This document shows, in pieces, positions 1-64,000 of a stretch of 64,000 nt of DNA (the stretch's first letter is position 1; every line of letters begins with the position of its first letter). A program made the position numbers and the translations under genes. Location: positions 1-64,000 of the forward strand of contig WHVA01000486.1 of the NCBI GenBank assembly GCA_015179125.1. The letters run 5' to 3'. The notes beneath the pieces were generated by a model. The model searched no databases and was not told the DNA's origin. It saw only the letters and a program-made list of their open reading frames with translations. Source of the stretch: Gautieria morchelliformis. Lineage: Eukaryota > Basidiomycota > Agaricomycetes > Gomphales > Gomphaceae.

Positions 1-20
1 CAGCCAGGGTTGCCCTTACA
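1..20 (+). mobile_element. 3' end of an F-family LTR cut by the window edge
   Basis: The first 20 bases match the last 20 bases of the F-family LTRs that end at 29743, 35974, 39308 and 44667 (one base differs in the copy at 39308). The sequence then changes abruptly to the ORF3 region of element A. An F-family LTR or element therefore sits in element A, mostly outside the window. Confidence 0.8.
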
Positions 21-1360
21 CATATCATCTAGGTTGAAGGTGCCATCCGTGTTGTCACGGATGGCTGACGGAATTCCTTCGGGTTGTGTATCCAGCCCTT
101 AGGATGGCCGTGATGTCGTGTGGGGTACCACCTGCTATCACGAGACAATCCCTTTTGGGATTGCGAGCGCGTTGTTCGCGCTCGATGCGTTTGAATATGC
201 CGATCATCTCGCGCGTGCGCGTGAGTTGTGGTGTTTGTTTCACCCGCGCTAGGAGCTTGACGAATGTGGGTCTTCGAGCGGGCAGATGTCGTACCATTGA
301 GTATGATGCTGTTGGGCCTTCCCTACTGGCGTGGTAGGAGGCCCGTCTCGGAGATCGGTGGATCTCCGAGTGGGATGATCATTCCCTCCCCCGGGTAGGG
401 AGTTGAACTGTCCCCCCGGTGGAGGCAGGACCATGCCAGGCCCAAGGTACTGGGCCTCGACCTGTGCTAGCCGTTGAAGGGCTGGGTCGTTGATTGTGTG
501 CAACGGTGACGCCGCTAGGTATGCGCTGATCGCGCTCTCCTTCGCAATGGCTACCCATTGATGGTGTTGGGGGTGCCGCACAATTTCTTGTGCTTTTTCT
601 TCGGCTGCTCTGCAGCCGCTGTGCCCTCCCGGGTCATACGTCTTCCAGATGGAGAGTTAGACTCCCATCCATCAGGGCGCCGTACGCGGTGTCGGAAGGT
701 GCGCTCTGCCCTTCCGTCGTGGTTGTTGTTGGGGTTAGCGCCGAAATCGGGACGCAGCCCCGATGTTGCACGTGCCGGCAAGGCGCCGTCCGCGAGGTGA
801 TGATGGCCCGCCACTGGGTCTGTGGCTGGGTCATGTTGCGGCCTTTTTGAGGCGCGTGGATGAGGGTAACCTGGAGCTGGGCTGGCTCAGCTGCTGCTCC
901 AGCTCCTTATTTTGGCGTGCTCGGCTTCAAGTGCTCGTCGCGGTCTCGACCGCGCGTTCCAACTCCTTGACCTCTTTTTTGAGGTCATGGATGTCCCGGA
1001 GAGCTCTTCTGCACGTCACACGCGATGCCTCTGGGAGCCATCCCCAGGCGCATCGATGGTGTCGCCGATGTCTTTTCCCGCAATTTGACCTTGCGGGTGC
1101 CTGTGTGGCCCTTAGTGTGCGCGGCGTAGTCCGCGCATTTGCCAATCTCGGGTGGACGATTGCGAGGGCTCCTCCCATCCACGATCATCCAGTGCTCCTG
1201 GTCACTGGAGCACATGGATGTCGTGGCCCCCTGTCTCGGGGCCTTGTCGCGTTGTGGACGTTGAGGATCAACGTCCATCCCATCTTTGGGGGCATCATCT
1301 TCTGGGGATGATGGTGGTTAGCTTCCAAGAAGCGATGCGCCCTCGGAAAGATCCGAGGTG
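21..1360 (-). pseudogene. Broken ORF3 (post-integrase ORF) of element A
   Basis: Minus-strand translations match the 678-residue ORF3 of element B, including the stretches around EREQRARNPKRDCLVIAGGT and KELERAVE. The family function is unknown. It lies downstream of the chromodomain, as in B and C. It is clearly decayed, with several breaks, and is cut at its C-terminal side by the F-family LTR at the window start. Confidence 0.85.
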
Positions 1361-1429
1361 AAAATTTAACCGTGCCGTGGCTGGCGCATCACGTGGTCTG
1401 CATGTGACAGATGTGTCTAGCGGCGTCTG

Positions 1430-4400
1430 GGGAGGTCGTGTGGCTTGCTCACCCCCCGAAGCTCTAGATAGATATCTAGGGCTTCAAGGTCCTTGCAGGA
1501 CGACATGGGTTTCCCATGTCACATTGCCTAGGGTCCAGCGGACCTGGAACTCCAGGTCCGTTGAGTTTATCCATCGATGTGCGATAATCTCGTCGACAAG
1601 CCACTCCTTGTCGTCATTCGCTCCAAAAGTTCATAAAAATGACTTGGCCTCACGACGAGGGAATAATTCGTCGTTGTTAGCCTCGTACCATCGTACGAGG
1701 CTTGAATGGAAGACCCGGTGAAATTCGATGGCTTTTCAGCTCGTCGGGGAGGTCAAGGGTCACCGTTGAGGCGTCGTTGTGAGCCTCGACAACGCGGTAC
1801 GGTCCGATGTACCCGGGACTAGTTTTCTGGCTCTTCCTTTCGGGAGAGTTAGGTTTGTGTCGAAGAGGTAGACCGGTCGTTGGCGCGTACCTGTCGCTCG
1901 CCATACGTTTCTTGTTTGCATGAAACGTTTGCGTCACTCGATGCTCTATGATTGCATCGTGTGCCGCCATCAGGTTCCATTTTGCCTGATGTGCGAACCG
2001 GGCTACCCCTTGAACGGGGTGTCCACGGCTATGGGGAGGTCTATCCGCGGATATAGCCGTGGTTCAGCTCTAAGGGCGTGAACCCTGTGGTCGCGCTAAC
2101 GTTGCTGTTGAGGGTGACCTCAACCATTGGGCATTTCAATGTCCAATCCTGCTGATCGTCTCTGATGACCGTGCGCAATATCTGACCAATTGAGCGGTTC
2201 GCCTGATCGGTGGCTCCATCCGTTTGGGGATGGAAGGCAGTTGACATGAGGAGCTTAGTCCCCATGAGTCGCTATAGTTCACGCCAAAAGATCGACGTGA
2301 ACTTCGAGTCTCTATCCGAGACGATGGAGTCGGGAACCCCGTGGAGTCGAATGATCTCCTTCAGAAACAGCCAGGCTACTCCTTGGCTGACACGCTTGTC
2401 GTGGTTGGTACGAGGTGTACGAGCGACGTTAGTCGGTTGATGACTACCATCAGGTAGTCACAGTCATTGGACTTGGGCAGAGGCCCCATGAAGTCGATGC
2501 CAATCGACTGCCACGGCCTATCTGGAATGGGTAGGCTGTGTAGTAGGCCTTTGGGCCATTGTGGTCCGGTTTTCGTCATCTGGCACTTTGCGCACGATGT
2601 GCAGAACAACTCTATGTCTGGGCTCATGCCCGGCCACCAATATGATCTTTGAACTACGTTCGAAGTCTTCAGATGGCCGTAGTGACTGACTATCTGATGT
2701 GCCCGATCGATGATGATTTCGATCAGCCTCCTTCCCCCCTGAAGAACAGAGCGGGGGACGGCAATGACGTCTCTTTTGAGCTGGTTTTTTGTCCAGATCA
2801 GCCCATCCCAGATCCCGAATCTCGGGTGTGCGTCCGGGTGTGCCATGATCTTTGAGAACATGGTGTCCCTATGGTATGCGTCTCGTAAGACCTTAGACAG
2901 GTCTACGCCTTGCTTGACGATCCGGCGCAGGGGCGTGCCATCATATCTTGCGGTGATGACTCTGATGTCATCATCGTCATTGTCGCATGATGCGGTGATG
3001 CTCGCGGGCTTTTGTGAGCTCTTGGTTAACGCGGTTGATTCTGTTATCCTCGCCTCTGTCTTCTCAGCGAGGCATTTAACCATCTCGTCGCCACTGCTCG
3101 CAGCTCGATATACTGGTCGGTGGGCAATAGTTCACCATCTGGGTCTAAACGCATGTCTGCGTTCACGGAGACGTGGTCCGGGTGATTGTCATCACTCGTG
3201 TTGTTCTCGTAGTAGTGCGACAGGCAGTCCACTACCTTGTTCTCTACACCATCAACATGTACAGTGTTGAAATTGAACCGGGAGAGGAACTCCCACCATC
3301 TGACCTGGCGGTCAGACAGGCTCTTCTGGGTCTCGAAGTACTCGAGCCCTTTGTGGTCTGTGACGAGGGTGAACCTTCGCCCTAGCAGTGTGTCCTCCCA
3401 TTTCATGAGAGCCTCGAGCACCATGATCGTCTCGTGCTCGTGAGTCCGGTAGTGTTGCTGGTGCAATGCTGAACTTCTTTGACAAGAAGCCGGCAGGCCG
3501 ACAGGTTTTCCAGTCGGGCCTTGGCCGTAGACCGCACCGACGCCGGCTTTTGACCCGTTGGTGATCACCCAGATCGGCTCTGGGCACCTTGCATCTACTG
3601 GACGCAGGATTGGGGCCTTACAGGCCAAGACCTTAATGCTTTGCCAGCATTTGTCTAGTAGTGGAGTCCATTTGAATGGACAGTTATTACGTGCACAGCC
3701 CGATAGTGGGGTGGTATATGCACTAACATCTGGCATGTAGTGTGCCAGATACTGTACAAGCCCGAGGAAACACTGGACGTCGTTGAACGTCTGTGGCCTG
3801 CGCCACTCGCGGATGTGTTGCATCTTGTCCTCGTCGGCAAGTACCCCTCAGCCATTGATAATATGGCCGAGACACTCCATTCGGATGGAATAGAGGTCCA
3901 CCTTTTTCTTGCTCAGAAAAAGGTGATTCTTCCTCAGTCTGTCAAAGACGATGTAGAGGTGCTCTTCATGCTCTTATATTGAGAGCGAAAATATGAATAT
4001 GTTGTCCATGTATACATGGACGAAGCGACCTATACAGTCGTGGAAAATGGCTGTCATCAGCCGTTGGAACGTCGATGGGGAGTTACAGTCTCCCATCTGT
4101 ATCACCTGGCTCCTAAAGGTGCCAAGGATCATGGCAAAGGCAGTCTTTGCTATGTGATCCGGATGGATCCGGATCTGCTCGTATGCTTCCGACATATCGA
4201 GTTTTGCTCCAATACCGACAGTGAGCCATGTCGCTGCGGATGATATCCTGGTCCAGGAAGGGTGTGACCTCCTTCACCATGTTCTCGTTCTGCTGATGCA
4301 GATCGAAGACAGTTCGTAATGTACCGTTCTTCTTCGGCACACACAGCATGGGCACGGCATGCTGCGCAACTGCCGGAATCCACCACTTTGCAGTGGTGTA

Positions 4401-4900
4401 TCTTTCTATCTTAGCCAACAGTTCCTCTCGGAAGTGTTTGGGGCATTTTGGTAGTCGATACGCATGTGCTTGTTGGGATCGATGAGGTTGATCTCATGGT
4501 TGATCTCCCGTAGTGGCGGAGTTCTAATGGAATTCCACTGACTAGTCAGTGATTGTTCCATCCATTCCTCGCTGCGAGGAAGGTCATCATCCGTGAGGAT
4601 GATGGTTGGTTGGCTTAGAAGCCATTAGGCGCTGTGTGCTCTATTAGGTCCACGGCACGCGGAACCACTTTCCTCTTCCCCATCGCTTTCACCTTAGGTG
4701 AGAGCGCCTCTCCCTAGGTTGTAGGGCGAGTTTGAGGACAAGTCGTCCACGACTCGTCTCCTGGCTTCAATGAGCCAGGTTAGGCTTTGGTGCCCGGGTG
4801 ATCCTGCTCACCCGTGGCCCCTTGTCCTCGTTCGTCAATCCATCATCGTGAACGAGACCTTGCCCGTGGGGATCACTTCGTTCCCCTTGCGGATCGTCCC
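1430..4900 (-). pseudogene. Broken pol region of element A (protease, RT, RNase H, integrase, chromodomain-like tail)
   Basis: Recognisable parts on the minus strand are the RT palm with a YMDN-like active-site box near 4010, the RNase H segment with VTDHKGLEYFETQK near 3340, the integrase zinc region and core with [19 protein letters not shown] near 2490, and the TAFHPQTDGATDQANRS segment near 2230. The C-terminal part carries the GDVTWEP type of chromodomain-like tail seen in B and C. The assignment to chromoviral Ty3/Gypsy is secure. It is a fossil with several breaks. Confidence 0.9.
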
Positions 4901-5518
4901 TTTTAGATTAAAATGTTAATTTAGTGCCTTTTTATCAAATGAAATCTGTTGCTTAGTGGTTGAAACCACTATATTCGCCTCCCCTCTGTGTGCTGACTAA
5001 GCTCTTCGGGGCGCGTACAACACTGATGAATGAGGGTCACGTGACCGTGTCGTCAGAAGAACAGTGTCGATCCAAGGGATAGTCAAATCAAAAGCGTTCG
5101 CTTTTAAGGTAGTATAGAGTAAACAGTGATAGTAGACTCTCAACAAAGATTTGGAATAAACTGTTAAGAACTGAGCTCTGTAACTATCAAACAAGATTAC
5201 AGCAATTTCAGGAGGCAGAAAAAATCGATTCTGGATAATTTTGTTCATACATTCGTGCTAGCTATTTATACTATTTTAGTAGTAAGTACTAGTACTCAAG
5301 ATACTAGATAAATGGGTCGGGAAGGCTGTTTGTAACTAGGGAGTGACTAATTAACAGTCATAATGTCATGGGGTGATGGGGATGATGTTAGGATTCTCTG
5401 GGCTTTGGAGCAAGGGTCTATACCTAGTATACAAAGCCCCTGTCAACATAATACTGAGATAGTAGCCAGTGAGACGTGTCATGGAGCTAGAATAGAGAAT
5501 GATACTATATTTGCCCTG

Positions 5519-5536
5519 CCTAGCATAAATGCTAGG
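5519..5536. other. Conserved 8-bp-stem hairpin in repeat X
   Basis: CCTAGCAT-AA-ATGCTAGG forms a perfect stem. The equivalent site in the other copy (60823-60840) is also a perfect inverted repeat, but one pair is changed on both sides (T-A to C-G), which keeps the pairing. Confidence 0.75.
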
Positions 5537-5787
5537 CTTGGAGATGGGGCCGCTGTCTCTGTGCCTCTCTTGTGTGGCAGCTGATTGAGTATATGTGTTG
5601 CAGATGACTTTCTCAGGTCACTCCACAACACCCTGTACCCCTGCGCAGTCTACTATTCTCTGCGGCGTTTGGTGCCCGTACCCCTCGGTACCTATGGCCT
5701 GGCGCCTGTCGACGTCATGGCTGATACCATCACCCGATAGGCGCGCCGTCCCTGATCGACCGCACGTGGCCGACGCTCGAACTCCTG

Positions 5788-5814
5788 TATATTACCCGAT
5801 CTATGGGTAATATA
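5788..5814. other. Second hairpin in repeat X
   Basis: TATATTACCC and GGGTAATATA flank a short spacer. The same palindrome is present in the inverted copy near 60545-60572. Its role is unknown. Confidence 0.7.
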
Positions 5815-5978
5815 GCGTGTCGTAAAATTCGTGTGATCGTCGTCTGCGCCGACGTCTATCGTGAATGTAGTTTGTGTTTCTTTTGATTTTTTTTGTTTTG
5901 ATTTTCTCTTCTTCCTTTTTTTTATTAGTTTCTTTTTGTATAAATGATTTGAGTAAGATAATTGCGTTTATCACAACA

Positions 5979-7690
5979 ATTGAGACCCCTATTCGAATTA
6001 GCATAAATAGCTGTATATGTAGGAGACAAGAATCACAAACACAAACCATTCTGATATCTTGTTCAACTTCGAGTCACTAAGCCGAACTTTGAGTTACCTT
6101 CCTCCCTTGCGCTTTACGTCGAACTCGGCCTCGAGCTAAAGGCCGCATCCTTATCCTATTCGAAAACTTACTACTCTGTCATATTTGCATGGTGAGTTAT
6201 TGAAGCCATGTGAGGGTTATACCGTACTCACCCATGCCCACTAAATGACTCTCATCTGTTCAAGTGGGGCTTTAACATGCATGCCTTTCAATGAACCAAG
6301 GAGGATGACATCTAGGGTGGCATGACCCGAACTTAATACATGTTTGCATGCAGATGTAGACAAGGAGTACAACAAGTACTAGCACATGTACCAGCGCCGC
6401 AGCTTCATAGATTAGTGTAGCAGCAAGGACGACAGGTCACAGTGCTGGACAAGTATACCATAGTCGTGTAGTTAAAAGCACCCCACAGTCTGCTGTATAG
6501 GACAGGAATTATAGGCAGTAGGACTGGACTTTGGATTCAAAAGAATGGACTAGAAATCAATTCACTCTCTCAGTGAATTTAGTTGTCACTGTGATTATAT
6601 TATACACTACCTAGAAATCAATTCACTACAGGATTTCTGGGTCAACAAATCGAAGGAAAATAACACTAATTTACTTGCCTCTCTCAGTGAATTTAGTTGT
6701 CACTGAGAGAGGGGGGAAATGTGTCTTACTGTGCATATACTACCAGCCGGCCCTTTAGCGCCCATGGCAGCGCGCGTCGAAACGATTACGTAAGGGTGCC
6801 GGTGGTGAAAAGAAGAAAAACAAATCAAAATAGAAGTACAAATCTTTGATAGAAAATTTTGGAAAAATTCTGAAAAATAAAGTGATCATAGTAGAACAAT
6901 CTGAAAACAAATTGGAAAGAAATATGATTAGTCGAATTTATTTGGCTTGATTTTGGTGCAGGAGCATAAATGCACCCAACATCTGCAGGCAAGACAGACT
7001 ATGCATTAGTATGTGTACTGTAGAGTAACTGAGCTAAGTACTATAGCGGAAGTTGAAAAGTCCAAAATCGCATTTTTCAGCCTGGCGCTTTAGGTACACA
7101 ATAGGTAGGAGTTTTTTTTTTTTTTTTACTGTACCCACTCTTTGACTCATATGCAGCATGTCCAGCATCAAACAATCCCTCAAGTTGGCACAGGTGAAGC
7201 TGGATGAATAAGAATCATATACCTAGATATTTACCGTGGCTGTACTGTTTTAAATTTGTTTTTTTTTATATCCATTTTTGTCTTTTGGGGCGTTGCCCTA
7301 TGTAAGACGGTGCATACATTTTTCTGACTTGTCCCTTGTAATCTAACCATCCTTGTCTCTATCTCTGCATGTGCTCAGTGGGTGACACCCTGAGCTGATC
7401 CGTGCTTGTGTGAAGCGGGGTGTGTTTTTGGTATATATAAGGATGATCATGCCTCCGAAACACCAATACTCCCCTCAGCACCCCTTTAAAGCCAAACAGT
7501 TCAACCCATAAACCGCATAGTAATCGACCTTCCATGGCTTATTTGGGCATGTAATACCCATGTGTACTTCAGTTTGTACCCCTCAGCTGCAACACCACCA
7601 TGACACCTTTCCCACACCCCAACAAGTGGCAGCAGCTACAGTCTACTGCCGATGTTTCTGGCCCAGCCTCCAGCTGTCGGTGTGACAAAT
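5979..7690. other. Old repeat-like DNA without a recognisable gene
   Basis: I see no coding region here. 5979-6180 looks like the promoter-bearing tail of another LTR (a GCATAAATAGC box at about 6001 and an end near CTCTGTCA at 6180), but I have no second copy to prove it. A poly-T run lies at 7112-7127 and a TATATATAAGG box near 7433. The rest is AT-rich and unassigned. Confidence 0.4.
6551..6705. repeat. Local direct repeats
   Basis: A 16-bp word (TAGAAATCAATTCACT) occurs at 6551-6566 and 6612-6627. A 25-bp word beginning CTCTCAGTGAATTTAG occurs at 6567-6591 and 6681-6705. The pattern suggests a small local duplication. No function is apparent. Confidence 0.7.
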
Positions 7691-7892
7691 CATGATAGTA
7701 CAGGTACCCAGTACTCCAATGCGTCGGTTGGATGGATTAGATAATTGGAGTAGGTGTCATCATGTTCCTAAAGGGTCAGTTCTGAATTGGAAGGGACAGT
7801 TGAGTATACCACCATTCATATTTGGGGCAGGCAATCAGATGTTATTGGCAATCGGAGAAATTTGGCGGAGTGTCTAGGGTGTTATCTCCAGA

Positions 7893-7971
7893 GGGGCCAG
7901 GGTTGAACACTCAGCCTTAGCTTATATGCTCAACCCCCGGGGTGGGCTTACCACTAAGCTACCATGGCCCC
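7893..7971 (-). repeat. tRNA-derived SINE-like unit
   Basis: On the minus strand the segment opens GGGGCCATGG and closes with the complementary TGGCCCC. It carries an A-box-like TAGCTTAGTGG and a B-box-like TGTTCAACCC, spaced as in a polymerase III promoter. The T-arm does not pair well, so this is not a functional tRNA gene; a tRNA-derived SINE head or tRNA pseudogene fits better. A possible body lies at lower coordinates. I found no second copy in the window. Confidence 0.4.
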
Positions 7972-8299
7972 TGTAATACTTTTAAGAGTCACACACATCC
8001 CATAAAGCCTGTATGCCCATAATATGGCCATACCCATACCATCAAGCAGTTTGGTGACCAGCATACAGTACGGATACGGTACAGAGGCGACCGTAAGTTG
8101 GCTGTACAACATACAGCTGTAACCATATATGGTACGGTGCCAAGCCCTAATGGTGTTCCAGCGGAACTCAGGTATCAGGAGCAGAACCAGCTCTCCAATG
8201 GGCAGGTGTCTGTAAGGGCAACTCTCCCTAGACAGCAGGGGTCATGTGGTCTGGTAGAGGAGGAGCCAAAGATATGAATAAGGGCTATCTATGTAACAT

Positions 8300-8513
8300 T
8301 GTAAAGATGTCGATCTTAGGACCTTGTATCACAAGGGCACTGCAGAACTTGACCAATGAGTGGTATTCTGAATGCTACATAGTGACAGGTAAGAGTAAGA
8401 TGCGATGGGAACCACTGGCTGGTTCCCATGCATAAACTATACAGTGGGTCCCTAAGGGGCCCACTGGGATTATGTAATAACTATTGTACATGTAGATACA
8501 TAGGTTATTTACA
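8300..8513 (-). repeat. 214-bp LTR of the A/B/C family (3' LTR of B)
   Basis: The LTR starts TGTAAAG and ends TTTACA on the plus strand. The same unit is found at 45759-45973 and 63205-63418, flanking element C. It contains an inverted repeat, CAGTGGGTCCC...GGGGCCCACTG, near 8441-8465 that could fold. The adjacent CCCTCCCCCTCT is the complement of a polypurine tract and confirms that this is the 3' LTR of a minus-strand element. Confidence 0.9.
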
Positions 8514-8546
8514 CCCTCCCCCTCTATAGACAACTATAGGGGTCAA

Positions 8547-10583
8547 CTATGCATAGAGGTCATCCATAATGGAGTCCTCTAGAGTGGCCGATACGATGAC
8601 GTCGTCATCGTACGGGGCCAGTGGAGCGCGTGACTCCTCCAGGGGCACCTCCGTGTCATTGGTGGTGATTGGGTGAGGCTGGTCGGCCTCACCACTAGCG
8701 GTGGTATCCGCTTGGGTGATGAGGCCAGCGTCCTTGCGGAGCATGGCCTCAACGGCCGGGTCCTCAGTCTGAGGAGGGGGCTGGAAGCGCGCCAGCTCTT
8801 GGTCGAGCTGAGCGTGAGTGAGGGGTCGCGGTACCGCGGCCCTCGCATGGCTGGTCTCGAGGACCTTTTGTTGGCCCTCCTGGGCGGCAGCACTGAATGC
8901 CGCGCCAGTGATGCTGCGTTGAACATAGTGTTCAATGCGTGCCACTCGCTCGCGAGTGACCCCCGCGTAGCGGGCCAACCATCTCGCGATCTCGGTGAGG
9001 GGGATGTCGGGGCCGGCTCGGCCCCCCACGGGGAATGGGTCCGTGATGGAGAGCCGCAGGGTGGTGCTCTGAGGCGTCAGCACTTCCCTGGCATCGACAA
9101 GGCTCGACCATTGGTCTGTCGAGCCGAATAGGTCGAGTAGCCTCGCCCTGAGAGGTGATGCAACCCCTTTGACCTGGGGCGCAAGGGCCTTCAACCACAT
9201 CCAGACGTCCATGTCATCTAGTTTGAAGGTGCCATCCACGTTGTCACGGATGGCGGATGGGATGCCTTCAGGGTTGTGTATCCAACCCTTCAGGATGGCC
9301 GCGATATCGTGCAGGGTACCGCCCGCTATCACGAGACAATCCCTTTTGGGATTGCGAGCGCGTTGTTCGCGCTCGATGCGTTTGAATACGCCAATCATCT
9401 CGCGCGTACGCGCAAGCTGTGGCGTTTCTTTTGCCCGCGCTATGAGTTCGACGAAGCGTAGGTCGTCGAGCGGGCAGACGTCGTACCATTGAGTACGATG
9501 CTGTTGGGCCTTTCCTACCGGCCGTGGTAGGAGGCCCGTCTCGGAGATCGGTGGATCTCCGAGTGGGATGAGCGTCCCCTCCCCTGGGTAGGGAGGGTGA
9601 ACTGTCCCTGCTGGTGGAGGCAGGGCCACGCCAGGCCCGATGTACTGGGCCTCGATCTGTGCTACCCGCCGTTGAAGGGCGGGGTCATTGATAGTGTGCG
9701 ACGATGACGCCGCTAGGTAAGTGCTAATCGCGCTTTCCCTCGCAATGGCTAGCCCATTGACAGTGTTGGGGGTGCCACGCAATTTCTTTGGCTGCTCTGC
9801 CAGCCGCTGTGCCCTTTCCGGGTCGTACGTCTTCCAGACGGACGAGTCTGACTCCCATCCATCTGGGATGCCATACGCAGAGTTGGAAGGCGCGCTATGC
9901 CCTTCCGTTGTTGTTGTTGTTGGGGTCAGCGCCGACAATCGGGACGCTAGCCCCGATGTTGCGTGTGACGGCGCCTTTGCCGTCGCACGAGGTGATGATG
10001 GCCTGGCCACTGGGTCAGTGGCTGGGTCATGGTGCAGCCTTTTTGAGGCTGCGTGGGTGAACTTGAGCTGGAGCTGGGCTGCGCTCAGCTGCTCCTCAAG
10101 ATCTTTTATTCTGGCGCGCTCGGTTTCGAGCGCATCATCGCGGTCTTCGACCGCGCGTTCCAATTCCTTGACCACCTTCTTGAGGTCATGGATGTCCCGG
10201 AGGGGCTCCTCCCACGCGTCACGCGCGATGCCCCTTGGGAACCATGCCCAGGCTGCATCAACGGCGTCGCCGATGTCTTCGTCCCGCAACTTGACCTTGC
10301 GGGTGCCTGTCGCGGCCCTTAAGTGCACGGCGTAGTCCGTGCACATTGCGCAATCATCCGGATGGACGATGGCGAGGGCATCCTCCCATCCCACGATCAT
10401 CCAGTGCTCCTGGTCTATTGGAGCACAGAGAATGTCTGCGGCCCCCTGTCTTGGGGCCGTTGCTTGCGTTGTGGATGTTGACGGATCAACGTCCATCCCA
10501 TCTTTGGGGGCATCATCTTCGTGGGGATGATGGTGGTTAGCTTCCAAGAAGCGATGCGCCCTCGGAAAGATCCGAGGTGACAA
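8547..10583 (-). CDS. ORF3: whole 678-residue post-integrase protein of unknown function (element B)
   Basis: This is a long uninterrupted frame starting about 50 bases after the chromodomain frame ends and finishing just before the 3' LTR. I recognise no known domain. The N-terminal third contains KDGMDVDPSTST and a small Cys pair (DDCAMC, about residues 75-80). A strongly charged heptad-like segment (about residues 125-175, around DLKKVVKELERAVEDRDDAL) looks like a coiled coil. A Ser/Pro/Thr-rich linker follows. The C-terminal half has the best conserved block (EREQRARNPKRDCLVIAGGT, then MDVWMWLKALAP). There is no signal peptide or membrane segment, so it does not look like an envelope. Homologous pieces lie in A, in C and, more distantly, at 18735-18920. 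It could be a second structural protein or an accessory factor. Confidence 0.8.
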   Translation of the reverse strand: MSPRIFPRAHRFLEANHHHPHEDDAPKDGMDVDPSTSTTQATAPRQGAADILCAPIDQEHWMIVGWEDALAIVHPDDCAMCTDYAVHLRAATGTRKVKLRDEDIGDAVDAAWAWFPRGIARDAWEEPLRDIHDLKKVVKELERAVEDRDDALETERARIKDLEEQLSAAQLQLKFTHAASKRLHHDPATDPVARPSSPRATAKAPSHATSGLASRLSALTPTTTTTEGHSAPSNSAYGIPDGWESDSSVWKTYDPERAQRLAEQPKKLRGTPNTVNGLAIARESAISTYLAASSSHTINDPALQRRVAQIEAQYIGPGVALPPPAGTVHPPYPGEGTLIPLGDPPISETGLLPRPVGKAQQHRTQWYDVCPLDDLRFVELIARAKETPQLARTREMIGVFKRIEREQRARNPKRDCLVIAGGTLHDIAAILKGWIHNPEGIPSAIRDNVDGTFKLDDMDVWMWLKALAPQVKGVASPLRARLLDLFGSTDQWSSLVDAREVLTPQSTTLRLSITDPFPVGGRAGPDIPLTEIARWLARYAGVTRERVARIEHYVQRSITGAAFSAAAQEGQQKVLETSHARAAVPRPLTHAQLDQELARFQPPPQTEDPAVEAMLRKDAGLITQADTTASGEADQPHPITTNDTEVPLEESRAPLAPYDDDVIVSATLEDSIMDDLYA

Positions 10584-10635
10584 TTTAACCGTGCTGTGGC
10601 CGGCGCGTCACGTGGTCTGCACGTGACAGACGCGT

Positions 10636-13573
10636 CTAGCGGCGTCTGGGGAGGTCACGTGGCTTGCTCACCCCCCGAAGCTCTAGATAGCTGTCTAGGG
10701 CTTCAAGGTCCTTGCAGGACGACATGGGTTCCCATGTCACGTCGCCTAGGGTCCAACAGACCTGGAACTCCAGGTCCGTCGAGTTTATCCATCGATGTGT
10801 GATAATCTCGTCGACGGGCCACTCCTCGTCGTCATTCGCTCCGAAGTCATAAAATGACTTGGCCTCACGACGAGGGAACAATTCATCGTTGTTAGCCTCG
10901 TATCGCCGTACGACGCTTGAATGGAAGACCGGTGAAATGCGACGGGTTTTCAGCTCGTCGGGAAGATCGAGGGTCACCGTCGAGGCGTCGTTGTGAGCCT
11001 CAACAATGCGGTACGGTCCGATGTACCGCGGGACTAGTTTTCTGGCTCTTCCTTTCGGGAGAGTTAGGTTTTGTGTCGAGAGGTAGACGCGGTCGTTGGC
11101 CGCGTACCTGTCGCTCGCCATACGTTTCTTATTTGCATGAAACGTTTGTGTCGCTCGATGCTCTATGATTGCATCGTGTGCCGCCATCAGGTTCCATTTT
11201 GCCTGATGTGCGAACCGGGCTACCCCCTTGAACGGGGTGTCCACGGCTATGGGGAGGTCTATCCGCGGCATATAGCCGTGGTTCAGCTCGAAAGGTGCGA
11301 ACCCTGTGGTCGCGCTGACGTTGCTGTTGAGGGCGACCTCAACCATTTGGCATTTCAATGCCCAATCCTTCTGATTGTCTCTGATGACCGCGCGCAATAT
11401 CTGGCCAATCGAGCGGTTTGCCCGCCCGGTGGCTCCATCCGCTTGGGGATGGAAGGCAGTTGACATGAGAAGCTTAGTCCCCATGAGTCACTGCAGTTCA
11501 CGCCAGAAGATCGACGTGAACTTGGAGTCTCTGTCCTAGACGATGGAGTTGGGAACTCCGTGGAGTCGAACGACCTCCTTCAGAAACAGCCAGGCTACTC
11601 CTTGGCTGAAACGCTTGTCGTGGTTGGTACGAGGTGTACGAGCGACGTTAGTCGGTCGATGACTACCATCAGGTAGTCACAGTCGTTGGATTTGGGCAGG
11701 GGCCCCATGAAGTCGATGCCAATCGACTGCCACGGCCTATCCGGAATGGGTAGGCTGTGTAGTAGGCTTTTGGGCCGTTGTGGTCCGGTTTTCATCATCT
11801 GACACCTCGCACACGATGTGCAGAACACTTCTATGTCTGGGCTCATGCCCAGCCACCAATATGCTCTTCGAACGTAGTTCGAAGTCTTCAGATGGCCGTA
11901 GTGGCCGACTATCTGATGTGCCCGATCAATGATAATTTTGATCAGCTTCCTTCCCCCTTGAAGAACAGAGCGGGGGATGGCAATGACATCTCTTTTGAGC
12001 TGGTTCTTAGTCCAGATCAGCCCGTCCTGGATCCCAAATCTCGGGTGCGCGTCCGGGTGTGCCATGATCTTTGTGAACATGGTGTCCCTGTGGTATGTGT
12101 CTCGTAAAACCTTAGACAGGTCTACGCCTTGATCGATGACCCGGCGCAGGGGTGCGCCGTCATTTCCTGCGGCGATGGCTCTGACATCATCGTCATTGTC
12201 GCATGACGCGGCGATGTTAGCGGGCTCTGGTGAGCCCTCATTTAATGCGGCGGATTCCGTTACTCTCGCCTCTGTCTTCTCCGTGAGGTGTTTAGAGCAT
12301 CTTGTCGCCGCTGTTCGCAGCTCGATATATCGGTCGGTGGGCAATAACTCACCGTCCGGGTCTAAACGCGCATCCGCGTTCACGAAGACGTGGTCCGGGT
12401 GATTGTCATCACTCGTGTTATTCTCGTAGTAGCGCGACAGGCAGTCCACTACCTTGTTCTCTACACCGTCAACATGAACGGTGTTGAAATTGAACCGGGA
12501 GAGAAACTCCCACCATCTGACCTGGCGGTCAGATAGGCTCTTCTGGGTCTCGAAGTACTCGAGCCCTTTGTGGTCTGTGATGAGGGTGAACCTTCGCCCC
12601 AGCAGTTTGTCCTCCAATTTCATGAGAGCCTCGAGCACCGCGATTGTCTCGTGCTTGTGAGTCCGGTAGTGTTGCTGAGCAACGCTGAACTTCTTTGACA
12701 AGAAGCCGGCAGGTCGACAGGTTTTCCAGTCAGGACCTTGGCCGTAGACCGCACCGACGCCGGCTTTTGACCCGTCGGTGATCACCCAGATCGGTTCTGG
12801 GCACCTTGCGTCTACTGGACGCAGGATCGGGGCCTTACAGGCCAACGCCTTAATGCTTTGCCAGCATTTGTCTAGTAGTGGAGTCCATTTCAATGGACGG
12901 TTATTACGCGCACAGCCCAATAGTGGGGTGGTATATGCGCTAACATCTGGCATGTAGTGTGCCAGATACTGTACGAGCCCGAGGAAACGCTGGACGTCGT
13001 TGAATGTCCGTGGCCTGCGCCACTCGTGGATGCGTTGCATCTTGTCCTCATCGGCATGTACCTCTCAGCCATCGATAACATGGCCGAGACACTCCATTCG
13101 GATGGAATAGAGCTCCACCTTTTTCTTGCTCAGAAAAAGGTGATTCTTCCTCAGTCTGTCAAAGACGATGTAGAGGTGCTCTTCATGCTCTTGTATTGAG
13201 AGCGAGAATATGAAGATGTCGTCCATGTATACATGGACAAAGCGACCTATGCAGTCGTGGAAAATGGCTGTCATCAGCCGTTGGAATGTTGATGGGGCGT
13301 TACAGTCCCTCATCTGTATCACCTGGCTCCTGAAGGTGCCAAGGATCGTGGCAAAGGCAGTCTCTGCTACGTGATCCAGATGGATCCGGATCTGCTCATA
13401 TGCTTCTGACATATCGAGTTTTGTTCGATACCGACAGTGAGCCATGTCGCTGTGAATGATATCCTGATCCAGGAAGGGCGTGACGTCCTTCACCGTGTTC
13501 TCGTTCTGCTGGCGCAGATTGAAGATGGTTCGCAATGTACCGTTCTTCTTCAGCACACACAGCATGGGCAGGC
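10636..13573 (-). pseudogene. Pol region of element B (RT, RNase H, integrase, chromodomain-like tail)
   Basis: On the minus strand the RT palm with a YMDDIFIF active-site box lies near 13214-13233. RNase H with ITDHKGLEYFETQK lies near 12560. The integrase zinc region (HQIVGHYGHLK and CTSCARC) lies near 11800-11920, the integrase core near 11700, and the C-terminal integrase with the GDVTWEPMSSCKDLEALDSY tail at 11484-10636. That tail is the C-terminal chromodomain-like module of fungal chromoviruses. A few breaks are present. It is closest to the pol regions of A and C. Confidence 0.92.
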
Positions 13574-13619
13574 ATCGTCCCTGCATGCCACAGCATTGCA
13601 GTTTCCGCTACTCCGCGCC

Positions 13620-15079
13620 TCGATTATTATGGACACCAAGTCTCTCCATTCTGACATCCGTTCCGCACTCTGTTCCAACCCCATCTACGCAACCCACCTC
13701 GATGACCCCACCAGTCCTGGATGGTCCCTAGATTCTGACGGATTTCTCCAGTACAAGTCCCGGATTTACGTTCCGGATACCAACGATCTACGACTTTGCG
13801 TGCTCCAGCAAAGCCACGATCATCCACTCTCAGGACACCAAGGCCAAAACAAAACCCTCGACATAATCCGACGCACCTACACTTGGCCCCTTCTCCGCAC
13901 GATGGTCCAAGACTATTGCAAGTCATGCACCACCTGTATGTGCGCCAAGCCTCAACGTCACAAACCCTACGGCCTTCTGAAGCAACTTCCGATCCCGGAA
14001 CAACCGTGGAATTCGATATCCATGGATTTCATTGAGAAACTTCCTAAGTCATCTGGCTATGATACCATTCTAGTTATCATTGACCGCCTCACAAAGCAGT
14101 CCATCTTTATTCCAACTTACGACACCATCACTTCCGCCCAGCTCACACAGCTCTTCGTGCTCCACGTCTTTTCCAAGCATGGAATCCCCTCCCATGTCAC
14201 TTCCAACCGTGGATCAGAATTTGTGTCATCCTTTTTCCGCACGCTCGGCAAGGCTCTCGACATGAAGCTCCACTTCACTTCCGGTTATCATCCCGAAGGT
14301 GACAGACAAACGGAGCATACTAATCAAACCCTTGAGCAGTATCTCCGTGTCTATTGCAACTACCAACACAGCAATTGGTCCGACCTCCTTCCGCTCGCGG
14401 AATTTGCCTACAACAATGCGCCTTCCGCTACCACCGGAATTTCACCTTTCTACGCCAACAAAGGCTACCACCCGAATCTCACCATCCACCCTGAACGCGA
14501 CCTCGCCTCTGCAAGAGGCTGAGATTTCGTTGTGGAACTCGACGACCTTCACCAGCACCTCCGAGAGAACATTTCCGCTGCCCAGAAGAGATACCAAACT
14601 TCCGCCGATCGGAAACGACTTCCGCAACCGACATTCGAGATAGGCGACAAAGTCTTCGTCAAAGCTGAAAACTTCTGCACCACTCGTCCCTCGAAGAAGC
14701 TCTCTGAAAAATACCTTGGCCCTTACGAGATCATCGCTAAGGCCGGCAGTCGTTCTTTCACTCTCAGACTTCCTGACAATATGCGCACAGTGCACCCGAG
14801 CCAGCAGTTCCGAATACAATTCTGAATCAAGAACAACCTCCGCCTCTGCCAGTCATCATCGACGGAGAACCGGAATATGAGATCTTGGAAATTCTTAACT
14901 CTAAGCTTGACAGACGATACCGCTGCCAACTCCAGTACCTAGTCAAGTGGGCAGGCTACGAAAACACCGACGAAGAGACCTTGTGGATTTCCACCATGGA
15001 ACTAGACCACGCCTCTGACCTCGTCTCTGATTTTCACAAGTCTTATCCTAATAAGCCTGGCCCCATTTCCGCGCCCTAG
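13620..15079 (+). pseudogene. Integrase and chromodomain region of element D
   Basis: The H-H-C-C zinc region (CTTCMCAKPQRHKPYGLL) lies near 13920-13980. The integrase core begins with WNSISMDFIEKLPK near 14010, and the HFTSGYHPEGD segment is near 14270. The C-terminal integrase follows, and a canonical chromodomain (LQYLVKWAGYENTDEETLW) lies near 14930-14990. The chromodomain would be expected to direct integration to particular chromatin. The closest relative in the window is the pol of C2 (49210-50500). Confidence 0.9.
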
Positions 15080-15584
15080 TCATTTCCGACCTCATTTCCG
15101 ATACCCCATTGTTTTCTTACAGTTCTCAAGTCATTGGTCAAAATCCGATTAATTTTCCGTTACGCTATTTCCAACACCTCAAGAAATTATTTACAAGTCC
15201 TTCAACCTCTACTCCTCCCTCATCGTTTCCCCCTCGCCCTCGTTCTCCGCTTCTGGACCTTCTTCCGCATGTCCTATCTCCACGTTCACCAGCTCGGTCT
15301 CCACCCTCGTTTCCGCCTTTTGGCTCGAACCCGCTTCCGCCCCATTCTCCTGCTCTTGCATTGGCGACTCCAATCGTTCCGCCACCGGAGTTCCCGTTTC
15401 ATCTGTTCCAAGACCGTGGACAGGACAGTCATTTGGTTTTGGAACGACAACAATTGTTGTTGTTGAACCTCCGCCATCTCCGCAAGGATGTTCCGGATCC
15501 CGCGTTGTGTTTTCTGGATACCCCTCAATGACCCAGCGATATCAAATAGTGGTGACGCCATGGTGAAACGGTTGAGTACCGCTG

Positions 15585-17082
15585 TGTCATGATTTGTTTA
15601 TTCTGAGAATCATTTCTCAGCACACAGCGAATGACCTCCTGACCCAGCGAACGGCTTCCCGAACCAGCAAATATCTTGCCAAAATATTCATCGCCATACT
15701 GCTTTCGCATTCGCTATTCGCATCATTCCTGCCAGGACGCCAGGTGTTGGGGCCCTCATCCATCATAGAACCCATCATCTGTTAAACTCCCACTCCATGA
15801 CAGACCCACATGCTCGGGATGCATTCAGATAGTGTCAGTTGCAGCCTCTGTGCAGGTTGGACTCAATGGGACTCGTACCACTGCAGGGCAGGACGAATTA
15901 GCTTCGCTGAAGTTTTCACTACACAGTTGTCATGACCCATTCATTTCTTGTATCCAGCTATCCCTGTTTTCCCTTTCACCACCACTCTTCCATGTTCGCT
16001 AGGCTTCGCTCCATTCGATCCTTGCTCCATTCACTATTCACCACATTCGCCAAATGACCATTCGCTACTCGCATCATTCACCAGTAGCCATGCCATCAAA
16101 CACGATCGACATCCTTTACCTGGATTGATGGTTCATCACTGGTCCTATCATGAATTGCAAGGAGGTTCAGGCTGTCATGACTGGTTTATTTCTTGTACCC
16201 AGCTATCCCTGTGTTCCCTTTCACCACTCTTCCATGTTTGCTCGTCTTCGCTCCATTCACTCCTTGCTCCATTCGCTATTCGCCACATTCGCCATATGAC
16301 CATTCGCTACTCGTATCATTCGCCAGCAGGCACGCCATCAAACACGATCGACATCCTTTACCCGGATTGATGGTTCATCACTGGTCCCATCATCTTCTCA
16401 ACTCAACCCCCTTTGGGTGTTCCTATGGCCAGAATGCATTCACAGGGCATCCTACCCGTAGGTCATGTGGGATCAACCCAGCAGACGAAGAGTCCATGCA
16501 GGGTGGTGTATATGCAGGTCCTAAGGCGTGTTTTTGTACATAGGGGCCTCCGCCCTCTTTCCTCTCTGTCGTTTCATGTTCGCACCCCTCTTCCATTCTA
16601 TTGTATGTCTATTTTATCTATTATGTATCCTGACCGCACAACCCCTATCCAACCCTGACTCCAGACGGCCTCTTTCCTATTCACTAGCACCATATGAGCA
16701 TTTGGTATAAGTAGTCTACATTCACATGTATATTCTCCAGTTTAATTATCATACGTCCATCTTGTGCAAACTTGACCTCGCTGTGATCATCGTCTCGAGC
16801 CTTCTCCTGTAGATTTCTATCTTCGACCAGAAGAGGACTTAGGCATCACTGGTGAGTTCTCATACTTCATATTCGTTACCTTAGCCTTCGAGTTATTTTC
16901 TGTGCTGTCAGCGAAGGGCTCTGAAGGAGTGCCTTCGCCGGTGAAAGGATTGTCGCTACTTAGACAACTTCTTAACCCTTACCTCTTCAGTACTGTTCGC
17001 TGGGCGATTCGCTAGATCGCACATGCTATTCGGGCATTCGCCACTAACATGCGATATTAACGCCCAAAATCCAATCTTGACA
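15585..17082 (+). mobile_element. Solo LTR of family S, copy 1 (1498 bp, target duplication CGCTG)
   Basis: The unit starts TGTCATGA and ends CTTGACA, with the 5-bp duplication CGCTG at 15580-15584 and 17083-17087. Its 5' part contains three units that each start TGTCATGA (15585, 15928 and 16173; the last two are about 245 bp apart and clearly alike). A TATAAGTAG box lies near 16708. TTCGC words are very frequent. The LTR interrupts the antisense region of element D, so it is younger than D. Only an LTR remains. Confidence 0.88.
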
Positions 17083-17955
17083 CGCTGTTTCCGAGTTCCC
17101 GGTCACCGGAAAGCCTCCCGCGACCCTTTTTCCGCTCGGTCCTGGCTTTGACTTTGGGGTTTCAGGCCCCTCAGTCTCGACCTTTCGCCTTTTCCGCTCC
17201 ACCCTCGCGGAGCACCCATCCACGACACAGAGCCTCTTCTTGTCCCGGCACTGTTCGCAGGCCGTTTCCCGCGGATTTTCCGACCACACGCATTCCAGGC
17301 CCTTGACCTCACACGTGTCGCAAGGAGCTTTCTCCTCCTCACCGTCCCTCGTTTTCCGCTTCCGCGTCGCGGGATTCTCCGGTCCCAATTCCTGCAAATC
17401 CACCATGCGGGCCAGCTTGTTCTTCCTGGCCTGCTGGAATTCGTCTGCCCTCCGTTTCCGCTCCGCAACAAGATTCAGCACAGGGGCGACATCTTTTTGT
17501 TTCCCCTTGCCTTCAGGGGATGGCGTGCTTTCCCCAGTGCTTTCCGATTCCGCCTCAGATTCGGATTCAACAATCCTCTGGCAGTTTTTCTGTCAGCCTC
17601 GGAAACTACGCATACGATGTTTCCAACTCACCCGTTTCTTTTCCGCCTTTTCCGTCGCGGCCTTGTCCTCCGCAGCTTTTTTGGCCGTGTCCCGTTTCCA
17701 CTGTTCCTCGCGGAGGCGTGACTCCTCCTCGCGGCGTTCACGGTCCTTCTTCTCCTTCTCCTTCTGTTCCTGGTCCTGACGCCCTCGTTCCTTGCACTCC
17801 TTCTCCTTGCACTCCTCCTCCAGCCGTTCTTTCTCTTTCCGCGCAGCTTCCTCGGCCGCTTGTTTTTCCGCCAGCTCCTTCTGTGAAAGCAGGTCATCAA
17901 AATATTTCTTCATCTCGGCGCTGGACATTTTTGAGAGGTCAGGTTGGGAGTTCAT
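17083..17955 (-). pseudogene. Antisense accessory gene of element D with Zn2Cys6-like cysteine cluster (interrupted)
   Basis: This gene runs opposite to pol and starts about 120 bp inside the 3' LTR. The first frame (17955 to about 17634) encodes a highly charged, Glu/Lys/Arg-rich segment that looks like a long helix or coiled coil. It meets a GTGAGT...CAG interval of about 45 bases, a typical fungal intron. The next frame carries C-x2-C-x6-C-x10-C-x2-C-x6-C (residues 54-85 of the frame starting at 17481), the spacing of fungal Zn2Cys6 binuclear clusters, flanked by basic residues. The second half (CEQCRDKKRLC) has the basic signature. Solo LTR S (15585-17082) interrupts the gene; minus-strand coding sequence is seen again at 15561-15286. 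The same arrangement occurs in C2 (47933-49106). A DNA-binding role is inferred from the cluster only. Confidence 0.7.
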
Positions 17956-18075
17956 GATGGACTAGGATCAAGATGTGTTTGCTTCCCGCCTATCTTTTGA
18001 ACTCCGATGTGTTTGTTCACAGGTCACGTGATCTGACTTGTGGTCTCGTAGGGCTTGACCTTAGAAGGGAGATAC

Positions 18076-18729
18076 TGTTACGACCATGCATTTCCGACTT
18101 CCGACCTTCAGTTCCGCAACACTTTCCGCCCCTCCGATATTTCGAACATTCCGCCCCTTGTTCTACTCCCTTGTTCTTTCGACTCTATTACTCGGACCCA
18201 CCGGACCCGTTTCATCGTTCATCAAGACCATATGTCCGGCCCTCCTTGTGTTTCGTTGTCAGATATGTTTTCCCAACCCCTTGTTCTTTGCCATTGTTTT
18301 ACCTTACCCTGAACCCCCCTTGTAGTCCCATTGTTCCCCATTAGTTAGTTCCCACGCATTGTCTACTCGACTTCCGCTTTCCCCGGAATTTGCTTAGTAC
18401 CATCTCATTACCTGTTGTCTCAGCTCTTTGTATAAAAGCCTGTCATGTATGTCTGTTATTCTGCAATCAGATAATCACCTTCGATACTTGATTTCCTTCA
18501 CTCCATCTCCTGTTCTTAGCACAGCGAGTCTAGCAAGACCTCCGTCTCTCCGCATTCCGCCTTCCGCTTCATTTCCGACTCAAGTTCCGACGAACCTTTA
18601 GCTCAGTACTTTCCGACTTCCGACTCATTTCCGAAATACTTAGGACGATAGTTCATTGGGGGCGCAACCTACAAGTTGAAGCCGATGTCCTTTCCAGTTC
18701 TGACTTAGCGGAAATCTCGATACGTAACA
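18076..18729 (+). repeat. 654-bp LTR of element D (family G)
   Basis: The LTR begins TGTTACGA and ends CGTAACA. A second member of the family is the solo LTR at 36413-37084. I count 13 TTCCG words on the plus strand in this LTR. It ends exactly where an older ORF3-like minus-strand remnant (18730-18920) starts, so D or its LTR landed in an ORF3 relative. No matching 5-bp duplication is seen because the other end of D is missing. Confidence 0.88.
18431..18437 (+). promoter_or_regulatory. Predicted TATA box of the D/G LTR
   Basis: TATAAAA is conserved in the solo LTR copy (near 36774). Counting 33-34 bases downstream, as in the C2 and F promoters, places the transcript start at AATCAGATAATCACC (about 18464-18465), a word that is also conserved in the other copy. 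Confidence 0.55.
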
Positions 18730-18920
18730 GTTGCCCATGGTGAACCAGATCTCACTGGCTGACAGGAGATTCCACCACTGATTCATGGTGCGGAACAGGT
18801 TGTGGCTACAGGGAGAGGGGGGATTGGTGTTTCTAGGAGCAAGCACCCTCATCCACATCCATATGTCCACATCATGGATGTTAAGGCTGCCATCTGGCTC
18901 TTCATGGATGGCAGGAGGGT
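18730..18920 (-). pseudogene. Remnant of a divergent ORF3 relative
   Basis: The minus-strand translation reads VDIWMWMRVLAP, followed by an LF-x-x-x-NQWWNLLSASE-type stretch. It aligns with MDVWMWLKALAP and the DQWSSLVDAREV region of ORF3 in B. Identity is clearly lower than among A, B and C. This indicates an older or separate lineage carrying the same extra ORF. It is only a fragment. Confidence 0.65.
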
Positions 18921-19399
18921 GTGAAAGTCATGTATATTCAAAGTATTATGTACATTCCACATGTACAGGGCTGGTTACCCAAAAAGGTATCAGTGCTCAA
19001 AGATTCTGGGTACTCTGCTTCACATGGGATCTGCTGCCATCCTTTGAAAGAACCTGCCTCTCTTTGTGCTGCATGATCCATTCATGCCTCCCATGGCATC
19101 AGCCATCAACCAGGCCAAGGGTGCAGAGCTGAATCATTTGATCAGCCATCTCAACAGCACAGTTCAGTTGACCTCGCTTTCTTCTGCTCAGGCCAGCCAA
19201 AAGTATGTAGTTCTCTATCTGACTTTGGATCCCCCTGTGCCAGTTCACTGCGTGTGTGTAGAGCATCTGCCTAGGTTGCTATACCCACTGTGGACAAGGC
19301 CATTGGCAAGCAGCAGTGGGCCTGGGCATGCACACTGGCCCAGGAATGGGCTGAATCTGAGGCCACCAGTGTGAGCATCAAGCTGTGGCCACAGTCTGA
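18921..19399. other. Unassigned old repeat-like DNA
   Basis: Small frames only (18785-19132 and 19066-19374 plus). None shows a recognisable domain. Given the setting this is probably decayed retroelement sequence continuing the ORF3-like remnant. Confidence 0.3.
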
Positions 19400-19700
19400 A
19401 TGTGAGTGACCAAAAAATCGTATATTTTTTAATTTAGTTTTTCATATGTGCTGACATTGGGGGTTGATGTGCAAATAATTCAGGCCATGGGAGTAGTTGG
19501 CCCAGCTGTAACATATCTTGCAACTGCATGTCATTGCTTGGTAGTCACCAGCTACCCTGCCCTCCCCTGGGTTCTCCAACCCCTGATTAATCCTGGATGC
19601 CACATACTACATGAGCTGCTTCACTTCCAACATTGTTCTGTAAGTGGAAGTGTGGAAGCAGAGTGGAGGTGGTGAAGCAAGCAAAGCTTCTCACCACTGT
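19400..19700 (-). repeat. Old LTR related to family F (F', minus)
   Basis: The reverse complement shares the GTGGCATCCAGG-type block and the GGAAGTGAAGC block with the LTR-like units at 24827-25300 and 22000-22260. It is strongly diverged and its ends are uncertain. A small plus-strand open frame across it is not a gene. Confidence 0.5.
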
Positions 19701-19990
19701 CAACAACCCCCTAGTGTTGCTGATGAACTATTAATGGGCACAGTGATCAGGATGTGTGCGTGTGGGATGGACAAGGCTTCGGATTACTGTTATGACCATG
19801 CCACTCGACCAACCCCATGACCTCTGTACCACTTCCACACCATGGGACTTGATGTGGTGATTGTACAATTCCCTTGTCAAAGACAAGGGTGTTTAAACAA
19901 GAGGTCTAACACCGAACCCTTACAGACCCCAACCAAGCCAAGAATAGAACGAGAGAAATATATATAATGAGACCACTAGCATATAAATAA

Positions 19991-20347
19991 TTGGAGACTC
20001 TGAACCCCCAACAGTCATATGTTGATTTCAGACTGGTTACCTCGAGCAACTACTCTAAGGAACTCATCCTACTCGGTCTGAATCTCGACTTAGAGCTCCA
20101 ATTCTTAGCTTCATTACAATTTCACTTGGTGTTCATTCATGGTGCCCAGGAACACGTTCTGGCCATGAAACACCCCTCACAGCTGGTCATGTCTTCTGAT
20201 CATCAGGCAATCTTCATCTTTACCAGTGCACCAACCTTTGACTGGCTACCCAGAACACCCGAGGCGATCGGAGGCACCTGGATATGTCCGTTCAACTTGA
20301 TGGCCTCAGTGCACAGACTGCACCCTGAGCATCTTCTCAAGCCCTAA
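19991..20347 (+). other. 118-codon open frame in a repeated segment, unknown
   Basis: The frame has no recognisable domain. Part of the segment (about 20110-20170, around the translation VFIHGAQEHVLAM) is similar to 22490-22550, so it belongs to an old repeat family rather than a single-copy gene. I infer retroelement debris. The stretch 20348-21000 after it shows nothing I can assign. Confidence 0.3.
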
Positions 20348-21070
20348 CCCCCAACCCAATATTCATATCACTCTTACAAATTATGACCAATTATGATTCC
20401 AGAATGACCATACCTGCTCTCTCATTCATCCTGTTTGTTCCTCACTTCTCTGATATCCTAAGATTTCTTTCTTTCAAGTATCATGCCAGTATCTTGTTTC
20501 TCGGCCAATTAATCTTTAACCGCCACCTCACACTCATGAACATATTTTGTGGCTAATTATTTGTATTTCTTTGCATGAAATCAGACTATGGCACAGGATC
20601 AATCGTTTTAGCCATCTTATATCCACATATTTCCCAAGTATAGACTACACAATTCTCTTTATAACACTTATCACCACCTTACCGGTGCACCGGCCAATCT
20701 CCCCTATAATCCACATTAACTCCAATTCATCCTTGAGGTATCTTCTGTTTCCTATTTTGGTGTTGATGCTAATTATGCCTGAATTTGGCTGTATTGACTG
20801 ACATGTCCCTGTTAATAACTGTTTAGTAATTTCGAGGGAGCCTGCAGAATATAGCGGGCACTCACACGTTCTTTGGGACTCCCTGCAGGAAATCCCCCTT
20901 CCCTTCCGCAGTGGTTTAGGTAGCATCCTTCGTGTTGCCGCAATCCAACCTGCAGCATTGTAACACTACGACCTCAGGATGGGAAGCCATGATGGCATCA
21001 TTTGCGCTTGACCAATCGTATGTCCCAGGTTGTTAACCAGGGTGCTTGAGCTGATGACCCTCACAGGCGC

Positions 21071-21469
21071 TTGATGATGAATGTCCATAATAGGGTTCAC
21101 CACCTGGAGCATTATATTACCGGTGCCCTCATGCCGATCTCCCAGATCATCACCAAGGTGTATATCCTTGTCACTGACCTCCAGGACCGCCTTCCCCAAC
21201 CAGTTACTCAAATCACTGCAATACATAATGCCAGCCACCTCACGACAGTCCTTCGCCAAATAGTCAACATGGCAACCGACAATCAGATCATCGCACTTAT
21301 GGACAGGATTGTTGAGCCGTTGAATGTGGAACTTCACATCCCCGGGCATGATGGAACATACTATCCAGACTATCACCAACTGAGGGCCACTATTCTTAAT
21401 GAGCAGGTGTATGCTGGGGATTTGAGGGAGAGGTTAGCAGTTTGGATTGAAGACATCTTGACATTGTAG
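21071..21469 (+). other. 132-codon open frame of unknown origin in a repeated segment
   Basis: The frame is rich in Ile, Thr and His with an amphipathic look (for example VTDLQDRLPQPVTQITAIH), but I recognise no domain. The surrounding 21000-21180 is similar to 22555-22730 (CTCGACCAATCGTA and TGAGCTGATGRCCC blocks), so it is repeated. It may be the degenerate C-terminal or post-integrase part of an old chromovirus, because a chromodomain-like remnant follows the second copy. The stretch 21470-22000 holds nothing recognisable. Confidence 0.35.
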
Positions 21470-21999
21470 ATGTGAGTGTCTGGCCACTTTTATTATTTGC
21501 AATAATTGACAGTGCACATGCAGCGTAGGGCCACGTTTATTGGAGTAAGGTAGTTGTAAGCAGAGAATGCAGTCAGCAATAGGGTTGTGTCCATCAAGCG
21601 GACACTTAGTATAGGGAGAAGTTTTTTCACAGCCTCAGTCATATACAACCAAGGCTGATACATGTATTGAGCAACTAGATAGATGTACCTCAGTGAGCTG
21701 TATGTTCAGATGTATCATGAACACCTTTTGAGCTCGTGATAGAGTTTTCCTCGGCCATGGCATGCTCATGAGCCCAAGGTGCAAGGTGTGGGAGTGGAGT
21801 TCCAGTTGCCGGAATTGGCCAGAACTGTAATCCTGATCACCTTTGGAAAAATGCTGCTGGAGCCCTTTCCAACCACCACCTAATTGGATCCCCTTTTCAT
21901 CAAAGTTATAGATGTTTCCACCTCTATCACTCAGGGATCATATCCACAATAATACCTTGCTCAACAATTGTGAGTTTGCCTAGCTGTAATGTATCTTGC

Positions 22000-22260
22000 A
22001 ACTGTAGGTCATTGCTTGGTACTCACCAGCTACCCTGCCCTCGCCTGGCTTCTCTGACCCCTGATTAACCCTGGATGCCACATACTATATGAACTGCTTC
22101 ACTTCCAACATTGTTCTGAAAGTGGAAGTGTGGAAGCAGAGCAGAGGTGGCAAAGCAAGCAGAGCTGGTGAAAGTGCTTCCAAAAGTGGAAGCATAACTG
22201 GGAGCAGAGTGAGTCTTGGAGTGGAGTCAAAAATAGGAAAGCGAGCATCCCCTCACACCA
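22000..22260 (-). repeat. Old LTR related to family F (F', minus), second copy
   Basis: It is closely similar to 19500-19690, including the CTGGATGCCACATACTA and CTTCACTTCCAACATTGTTCTG blocks. The end near 22260 resembles the inverted 5' end of F-type LTRs (CATCCCCTCACACC). It is diverged, and no target duplication was found. Confidence 0.5.
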
Positions 22261-22744
22261 GACCAATCACCCCCTGAAGCCTACCTGGCATCAAATTATG
22301 CAGCATGTATAATTTTCTGGTGAGGAGTATACACCTTTACTTATTCCATCATGGTTGGTCCCATTGCATTCTTCGCTCTCCTCGGTAAGTTATACAGAAG
22401 TCACCTTTTAAATTCATTCACAATTACATCATAGTGAGCATCATTGCTCTCATTCAATTTGGACTGAATGTGTCAAGGGCTGGGACCCATTTGGCTCAGT
22501 GTTTATTCACAGTGCCCAGGAACATGGTCTTTGGCCTGTTATGGAAGGCACTGATGTCATGCTTTGGGCTCGACCAATCGTAAACCCTCCTTTGTTAACC
22601 TGGGTGCCTGAGCTGATGGCCCAGACAGTTGATGATGAATACCTGTAGCAGAGTGGGTGCCCTGCAGGGTGATATCAATCCAATCTCCCAGGGTATCAGC
22701 AACATTCAATAGACACACACTGCAATACCAGAGAAGGCGCATGG

Positions 22745-22870
22745 TTGCAGGTCCTGTGGAAGAGTGGGGACAAGTCCTGGCTTCCTTACTCATCAGGGAA
22801 GCACCTGGCTGCAATGGAATCTTACCTAGATGAACAAGATGTGACTAGGATAGAGGATCTGCCAAAGGGC
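22745..22870 (+). pseudogene. Chromodomain-like tail remnant of an old A/B/C-type pol
   Basis: The plus-strand translation VLWKSGDKSWLPYSSGKHL...MESYLDEQDV aligns with the pol tail of element B (VCWTLGDVTWEPMSSCKDLEALDSYLEL). It is therefore the end of an old Gypsy pol on the plus strand. The sequence after it (22871-23549) contains open frames (to 23131, and 23094-23399) without recognisable domains and is probably the decayed post-integrase part. Confidence 0.6.
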
Positions 22871-23554
22871 ACCACCGGTCAGCCCCCTCCAGACATAGAA
22901 TGGATGTTAGACTTACCGGAACAAGGAGAGACATTGTCCCTGATAGCAAGCACTGCAATCATGCTCATTATTCCCATTGCTGGATCTGACATTTCCTATA
23001 AATTGAGGGATAAGAAAGGAATGAAACTCTGCATGTCACTCACCCCTATGTCTGGCAACAATAATTCTGACACTCAGCACCCCATTCCCAGCTGTGTACC
23101 AGCTGTGGCACAATGCCTCAACACTCCATGAGTATGCAGGGGGTCTGGACCCTGGACTGGCACCACAGGGTATGAGGCCTGGTTGGCAACCCAGTCGTTC
23201 TACGTGGCGAATAGGCACCCCCATGAGAACAATGATGACGCCATATCTGAAATATCCAACACATTCAGTGATTTGGATTCAAATTGCTGTGACTGAACTC
23301 CAGGTCCACCTTGCCCCATTCACAGACATGGTCACACAAATTGGTGAAATACACACTACAATTATTCCCACGCAACATGATTTCACTTATTATGACTGAA
23401 TTTGTGGAAAGGCCTATTCATACTGACAAAATATGGTGAATTTTCCCTGGCCTGGAAAACATGGCATTTTGTCACCCCTGATATGGATTACAAAATTGCA
23501 GGGGGTAATTTTGTTGATGTCACTCTGCAGACTACTGTGATTAGTACAGCAAAC

Positions 23555-24581
23555 TGTCATGACCTGTCTATTTCTCTTACCCCACTGCCTCTATGTTCCC
23601 CCTCGTCACTCCCTAGCACCTTCGCCAGAGTTCGCCTCACCCTTCAACCACTCGTCCTCTACATCCGCTCTATTCGCTGTTCGCCCCATTCTCCGAACCG
23701 CTATTCGCTGCTCACACATTTCGCCAGCAGGCACGCCATCAAATACGATCGATACCATTTACCCAGCGTGATGGTTCATCACTAACCCCATCATCTTCTT
23801 AATCCAACCCTTTGGGTTTTCGTATGGCCAAAGTATGTTCGCGGGGCGTTCCTTCCATCGGTCGTGTAGGATCAACCCAGTGGATGAAGAGTCCGTGCAG
23901 GGTGGCATGTATGCAGGTCCCAAGACATGATTTCATACATAAGTGCCTTCGCCACCTTTACTCTCCGTCGTTTCATGTTCGCACTCTTCCTTCACTCTAC
24001 TGTATGTTTATTCCATCTACTTAGTATCATGACTGCGCACCCCTATCCAACCCTGACTCGTGACGGCCTCTTTCCTATTCGCTGATACCTTATGAGCATT
24101 CAATATTAGTTTACATTTGCATGTATATTCCCCAGTTCAATTATCATACATCATCCATCTTGTGCAAACTTGACCTCACTGTGATCATCGTCTTGAGCCA
24201 CCTCCTGGAGATTTCTATCTTCGACCAGAAGAGGACTTAGGCATCAGTGGTGAGTTCTCATACTTCATCTTCGTTACCTTAGCCTTTGAACTATTTTCTG
24301 TGCTGTCGGCAAAAGGCTCCGAAGGAGTACCTTCGCTGGCAAAGGGATTGTCGATACTTAGACAGCCCTTCCGTGACACCTTGCACATTACATTGTCAAG
24401 CGCCACGGGCGATTTCGCTACGACTGTAGATAGGGCGAGCCCCGTTCGGGCAACCCTCTTATCTTGTGAACATTCATTGGTTCACCTATTCGCCGAACGG
24501 GATACTTATTTGCACAAGTTATTCGGGCATTCGCTGTGTTCACTAATACACGATATTAACGCCTAAAAACCAATCTTGACA
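23555..24581 (+). mobile_element. Solo LTR of family S, copy 2 (1027 bp, target duplication CAAAC)
   Basis: It starts TGTCATGACC and ends CTTGACA, with CAAAC at 23550-23554 and 24582-24586. This copy has a single 5' unit, whereas copies 1 and 3 have more. TTCGC and GCGAA words are frequent (at least a dozen by eye). No internal coding region remains. Confidence 0.9.
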
Positions 24582-24739
24582 CAAACAGACTTGTCATTTT
24601 TAGGCCCAAAAAAAAAACAAGCTGGGTATGACACAAAGTGCTAATGTTGTAGATAGGGCTGGAGCTGCAGCCATTTGTTCTAGTGAATAACCTGAGATAT
24701 TCAATAATTGCCTATCAATTATAATACCATGATAGCCTT

Positions 24740-24826
24740 ATAGACGCAATGGATGGGTGCATAGACACAATGGATCCAAATTGAGGGACACATAGATACA
24801 TTGGACGCAAATTTGGGGGCACATAT
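24740..24826. repeat. Short tandem repeat (about 33-bp unit) beside an F'-type LTR
   Basis: Units of the form CATAGAYACAWTGGAYSCAAATTKRGGGRCA occur in tandem. Matching units precede the F'-type LTR at 36246 (36165-36245). The repeat therefore travels with, or is a target of, this LTR family. Confidence 0.55.
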
Positions 24827-25300
24827 ATCAGGGGACACTCCCTTTTCCAGTTCTGACACCACTCTAAGTTACACTCACTCCACTCCCAACTCCACTTCCA
24901 CTTCCAGAAGCATTTCTGCTAGCTTTGCTTGCTTCTCTGCTTTCACACTTCCACTTTTGTAACAATTTTGGAAGTGAAGCGACCTGTGTATTATGTGGCA
25001 TCCAGGGTCGGTCAGGGGTCAGGGGAGGCAGGGGTGGGACTCCCCGGGCAGGGGAGGGCAGGGTCACAGGTGATTACCGAGGAATGGCCTGGCTGTGGTC
25101 GAGTGTAGTATAATACAGGCTCCCTAGCAGTGGTGATCCTTAGACTTTTCTCTTTGGATTTACCCTCTGTCAGGTGAGGTTCCTGTCAAGATTGGATTTG
25201 GGTCTTTAGTATCGTGTGTCAGTGAGTATCAGATATACAAACACAGTGAATTCCTGAATACCTTGTCCTGTGAAGTAAGTGTTTCAGCAAACAGCACCAA
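24827..25300 (+). repeat. F'-type LTR (plus)
   Basis: It begins with a CAGGGGACACTC block like F-family LTRs. It carries a TATAATA box followed after 26 bases by AGACTTTTCTCTTTGGAT, as in F. The body is diverged from F and matches 36246-36412 plus 37085-37390. The 3' end is uncertain. Confidence 0.65.
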
Positions 25301-25359
25301 ACCAGTAAAGATTACAGGATGTAGGGTGATGCAAGTAAAGTACCCTAATCTACAATTGA

Positions 25360-25790
25360 AGCAATGTGCAAGGCTTCACGGAGAGGCCATTCAGGGATGA
25401 ACAGCACTTTCATTGGCAAAGGCTCTCCTTTGGAGACCGCATGGACCAAAGTGCCACAGATGTGACAGGTTCAACAGAGAAACACCACAACCCACCCATG
25501 ATGAACTTGGTTTTCAGGAAGATGCTGCACAATGTCATATACACACATGGGTAAAAGGTCCTTGTGAAGCTGCTGGATAGTAATAATAATGATTCTCCCT
25601 TCACAAACCAACTGCACCATTCTCATTGTCTACACAGAAGACATGTTAATCACTGCTGACAGCCTGCAGGACAACACTAACAGCCATGATAAGGTGTTCT
25701 GTTCTTTCAGCCGCACTTCCCATCTCAGGAAGATGAGAGGGGAAGACTCACAAGTGAAGTCCAAGTCCTTTCTTCAAAGGTAGCAGTCTA
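25360..25790 (+). pseudogene. Possible Ty1/Copia reverse transcriptase remnant
   Basis: The plus-strand translation CTILIVYTEDMLITADS resembles the Copia RT active-site neighbourhood (IVYVDDMLI), followed by a short stretch where a K-x-F-x-M-x-D-L-G block would be expected. Flanking frames are short. It is heavily decayed, and I give it modest weight. Confidence 0.45.
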
Positions 25791-27480
25791 GAAGAGATGG
25801 ATCAGGATGTTGATCATGATGTGGCAAGGTTATGCACAAGGTAGATGTATGATAATTGAACTAGGGAATATATACGCAAAGCAGGCTACTTATACCGAAG
25901 ACATGGGTCACATATGCATCATGGCAATTAGGGTTCGTTAAGTATGCCTTTACCGAATGGTCAAATGCCTCAAGAGCCACCCTATATGAGCCATCAGTAA
26001 AGCATATAAGGGATGTAACATGATATCAGCTTATTCATTATATGTATGTATATGGTCTGGAGCATAGGCAAAGCGATGCAGATAAATGCCAGACTATTTC
26101 ATCTCACATTGGCTGTGGGGCTGTCCCATAATATTCCCTGTACCTAATTGATGTTTGAGCTTGTCAACATATGAAACTGCCTGACCGGTTGGTCACCCAT
26201 TCACTTCAAGTTCCTCATTATTGAGGAATAGTTTAAAAAAATAAGAACTGGTGAGTCTCTGCAAAGGTCAACCATGACTGTGAGTGTGCCAGCAGTGGAA
26301 AGGGAGGCGTAGCCATTTTATTAGCATTCCATTCCTGGACAAAATTTCTCAGGATTGAGATCTATGCTTTCATAGGTGCGTGTAGCTATTATATTTGTGG
26401 CAATACAAATAAAACACTTTGGCTCCACTGCCTCTTTGCAAACCCTGGTACGGTTGGCACCTCCATACTGTAGTGTAGCATTGGGGAGTATTGTGAGGCA
26501 AGATGGAGAGGGATGACTTTATAAGTTGGTGGGTTACAATGGTACTTGACCCTCCTTTTCAGAACTCCTCCCTCCTCTGCAGGGAGTGTACTTAGTCAGA
26601 CATTGGGTGGATTGCCTCTAATTAGGTTATATATGCACATTTCTGGTTTGTTTGACTTTTATCTCCCTCGATCACAGAGTGACCCAAAGAGCATGTGAAT
26701 GTAATTGAGGCTCTTTTGCAGGGAACATCAAGCCTTTATACTTCATATGGCCGACACCTAATGGCCCACTGGTGGCCACCTGGATAGGTTCTATCACCAC
26801 AATCACATTTCACCCATGCAACATAGAGAATGATACAATTCTTATATATTCAAGGAGATTTATATCCTTGCCATGTCACAAGACCTCTTTCATATAACCA
26901 ATGAAATCGCTGGTGTAGATCTTCCCCTCCTCAACCAACTGCACTATCTATTGCCATTTGGATGGGTATACATGTTTCACCTTTGTGAATGACCTTGGGA
27001 GTAGTGGGGACCACAGTGCCAGATGTGGTGCCAGGTGTTAGATGGCTTGCCATGTCAACACAACATTTAATTATCCAGCCATCAGGATGACATGCTTACT
27101 TATAGAGAACTAGGTAGGACAATGAAATGCAAGACCAACAACATGTATGTTGGTGGCACAAGTGGAGACAACACAGACAGTGGACATGATTGGACAAGAA
27201 CAAGACTGGTGGGCTGTTAGGATAAATGAATAAATATATTCCATCTATTCTATGGTTTAAACATATGGTTAAAATGACTTTGCTCACCAGAAAGGACACT
27301 CAATGCATACAGGCATCAGTGCATGCAAGCACCTGATGACATGGATGATGTCATGTCTTGGCAAGGCATGATGTGCCATGAGATCAGACCTCAGTCAAGC
27401 AACTGAGGTGCTTGACCGGCAAAGGGGTGCCTGCCCTGGCAAGCAGGCACTGTGTGGGAACCCTTGCTGATGAAAACATC
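25791..27480. other. AT-rich stretch without recognisable genes or repeats
   Basis: Only short frames without domains are present. It could be the decayed remainder of the Copia-like element at 25360-25790. I see no RNA gene or clear repeat. Confidence 0.35.
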
Positions 27481-28860
27481 ATGAAAAAAAAAAAGGATTA
27501 AAATTGCTTTAAAACCCTGTTTTTCCCTGCTGATAGTAGCAAATATACATGGCTATTATGGGGAATTGACTGTTCAAATATTCCTCAATTTTCTTCGTAT
27601 TTTTTCGCCATTTAATTTGACTTCCCTGACTCAAAAAGCACTCTATTCTGTCAGACAGAGTTATGAACCCACACACGTTCACAACTCTGCCACAGCTGCT
27701 CAATTTAAAACTCCGACTGGAGCTATCCATGAACCATGACTTCAGAGTTGCAGGCACTCAAACACCTACAACTCTGGCACCTTGGCTCATTCAAACTCAG
27801 CCACTGAGACTGAATGCATCCTCTGTCGCTTACACAAGCCTGTGCACTTAAATATAGTTCAAACCCAGCTGGCACATGACTTGCATCATAGTGACCATGG
27901 CTGTGCAAGGCTGTGTATAAAGCCACACAAAGATGTACAAAGCCAAAACTAGGGTGCAGGTTTAACAAAGCCTATTGGATGAATGGATCCTCCAAACACA
28001 ACACTACAACACCAAACAGGTCCCTTGATGTCATAGGGGCTGTTCAGGGCTGTGCAGCAATGCAAGGCTGTGTAGGGCTGTGAAAGGCTGTGCAAACCAG
28101 GGAAAGTGATTGACTATCTATTTTCAGTTTCTTTGCACAGACACACCGCATTAGTTATGAGGGTGTGTTTTAGCAGTGCAAATATTTACATATGACATCA
28201 CTCACCTAATAGATAGAAGAACCCCATTTTACATAATCCTGCGTATTTTACAATATAAAAGGAGGCCATTCTCCCCCCCTTGTATCATTCTAGCAATCTA
28301 ACATCTTCTATCCATGTGACCTCATGTGACTTGCATCTTACTAAGCTGCTAATCCCAGCTAGGGTTATTCACTTACTTTAGTGTCTAATTCCTTGTTAAG
28401 TAGTTACTTTACTGCTTAGCCACTTGGACTAATCCTCCGGGTGTAATTCTACAGAGTGAGTCTGTCAATTGATAGTCTTGCCATTCGCACTCCAATACCC
28501 GAGATGATCTGATCAGTCGATTTTCTTGATTAGAGACTTTCACAAGTCACTTCCACAAAACTCATCACTCGTTTTATTGCAGTGCACTGGTAGATTATCA
28601 GGGCAGTCCATTTATAAACTTGCCTGTTAAGTATATTCCTTTATATTTTGGAATACGCTTGGACCCTGATAGTGTCCTTGAACCTACAGTCTTTTAGTTT
28701 ATTGTTCAGTGCTGCTAAGAAACACATTGCCTTCCATCTGTGTTAACTTGGACTAGTTTTTACGCGGATTGCAACCAAGGTACAAATATTAAATTATTTC
28801 CGGAGTTGTGCTGCAGCATTGTTTAATATTCTTTGAGTCTCGTAAACGACATGTTCTGAT
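27481..28860 (+). repeat. Repeat family I, copy 1 (LTR-like)
   Basis: 27510-27850 is similar to the reverse complement of 39535-39960 (shared GAGTTATGAAYCCACA and TTTTCGCCATTT blocks). A TATAAAAGG box lies near 28254, followed by a promoter-like transcribed tail, which suggests an LTR. A degenerate GGCTGTGYAR tandem array lies at about 27895-28095. No coding region is supported, and the ends are not defined. Confidence 0.45.
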
Positions 28861-28869
28861 AGGTTGAAG

Positions 28870-29160
28870 TGTTAGCCATAACACCAAAGTCTTGAAGGGT
28901 TCCAAAACAGGCAATCAGACATGGTCAGCAGAGAATAAACAGTATGGTGATAGGCACGGAGATGGCAAGCAACACGCCAAGTGCTGCATACAAGCAAGCA
29001 CCAGAGACACAAGAGCTTTATTTCTATTCTACTCCAATAACATGACTCACTGACTACGACCCTTATGACATGTTGATAGGGGCTTTGTATATTGCTCCAA
29101 GGTCCCACTTCAGATACTTGTCAGTAGGACAAGTATCTCCATCATTGTGCCTACTTCACA
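28870..29160 (+). repeat. Diverged partial copy of repeat X
   Basis: The AGGGGCTTTGTATA block and the preceding CATGACTCACTGACTAC and CACAAGAG blocks match repeat X in the orientation of the 60443-61455 copy. The minus-strand translation NIQSPYQHVIRVVVSES parallels SIQSPCQHNTEIVASET of copy 1. It is clearly older than the other two copies. Confidence 0.6.
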
Positions 29161-29215
29161 ACCCCATGCAGACTGTGGAGCATTTACCATACCAATAACT
29201 AGTATCTCAACCCAT

Positions 29216-29316
29216 TGTCATGACCTGTCTATTTCCCTTACCCCGCTGTCTCTACGTTCCCCCTCGTCACTCCCCCTGCATCTTCGCCTGAGTTCGCCCC
29301 ACCCTTCGACCACTCT
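29216..29316 (+). repeat. Family S LTR fragment next to element F1
   Basis: About 100 bases match the start of the S solo LTR at 23555 (TGTCATGACCTGTCTATTTC). They stop exactly where the 5' LTR of F1 begins, so F1 lies at the break of an S LTR. Confidence 0.8.
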
Positions 29317-29743
29317 TGTCAGGGGACACCCTGTTTTCCATTTCCAGTTCCGACACCACACCCAGTTCCGACTCCATTTCCGACTCCGCTTCCAGTTCCG
29401 ATTCCATCTCCGCCTCCGCTTGAGGAAATGATTCCGCTTCTGGGAGAACTTCCACCAGTTCTGTTCGCTTTGCCAGTTCCACTCCAATTTCCGACTTCCA
29501 CTCTCGGAACAGTGTCGGAAATCAAGCAACTCGCGTAATAGGTGGCATCAAGGGTCGATCAAGGGTCAGGGAGGTCAGGAGGATGCAGGGTTGATAGCGG
29601 GTGCCAAGTGTTGTCCCTGGCTGCGCAGTGTAGTATAATACGGGCTCGCTGACATTGGGGGTCCTTAGACTTTTCTCTTTGGATTTCCCCTTGTCAGTTG
29701 TGTGGTAGTGTGACCTCCACAACCAGCCAGGGTTGCCCTTACA
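29317..29743 (+). repeat. 5' LTR of F1 (family F, 427 bp)
   Basis: It starts TGTCAGGGGACA and ends CCCTTACA. The U3 part is built of TTCCRN hexamer repeats. Other family members lie at 1-20, 30770-31249 (reversed), 35485-35974, 38846-39308 and 44196-44667. Confidence 0.92.
29634..29640 (+). promoter_or_regulatory. Predicted TATA box of the F LTR
   Basis: TATAATA lies 33 bases upstream of AGACTTTT (29667-29674), the predicted transcript start and self-primer. The spacing is the same in the F'-type LTRs and in C2. Confidence 0.65.
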
Positions 29744-29747
29744 GCAT

Positions 29748-29755
29748 AAAAGTCT
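29748..29755 (+). promoter_or_regulatory. Predicted self-primer binding site of F1
   Basis: AAAAGTCT, four bases after the 5' LTR, is the exact reverse complement of AGACTTTT in the LTR (29667-29674). Tf1/sushi-type elements prime minus-strand synthesis with the 5' end of their own transcript; this pairing fits that mechanism. I saw no tRNA complement. Confidence 0.6.
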
Positions 29756-29929
29756 CTCCCCTAGAGGACCGGCGGTCGTACTGCGCGTTGCATTCGCCAT
29801 AGGTGCGTTCGGAATCAGAGAGAGCGACTCGGAGATCGCAACCTCTTCCACGCACACAGTGTACAACAGCCCCTCTTCTTACATCGAGCTCCCAACCCCG
29901 GAAATCCTGTCCCATATTTCCCCTTCTGA

Positions 29930-30600
29930 CATGGATCTGGATGATCGTCTTCGGAATATGGAGGAGGAATTGACGCGGAACCGGATGAAGACCGACACGA
30001 TTGAAACAGCCTTACAAACGATTTTGGCTAAGTTAGATATTCCTCAAAGTGGTGGAAATGCAATGCTGGATGAGCCGGATTTCGGAAAAGCGGAACTGGC
30101 GGAAGAGAGGATGTCTGCGAAGTTGGCAAAGGTCAAACCCGCAACTCCGGTGGACTTTGACAGGGATCGGGAGAAGGGACGCGCATTCTTCAACACATGC
30201 AGCATCTACTTTGCAATTGTCGGAGACCTCTTTCCGAACGACCAGGCTCGGATCCACTGGGCATTGTCCTTTTTCAAGTCGGACCGCGCAGCCCGTTTTG
30301 CAAACAAGGTGATCCAACATGAAGCAAAGGGCAAGGGGAACTACTTCCGGGACTGGGATGCCTTCGAGAAAACATTTTCCGACCAGTTCTGCCCGAAAAA
30401 CGAGCAGCTCACAGCCCTTACGAAGCTCGAGGGGACAAGCTGGTACCAGGCCAAGGATCCGGTCGATGACTACATCGACCGCTTCCAGGAGCTCATCGAC
30501 CTTGCGGAGTATGACGACGACAAGACGATCGTCATCAAATTCCGACGAGGACTTGAGAGCTCCGGATTTCGATGACCCGGAAGGGTGGTACCAAGCTGCG
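29930..30600 (+). pseudogene. Gag region of F1
   Basis: A helical N-terminus (MDLDDRLRNMEEEL) is followed by a capsid-like domain of the retrotransposon-gag type (around YFAIVGDLFPNDQARIHWAL and YFRDWDAFEKTFSDQF, then DPVDDYIDRFQELIDLAEY). The CCHC knuckle (CFQCRKPGHYAREC) follows downstream beyond the solo-LTR insertion. It is a fossil. Confidence 0.85.
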
Positions 30601-30769
30601 CGGAGGGTGTCCCGAAACAGGGAAGCAAATGAGGCCTTTGTGGAGACAAACCATAACATGACACGCAGCTCCGCTCATCCTACTCCACCTGTGCCAAAAC
30701 CCAGAAGTGCATTCATTCCCACATGGAAAATATTTCTGACGCTTGCTCCGCCTGCTCCTATTAGGAACC

Positions 30770-31249
30770 TGTAAGGGCAACCCTGGCTGGTTGTGGAGAT
30801 CACACTACCACACAACTGACAAGGGGAAATCCAAAGTATGTATAAATGAACTGAGTATACAAGAGAGGGGATTCTCACCTGACAAGGGGAAATCCAAAGA
30901 GAAAAGTCTAAGGACCCCCAATGTCAGCGAGCCCGTATTATACTACGCTGCGCAGCCAGGGACAACACTTGGCACCCGCCATCAACCCTGCATCTCCCTG
31001 ACCCTTGATCGACCCTTGATGCCACCTATTACGCGAGTCGCTTGATTTCCGACACTGTTCCGAGAGTGGAAGTCGGAAATTGGAGTGGAACTGGCGAGGC
31101 GAACAGAACTGGTGGAAGTTCTCCCAGAAGCGGAATCATTTCCGAAAGCAGAGGCGGAGATGGAATCGGAACCGGAACCGGAGTCGGAATGGAGTCGGAA
31201 CTAGGTGTGGTGTTGGAACTGGAAATGGAAAACAGGGTGTCCCCTGACA
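30770..31249 (-). mobile_element. Solo F-family LTR inserted into F1 (target duplication GAACC)
   Basis: It starts TGTAAGGGCAACC and ends GTCCCCTGACA, i.e. it is in reverse orientation to F1. GAACC is duplicated at 30765-30769 and 31250-31254. The family has therefore inserted into its own member, between the gag capsid part and the CCHC part. Confidence 0.92.
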
Positions 31250-31289
31250 GAACCCTAGCCCCCCTCCCTCAAAGAGTGGCCCTGCCCTG

Positions 31290-34200
31290 ATGGATGTTGA
31301 CCGCATGTGCGGAAAAGGCCACGGAACTATCACCTGCTTCCAATGCCGAAAACCAGGCCACTATGCTCGCGAGTGCCCCCAAGCCTTTGACATCCGGCTT
31401 ATGACCACGGAGGAGAAACTCGAGCTCCTTCCAGAGTTCCTCGCACTCATGGACATAAGCAGAGTGCCCACTGCGGAAGAAATTTCCGAAAATGCGGAAC
31501 ATGGTCCACCGGAAGTGGAAGATGCGTCGGATTTTGTGACGTGCAGCGGGTGAGATGTGTGCCCATGCTGCCTGTACATAACCCGTTTGCCTGTCTTGAA
31601 GTAGAGAATGAAAAGCCCCCACTCCCCTCACTTCGTACAGACCCACCGGATAAAGTCACACAAAACCCAAATCCGACACCCCATCCATCCTGCATCCGCC
31701 CTTGGGAGAGACGCCTTCCAAAGCGCTATGTTGTTGCTGCCACCCCTGGCCCCAAGTCACTAGTCATTAAGGTGGAGATCCAGACGACAGATACGGCGGA
31801 AGTCAAATCCAGACCCGCCCTTGTCGATTGCGGGGCCACTGGTCAGTTTATAGACCGGGACTATGTGGAACGGAACTGACTGACCACACGGAAGTTGCAA
31901 TGTGCAATCCCAGTGTTCAATGTGGATGGAAGCCCCAATGAGGCAGGGTCCATCACGGAGATAGTAGACACAATTCTCCGCTACGATGGACACTCAGAAC
32001 GCACTTCCTTTGCAGTCACTAGCCTAGGGAAGCAAGACATCATCCTCGGGTTTACCTGGCTTCAGGAGCACAACCCAGAGATCAATTGGCAGACTCGGAA
32101 GGTACTGATGAGTCGATGCCCAGCCAAGTGTAACATGTGCCCATCGGAAGTGTGGAAGGAGCGCCAGGAGCAGCGGAAGACCGAACGGCTCATACAGACA
32201 TGTCATTCTGGCCCCCATCCACTGCTTGCAGAAGAAGACTCGGAAGCGGAATTTGAACCGGATCCCACTTCCAATTCCGATTCCAATTACGATTCCGGTT
32301 CCGACTCCAACATCATCCGACTCGGCCCGGAAGACACTCTGGCGGAAGGGGAGCGCTTGCTGTACGTAGACCTTCCACCGGAAGTGGAACACATCCGTGC
32401 CACCGGAAATATTTCGCAATGCCTTGCTGAAGCCTCCAAGAAGCATGATAGAGTGGAGGCGGAAATTCTGGAGTACCTGCGGGAGTTTGAAGACGTCTTT
32501 GCCAAGGAGTCGTTTGATGCCCTGCCTCCACGGAAGCTGTGGGACCATGACATTGAGTTGGAGCCTGGGTCAAAGCCCACCAACTGCAAAGTCTACCCGC
32601 TGTCACCAAATGAGCAGGTAGAGCTTGATGCATTCCTTGCGGAAAACCTCCATACAGGGAGGATCCGCCCCTCCAAGTCACCCATGGCATCTCCAGTGTT
32701 CTTCATCAAGAAGAAGGATGGCTCGCTCAGACTTGTGCAGGATTACCGGGCCTTGAATGCGATCACAATCAAGAACCGGTACCCCATTCCCCTCATTTCC
32801 AAACTAATCACACAACTCCGTGGGGCAAGGTACTTCACTAAGCTGGATGTCCGCTGGGGCTTCAATAATGTTCGGATCCGGGAGGGAGACGAGTGGAAGG
32901 CTGCATTCCGCACCAACCGAGGACTCTTTGAGCCACAGGTCATGTTCTTTGGCCTCACCAACAGTCCCGCCACATTCCAGACAATGATGAATGACATTTT
33001 CCGTGACACGATAGCAGAAGGGGTTGTCTGCGTCTACCTCGATGACATCCTCATCTTCACAAAAACAATGTCAGAACATCGGGAAGTCGTGTGGAGAGTG
33101 CTGGAATGGCTCCGGGAATACAACCTGTGTCTCAAGCCGGAAAAGTGCGAATTTGAGTGGACACGGATAGAGTATCTTGGGGTGATTGTGTCGGAAGGAA
33201 AGGTGGAAATGGACCCAGTCAAGGTTTCCCGGTGTATCGGATTGGCCTGTGCTGCGGAACAAGAAAGAGGTCCAGTCCTTCATTGGGTTTGTCAATTTCT
33301 ACCGGCGGTTCATCAAGGACTTCTCCTGCCACGCTCGTGCCCTCTTTGACCTCACCAAGAAGGAGGTTGGATGGCAGTGGGGAGAGCCGGAACAGGCCTC
33401 CTTTGACAAACTCAAAGAGCTGATCACTTCTGCCCCGGTCCTGATCTTTCCCGACGACTCTCGCCCTTATCGAGTCGCGGCGGATTCTTCCGACACAGCT
33501 ACTGGAGCGGTATTGTCACAACAGTCATCGGAAGATGATGGGGGATGGCATCCGATTGCCTTCTTCTCTAAAAGCCTTAGTCCGGTTGAGCAGAACTATG
33601 AGATCCACGACAAGGAGATGCTGGCAATCATCCGAGCGCTGGAGGAGTGGCGACACTTCCTCGAGGGTGCCCTATGCCCGTTTGAGATCTGGACAGACCA
33701 CAAGAACCTCGAGTATTTCTGCACATCTAAGAAGTTGAACCGACGACAAGCACGGTGGTCCCTACACCTGTCCCGGTTCGACTTCATGCTCCACCACCGC
33801 CCCGGCCACACCATGGGCAAGCCCGATGCCCTATCCCACCGTGCGGATCATGGAAGCGAAAGTGGAGACAACACGGATATGACACTGCTCCGCCCAAGTC
33901 TCTTTGCAATCTGCACCCTAGAGGGAGTGACTGCAGTTGGGGTGGAAGCGGAAATGCTCCGGGACATCCGGAGGCAGAGCCAGAATGGAGAGAAGGAGGA
34001 GTCGGTGGTGAAGGCGGTGGAGGAACTTCGGAAAGGGCACTCACGGTCTGTACGGGCAGCGGAATGGTCGGAACATGATGGACTGCTCCACTTCAGAGGC
34101 AAGGTCTATGTTCCAGGTGGGGAGGACCTCCACCGCCGCATTGTGTCCCAGCACCATGACACATGAGTCGCTGGACATGCTGGCAGGTGGAAGACACTGG

Positions 34201-35591
34201 AGTTAGTGGCTCGGAATTACTGGTGGCCTCAGATGTCCCGCTACATTGGACAGTATGTGAAGACATGTGACCTTTGTCTCCGAACCAAAGCACAATGACA
34301 TCCGCCCCTCGGAGAACTTGTTCCGCTCCTGATTCCCGAATCCTGCTGGGACACCATCAGTGTTGACTTCATCGTTGAACTCCCAGGATCTCATGGCTAC
34401 GACGCGATCATGAACGTCGTGGACTCGGTAAGCAAGGTGTCCCACTTCATTCTGACGCACATGACGATCACAGCCCTCAGAGCGGCCCGCCTGTTCCTTG
34501 CACATGTCTGGAAGTTGCATGGGCTCCCGAAGCAAGTTGTTTCCGACCGAGGTCCGCACTTTGTCGTGGAACTGACTCAGGAGCTCTACCGCCTGCTCAG
34601 CATAAAGCTGGCTACCACCACGGCGTACCATCCACAGGGTGACGGACAGACGGAATGGGTCAATCAGGAGTTGGAGCAATATCTCCACCTCTTTGTCAAT
34701 GAGAGGCAGGATGACTGGGATGAGTTACTTCCTCTGGCGGAATTCCAATACAACAACCATGTACATTCCGCCACACAACAGACTCCCTTCATGCTTGACT
34801 CCGGACGACACCTGCGGATGGGCTTCGAACCACGCCAGGCTGAGTCCCGACTCGAGACAGTCAATGAGTTCCGAGACCGCATGGACTCCACCCTTTCGGA
34901 AGCCAAGTCGGCCCTTGCGAAGGCCAAGGATGACATGGCAAGGTACTACAACCAACGCTGGGTTCCTGCCCCGGAGTACCAAGTCGGAGACAAGGTGTAT
35001 CTAGATGCAAGTGACATCCGCACCACGCGCCCTTCGCAGAAGCTTGCCCACCGCTACCTTGGGCCCTTCACAGTGATGCGGAGGGTTGGACGGAATGCAT
35101 ACCGCCTGCGACTTCCGATGTCCATGTCCCGCCTCCACCCCGTCTTCAACGTGGTGAAGTTACTCCCTACTCTTGAGGACCCAATTCCAGGTCGGAAGGC
35201 TCGTCCACCACCTCCACCGGAAATTGTAGATGGGGAAGAGCACTATGTGGTGGAATGGATCCTGGACCGCCGGTTTGTGCGAGGACGACTCCAATTCCTT
35301 GTGAAATGGGAAGGGTATGGGTATGAGGAGAATTCGTGGGTCCCAGAGCAAGATGTCTCCGCTCCAGACAAACTCGGCGAGTTCTATAGGACACACCCTG
35401 GTGCCCCTCGCCAAATCCGCTCACTCGCATTTCAATCCCTCGTGTCCCGTGCTTCGAGGACGCAGCACGCTAGAGGGGGGGTGATGTCAGGGGACACCCT
35501 GTTTTCCATTTCCAGTTCTGACACCACACCCAGTTCCAACTCCATTTCGGACTCCACTTCCGGTTCCAATTCCATCTCCGCCTCCGCTTGA
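31290..35591 (+). pseudogene. CCHC, protease, RT, RNase H, integrase and chromodomain region of F1
   Basis: CFQCRKPGHYAREC is the CCHC knuckle. VDCGATGQFID is the protease active-site region. YRALNAITIKNRYPIP and YLDDILIF (near 33036-33060) are RT landmarks. EIHDKEMLAIIRALEEWRHF and IWTDHKNLEYF are RNase H, and VDFIVELPGSHGYDAIMNVV is the integrase core. LQFLVKWEGYGYEENSWVPE (near 35290-35350) is a canonical chromodomain. The last frame runs about 107 bases into the 3' LTR, giving a Ser/Asp-rich tail. Several breaks are present. Confidence 0.92.
35472..35484 (+). promoter_or_regulatory. Polypurine tract of F1
   Basis: AGAGGGGGGGTGA directly precedes the 3' LTR. The same tract precedes the 3' LTR of element E (44183-44195). 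Confidence 0.8.
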
Positions 35592-35974
35592 GGAAATGAT
35601 TCCGCTTCTGGGCGACCTTCCACCAGTTCTGTTGGCTTTGCCAGTTCCACTCCAATTTCCGACTTCCGCTCTCGGAACAGTGTCGGAAATCAAGCAACTC
35701 GCCTAATAGGTGGCATCAAGGGTCGATCAAGGGTCAGGGAGGTCAGGGGGATGCAGGGTTGATGGCGGGTGTCAAGTGTTGTCCCTGGCTGCGCAGTGTA
35801 GTATAATATGGGCTCGCTGACATTGGGGGTCCTTAGACTTTTCTCTTTGGATTTCCCCTTGTCAGGTGAGAATCCCCTCTCTTGTATACTCAGTTCATTT
35901 ATACATACTTTGGATTTCCCCTTGTCAGTTGTGTGGTAGTGTGACCTCCACAACCAGCCAGGGTTGCCCTTACA
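35485..35974 (+). repeat. 3' LTR of F1 (490 bp)
   Basis: It starts TGTCAGGGGACA and ends CCCTTACA, with the TATAATA box and the AGACTTTT primer word. It contains two copies of a TTTGGATTTCCCCTTGTCA word about 60 bases apart; the 5' LTR has only one. Confidence 0.92.
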
Positions 35975-35975
35975 A

Positions 35976-36138
35976 TATGGCTTCTAAAATAATTCCGCAG
36001 TCCACAGATAGTAGTGATTTGGGTACTTAGTTGGGTCAATGGATCCTCCTCGAGGTGTTTCGCTCGAGGAGGATCGATTGACACAACTAAGTATCTGAAT
36101 CACTACTATCTGTGGACTGCGGAATCTTAGGAGCCATA
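35976..36138. mobile_element. Foldback MITE-like element, 163 bp
   Basis: Almost the whole segment is one inverted repeat. TATGGCTYCTAA and TTAGGAGCCATA form the ends. CCGCAGTCCACAGATAGTAG and its complement form the stem. GATCCTCCTCGAG (36042-36054) and CTCGAGGAGGATC (36063-36075) flank an 8-base loop. TA at both ends suggests a TA target duplication, as in Tc1/mariner-type MITEs. It sits one base after the F1 3' LTR. There is no coding capacity. Confidence 0.8.
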
Positions 36139-36245
36139 AGTCAGAACAGCAGTGTAATATAGATGGAATGGGTGGGTGCATAGATGCAATAGGTCCAAAT
36201 TTGAGGGATGCATAGATACAATGGCTGCAAATTTGGGGGCACATA
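36139..36245. repeat. About 33-bp tandem units preceding an F'-type LTR
   Basis: These are the same units as at 24740-24826 (GCATAGATACAATGG and CAAATTTGGGGGCACATAT blocks). Confidence 0.55.
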
Positions 36246-37430
36246 TGTCAGGGGACACCCCCTTTTCCAGTTCTGACACCACTCTAAGTTACACTCACTC
36301 CACTCCCAACTCCACTTCCACTCCCAGAAGCATTTCTGCTAGCTTCACTTGCTTCTCGGCTTTTTCACTTCTGCTTTTGGAACAATTTTTGAAGTGAAGC
36401 AACCTGTGTAGTTGTTACGACGGTTCATTTCCAACTTCCAACCCTCAGTTCTGCAACACCTTCTGCCCCTCCGATATTTCCGACATTCCGCCCCTTGTAC
36501 ATTTCCCTTGTTCTTTCGACTCTATTACTCGGACCCACTGGACCCACCTCACCGTTCATCAAGACCATATGTCTGGTCACCCTTGTAGTTCGTTGTCAGA
36601 TATGTTTTCCCGACCCCTTGTTCTTTGTCATTGTTCTACCTTACCCTGAACCCCCCTTGTAGTCCCATTGTTCCCAATTAGTTAGTTCCCACGCATTGTC
36701 TACTCGACTTCCGCTTCCCCCGGAATTTGCTTACTACCATATCATTACTTGTTGTCTCTTGTCTCAGCTCTTTGTATAAAAACCTGTCATGTATATCTCT
36801 TATTCTGCAATCAGATAATCGCCTTCAATACTTGATTTCCTTCGCTCCATCTCCTGTTCTTAGTACAGCGAGTCTAGCAAGATCTCAGTCTCTCTCTCCG
36901 CCTTCCGTCTTCCGCCTTCCGCCTCAGTTCCGACTCAAGTTCCGACCAACCTTTGGTTCAGTACTTTCCGCCTTCCGACTCAGTTCCGAAATAATTAGGA
37001 CGATAGTTCATTGGGGGCGCAACCTACAAGTTGAAGCTGCGGTCCTTTCGAGTTCCGACTTAGTGGAAATTTCGATATGTAACAGTAGTATGTGGCATCC
37101 AGGGTCAGTTAGGGGTCAGGGAGGCCAGGGGTGGGGAGGGCAGGGGAGGGTTGGGTTGCAGGTGATTACTGATCAATGGCCCGGCTGTGGTCAAGTGTAG
37201 TATAACACAGGCTTGCTATCAGAGGGGATCCTTAGACTTTTCTCTTTGGATTTACCCTCTGTCAGGTGAGGTTCCTGTCAAGATTGGATTTGGGTGTTTA
37301 GTATCGTGTGTCAGCAAGTACCAGATATGCAAACACTGTGAATTCCTGAATAGACTGGTGGGCTGTGTCAGCAAGGCATGTGCAAGTGGAAAGGGGTAGT
37401 GTCCATATAAGGGCAATCTAGACAGACGCT
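36246..37430 (+). repeat. F'-type LTR split by a solo LTR
   Basis: 36246-36412 and 37085 to about 37430 are colinear with the F'-type LTR at 24827-25300. The middle is occupied by a G-family solo LTR. TATAACA lies 33 bases before AGACTTTTCTC, as in the other F and F' LTRs. Confidence 0.7.
36413..37084 (+). mobile_element. Solo LTR of family G (element D type), target duplication GTAGT
   Basis: The 672-bp unit starts TGTTACGA and ends TGTAACA, with GTAGT at 36408-36412 and 37085-37089. It is closely similar to the D LTR at 18076-18729, including TGTATAAA and the CTGCAATCAGATAATC block. TTCCG words are again frequent. Confidence 0.92.
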
Positions 37431-38009
37431 CTACACTCAAGCGGCAAACTGGCGAAGGGGGATCCAAAGAGAAAACTGTAAGGAACTCCTTAACCAGCTG
37501 GCTACTACCATAAGCTGCGGGCATGCTAGCTGGTCGCCAAATGTGTGAGTTACATAAGCAATCACACCAGTGATAACAGGGCCAGAATGATAAGACAGGA
37601 ATGATGTCCGAAGTGGCTGGCACAGGAAGGGAAATAAACAGAACACAAGACAGGAGGGTGCTGGGAGAGGCTCAGGGGCCACGAATCACATGTTGTGATA
37701 AAGTGCATACCACGGTAATGTGAAATATGTGATAATGCATATGGCGATAATGTGCAATCTGTGATAATGCACATCATGATAATGCATATAGCGACAATGC
37801 AGATTGCAATAATGCATCAGCAATAATGCACATGGCAATAAAGCAGTGTGTGATTGGGGTTCCCCTGACAGTCCAGATCATAAGCACTAACAAGTACAAA
37901 AATAGAATCTATTAAACAATGAGACAAATGAAAATAAATCTGTATGTGAAAACACTGTTACACTGGAAATAGATGCATCCCCTAACATCTCCTAGCAGAA
38001 GGGAGATCC
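37431..38009. other. Unassigned stretch with a minisatellite
   Basis: No gene is seen. GATCCAAAGAGAAAACTGTAAGG near 37470 is an inverted piece of the F-type leader (also at 38008-38030), so parts are F'-related debris. The minisatellite is listed separately. Confidence 0.4.
37694..37846 (+). repeat. Degenerate minisatellite, about 15-16 bp unit
   Basis: About ten tandem units follow the pattern RTGATAATGCAYATNN (variants GATAATGTGCAATCT, GACAATGCAGATTGC, AATAATGCACATGGC). It occurs once in the window. Confidence 0.75.
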
Positions 38010-38310
38010 AAAGAGAAAACTCTAGGGATTACCCACTGCCAAGATAATATATACTACTTGACCATACTCAGGGCCATACTCAGTACTCACCAGCAGCCTT
38101 GCCCTCCCCTGCCTCCCAGAAAGCTCCCTAATCCTGGATGTTATGTGGCAAGCAAGCTGCTTCACTTCTGGTGTTGTTCCAAGAGCAGGAGTGCAGAAGT
38201 GGAGTGGAAGCTGTGGGGCATTCATGAGTGGTGTGAATCTTCCAGAAGTGGAGGTGGAAATGGGTGTGGAACTGTGGAACCAGGAGTGGGAAAGGGGATG
38301 TCCCCTAACA
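38010..38310 (-). repeat. Old F'-type LTR (minus)
   Basis: It opens with a GATCCAAAGAGAAAAC block (complement of the F leader) and closes with GGGGATGTCCCCTAACA, the inverted F-type 5' end. It is diverged, with no target duplication seen. The stretch 38311-38845 after it shows nothing recognisable. Confidence 0.55.
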
Positions 38311-38845
38311 AACAAGCCACTTGTCCACCTAAAGAGTCATTAATACATTGCATAATGCCATTAGACTTCAAGTTGTAGTGACATTGACATTAGACTTGAC
38401 TTGTAATGGCCTTAGTTAGTTCATGAAATAAACATAGTACATTATCAATTGAAAGCCCTATTCCAGTGCCAATCCTTTGAATTTCATGGAAGGTCTCCAG
38501 TGACAGGACACCCTGAGATATCTCAGCTGTAGCAGATACCTTGCTGCAAACTATCCCAATGACTATAACATTGTAAGTGCTGACCCTTAATTTGTGTAAC
38601 ATGGCTTACACTCATTTACACTGTTCCTGAAAAGCTCTCACAGCCGCATTTTGCATGAAGAATAATCATGTGACTGTGACCAAATGCAGGGCATGTCTTA
38701 AATATGTTGGGTGCATTTATGCTCCTGCACCAAAATCAAGCATAATATATTCAATTTATTGTATGGTGTTTCAATCTCTTCTCACATTGTTCTTGTACCA
38801 TGCATCCACTTCTCTGATTATTTTCGAAATTTTCCAGTCACTCCC

Positions 38846-39308
38846 TGTCAGGGGACACCCTGTTTTCCATTTCCAGTTCCGACTCCATTTCCGAAGACGC
38901 TTCCGATTCCGATTCCATCTCCGCCTCCGCTCTCGGAAATGTTTCCGCTTCTGGGAGAACTTCCACCAGTTCTGTTCGCCTTCCCAGTTCCACTCCAATT
39001 TCTGAGTTCCACCCTCGGAACAGTGTCGGAAATCAAGCGACTCGCGTAATAGGTGACATCAAGGGTCGATCAAGGGTCAGGGAGGTGCAGGGTTGATGGC
39101 GGGTGCCAAGTGTTGTCCCTGGCTGCGCAGCGTAGTATAATACGGGCTCGCTGACATTGGGGGTCCTTAGACTTTTCTCTTTGGATTTCCCCTTGTCAGG
39201 TGAGAATCCCCTCTCTTGTATGCTCTGTTCATTTATACAGACTTTGGATTTCCCCTTGTCAGTTGTGTGGTAGTGTGATCTCCACAACTAGCCAGGGTTG
39301 CCCTTACA
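38846..39308 (+). mobile_element. Solo LTR of family F (463 bp)
   Basis: It starts TGTCAGGGGACACC and ends GCCCTTACA, with the TATAATA box and AGACTTTT word conserved. The flanks (CTCCC and CATGA) do not match, so it may be the product of recombination between elements. Confidence 0.88.
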
Positions 39309-39974
39309 CATGAGTCACATCTAAGAATAAGATACACCCTTATTCTTAAAGAGGATTAGCTCAACACAGCCTTTCATTGGTAAGAGGCCCCTCAGCCAAT
39401 GATACGCCAGAGTCCGAGCATGAGTCACGTGCCGAGCCAGGCTCTGAGTCATGCAGGAGTCATTTCCCTAGTCACAAGACTTTGGACTAATAATACTCCA
39501 GCTTGGCAGTGAGTCATGACCCTAATTCTATTTTAGGAGTGTAGTCATGGCACAGCACAGCCTAGCATAGCCTTGTTGCTATGGTAGCATAGGTTGGGCT
39601 GAGTCTGTATTGCACAAACTGTGTTGTGGAGGCTTGGGAATAAATTGCTATTTCCAGAGTGCTGAGTCCGAACCGGTAGGTTGGCCAGAGTTTGTGGGTG
39701 CGTAAGTGTCCACAGGCTCGAGTTCGGGCTCCCGCGCGTCGGAGTTTGAATAAACAGAGTTGTGGATACATGTGGATTCATAACTCTGCTGCAACAGAAT
39801 AGAAGTGTTTTGAGCCAAAGACTTCATTAAAAATGGCGAAAAATGGTAGGAAATTAGAGGAGGTTTAAATAGTTCATCCCCAATGATAGCAATACCAGTA
39901 TGCTATTTTAAGGTCACTATTTCGAAAATACATCGAAAATATTCTGTTTGCCCAGCAAAGCTAGATCCCATACA
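39309..39974 (-). repeat. Repeat family I, copy 2 (minus)
   Basis: The reverse complement aligns with 27510-27850. No coding region is supported; the 39545-39781 minus frame is chance or decayed. It stops where the element E stub begins. Confidence 0.5.
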
Positions 39975-40006
39975 GGGACCATGCCATTGAGTTGGAGCCT
40001 GGGTCA

Positions 40007-41281
40007 TGTCATGATGCGTTTATCTCCCATACTTAGAAGCTCAGTTTTTCCTATTTTCTCACCCCACCTTCGTGTTCGTTCCGATCACCATTGTTATGTT
40101 TGGCAACCAACTCTCGCTGTTCGCGCCAACTACCATAGCCGCACCGTCAAACGCACTATCGATGTCCTGGGACTGACTCGGCAGTCATCACTGGGCCTAC
40201 CACATCCTCTGCTCGACCCTCTTCCGATGGTGTCCTAATAGTTGGGTTGTCATGACCTGTGCATTTCCTGCACCTTGGTATCCCTATTTTCCCTTTCGCT
40301 ACTCCTCCTCAGTATTCGCTCGGCTTCGCCCTCCACCTCGACCTCTCCTCCCCTATGTCACCTCTGTTCGCCCTTCCTTGCATTTCGCCGAACGGCTATT
40401 CGCTGCTCGCATCATTCGCCAGCAGGCACACCATCAAATACGATCGATACCATTCACCCGGCATGATGGTTCATCATTAACCCCATCGCCTTCTTAATCC
40501 AACCCCATTGGGTGTTCGTATGGTCAAAGTATGTTCGCAGGACATCCCCCCCATAAGCCGTGTGGAATCAACCCAGTAGACCAAGAGTCCGTGCAGGGTA
40601 GCATGTACGCAGGTCCCAAGACATGGTTTTGTCCATAAGTGCCTTCGCCACCTCTACTCTCCGTCGTTTCATGTTCTCCCTCTTCTTACATTCTATTGTA
40701 TGTTTATTTCATCTATGTTGTATCATGGCTGCGCACCCCTATCCAACCCTGACTTGTGACGGCCTCTTTCCTATTCGCTGATACCTTACGAGCATTCGAT
40801 ATAAGTAGTTTACATTTGCATGTATATTCCCCAGTTCAATTATCATACGTCGTCCATCTTGTGCAAACTTGACCTCGCTGTGATCATCATCTTGAGCCTC
40901 TCCTTGAAGGTTTCTATCTTCAACCAGCCAAGGACTTAGGCATCACTGGTGAGTTCTCATACTTCATCTTCGTTACCTTAGCCTTCGAACTATTTTCTGT
41001 GCTGTTGGCAAAGGGCTCTGAAGGAGCACCTTCGCCAGCGAAGGGACCGTCGAAACTTAGACAGCCCTTCCGCGATATCTTGCACGCTACGTCGTCAAGT
41101 GCTGCAAGCTATTTCGCTACAACTGTAGATAGGGTGAGCCCCAGTTAGGCAAACCCTCTTATCTTGTGAACATTCATTGGTTCACCTATTCGCCTAATGG
41201 CATACTTATTTGCACAAGTTATTCGGGCATTCGCTGTGTTCACTAATACACGATATTAACGCCTAAAACCCAATCTTCACA
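40007..41281 (+). mobile_element. Solo LTR of family S, copy 3 (1275 bp, target duplication GGTCA)
   Basis: It starts TGTCATGATG and ends CTTCACA, with GGTCA at 40002-40006 and 41282-41286. It has two 5' units starting TGTCATGA (40007 and 40248, 241 bp apart). The body matches 23555-24581. TTCGC words are frequent. Confidence 0.92.
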
Positions 41282-44100
41282 GGTCAAAGCCCACCAACTG
41301 CAAGGTCTACCCGCTGTCGCCCAGAGAGCAGGTAGAGCTCAATGCATTCCTCGCGGAGAACCTCCATACTGGGAGGATCCACCCCTCTAAGTCACCCATG
41401 GCATCTCCAGTGTCCTTCATCAAGAAGAAGGACGGCTCACTCAGACTTGTGCAGGATTACCTGGCCTTGAATGCGATCACGATCAAGAACTGGTACCCCA
41501 TTCCACTCATTTCCGAACTGATCACACAACTCCATGGTGCAAGGTACTTCACTAAGCTGGATGTCCGCTGGGGTTTCAACAATGTCGGATCCGTGAGGGA
41601 GACGAGTGGAAGGCTGCATTCCGCACCAACCGAGGGCTCTTTGAGCCACAGGTCATGTTCTTTGGCCTCACCAACAGTCCTGCCATGTTCCAGACGATGA
41701 TGAATGACATCTTCCGCGACATGATAGCGGAAGAGGTTGTCTGCATCTACCTTGATGACATCCTCATCTTCACGAAAACAATCCTGGAGCATTGGGAGGT
41801 CGTGCGGAGAGTGCTGGAATGGCTCTGGGAATACAACCAGTGCCTCAAGCTGGAGAAGTGCGAATTTGAGTGGACGTGGATAGAGTATCTTGGGGTAATC
41901 GTGTCGGAAGGAAAGGTGGAAATGGACCCAGTCAAGGTTTCTGGTGTGTCGGAATGGCCTATGCTGCGGAACAAGAAGGAAGTCCAGTCCTTCATCGGGT
42001 TTGTCAATTTCTACCGGCGGTTCATCAAGGACTTCTCCTGCCATGCCCGTGCCCTCTTTGACCTCACCAAGAAGGAAGTTGGATGGTGGTGGGGAGAGCC
42101 GGAACAGGCCTCCTTTGACAAACTCAAGGAGCTGATCACTTCTGCTCTGGTCCTGATATTTCCCGACAACTCTCGCCCTTATCGAGTCGAAGCGGATTCT
42201 TCCGACACAGCCACCGGAGCGGTCTTGTCGCAGCAGCCATCAGAAGATGATGGCATGTGGCATCCGATTGCCTTCTTCTCCAAGAGCCTTACTCCGGTGG
42301 AGCGGAACTATGAGATCCATGACAAGGAAAAGCTGGCGATCATCTGAGCGCTGGAGGAGTGGCGACACTTCCTCGAGGGGGCTCCGTGTCCGTTCGAGAT
42401 CTGGATGGACCACAAAAACCTTGAGTACTTCCGCACATCCAAGAAGTTGAACCGACGACAAGCATGGTGGTCCCTACACCTGTCTCGGTTTGACTTCATG
42501 CTCCATCACCGCCCCGGCCGCACCATGGGCAAGCCCGATTCCCTATCCCGCCATGCGGATCATGGAAGCGGAAGTGGAGACAATGCTGACATGACATTGC
42601 TCTGCCCAAGCCTCTTTGCAGTCCGTGTGCTCGAAGGAGTGACTGCCATTGGGGCGGAAGTGGAAATGCTCTGGGACATCCAGAGGCAGTACCAGAATGG
42701 AGAGAAGGAGGAATCTGTGGTGAAGGTGGTGGAGGAGCTGCGGAAAGGGCATTCACGGTCAGTACGGGCAGCGGAGTGGTCAGAGCATGATGGGTTGCTC
42801 CACTTCAGGGGCAAGGTCTATGTTCCAGATGGGGTGAACCTCCACCGCCATATCGTGTCCCAACACCATGATACCCGGGTCGCAGGGCATGCTGGGAGGT
42901 GGAAGACGCTGGAGTTAGTGGCTCAGAACTATTGGTGGCCTCAGATGTCCCGCTACATTGGACAGTACGTGAAGATGTGCGACCTTTGTCTCTGGACCAA
43001 AGCACAGTGACATCCACCTATCGGAGAGCTTGTTCCACTCCCAATTCTAGAGTCCCGCTGGGACACCATCAGTGTCAACTTCATTGTCGAACTCCCAGAG
43101 TCTCACGGCTACGACGCAATCATGAATGTCATGGACTCAGTAAGCAAGATGTCCCACTTCATTCCAACACACATGATGATCACCACTCTTGGAGCGGCCG
43201 GCCTGTTCCTTGCGCATGTCTGGAAGCTGCATGGGCTCCCAAAGCAAGTCGTTTCCAACCGAGGTCCACAGTTCATCACAGAACTGACACGAGAGCTCTA
43301 CCACCTGCTCGGAATAAAGCTGGCTGCCACCACAGCATACCATCCGCAGGGTGACGGACAGACGGAATGGGGCAATAAGGAACTGGAGCAATATCTCCAC
43401 CTCTTTGTCAATGAGAGGCAGGATGACTGGGACGAGCTACTTCCACTGGCGGAATTCCAATACAACAACCATGTACATTCCACCACGCAGCAGACTCCCT
43501 TCATGCTTGACTCCAGACAACACCCACGGATGGGCTTCAAGCCACACCTGGCAGAGTCCCGACTCGAGACAGTCAATGAGTTCCAAGACTGCATGGACTC
43601 CACCCTGTCAGAAGCCAAGTCTGCCCTTGCAAAGGCCAAGGATGACATGGCAAGGTACTACAACCAACGCCGGGTTCCTGCCCCAGAGTACCAAGTCAGA
43701 GACGAGGTGTATTTAGACGCAAGTGACATCTGCACCACACATCCTTCGCAGAAGCTTGCCCACCACTACCTTGGGCCCTTCACAGTGATGCGGAGGGTTG
43801 GACAGAACATGTACCGCCTCCGACTTCCGAGCTCCATGTCCCGCCTCCACCCTGTCTTCAATGTAGTGAAGTTACTCCCTGCGCTTGAGGACCCAATTCC
43901 AGGTCAGAAGGCTCGTCCGCCACCTCCCCCAGAAATATAGATGGGGAAGAGCACTATGTGGTGGAACGAATCCTTGACAGCCGGTTTGTGCGAGGACGAC
44001 TCCAATTCGTCGTGAAATGGGAAGGATATGGGTATGAGGAGAATTCGTGGGTCCCAGAGCAAGATGTCTCCACTCTGGACAAACTCCGTGAGTTCTATAG
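41282..44100 (+). pseudogene. RT, RNase H, integrase and chromodomain region of element E
   Basis: The landmarks are those of F1: YLDDILIF near 41750, EIHDKEKLAII near 42320, the integrase zinc region and core near 42900-43200 (CDLCLWTKAQ, then SHGYDAIMNVM), the YHPQGDGQTEWGN segment near 43350 and a chromodomain with VVKWEGYGYEENSWVPE near 44010-44060. It is a fossil. Confidence 0.9.
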
Positions 44101-44195
44101 GACACACCCTGGTGCCCCTCGCCGAATCCGTTCACTGGCCTTTCAATCCCTCGTGTCCCATGCTTTGAGGACGCAGCACGCTAGAGGGGGGGTGA

Positions 44196-44667
44196 TGTCA
44201 GGGGACACCCTGTTTCCCATTTCCAGTTCCGACTCCATTTCCAACTCCGGTTCCAGTTCCGATTCCATCTCCGCTTCCGCTTTCGGAAATGATTCCGCTT
44301 CTGGCAGAACTTCCACCAGTTCTGTTCACTTCGCCAATTCCGCTCCATTTTCCGACTTCCGCTCTCAGAACAGTGTCAGAAGTCAAGCGACTCATGTAAC
44401 AGGTGACATCAAGGGTCGATCAAGGGTCAGGGAGGTCAGGGGGATGCAGGGTTGATGGCGAGTGCCAAGTGTTGTCCCTGGCTGCGGAGCGTAGTATAAT
44501 ACGGGCTCGCTGACATTGGGGGTCCTTAGACCTTTCTCTTTGGATTTCCCCTTGTCAGGTGAGAATCCCCTCTCTTGTATACTCAGTTCATTTATACATA
44601 ATTTGGATTTCCCCTTGTCAGTTGTGTGGTAGTGTGGTCTCCACAACCAGCCAGGGTTGCCCTTACA
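44196..44667 (+). repeat. 3' LTR of element E (472 bp, family F)
   Basis: It starts TGTCAGGGGACACC and ends CCCTTACA, with the TATAATA box and an AGACCTTTCTC variant of the primer word. It ends at a junction with the inverted F-family fragment (44668-45758). Confidence 0.9.
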
Positions 44668-45758
44668 GGGAGCCCGTGCGATTTCCAGACATTCCCAAGG
44701 AACAGTCGGGCCGCCCCGAGGGCTGTTACTGTGGTCATGGTCAGGACGAAGTGGGACCTCTTGCTCACTAGGTCCACCACACACATGACCACATCATACC
44801 CATGGGATTCCGGCAGTTCAACGATGAAGTCTACGCTAACAGTATCCCACCGGGATTTGGGAACTGGGAGCGGAACTAGCTCACCCGTCAGGGGTCGGCG
44901 TTGGGCCTTGGTGCGTGGGCAGAGGTCACAGGCCCTTGCATACTGGCCGATGTACCACGACATCTGTGGCCACCAATAGTTCTGTGCTACCAGTTCCAAC
45001 GTCTTCCACCTCCCGGCATGCCCGGCTACCCGAGTGCCATGGTGCTGGGACACAATTCGGCACCGGAGGTCATGCGTGTCTGGGACATAGATCTTTCCCC
45101 GGAATTGCAACAGCCCGTTTCTCTCCGACCACCCGGCACTTCGCACCGAGCTGGAGTGCCCCTTCCGAAGTTCTTCCACTGCCTTCACAACCGACTCCTT
45201 GCTTCCCCCATCTCAGAAACCCCTGCGGATGTCTCGGAGGATGTCGGCTTCTTCACCGACAGCCGTCACTCCTTCGAGCACCCGGACTGCAAAGAGCTCG
45301 GGACGGAGCAGCGTCAGGTCAGCATTGTCTCCACTCCCAGAGTCATGGTCTGCATGTCGGGACAGGGCATCCGGTTTACCCATGGACTTTCCCGGCCGGT
45401 GGTGCAACTCGAAGTCGAACCGAGACAAGGAGAGGGACCACCGGGCTTGCCTTCGGTTGAGTTTCTTAGACGTGCGGAAGTACTCCAAGTTTTTGTGGTC
45501 TGTCCAGATCTTGACTCGGCTGTGAGCTCCTTCAAGGAAGTGCCGCCACTCTTCTAATGCCTGGATGATCGCCAGCATCTCTTTGTCATGGATATCATAA
45601 TTCCATTCGACGGGGCTCAGACTCTTGGAGAAATAGGTGATCGGGTGCCACTTCTCGTCTTGCCGAGATTGCTGGGACAGGACAGCCCCAGTAGCCGCGT
45701 CGGACGAGTCGGCTTCTACTCAGAAAGGGCGGAGGTCATCTGGGAATACCAGGATCAG
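44668..45758 (-). mobile_element. F-family pol fragment, inverted (integrase and RNase H)
   Basis: On the minus strand the RNase H part (LAIIQALEEWRHFLEGA and KIWTDHKNLEYFRTSK, near 45470-45578) is followed by the integrase zinc region (CDLCPRTKAQ) and core (VDFIVELPESHGYDVVMCVV, near 44800). It is homologous to F1 and E but less similar to either than they are to each other, so it is another subfamily. Both ends are junctions with other elements. Confidence 0.88.
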
Positions 45759-45973
45759 TGTAAAGGATGTCGATCTTAAGGCCTTGTATCACAAGGGCAC
45801 AACAGAACTTGACCAATGAGTGGTATTCTGAATGCTACGTAGTGACAGGTAAGAGTAAGATGCGATGGGGGCCGCTGGCCGGTTCCCACGCATAAACTAT
45901 ACAGTGGGTCCCTAAGGGGCCCACTGGGATTATGTAATAACTAATGTACATGTAGATACACAGGTTATTTACA
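45759..45973 (-). repeat. 3' LTR of element C (215 bp)
   Basis: TGTAAAG...TTTACA on the plus strand, next to a CCCTCCCCCTC tract (complement of the polypurine tract). It matches 8300-8513 and 63205-63418. Confidence 0.9.
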
Positions 45974-46009
45974 CCCTCCCCCTCTATAGATAACTATAGG
46001 GGTTAACTA

Positions 46010-47242
46010 CTACTCATAGAGGTCGTCCATGAGGGCATCCTCTAGAGTGGCCGATACGACGTCGTCGTCGTCGTACGGGGCCGGAGGAGCACGTGACTCC
46101 TCCGGGGGCATCTCCGCGTCGTCGGTGGCGATTGGGTGAGGCTGGTCAGCCTCACCACTGGTGGCAGTCTCCGCTTGTGCGCTGGGGCCCGTGTCCTCAC
46201 AGAGCATAGCCTCGACGGCCGGGTCCTCCGTTTGAGGAGGGGGCCGGAAGCGCGCCAGCTCTCGGTCGAGCTGAGCGTGAGTGAGGGGTCGTGGCACTGC
46301 GGCCCTCACATGACTGGTCTCGATGACCTTTTGTTGGCCTTCACGGGCGGCGGCGCTGAATGCCGCGCCGGTGATGCTGCGCTGAACGTAATGTTCAATG
46401 CGCGCCACTCGCTCGCGAGTGACCCCTGCGTAGCGGGCCAGCCATCTCGCGATCTCCGCGAGTGGGATGTTGGGGCCGGCTCGGCCCTCCACAGGGAATG
46501 GGCCCGTGATCGAGAGCCGCAGGGTGGTGCTCTGAGGTGTGAGCACTTCCCTGGCGTCGACGAGGCTCGACCATTGGTCAGTCGAACCGAAGAGGTCGAG
46601 TAGCCTCGCCCTGAGTGGTGATGCGACCCCTTTGACCCAGGGCGCAAGGGCCTTCAACCACATCCAGACGTCCATGTCGTCTAGGTTGAAGGTGCCATCC
46701 GCGTTGTCACGGATGGCGGAGGGGATTCCTTCGGGGTTGTGTATCCAACCCTTCAGGATGGCCGCGATATCGTGCGGGGTACCGCCTGCTATCACGAGAC
46801 AATCCCTTTTGGGATTGCGAGCGCGTTGTTCGCGCTCGATGCGTTTGAATACGCCGATCATCTCGCACGTACGCGCGATCTGCGGCGTTTCCTTTGCCCG
46901 CGCTATGAGTTCGACGAAGCGGGGTTCGTCAAGCGGGCAGAGGTCGTACCATTGGGTACGACGTTGTTGGGCCTTTCCCACCGGTCGTGGTAGGAGGCCC
47001 GTCTCAGAGATCGGTGGATCTCCGAGCGGGATGAGCCTTCCCTCCCCCGGGTAGGGAGGATGGACTGACTCAACTGTCCCCGCCGGCGGAGGTAGGGCCA
47101 CGCCAGGCCCGATGTACTGGGCCTCAACCTGCGCTATCCGCCGCTGAAGGGCGGGGTCGTGGATGGTGTGCGACGATGACGCCACAAGGTAAGCGCTGAT
47201 TGCGCTTTCCTTCGCCATGGCTAGCCCATTGGCGGTGTGGAG
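46010..47242 (-). pseudogene. ORF3 of element C, C-terminal part (split by C2)
   Basis: The frame is open from the C2 insertion point to the stop and is highly similar to the C-terminal 60 percent of ORF3 in B (RMIGVFKRIEREQRARNPKR-type core, MDVWMWLKALAP, and the VTRERVARIEHYVQRSITGA block). Its partner part lies at 54756-55560. The open frame suggests that ORF3 was kept until C2 arrived. Confidence 0.85.
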
Positions 47243-47247
47243 GGAGC
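47243..47247. repeat. Target-site duplication of C2, left
   Basis: GGAGC here and at 54751-54755 directly flank the C2 LTR ends. Confidence 0.95.
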
Positions 47248-47808
47248 TGTTACGATACGATCCGTCGTAAGGTTGACCGAGGTCGGGGACGAAACCCGAG
47301 TCAAGGTCCGAGGTTACAGGGCGAGGTTTGGATGGGGAGGTCGGAGAGGGACTTGGCTTCAGCTTATGTGCTGCGCCGACCCTACGCACGAGTCCCAACT
47401 TCGGAGGTAAACGAATAAGAGGCGAGGTTCTAGCTTAAGAGGCGAGGCGTAGAAACTAGCTAGGGATCGAAGGGACACGATAGTTGATTTTCAGACTAAG
47501 GAGTAGGAATGCATACAAGGGGGTTATATACGGACGAGGTGCAAGTCAGGGGCGAACAGATTAGTGGAGGTCAGGGCGGGGTCAGGAGACCGAGGTCAGG
47601 GCGAGGTAATATACGAATGATGCGTGATGGAGCGGAATCAGTAACTAAGGGGATACGGGCATGGGATCAAGGTCGGATATGAGTTCAAGCTCGGGATCGG
47701 GCTCGGGCACGGATAAGTATCATATGTACTCGGGCATGAATATCACAAGGCTCGGGCTCGGAAGAAGGTTCTACCGGTAAGTAGCCGGCCAAAGGCCGGG
47801 TCCTTACA
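47248..47808 (-). repeat. 3' LTR of C2 (561 bp)
   Basis: It starts TGTTACGATACG and ends GGTCCTTACA on the plus strand. I count eight CGAGG and five CTCGG words on the plus strand. Confidence 0.95.
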
Positions 47809-47932
47809 GTATTCCCCCCTCATGGCCGAGACCCTCGAGGCCGTAATGTGAACAGGGTTCGCCTATCCTTGAATCTAGATCTCGGTCCGATGTTAAGTAG
47901 CTGGAAAGGCGAAGCTTAAATCGTAGCCGAGG

Positions 47933-49106
47933 TTGGATAAAAGGGTGGGTAGGAGGCAGCGAACCCCATTGCCAACGAATATGGTGCGCCCTCAAGCCCT
48001 CTTCAACTCAGCCGTCGACGAGGACAGCACAAACAACGTGTTCGACCAGACATTGCTGTCTGCGGCGAACGGAGCCTCGGGCGAGGTTGTGCCCGAGGAT
48101 CGACCCGAGGTTGGCACATTGCCAATTGATGAGACGGGGGCCATTGACATGCGGCAGCCGTGGCAGGAAGGGCCGAATGGAAAAAAGGTGAGTACCGTTG
48201 TTGGCTGGTCATGGACGCTGCTGATTTGTACAGTATAAGCGCATGTTGTTTTCATACCACCCGACTGACTTGTCCCTATACGGGTACAAGCTCGCCGACG
48301 GGGGACCCCGCGAGTGGCAGCTCGCGACCAAGGCCGAGGCGAGGTGCGCGCGCTGCGAAGAGCGCGACTATACGTGCCTTCGGGCCGTTAGTCTCGACTT
48401 CGGCCTCGCCGACCAGGGTGCTTGCGTGTGGTGCAGGACCCGTTCCTTGGGCTGTAGCATCGCCCAAGGTCGCCGCAGCAAGGCGACCCCAGGGAAAGGT
48501 CAGGTGGGTGTAGCGAGCAAGAAGCGAGCGAGGAGCGAGGAGGCCGAGGGTGAACCGAGGCCGAGGAAAGGGGCCAAGGTTCGAGACGAGGTGGATGATG
48601 ATGACAACGACTCGAGCGATTGGGTCGAGCGTAACCTTGAGACGAGGGTGGAGAGGATGGAAGCGAGGCTGAGCGAGGGGAAGGGAAAGGAAACAGAAGG
48701 GGCGAGGCAGAATGAGGGAAAGGAAACCGAGGTGGAGGAAACCGAGGTGGAAGGTCGGAGGGCGAAGAAGGACAAGAGGACGAAAAGATCGGAGCGGAGT
48801 GCGGAGATGAGGGAGTTGATAGCGGCTGTGAGGGATGTGGGGCAGAAAGTTGGTGAGGTTGGGGAGAGGGTGTGCGAGTTGCTGGGGGAGTTTAGGGCTG
48901 CGAATGACAGGATGAACAGGGCGGATGTGGAGTTCATGAGGATAAGGAGGAGGCGGAATTATTTGAAGCGGATGCAGGGGGCGAGAGACTTGGCGGATTA
49001 TGGGGGACATGGGGGTCTGGTGGAGCGAAGTAGTAGCAGTAATGAGGAGGAGTCAGGCGAGGGGAGCGAGGAGAGCGAGGGAGAGGATATGAGGATGGTG
49101 GAATAA
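47933..49106 (+). CDS. Antisense accessory gene of C2 with Zn2Cys6-like cluster
   Basis: This gene lies on the strand opposite to gag-pol and starts 125 bp inside the 3' LTR. The first frame (47933-48187) encodes an acidic, unstructured N-terminus. A GTGAGT...TACAG interval (48188-48234) has fungal intron borders. The second frame (48243-49106 and a little upstream) holds C-x2-C-x6-C-x15-C-x2-C-x6-C (residues 35-71 of the 287-residue frame, around CARCEERDYTC and CVWCRTRSLGC). A basic patch (KKRARSEEAEGEPRPRKGAK) follows, then an acidic segment, a long charged helix with heptad-like periodicity (around AVRDVGQKVGEVGERVCELL) and a Ser/Glu-rich end. The cysteine spacing is that of fungal zinc-cluster DNA-binding domains, with a somewhat long central loop. 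The same architecture exists in element D. The DNA-binding function is inferred. Confidence 0.75.
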
Positions 49107-49209
49107 CTAGTAAATGGAATAATAGACTTTTCTTGGATTTTATCGATTTTGTTTTGAAGGGTTTTTGTCATCTAACTACCGGGGTCATGGGGATTAACAG
49201 GGAAAACGA

Positions 49210-52200
49210 TCATAAAGCAGTCAAGGGGCCGGGCTTGCCCGGGTAAGAGTCATGGAAATCCGTGACCAGCTCCGAGGCATGATCAAGCTCGGAAGCGAGG
49301 ATCCACGAGGTTTCTTCGTCGGTACCTTCGTAACCAGTCCACCTAACAAGGTAGAGTAATTTGCAGCTCTTGCGTCTATTATCGATCTTCGAGTCGAGGA
49401 TTTCGGAAACCTCGAACTCGGGTTCGCCGTCGATAACGACTGGGGGCGGAGGCGGCTGAACTCGGTTTGGTATGGTGTTGGGCGAGGCTGGTTCGAGCAT
49501 AGATACGTGGAAGACCGGATGGACTGAATGCATGTGTTCTGGAAGTCGAAGGGTGAAGGAGTGAGTACCCGCTCGGGAAATGATTTCAAAAGGACCCAAG
49601 AACTTCTCGGCGAGCTTCTTGGTAGGCCGAGTTGTTCGAAAGTACTGTGCCTTCACAAAGGCGAGGGATCCTACTTGGAAATCAGGAGCGGGCTTGCGAC
49701 GAACATCGGCCGAGGCTTGGTAAGTTTTCTGAGCCTCGAGGATGGCGTGGCGAAGTTCTTGGTGAAGCTCGTCCAGGTCAACCACGAAGTCTCGGGCTCG
49801 TGCCGAGGCGAGGTCGCGCTCGGGGTGAACTGCGAGGTTCGGATGGTAGCCTTTATTGGCAAAGAATGGGGAGACGCCGGTGGTTGCGCTAGGCGCGTTG
49901 TTGTAGGCGAACTCGGCTAGGGGAAGGAGCGAAGCCCAATTGGACTGCTGATAGTTGCAATAGATCCTGAGGTACTGTTCCAAAGTTTGGTTAGCACGCT
50001 CGGTCTGACCGTCACCCTCGGGATGATATCCCGAGGTGAAATGCAACCGCATGTCCAAAGCTTTCCCTAGGGAACGCCAGAAGTGCGAACAAACTCGGAA
50101 CCCCTGTCCGAGGTGACGTGCGAGGGGACTCCATGCTTGGAAAAGACATGAAGGACGAAGAGGTGAGCGAGCTCTTGCGAGGTTATCTTGTCTGTGGTTG
50201 GAATGAAGATAACCTGCTTAGTGAAGCGGTCAACAATCACTAGGATGGAGGTGAACTCGGATGAAGGGGGGAGTTGCTCAATGAAATCCATAGATATGGA
50301 ATTCCAAGGTTTCTCGGGAACAGGAAGTTGTTTGAGGAGACCATAGGGTTTGTGACGTTGCGGCTTGCTTCGCATACAAGTGGTACACGTCTTGCAATAC
50401 TCCTTGACAAAGGATCTAATCCCTGGCCAAGTATAGTCTCGTCGGATCAGCTCCAAGGTTTGTTGACCCCGAAGTGTCCCGAGAGAATGTGATCGTGCTT
50501 GTATTGCAGGATGCGAAGTCGAAGGTCTTGGGCCGCTGGAACATAGGTTCGGTTGTCAAGTTTGAGAAATCCCTCGGGGTCTGTGGTCCACCTCGGGTCA
50601 TTAACCAAGCCGAGGTGCGACTTGGCTATGGGGTCCGAGGGGAGGTTTGCCAGTATGTCAGCTCGGATCTGCTCGGTATCAAGCAGTGAAGCGGCTCGGA
50701 GTACGATGGGAGCGAGGTTAGTAGCTCTAAGGGACGATGCCAGCTGGTGCTGAGTAAACACTGGCCGTAGGTTCTGCGGGTTTATGGTGGCATAGTCGCT
50801 ATTCCCCTCTTTAAGGTAGACGTCCCATCGTCTAGTGAGAGAGTCAGGCTTCGTTCCGAGGCGACCTGGTCGGAAGCGTATGACGAGGTTGAACTGGGAA
50901 AGGTATTCCGACCACCGAGCTTGTCGACGGGTCAAGAGCTTCGTAGTTGAAAAGTATTCGAGGTTCTTGTGATCGGTGATAACGTCAACTGGTTCGCCTG
51001 AGCCCTCTAGGTAGTGTCGCCAGCGTTGAAAGGCTTCAAAAATGGCGAGGAGCTCCTTGTCGTGAACATCGTAGTTGAGCTCGGTAGAGGTGAATGTGCG
51101 GGAGTGGAAAGCGACGGGATGAAGTTCGCCTTCCGAGGTTCGTAGTGATAAGATTGCCGCTAAGGCATAATCTGATGCATCAGTCTCTACGATCAGTGGA
51201 AGGTCAGGAATCCAGTGAGTAAGGATAGGGGCGGTAGTGAACGCCCTCTTCAACAGGTTGAAAGCCCGTCGACAATCCTCGGAAAAATTCCAAGGGGTAC
51301 CCTTGCGGGTAAGTCGGGTGAGAGGAATGGTGATGTCGGAGTAGTTGTGAATGAAACGTCGGTAGAAGTTGGCGAAGCCGAGGAAGGATTGGATGTCGCG
51401 AACTTTGCGAGGTTCAGGCCAGTCTTGAATGACCTTTACCTTGTCATCCGCCATAGTGAGGCCCTCGGGAGAGAGTATGTAGCCGAGGAATTCAACCGAG
51501 TCGCGATGGAACTCGCATTTGTCTTCTTTGGCGAAGAGGTTGTTGAGTCGTAGTCGTCGCAAGACTTCCTTGACATGTTCAACATGTTTGGAGGGGTCAC
51601 TGGAGTAGATTAGAATGTCATCCAAGTATACCACCACACAAACGTCCAAAAGGTCGGCGAACACCTCGTTCATGAATCTCTGGAAGGCAGCAGGGCCATT
51701 AGTGAGACCAAATGGCATAACCAACCATTCAAAAGACCCATAGCGAGTCCTGAAGGCGGTTTTCCATTCGTCACCCTCGGCCACCCGTACGAGGTGGTAA
51801 GCGTGACGAAGGTCAATTTTCGTATAGATGCGAGCATTCTTTGGAGCATCAAGTAAGTCAGCAATCAATGGCAATGGATACCGATCTTTTTTTGAGATTT
51901 TGTTCAAACCTCGGAAGTCGACACACAACCGAAGTGAGCCATCTTTTTTGCGAACGAACAATACCGGTGCACCATGAGGCGAGCGTGAAGGTCGGATGAA
52001 ACCGATGTTTAAATGCTCGTCGATGAACTCGCGAAGTGCTTTGAGTTCGGAAGCTGAGAGAGAGTAGATGGGACCGATTGGTGGCGAGGTCCCTTCTTCG
52101 AGGTTGATTTTGATATCGTGAGGTCGGTGGGGAGCTAGAGTGTCAGCGCGTGCTTTGCTGAACACATCTGCAAATTCGTGGTATTCTTCAGGAACATGTT

Positions 52201-52870
52201 TCTTAATGTTCTCAGGAAGCTCGGAAGAGCTTCCTCCCGATGTTGCCCCTCTGGCGAGGAGCTCAGGCGAAGCCAAATTGAGCTGAAACACTTCGGACCC
52301 TTCCAATCTAGATGCGCGCATGAAAGCGGGTGCATTGATTAGGGAAACGAGGGGTGCTTGCAACTTCGGAAGCGAGGTCGGAGGCGGGGGCGAAGATGCC
52401 GTAGGCGAGGTCGAAGTCGTAGCCGAAGCTGAGCGGGCTGACGTCGCCGGGGTCGCTGGAGTCGTTGTTAGGTCGATGGTCTTGAAAGTAATACTGCCCA
52501 ATACCCAGTCAATCGACGGATTGTAGCGGGTGAGCCAGTTGTGGCCAAGTACCATCGAGCAACTTGAGTCGAGCGAGGTTACGTAGAAGGTAACCCATTG
52601 TTGTTCGCCGGTCGGAAAGCAAATGCAGAGGTCTAGAGCTTGGGTAATGGTAGTGTTAGTACTACCGTCAAATAGTTTCAAGGGTATAGGAGAGACAGGA
52701 TAAGCAGGCATGGAGTACTTCTGGACAAATCTGGATTCAATAAAACAGTCTGAGGACCCGCAGTCAACTAATGCAACAAAAGCGACGTTGGGCAGCGAAG
52801 GCGAGGTTAGATCTACATTAAGGGAATCTTTGGACAATGAATGAGAAGCGGCGCTGAGTCTGAGCACACG
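49210..52870 (-). pseudogene. Pol region of C2 (protease, RT, RNase H, integrase, chromodomain)
   Basis: On the minus strand: protease region with VDCGSSDCFIES near 52760, FRGLNKISKKDRYPLPL near 51900, the RT box VVYLDDILIYSS near 51610-51635, RNase H with VITDHKNLEYFST near 50960, the integrase zinc region CTTCMRSKPQRHKPYGLL near 50370, the core WNSISMDFIEQLPPSSEF near 50270, YHPEGDGQTERANQTLEQYL near 50020, and a chromodomain (LLYLVRWTGYEGTDEETSW) near 49310-49370. It is the best preserved pol in the window. It has a small number of breaks. Confidence 0.93.
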
Positions 52871-52925
52871 GGTGAGGTTACCGCAATCCTCGGATCGTGT
52901 GGTTCCGAGGTTGCTACCTATTTTT

Positions 52926-54146
52926 TCACCTCCGTAATGGAGGCGAAGTCCCCTCGTTAGGGGTCTTCGTTGCCCGACCTTTAGAACCGCTACTATTGGT
53001 AGACTTGTTCTTCGGGCAGTCCTTGACGACGTGACCTTTGGTGCCGCAAAGCAGACAAAGCCTTGGTCGACCCGCGTTGGCGCTCCTCGGGAAGCAGTTT
53101 GCCATCCTTCCCGAGTTTGCTCGAAATGTCGGGCTGGCTCTTGTTGTTCGAAGAGTTGTTGTTGTTGGAACCCTTGCCGCTGTTGTTAGTCTTGTTGCGG
53201 TTCTTATTGTTATTGGAACCACTGGAAGACTGGTGGTTGTTAGTGGCATTGCTACTGGACTGATTAGTGGTGCGTGCAGGCTGGGAGCTACGACCATTGA
53301 TCATGGCGTCGTATTCCTTTCGCTCCCAGTAACGGCTATCGCATTCCAGCGCGAAGTTCCTAAGCTCGGCGAGGCTGCGGAATCGAGGGAAGTGAAGTAA
53401 GTCGTCCTTGATCCGTTTGGCCAAGCCCTTGTAGGCAAAGTGTCGGAGGGCCGCGTCGTTCCACTGAGTCCGAGTCGAAGCTCGGGCGAAATCGATAAAG
53501 AATCGCGCGGCCTTGTGGTGCTCTTTCATAACGATCTTCTCGAGGTCAATCTCGGCTTGGGCCGCGTTGTCGTATGGGCCGAAGTTAAGCTCGAGCTCGG
53601 CCTTGAAGCTGTCCCAGTCCTCGAGCCAATCTGGCTCGGGTTGGACTTCGCCGAGGATCGCCGGCTCGAAATATTGCAGAGCCGAGCCGGACAGGTAAGA
53701 AATAGCATACTGCACCTTCGAGGCCCCAGTCTTGAACGCGGTGGGGCGATCTCTGAAGTTGAGTACACATTGAAGGAAGAAAGTGCGAAGCTTGGCTTGG
53801 TCAGTACCGTCATAACTATCCGGTTCCTTGACCTTGGCTCGTGCTTCGGATTCGCGAGGTTTCGCGAGTTTGATGAACACTCGACGCATAAGCTCGTTGT
53901 CCTCGAGGTCACCGAGGTCCTCGGGCGGAAGGTTGGGGAGGTCCCGATCGTTGTCAGAACTTCTAGAGCCATCACCTGGATCACCTGAAGGGTCACCGAG
54001 GTTAGCCCTACCTTTGCCTTTGTTACTAGGCTCGGCGGGGTCTGCGAGGGGTATCCCCGGGACGGGGGTGAGTCATCGGGGGCTTCCGAGAAACGTCGCT
54101 GTTCTGAGATACCCCGAAGGGTGCGAGAACGAGTTATCATGGACAT
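52926..54146 (-). pseudogene. Gag region of C2
   Basis: The capsid-type gag domain contains FFLQCVLNFRDRP, KVQYAISYLSGSALQYFEP and DWDSFKAELELNFGPYD. It is followed by a very Asn/Ser-rich low-complexity linker and the CCHC knuckle CLLCGTKGHVVKDC (near 53010). The N-terminal part begins near 54146, just after the primer-binding site. A few breaks are present. Confidence 0.85.
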
Positions 54147-54176
54147 CGTGAAAAAAGGGATACGTAGGGTGTAAGC

Positions 54177-54187
54177 AGTCTGAAAAT
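54177..54187 (-). promoter_or_regulatory. Predicted self-primer binding site of C2
   Basis: On the minus strand ATTTTCAGACT lies two bases after the 5' LTR. It is the exact complement of AGTCTGAAAAT in the LTR (54429-54439, minus strand), which in turn lies 33 bases after the TATATAA box. This fits Tf1/sushi-type self-priming. Confidence 0.7.
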
Positions 54188-54189
54188 AC

Positions 54190-54750
54190 TGTTACGATAC
54201 GATCCGTCGTAAGGTTGACCGAGGTCGGGGACGAAACCCGAGTCAAGGTCCGAGGTTACAGGGCGAGGTTTGGATGGGGAGGTCGGAGAGGGACTTGGCT
54301 TCAGCTTATGTGCTGCGCCGACCCTACGCACGAGTCCCAACTTCGGAGGTAAACGAATAAGAGGCGAGGTTCTAGCTTAAGAGGCGAGGCGTAGAAACTA
54401 GCTAGGGATCGAAGGGACACGATAGTTGATTTTCAGACTAAGGAGTAGGAATGCATACAAGGGGGTTATATACGGACGAGGTGCAAGTCAGGGGCGAACA
54501 GATTAGTGGAGGTCAGGGCGGGGTCAGGAGACCGAGGTCAGGGCGAGGTAATATACGAATGATGCGTGATGGAGCGGAATCAGTAACTAAGGGGATACGG
54601 GCATGGGATCAAGGTCGGATATGAGTTCAAGCTCGGGATCGGGCTCGGGCACGGATAAGTATCATATGTACTCGGGCATGAATATCACAAGGCTCGGGCT
54701 CGGAAGAAGGTTCTACCGGTAAGTAGCCGGCCAAAGGCCGGGTCCTTACA
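54190..54750 (-). repeat. 5' LTR of C2 (561 bp)
   Basis: Same length as the left LTR and no difference seen by eye. It contains TATATAA (54466-54472, minus) and the primer word (54429-54439, minus). Confidence 0.95.
54466..54472 (-). promoter_or_regulatory. Predicted TATA box of the C2 LTR
   Basis: TATATAA on the minus strand lies 33 bases upstream of AGTCTGAAAAT, the predicted transcript start. The same spacing occurs in the F and F' LTRs. Confidence 0.65.
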
Positions 54751-54755
54751 GGAGC

Positions 54756-55560
54756 CGCGCAATTTCTTGCGCTTTCTCTTTGGCTGCTCTGCCAGCCGCT
54801 GTGCCCGTTCAGGGTCGTACGTCTTCCAGACGGACGAGTCAGACTCCCATCCATATAGGACGCCATACGCAGAGTCGGAAGGTGCGCTCTGCCCTTCCGT
54901 TGTTGTCGTGGTCGGCGTTGGCGCCGACAATCGGGACGCGAGCCCCGATGTTGCGCACGCCGGCAATGGTGCCGTCGCGCGAGGTGAAGACGGTCCGGCC
55001 ACTGGGTCTGTGGCTGGGTCATGTCGCGGCATTTTTGAGGCAGCGTGAACCAGGGTAACCTGGAGCTGGGCAGCACTCAGCTGCTGCTCCAGCTCCTTGA
55101 TCCTGGCGCGCTCGTTTACGAGCGCGTCGTCGCAGTCCCGGACCGCGCGTTCTAGCTCCTTGACCTCCTTTTTGAGGTCGTGGACATCCCGGAGGGGCTC
55201 CTCCCGTGCGTCACGCGCGATGCCCCGTGGGAGCCACCCCCAGGCAGCATCGACGGCGTCGCCGATGTCCTCATCCCGCAATTTGACCTTGCAGGTGCCG
55301 GTCACGGCCCTAAGGTGCACGGCGTAGTCCGCGCACATCACGCAATCGTCCAGGTGGACGATGGCGAGGGCGTCCTCCCATCCCACGATCGTCCAGTGCT
55401 CCTGGTCTACCGGAGCACGGAGAATGTCCGCGGCCCCTTGTCTCGGGGCCGTTGTTCGCGCTGTGGACGTTGACGGGTCAACGTCCATCCCATCTTTGGG
55501 GGGCATCATCTTCGTGGGTAGATGATGGTGGTGGTTGCTTCCAAGAAGCGATGCGCCCTC
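54756..55560 (-). pseudogene. ORF3 of element C, N-terminal part (split by C2)
   Basis: It contains KDGMDVDPSTST, EHWTIVGWEDALAIVH, the Cys pair (DDCVMC), the coiled-coil-like stretch DLKKEVKELERAV and the SDSSVWKTYDPERAQRLAEQ block, all as in ORF3 of B. C2 entered just after this part. Confidence 0.85.
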
Positions 55561-55632
55561 GGAAAGATCCGAGGTGAAAATTTAACCGCGCCGTGACCGG
55601 CACGTCACGTGGCCTGCACGTGACAGACGCGT

Positions 55633-58560
55633 CTAGCGGCGTCTGGGGAGGTCGCGTGGCTTGCCCACCCCCCAAAGCTCTAGGTAGTTATCCAGGGCTT
55701 CAAGGTCCTTGCAGGACGACACGGGTTCCCATGTCACGTCGCCTAGGGTCCAGCGGACCTGGAATTCCAGGTCCGTCGAGTTTATCCATCGATGTGCGAT
55801 AATCTCGTCAATGAGCCACTCCTTGTCGTCGTTTTCTCCAAAGTCATAAAATGACTTGGCCTCGCGACGAGGGAACAATTCGTCGTTGTTAGCCTCGTAT
55901 CGCCGTACGAGGCTGGAATGGAAGACCGGTGAAATGTGACGGCTTTTCAGTTCATCGGGAAGATAAAGGGTCAACGTCGAGGCGTCATTGTGAGCCTCGA
56001 CGATGCGGTACGGTCCGATGTACCACGGGACTAGCTTTCTGGCTCTTCCTTTCGGGAGAGTTAGGTTTTGTGTCGAGAGGTAGACGCGGTCGTTGGCCGC
56101 GTACCTGTCGCTCGCCATACGTTTCTTATTTGCATGAAACGTTTGTGTCACTAGATGCTCTATGATTGCATCGTGTGCCGCCATCAGGTTCCATTTTGCC
56201 TGATGTGCGAACCGGGCTACCCCCTTGAACGGGGTGTCCACGGCTATGGGGAGGTCTATCCGCGGCATATAGCCGTGGTTCAGCTTGAAAGGTGCGAACC
56301 CTGTGGTCGCACTGACGTTGCTGTTGAGGGCGACCTCAACCATTGGGCATTTTACTGCCCAATCCTTCTGATCGTCCCTGACGACCGTGCGCAATATCTG
56401 GCCGATCGAGCGGTTTGCCCGCTCGGTTGCTCCATCCGTTTGTGGATGGAAGGCAGTTGACATGAGGAGCTTAGTCCCCATGAGCGCTGGAGTTCACGCC
56501 AGAAGATCGACGTGAACTTTGAGTCTCTGTCCGAGACGATAGAGTCGGGAACTCCGTGTAGTCGGATGACCTCCTTCAGAAACAGCCAGGCTACTCCCTT
56601 GGCTGACACGCTCATCGTGGTTGGTACGAGGTGTACGAGCGACGTTAGTCGGTCGATGACTACCATCAGGTAGTCATAGTCGTTGGATTTGGGCAGGGGC
56701 CCCATGAAGTCGATGCCAATCGACTGCCACGGCCTATCCGGAATGGGTAGGCTGTGTAGTAGGCCTTTGGGCCGTTGTGGCCCGGTTTTCGTCATCTGAC
56801 ACCTCGCGCACGATGTGCAGAATGCTTCTATGTCTGGGTTCATGCCCGGCCACCAATATGCTCTCCGAACGTAGTTCGAAGTCTTCAGATGGCCGTAGTG
56901 GCCAACTATCTGATGTACCCGATCGATGATAATTTCGATCAGTCTCCTTCCCCCTTGAGAACAGAGCGGGGGACGGCAATGACGTCTCTCTGAGCTGGTT
57001 CTTAGTCCAGATCAGCCCGTCCCGGTATTCCGAATCTCGGGTGCGCGTCTGGGTGCGCCATGATCTTTGTGAACATGGTGTCCCTATGGTACGCGTCTCG
57101 TAGGACCTTGGACAGGTCTACGCCTTGCTCCGACGCCGTCATTCCCTGCGGCGATGGCTCTGACGTCATCGTCGTCGTCCTAGACGCGGCGACGTTCGCG
57201 GGCTCTGGTGAGCCCTCGTTTAATGCGGCGGCTTCCGTTACTCTCGCCTCTGTCTTCTCAGCGAGGCGTTTAGATCGTCTTGTCGCCGCTGTTCGCAGCT
57301 CGACATACCGGTCGGTGGGCAATAACTCACCGTCCGGATCTAAACGCGCATCCGCGTTTACGAAGACGTGGTCCGGGTGATTGTCATCACTCGTGTCGCT
57401 CTCGTAGTAGCGCGACAGGCAGTCCACTACCTTGTTCTCTACACCGTCAACATGAACGGTGTTGAAATTGAACCGGAGAGAAACTCCCACCATCTGACCT
57501 GTCGGTCAGATAGGCTCTTTTGGGTCTCGAAGTACTCGAGTCCCTTGTGGTCTGTGACGAGGGTGAACCTTCGCCCCAGCAGTTTGTCCTCCCATTTCAT
57601 GAGAGCCTCGAGCACCGCGATAGTCTCATGCTCGTGAGTCCGGTAGTGTTGCTGGGCAACGCTGAACTTCTTTGACAAGAAGCCGGCTGGTCGACAAGTT
57701 TTCCAGTCAGGACCTTGGCCGTAGACCGCACCGACGCCGGCTTTTGATCCGTCGGTGATCACCCAGATCGCTCTGGGCACCTTGCATCTACTGGACGCAG
57801 GATCGGGCCTTACAGGCCAACGCTTAATGCTTTGCCAGCATTTGTCGAGCAGTGGCGTCCATTGAATGGACGGTTATTACGCGCACAGCCCGATAGCGGG
57901 GTGGTATATGCGCTAACATCCGGCATGTAGTGTGCCAGATACTGTACGAGCCCAAGGAAACGCTGGACGTCATTGAACGTCCGTGGCCTGCGCCACTCGC
58001 GGATGCGTTGCATCTTTCCTCGTCGGCATGTACCCCTCGGCCATCGATATATGGCCGAGGCACTCCATTCGGATGGAGTAGAGGTCCACCTTTTTCTTGC
58101 TCAGAAAGAGGTGGTTCTTCCTCAGTCTGTCAAAGACGATGTAGAGGTGTCTTCATGCTCTTGTATTGAGAGCGAGAATATGAAGATGTCATCCATGTAT
58201 ACATGGACGAAGGACCTATGCAGTCGCGGAAAATGGCTGTCATCAGCCGTTGGAATGTTGATGGGGCATTACAGTCCCCCATCTGTATCACCTGGCTCCT
58301 GAAGGTGCCAGGATCGTGGCAAAGGCTGTCTTTGCTACGTGATCCGGATGGATCCGGATCTGCTCGTATGCTTCTGACATATCGAGTTTAGTTCGATATT
58401 GGCAGCGAGCCATGTCGCTGCGTATGATATCCTGATCCGGGAAGGGCGTGACGTCCTTCACCGTGTTTTGTTTGCTGGCGCAGATCGAAGACGGTTCTCA
58501 ACGTACCGTTCTCCACACAGCATGGGCACTGCCTGTTGCGCTACTGCCGGAATCCACCAC
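55633..58560 (-). pseudogene. Pol region of element C (RT, RNase H, integrase, chromodomain-like tail)
   Basis: The landmarks are those of B: RNase H VTDHKGLEYFETQK near 57540, zinc region CTSCARCQMTKTG near 56800, core IDFMGPLPKSNDYDYLMVVI near 56690, TAFHPQTDGATERANRS near 56430 and the tail GDVTWEPVSSCKDLEALDNY near 55700. It is broken more often than in B. Confidence 0.9.
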
Positions 58561-58989
58561 TTTGCAGTGGTGTATCTTCTATTTTTGCTGACAGTTCCTC
58601 TCGGAAGTGTTCGGGGCATTTCGGTAGTCGATACCGCATGTGCTTGTTGGGATCGATGAGGTTGATCTCATGGTTGATCTCCGCAGTGGCGGGAGTTCTA
58701 ATGGAATTCCACTGACTAGGTCAGTGATTCTTTCCATCCATTCCTCGCGGAGGCGAGGAAGGTCATCATCCGTGAGGATGATGGTAGTGGTTGGCTTAGA
58801 AGCCATTAGGCGCTGTTGGCGTCTATTAGGTCCCGCGGCGCACGGGCCCGCTTTCCTCTTTCCCATCGCTTTCACCGTTAGGTGAGAGCGTCTCTCCCTA
58901 CGACTTAGGGTGAGTTCGAGGACGGTCGTCTCGCGACTCGTCCTCCTGGCTTCAATGAGCCAGGTTCGGCGTCGGCGCTTGGGTGATCT

Positions 58990-60129
58990 GCTCACCCGTG
59001 GCCCTTGTCCTCGTTCTTCATTCGTCGTCGTCGAATGAGACCTTGCCCGTGGGGATCACCTCGTTTCCCTTGCGGATCGTCCCTGGGCTCGAGAAGTCCA
59101 GGGTTATGCCAAATCTCCTTAGGAACGGTGTCCCTAAGATCGCGTCGCAATATTCGACGTTTTCTACGTCGAAGTATTCGTCGTATGTCCCGCGACCAAA
59201 CTTGATGGTCGTGTTCATTCCATGTTGATCGTGGAACGGCTGCCTATGCAGGCTAGCTGCAGCGCGATTGGTTGCTCCAGGGAGAATGTCTTCATCCCTG
59301 TAGCTCGCGTGAATTCGGGGGACAGCAGTACCCCTTCGCTGCCGCTATCTAGCAGGCAGTGGGCTTTTACGCCATTTATTTCCCAGTACCCCGATAGAGT
59401 ACGGTTCTCACTACGCGGATGTGTTGGCCGTGTTCTGTGTTTGCTTCGGTGGTGATACACCGGCTCGGCCGCCTTATCTGGCGTGACCGATGTGCGTGCC
59501 GCCATGACTTTCATGGCGGTTTCGTCTTCCAGCGCGAATATGATCGCACTGGACCTGTAGGCGGTGTCCTCCACCTCTTCGTCCCATTCATAGTATTGGG
59601 ACGGCTCGGGGTCCCACTCTTCAGCGGGGGCATCTCCGTTGTCCGGAGTGTCATTGGGTTGGGGATCACCCTCCCCCTCTTCATCAATCTGTTGAAGAGA
59701 GCTTTGATCGGGATCCGTCTCCGGATCCTCGGCTTCACCGTCGTGCCTCACGGCCGCTGTCCTTATACTGGACCTAAGCCGGGGGCATTCTGCCTTCTTG
59801 TGGCCAGGTTGGCCGCATTCAAAGCATGCGGTGTTGTTTTGGCTGCCGCTGGGCCTGTCATTGGGCCGGCCCGACGTTTTCGTCGGTGGGGCAGGTCGCG
59901 GGGACGATCCTGACGCTTGAGGCTGTTTAGCTTCAGGCGGGCGTCCAGCTTGTGCTGGGCGTGAGGGCGGTATCCGTTGACCTGTTCCGCTTCTTGGGAA
60001 CAGGCTGGGCCTGGTCAGGCCTGTTTGTGTCAATGGCTTGCTCCCTGTGAGCCGGGCGGCGCTAGCCATTGCTGCTGCGCTTTCTGCACGGCGCATCCCC
60101 ATGTTATATCGGGATGCCTCCTCGATCAT
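58990..60129 (-). pseudogene. CCHC and protease region of element C
   Basis: A Pro/Ser-rich linker leads to the knuckle CFECGQPGHKKAEC (near 59787-59826), then an acidic linker, then the protease active-site region CLLDSGSEGVLLS (near 59320-59360) and FGRGTYDEYFDVENV. This is the gag-protease junction of the A/B/C family. The region from 58560 to 58990 is the protease-RT linker. Confidence 0.88.
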
Positions 60130-63066
60130 CTGGGCCGTCTCGAGAGTTGCTCTATTGAGCTGCTCTCAGCATTATAGCCCTTTTTGAGGACCTCGTTGCG
60201 CAGCGTTTGCGTAGTGCAGATACGAACCGTCTCCGGAACGTGTACTCGTCTGGCGGCTGTATCATACGTGCCGCGTATTTCGTGAGCTCGTTCAGCATCT
60301 CCTGAACGGTTTTCATGCCTTGCATGACCGCGTCGAACTTATTCGAGGCGTGATGGTATATCAGTGTGTGCAGGAACCTCTTTTGAAGGCCTTGCATCAC
60401 TGATTCCAGCATCCAGATGCGGACCTGGTGATCGAAGCATTCTGTTGTGATAAACAAAAACAAAAGAAAAGTCAAAAGAAACACAAACTACATTCACGAT
60501 AGACGTCGGCGCAGACGACGATCACACGAATTTTACGACACGCTATATTACCCATAGATCGGGTAATATACAGGAGTTCGAGCGTCGGCCACGTGCGGTC
60601 AATCAGGGACGGCACGCCTATCGGGTGATGGTATCAGCCATGACGTCGACAGGCGCCAGGCCATAGGTACCGAGGGGTACGGGCACCAAACGCCGCAGAG
60701 AATAGTAGACTGCGCAGGGGTACAGGGTGTTGTGGAGTGACCTGAGAAAGTCATCTGCAACACATATACTCAATCAGCTCCCACACAAGAGAGGCACAGA
60801 GACAGCGGCCCTATCTCCAAGCCCAGCATATATGCTGGGCAGAGTAAAATCAAATCCATTTTCTATTTGAATCCCATGACACGTCTGACTGATTACTATC
60901 CTAACAACATGTGGACAGGGGCTTTGTATACTAGGTACAGATCTCTATTTCAAAGCCCAGACAATCCTGACACTATCCCCATCACCCCATGACTTTATGA
61001 CTATAAATTAGTCACCCCTTAGCTACAAAGTAGTTTTTCGACCCATCCATCCAATATCTTGAACACTAGTAGTTACTATCAACATAGTATAAATAGCTAG
61101 TACAAATGTATGAACAAAATTATCCAGAATCGATTTTTCTGCCTCCTGAAATTGCTGTAATCTTGTTTGATAGTTACAGAGCTCAGTTCTTGATAGTTTA
61201 TTCCAAATCTTCGTTGAGAGTCTACTATCACTGTTTACTCTATACTACCTTAAAAGCGAACGCTTTTGGTTTGACTATCCCTTGGATCGACACTGTTCTT
61301 CTGTCGACACGGTCACGTGACCCTCATTCATCAGTGTTGCACGCGCCCCGAAGGGCTTAGTCAGCACACAGAGGGGAGGCGAACATAGTGGTTTCAACCA
61401 CTAAGCAACAGATTTCATTTGATAAAAAGGCACTAATTAATATTTTAATCTAAAACGTTCAACGTTTCGAAGGAACCATTCTTGGGCTTCGCCGGTGAGG
61501 CGAGTGCCCACATAGCCAACCTGCATGTCGATGCTGGTTGGTCCTAGGAGGCAATTCATTTTCAGCCATCGTAGGATGGCTGCCACGAAGATTTCAAAAT
61601 CTTCGAGGTCTGATCCCCCTGCATATGGCTTGGGGTGGGCCAATTTTACGCCGGCCTTCGCTAGCACAGACTTCTCCGGGTCTGTGTCCGCGGCGTCTGC
61701 CAACGCCACGCGGATCATCCGTGTGATCCCATCATACGGCTCCATTGGTACGACGTCGGCCTGGTCAGGGATTCCCTGGCCTTCCGTTGGGGCCATGGAT
61801 CGCTCGCGCGGTTGTGACGCCGCGCGGGGTAAGCTGTTATATGCCCTGATGGGCCCCGGGCCCGGATCGGGCTTGGGATCGGGAGCATTTTGTGCCTGGT
61901 GTCCCCGGTCAGTCCCGCGTTGCGGATCCGTAGCCTGCTGTTGTAGGCAGCGCGCGCTTGCCATGCGTCCTGTACGGCTTGCGTAAGCTGCTCATCGGGC
62001 AGCTGAGCGGTGTGGCTGTGGGCCACTGTCTCTTCAACATTCTTCACTAGTAGCTTGAGTGCCCATGTGTGGTGGCGCGTGGCTGTGGCTTCTTTACGCT
62101 GCCAGTGTGCGACTTCAAGCTCTAAGCTCTCGGTCGTCGTTTCAGAGTCAGGCTCTGAGGCGACCTGATCCCTAACGATCTGTTGGATCGTTTTACGGCT
62201 GTTCGTTGGGGCAGCCGGTTGCTCCTGAGGTTCGTTCCCGAACCTTACGTCCTGTTCGACCGGGACGGCTGGCGGCGGCATTCGCTGCTTGTCTCGCTCA
62301 TTTCGGCGCGCATCGCCACTGCGTTCGTTAGCTGCAGACTGTCGCGAGCTCGGACGAGTTGCGTTGCGTTCCCCGCATGGGCGGAGTGCTTTCTGGACGT
62401 CCTCCAGTGTGGCTGCGTCTTGCAGCCTGATCTCCTCCGCCTGGTGGAGTTCCTTGCCAATTGCCATTAGGGCGGCGGTGGCGTTGTCGAGCTGCGATGC
62501 CAGCTGATCGTGCTTGTGGTGCGTCAGCGTGCTTCGGTGCAGCGCAGCCTGCACCTGTTTGTTCAGGGCCTCTGCCGTCTCGTGGTCGATGGCGTGAGCC
62601 CTCGAGCTCTTACGACTAGAGCTTGAGTATTCCGAGTCCTGACTATTGTCTGGGGCTCGTCTCTCTTGCCGTCGTCCTCCTTCAGGGACGATCGTCATCG
62701 CTCTACTTCGAGAGCATCAGTTTGAGTCGTGGCTTTGTGCCCGTCTCGACGTTGTTGCTCTACCGTCTGACGACGGCGAGACTTCTCTGCCCTTTCCTTT
62801 GTCCTCGGGCAGAGGGAGGTGGGGGGGCGGTGCCAGCTCGTCGCTCGGCGTCTCTCTTCTTCGGCCACGCTTGACGAGACATGGTCAGGGTTTTCCTCGT
62901 TCCCTACTGAGGGGACGAGGGTGGTGAGATCTATGATCTCTCCGTCTTCTATCGTCCTGGTCCCTTGGTCCAGGATAGCATCAGCCGTCGTGTCACTGGG
63001 CTGCGCCTGGGGTGTGGATCTCGAGCTCGTCACTCGTGTCTGTCTTCGACTGCGTGGAATCATCAT
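60130..63066 (-). pseudogene. Gag region of element C (interrupted by repeat X)
   Basis: A long, polar N-terminal part with coiled-coil-like stretches (around LNKQVQAALHRSTLTHHKHDQ) begins at 63066. The capsid-type domain follows (KPYAGGSDLEDFEIFVAAIL and LTGEAQEWFLRNVERF, then LQKRFLHTLIYHHASNKFD and ELTKYAARMIQPPDEYTFRR). Repeat X lies inside the capsid-type domain. Gag is present only in this copy of the family in the window. Confidence 0.85.
60443..61455 (+). repeat. Repeat X, copy 2 (1013 bp), inserted in gag of element C
   Basis: It starts TGTTGTGATAAAC and ends TTAATCTAAAA. The flanks CATTC (60438-60442) and CGTTC (61456-61460) are a 4-of-5 target duplication. A TATAAATAG box lies near 61089. 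It contains the hairpins CCCAGCATATATGCTGGG (60823-60840), AAAAGCG-AA-CGCTTTT (61251-61266) and AGTGGTT-TC-AACCACT (near 61388). The 84-codon frame at 61106-61360 is shared with copy 1, but I do not regard it as a gene. Confidence 0.75.
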
Positions 63067-63204
63067 GCTCGCAGCCGACAGAAGAAGGTCTACTGGAGGG
63101 TCTCAACGATGTTTAGTCGTCGACGCAGCGATCTTTTTCAAGATTGCTTCGAATCCACTATCGGTTGGTCGCGTGGCGATCAACCGCAGGATAGTTCAAA
63201 AAGG

Positions 63205-63418
63205 TGTAAAGATGTCGATCTTAGGACCTTGTATCACAAGGGCACTGCAGAACTTGACCAATGAGTGGTATTCTGAATGCTACGTAGTGACAGGTAAGAG
63301 TAAGATGCGATGGGGACCGCTAGCCAGTTCCCACGCATAAACTATACAGTGGGTCCCTAAGGGGCCCACTGGGATTATGTAATAACTAATGTACATGTAG
63401 ATACACGGGTTATTTACA
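63205..63418 (-). repeat. 5' LTR of element C (214 bp)
   Basis: It matches 45759-45973 and 8300-8513. It adjoins the Copia integrase fragment at 63419. No self-primer pairing like those of F1 or C2 is obvious next to it (63180-63204), so this family may prime differently. Confidence 0.88.
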
Positions 63419-64000
63419 CTGGAGGTGAGGATTGGATGAAGGTGGTGAGTGAATCCTTGATCCAGAGGTTGGGAGTGTCGTCATCGTCAGTTGCATGTAT
63501 AGTGACTCGCTCGATGTGGCTGGATTCGTCAAATATGATGTCCCTCACTTTGAGGATGGTGTGTGTCTGCGGGATCCATATTTTGTAGGCCTTCGAATCA
63601 TCGAAGTATTCTACAAATATTCCTTCTACCGACTTGTACTGACCTTTCCTCCTGATAGCCTCTGGGATCAAGCCCAGCACTTGCATCCGTAGGTGCGTAG
63701 CCAGTCTATGCTCAGCTTTTTCTCCCAGAACACCTCATAAGGCGATATGCTGATGCGATGGTGTAGGATGCGGTTCATGACGAAGTTGACCATGTGTAGT
63801 GCCGAGACCCAGAACTTGCTCATGAGTTCAGAGTCGTGCTGCAAGGTGAGTGCGCCTTCCTGCAGCATATGGTTGTATCGTTTAGCGATTCCATTGTGCT
63901 CTGGGGTGTAGGGTGAAGTAGTCTTGTGAACAATGCCGAGCTTACTGCATATGTACGCGAACGCTTTCCTGGTATACTCTCCTCCGTTGTCCGATCTGAT
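63419..64000 (-). pseudogene. Ty1/Copia integrase fragment
   Basis: Minus-strand translations read LMSKFWVSALHMVNFVMNRI, SPYEVFWEKKLSIDWLRTYG and VEGIFVEYFDDSKAYKIW, the C-terminal integrase core pattern of Copia elements (NR...SPYE...LR.FG...). Upstream parts continue to the window edge. It stops at the LTR of element C. It is broken. Confidence 0.85.

Follow-up and report, generated by a model that had tools for sequence, protein, structure and literature searches.

We found that C2, a chromovirus in the 64,000-nucleotide stretch of Gautieria morchelliformis DNA analyzed here (the window), carries a two-exon gene between its chromodomain and its 3' LTR, on the strand opposite to gag-pol, and that sequence comparisons among its copies mark this gene as a protein-coding accessory gene of the element family. 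LTR elements, chiefly those of plants, have for years been known to carry antisense extra genes, to which no function has been assigned. Our preferred reading, to which we give slightly better than even credence, is the prediction that this one is transcribed and spliced and yields a nuclear, metal-holding dimer that regulates its own element in trans. Given the clean coding and splicing evidence, the many near-identical fungal copies and the small size of the protein, its transcription, localization and DNA binding are directly testable.

The C2 element and its setting

The window comes from a genome of 122 Mb in 1113 contigs. C2 lies on its minus strand and is a chromovirus by its content, with RT, RNase H and chromodomain all found between its LTRs.

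47243..47247, no strand: GGAGC target site duplication, first side of C2 (read from the sequence)
47248..54750, minus strand: C2, Ty3-type chromovirus (terminal repeats identical; GGAGC duplication; RT, RNase H and chromodomain matches)
47248..47808, minus strand: 3' LTR of C2, 561 bp (100% identity to the 5' LTR)
47809..47821, minus strand: polypurine-tract-like GAGGGGGGAATAC adjoining the 3' LTR (read from the sequence)
49210..50217, minus strand: ORF with SH3 domain and chromodomain, the 3' end of pol (PF24626, PF00385)
50447..53185, minus strand: ORF with RT and RNase H (domain matches)
54190..54750, minus strand: 5' LTR of C2, 561 bp (identical to the 3' LTR)
54751..54755, no strand: GGAGC target site duplication, second side of C2 (read from the sequence)

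Since the two LTRs are identical, the insertion is recent, and the initial description of the antisense gene as cargo of a young chromovirus agrees both with this and with the LTR and pol flanks found in other copies. Around the integrase, pol falls in three different frames, so the window copy may not be autonomous.

C2 itself sits within another Ty3-like element, which flanks it at window positions 46010-47247 and 54756-55509, with 55633-56481; the two flanks match the window element at ~8300-13500 with 89.6% and 91.5% DNA identity. The insertion interrupts an extra ORF of this host element, the uninterrupted version of which is a 678-aa sense-side frame at 8547-10583 that follows the SH3 ORF and gave no firm Pfam match (the nearest, ATG16-like at E=0.0015, was below the cut-off). 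At 41260-44455 the window also holds a chromovirus of another family, abundant in the genome by chromodomain among the matches listed.

Gene layout and splice signals

The antisense gene of C2 runs from an ATG at 47981 to a stop at 49106 and encodes 359 aa in two exons with a phase-0 junction.

47981..48187, plus strand: exon 1, 69 codons (dN/dS 0.23; ATG in 55/57 copies)
48188..48233, plus strand: intron, 46 nt, 45-48 nt among copies (GT donor in 56/57, YAG acceptor in 57/57, core divergence 0.35)
48221..48225, plus strand: branch-site motif CTGAT, of the form CTRAY (CTRAY in 57/57 introns)
48234..49106, plus strand: exon 2 including the stop codon (dN/dS 0.21)

These counts refer to 57 distinct sequences, reaching down to ~80% identity with the window copy, that were obtained from 78 loci: 30 from a DNA search, 30 from a protein search (21 repeats) and 18 chosen as divergent. 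The set is a biased one, with near and intact copies at the top of the searches and divergent copies included by choice.

The first-pass annotation had described a 287-codon frame, and this frame exists, but it covers exon 2 only from an internal ATG onward. The exon-like frame upstream of it and the GTGAGT...CAG borders between the two, noted at the same time, proved to be features of the family, with splice signals kept in 56-57 of the 57 copies. The donor was GTGAGT in 53 copies, GTAAGT in 2, GTGAAT in 1 and ATGAGT in 1, and the distance from CTRAY to the end of the intron was 13 nt in all 25 introns inspected for spacing. The intron core has drifted to a mean divergence of 0.35 (31 copies), about that of silent sites (pS 0.29-0.33). 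By every sign that the sequence offers, the gene is spliced. An acceptor at 48239, our first choice, was discarded, because copies have TATAAA or TACAAA there and keep the YAG at 48233.

All 57 copies retain the intron, with zero losses. Being antisense to the genomic RNA, the intron would not be spliced out of it and would survive transposition; zero losses are thus to be expected, as genomic RNA would carry the intron in reverse, and they would be surprising with the antisense mRNA as the template for transposition. The intron also provides a simple assay, since a spliced plus-strand read can derive only from the antisense transcript.

The two genes converge, and only ~100 bp lie between their stops (window 49107-49209, between the antisense stop at 49106 and the end of the gag-pol frame at 49210), and given this short gap the sense and antisense transcript ends probably overlap.

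Coding status and selection

Complete read-through proteins of 348-383 aa were obtained from 34 of the 57 copies. For dN/dS we used 31 of the 57, less than 97% alike, leaving out the partial copies L014, L074 and L078 along with near-identical ones. In the antisense frame dN/dS was 0.227 for exon 1 and 0.211 for exon 2; over whole exons the other five frames gave 0.93-1.96, excepting the mirror frame (0.417 in exon 1 and 0.385 in exon 2), which is interrupted by stops in 24 of 2085 codons of exon 1 and 155 of 8881 codons of exon 2. Across the same 31 copies the antisense frame of exon 2 held 7 stops in 8888 codons versus 108-531 in each of the five other frames. By sub-region, dN/dS was lowest in the C-terminal part (0.16), followed by the Cys region (0.19) and the middle (0.30); in the middle the ratio of one other frame came down to 0.74. 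Over 37 copies, the antisense gene had a dN/dS of 0.19, compared with 0.11 in the 3' frame of pol.

At a GC content of ~0.60, as found at the antisense gene, long frames occur on both strands, and one might for that reason suspect a frame that is open by chance or because it shadows a gene on the gag-pol strand. The selection on the antisense frame and the kept splice signals contradict such a frame, as do the three opposite-strand frames, which have 108-155 stops per ~8880 codons of exon 2 and dN/dS above 1 in two of three cases; we regard its probability as negligible. The low stop count likewise sets the cysteine-bearing frame of the initial description apart from chance, and the proposed check on which strand is under selection came out on the side of that frame, with dN/dS of 0.23 and 0.21. 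These substitution patterns indicate that the antisense frame is protein-coding and under purifying selection, and the opposite strand does not explain them.

The same data bear on whether the antisense RNA could itself be the functional product, as siRNA or by interference with the convergent gag-pol transcript, with the frame incidental. The two genes do converge, with stops at 49106 and 49210, and antisense transcripts may regulate other elements (excerpted text of PMC7264820). However, if only the RNA mattered, conserved amino acids and splice signals would not be expected alongside a drifting intron and drifting silent sites. As the sole function it is contradicted by the selection data and we consider it very improbable, although the RNA may have a role besides that of the protein.

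Association of the gene with one chromovirus family

We fetched 60 search loci with their flanks, which represent 39 distinct places in the genome, and LTR sequence lay upstream of the antisense gene in all 39. The distance from LTR to gene was mostly 112-184 bp, with ~650 bp in L020 and L021, and L025 matched only 82 bp of LTR. On the other side of the gene the pol 3' end was present in 38 of the 39 places; the exception, L014 (the same as L050), is a much shorter locus that was probably ended by a contig edge. Both LTR and pol flanks were also found in the four divergent copies fetched with flanks (4/4).

To obtain a sample unbiased by the gene, we searched by the pol 3' end alone and took the best 40 of 688 candidates. 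Antisense gene sequence, not always whole, lay at the expected offset in 36 of these 40 places, and in the other 4 it was not found among the matches listed. Genome-wide, matches to the antisense gene came to at least 150 rows (best 135 of 568 candidates scored). Among the 37 copies that have 700 or more aligned pol bases (666 pairs), the silent divergence of the gene was correlated with that of pol (r=0.87). The shared flanks and the correlated divergence indicate that the antisense gene is an accessory gene of one chromovirus family, inherited with the element. In the other chromovirus family no relative of the gene was found within ~2.6 kb of any of 6 loci (L087-L092; best tblastn E=4), a comparison that covers that family alone, as the six non-C2 chromodomain loci are one family, matched by eye to the window element at 41260-44455.

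Leader and possible promoter

The gene had been said to start 125 bp inside the LTR, which we correct here: position 47933 lies outside the LTR, 125 bp into the internal region from the edge at 47808, and the ATG is 173 bp from that edge. The interval includes a conserved leader with a TATA-like box.

47888..47959, plus strand: conserved leader that may hold the antisense gene's promoter (12-nt steps diverge by 0.006-0.062 in 29 copies, versus 0.35 for the intron core in 31)
47936..47943, plus strand: TATA-like box GATAAAAG (present in 53/55 copies, 45 nt upstream of the ATG)

The spacing from GATAAAAG to the ATG was 45 nt, or 46 in a few copies. For the count of this box, 55 of the 57 copies had enough upstream sequence, and one of the two that lack it, L078, has unrelated sequence upstream. 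Leader divergence was measured in 29 of the 31-copy set, and LTR and leader were compared in 15 non-redundant copies of 38 aligned. In these 15 less divergent copies the LTR steps ranged over 0.013-0.130 and the leader steps over 0.020-0.067, so that constraint on the leader does not clearly exceed that on the LTR; conservation of the leader could also serve the sense RNA. A promoter of the gene's own in the leader is plausible on these signals, if weakly so, and antisense transcription may start in the LTR instead.

The predicted protein

After its N-terminal part the protein has the Cys6 motif, then basic patches and an acidic stretch, and it ends in a heptad segment followed by an acidic tail.

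48345..48455, plus strand: Cys6 motif, C-x2-C-x6-C-x15-C-x2-C-x6-C (each Cys in 54-57 of 57 copies)
48819..48986, plus strand: heptad segment, probable coiled coil (a/d positions 69-75% V/I/L/M/F; helix in single-sequence model)

The motif is present as first described, and the cysteine conservation check suggested with it spoke for it: the six cysteines are kept, in order, in 57, 57, 57, 57, 56 and 54 of the 57 copies, also across TGC/TGT changes. The exact motif occurs in 31 of the 34 intact proteins, the remaining 3 being without one cysteine, and by simple counts all 34 have a basic patch and an acidic tail. In 8 of 8 proteins V, I, L, M or F occupied 69-75% of heptad positions a and d versus 10-17% of positions elsewhere (best of seven registers, unshuffled). 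AlphaFold2 models of single sequences placed a long helix, with pLDDT of at least 90 over 54 residues, about the heptad segment; the Cys region was modeled at low confidence (mean pLDDT 52).

A Pfam search with 8 of the antisense gene proteins gave weak matches only (best E 0.023, a coiled-coil family), a search of solved structures nothing credible (best E=1.1), and a scan of viral contigs no confirmed relative. Transposon proteins are often absent from annotated proteomes. A single sequence, a profile and the Cys region were each used in word-based searches covering 5.8 billion proteins, which reach only proteins that share 5-residue words (profile, best 7993 candidates; Cys region, 16 candidates); the sole relative listed was a Gautieria morchelliformis fragment inside a hypothetical protein, with 90% identity over 17% of the query. 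The best place for this fragment in the window's genome matched it in three pieces with 92-98% identity. From its composition we infer a product that is predicted to be a metal-stabilized, dimeric, nuclear nucleic-acid binder.

Fungal Zn2Cys6 factors (PF00172) have the spacing C-x2-C-x6-C-x5-12-C-x2-C-x6-8-C, and basic residues are expected between their second and third cysteines. The first-pass annotation had called the antisense gene Zn2Cys6-like, and the protein and this family do have in common a pair of C-x2-C-x6-C half-sites and a heptad segment. Unlike these factors, however, the antisense protein does not reach the curated cut-off of the PF00172 profile (1 of 8 members matched, at E=0.49, with no match in the window's exon 2), has a middle loop of 15, beyond the range of 5-12, and carries between Cys 2 and Cys 3 a stretch, EERDYT in most copies inspected, that is not basic. 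On profile, loop length and this stretch, canonical membership is not supported, and it was dropped.

The same three points also weigh against the proposal that the gene is a host Zn2Cys6 transcription factor captured by the element, which the half-sites, basic patches and heptad segment would suit. A PF00172 search of the genome found 17 places (90/90 candidates scored), none of them at the listed antisense gene copies, and no host paralogue appeared among the matches listed, although TE copies filled these and one could be hidden. Capture from the host seems quite unlikely to us.

Relation to known antisense genes

Antisense ORFs between pol and the 3' LTR are a defined class (aORF-3R), mostly from plants, with functions stated as unknown, in which Boty of Botrytis is named as a fungal case; a nuclear product (GENE23) and an own promoter are reported for Grande of maize (all from excerpts of PMC7264820). 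In Retand, antisense coding regions occur in all clusters, and a probably DNA-binding TRP28 domain in 97% (excerpted text of PMC11963269). In three respects the C2 gene fits this class: it is placed between pol and the 3' LTR on the strand opposite to gag-pol, is present in most copies and is conserved as a protein. Antisense transcription, a further trait of the class, is implied for it by the splice signals. It shares with the members described in those excerpts (PMC7264820, PMC11963269) the place, the orientation and the family-wide presence, and with some of them a nuclear or predicted DNA-binding product, or, in Grande, a promoter of its own. The rarity claimed for such genes at first pass was therefore overstated, the class having been described already (PMC7264820, in part). 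What distinguishes the C2 gene from Retand is its short intron with kept splice signals, the word "intron" being absent from the excerpted text of PMC11963269. C2 further differs from the plant members in being a fungal chromovirus and in sharing no Pfam domain with them.

Zhao et al. reportedly described brtn, the antisense gene of Boty in Botrytis cinerea, in 2011. Boty, compared here by citing descriptions, is like C2 a Ty3-type element of a fungus that bears a chromodomain and an extra gene in antisense; brtn is mentioned in the excerpted parts of PMC8365987 and PMC4227169. The excerpted text of PMC3248453, a survey of fungal LTR elements, does not contain the word "antisense". Unlike C2, Boty has an ascomycete host. 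A spliced antisense Cys6 gene in a basidiomycete chromovirus, or any such fungal gene, was not found in the open-licence literature searched, and to a class already known the C2 gene would add a spliced basidiomycete Cys6 case.

The leucine zipper of bZIP proteins is a coiled coil. None of the 8 antisense gene proteins searched had a Pfam match to a bZIP domain, and the likeness of the C2 gene to HBZ of HTLV-1 is one of layout only. HBZ and other deltaretrovirus antisense proteins are similar in that a spliced antisense gene toward the 3' LTR encodes a nuclear regulatory protein, which in the case of HBZ represses sense transcription (PMC8622228, in part). Unlike C2, HTLV-1 is a retrovirus and not a fungal element.

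Proposed function

A role as nuclear regulator is our best guess, argued from the composition of the protein and from published parallels (Grande GENE23, Retand TRP28 and HBZ). Antisense transcription would start in the leader beside the 3' LTR, or in the LTR, and the transcript would run tail-to-tail toward gag-pol and then be spliced. The product would be a nuclear protein of ~360 aa in which the six cysteines hold metal, the coiled coil gives a dimer and the basic patches bind nucleic acid. Such a protein might act on the DNA or chromatin of the element and set its sense transcription, nuclear entry or integration, in a mode likened to that of HBZ acting on HTLV-1 transcription.

The Cys6 motif, basic patches and heptad helix would also suit general nucleic-acid binding, as in a replication helper that serves the pre-integration complex as a nucleic-acid-binding cofactor or as an adaptor for nuclear import, and a role in that complex has been raised for plant antisense ORFs (PMC7264820, in part). 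However, a separate, intron-bearing antisense transcript would be uncoupled from the RNA of the particle, which better fits a nuclear regulator. We regard a helper as possible but doubtful.

Apparent allele exchange and loss of the Cys region among copies

Several copies differ from the window copy far more in the antisense gene than in pol. Relative to the window copy, L057 had a dS of 0.010 in pol and 0.226 in the gene, and L029 had 0.019 and 0.207, respectively. A gene dS above 0.15 together with a pol dS below 0.03 was found in 60 of the 666 pairs and the reverse in none (0/666); these pairs are not independent, and a few groups of near-identical copies supply most of the 60. In L024, L028-L030, L057 and L059, the LTR and pol are near-identical to those of the window copy and patches of the gene have 79-94% identity; the differences are patchy, segments at 79-93% alternating with segments at 99-100%. 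The LTR of L024 is 99% identical to that of C2, yet it shares its 47-nt intron type with L055 and L058, two copies with LTRs of 89-90% identity. Gene alleles thus seem to have been exchanged among elements, and recombination during reverse transcription would explain their patchiness. Such exchange among near-identical elements is a lead on the evolution of elements and their accessory genes.

We also examined three further elements with near-identical pol (L094-L096), a non-random sample picked for absence from the gene match lists, and the Cys region was absent in all three (3/3). Frames are broken in L094 and L096; in L095 an in-frame deletion (69 + 225 codons) removes the whole Cys region and leaves the N-terminus, intron, heptad segment and tail in place. 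In view of these losses, and of the 3 intact proteins (of 34) that lack one cysteine, an individual copy may be able to do without the motif. The Cys-less copies could be decaying, or they could be natural antagonists. An unlikely extension of the regulator reading is that control is allele-specific, with alleles swapped by template switching and in-frame Cys-less versions acting as natural antagonists; if true, the family would have its own counterpart, in a retroelement, of immunity and anti-immunity alleles. A large Cys-less subfamily, suspected from short open frames, was rejected, as the in-frame junction was found at 2 places only, plus one with 3 mismatches. In the search table, the junction of L095 recurs at G000:C182:113152-113793.
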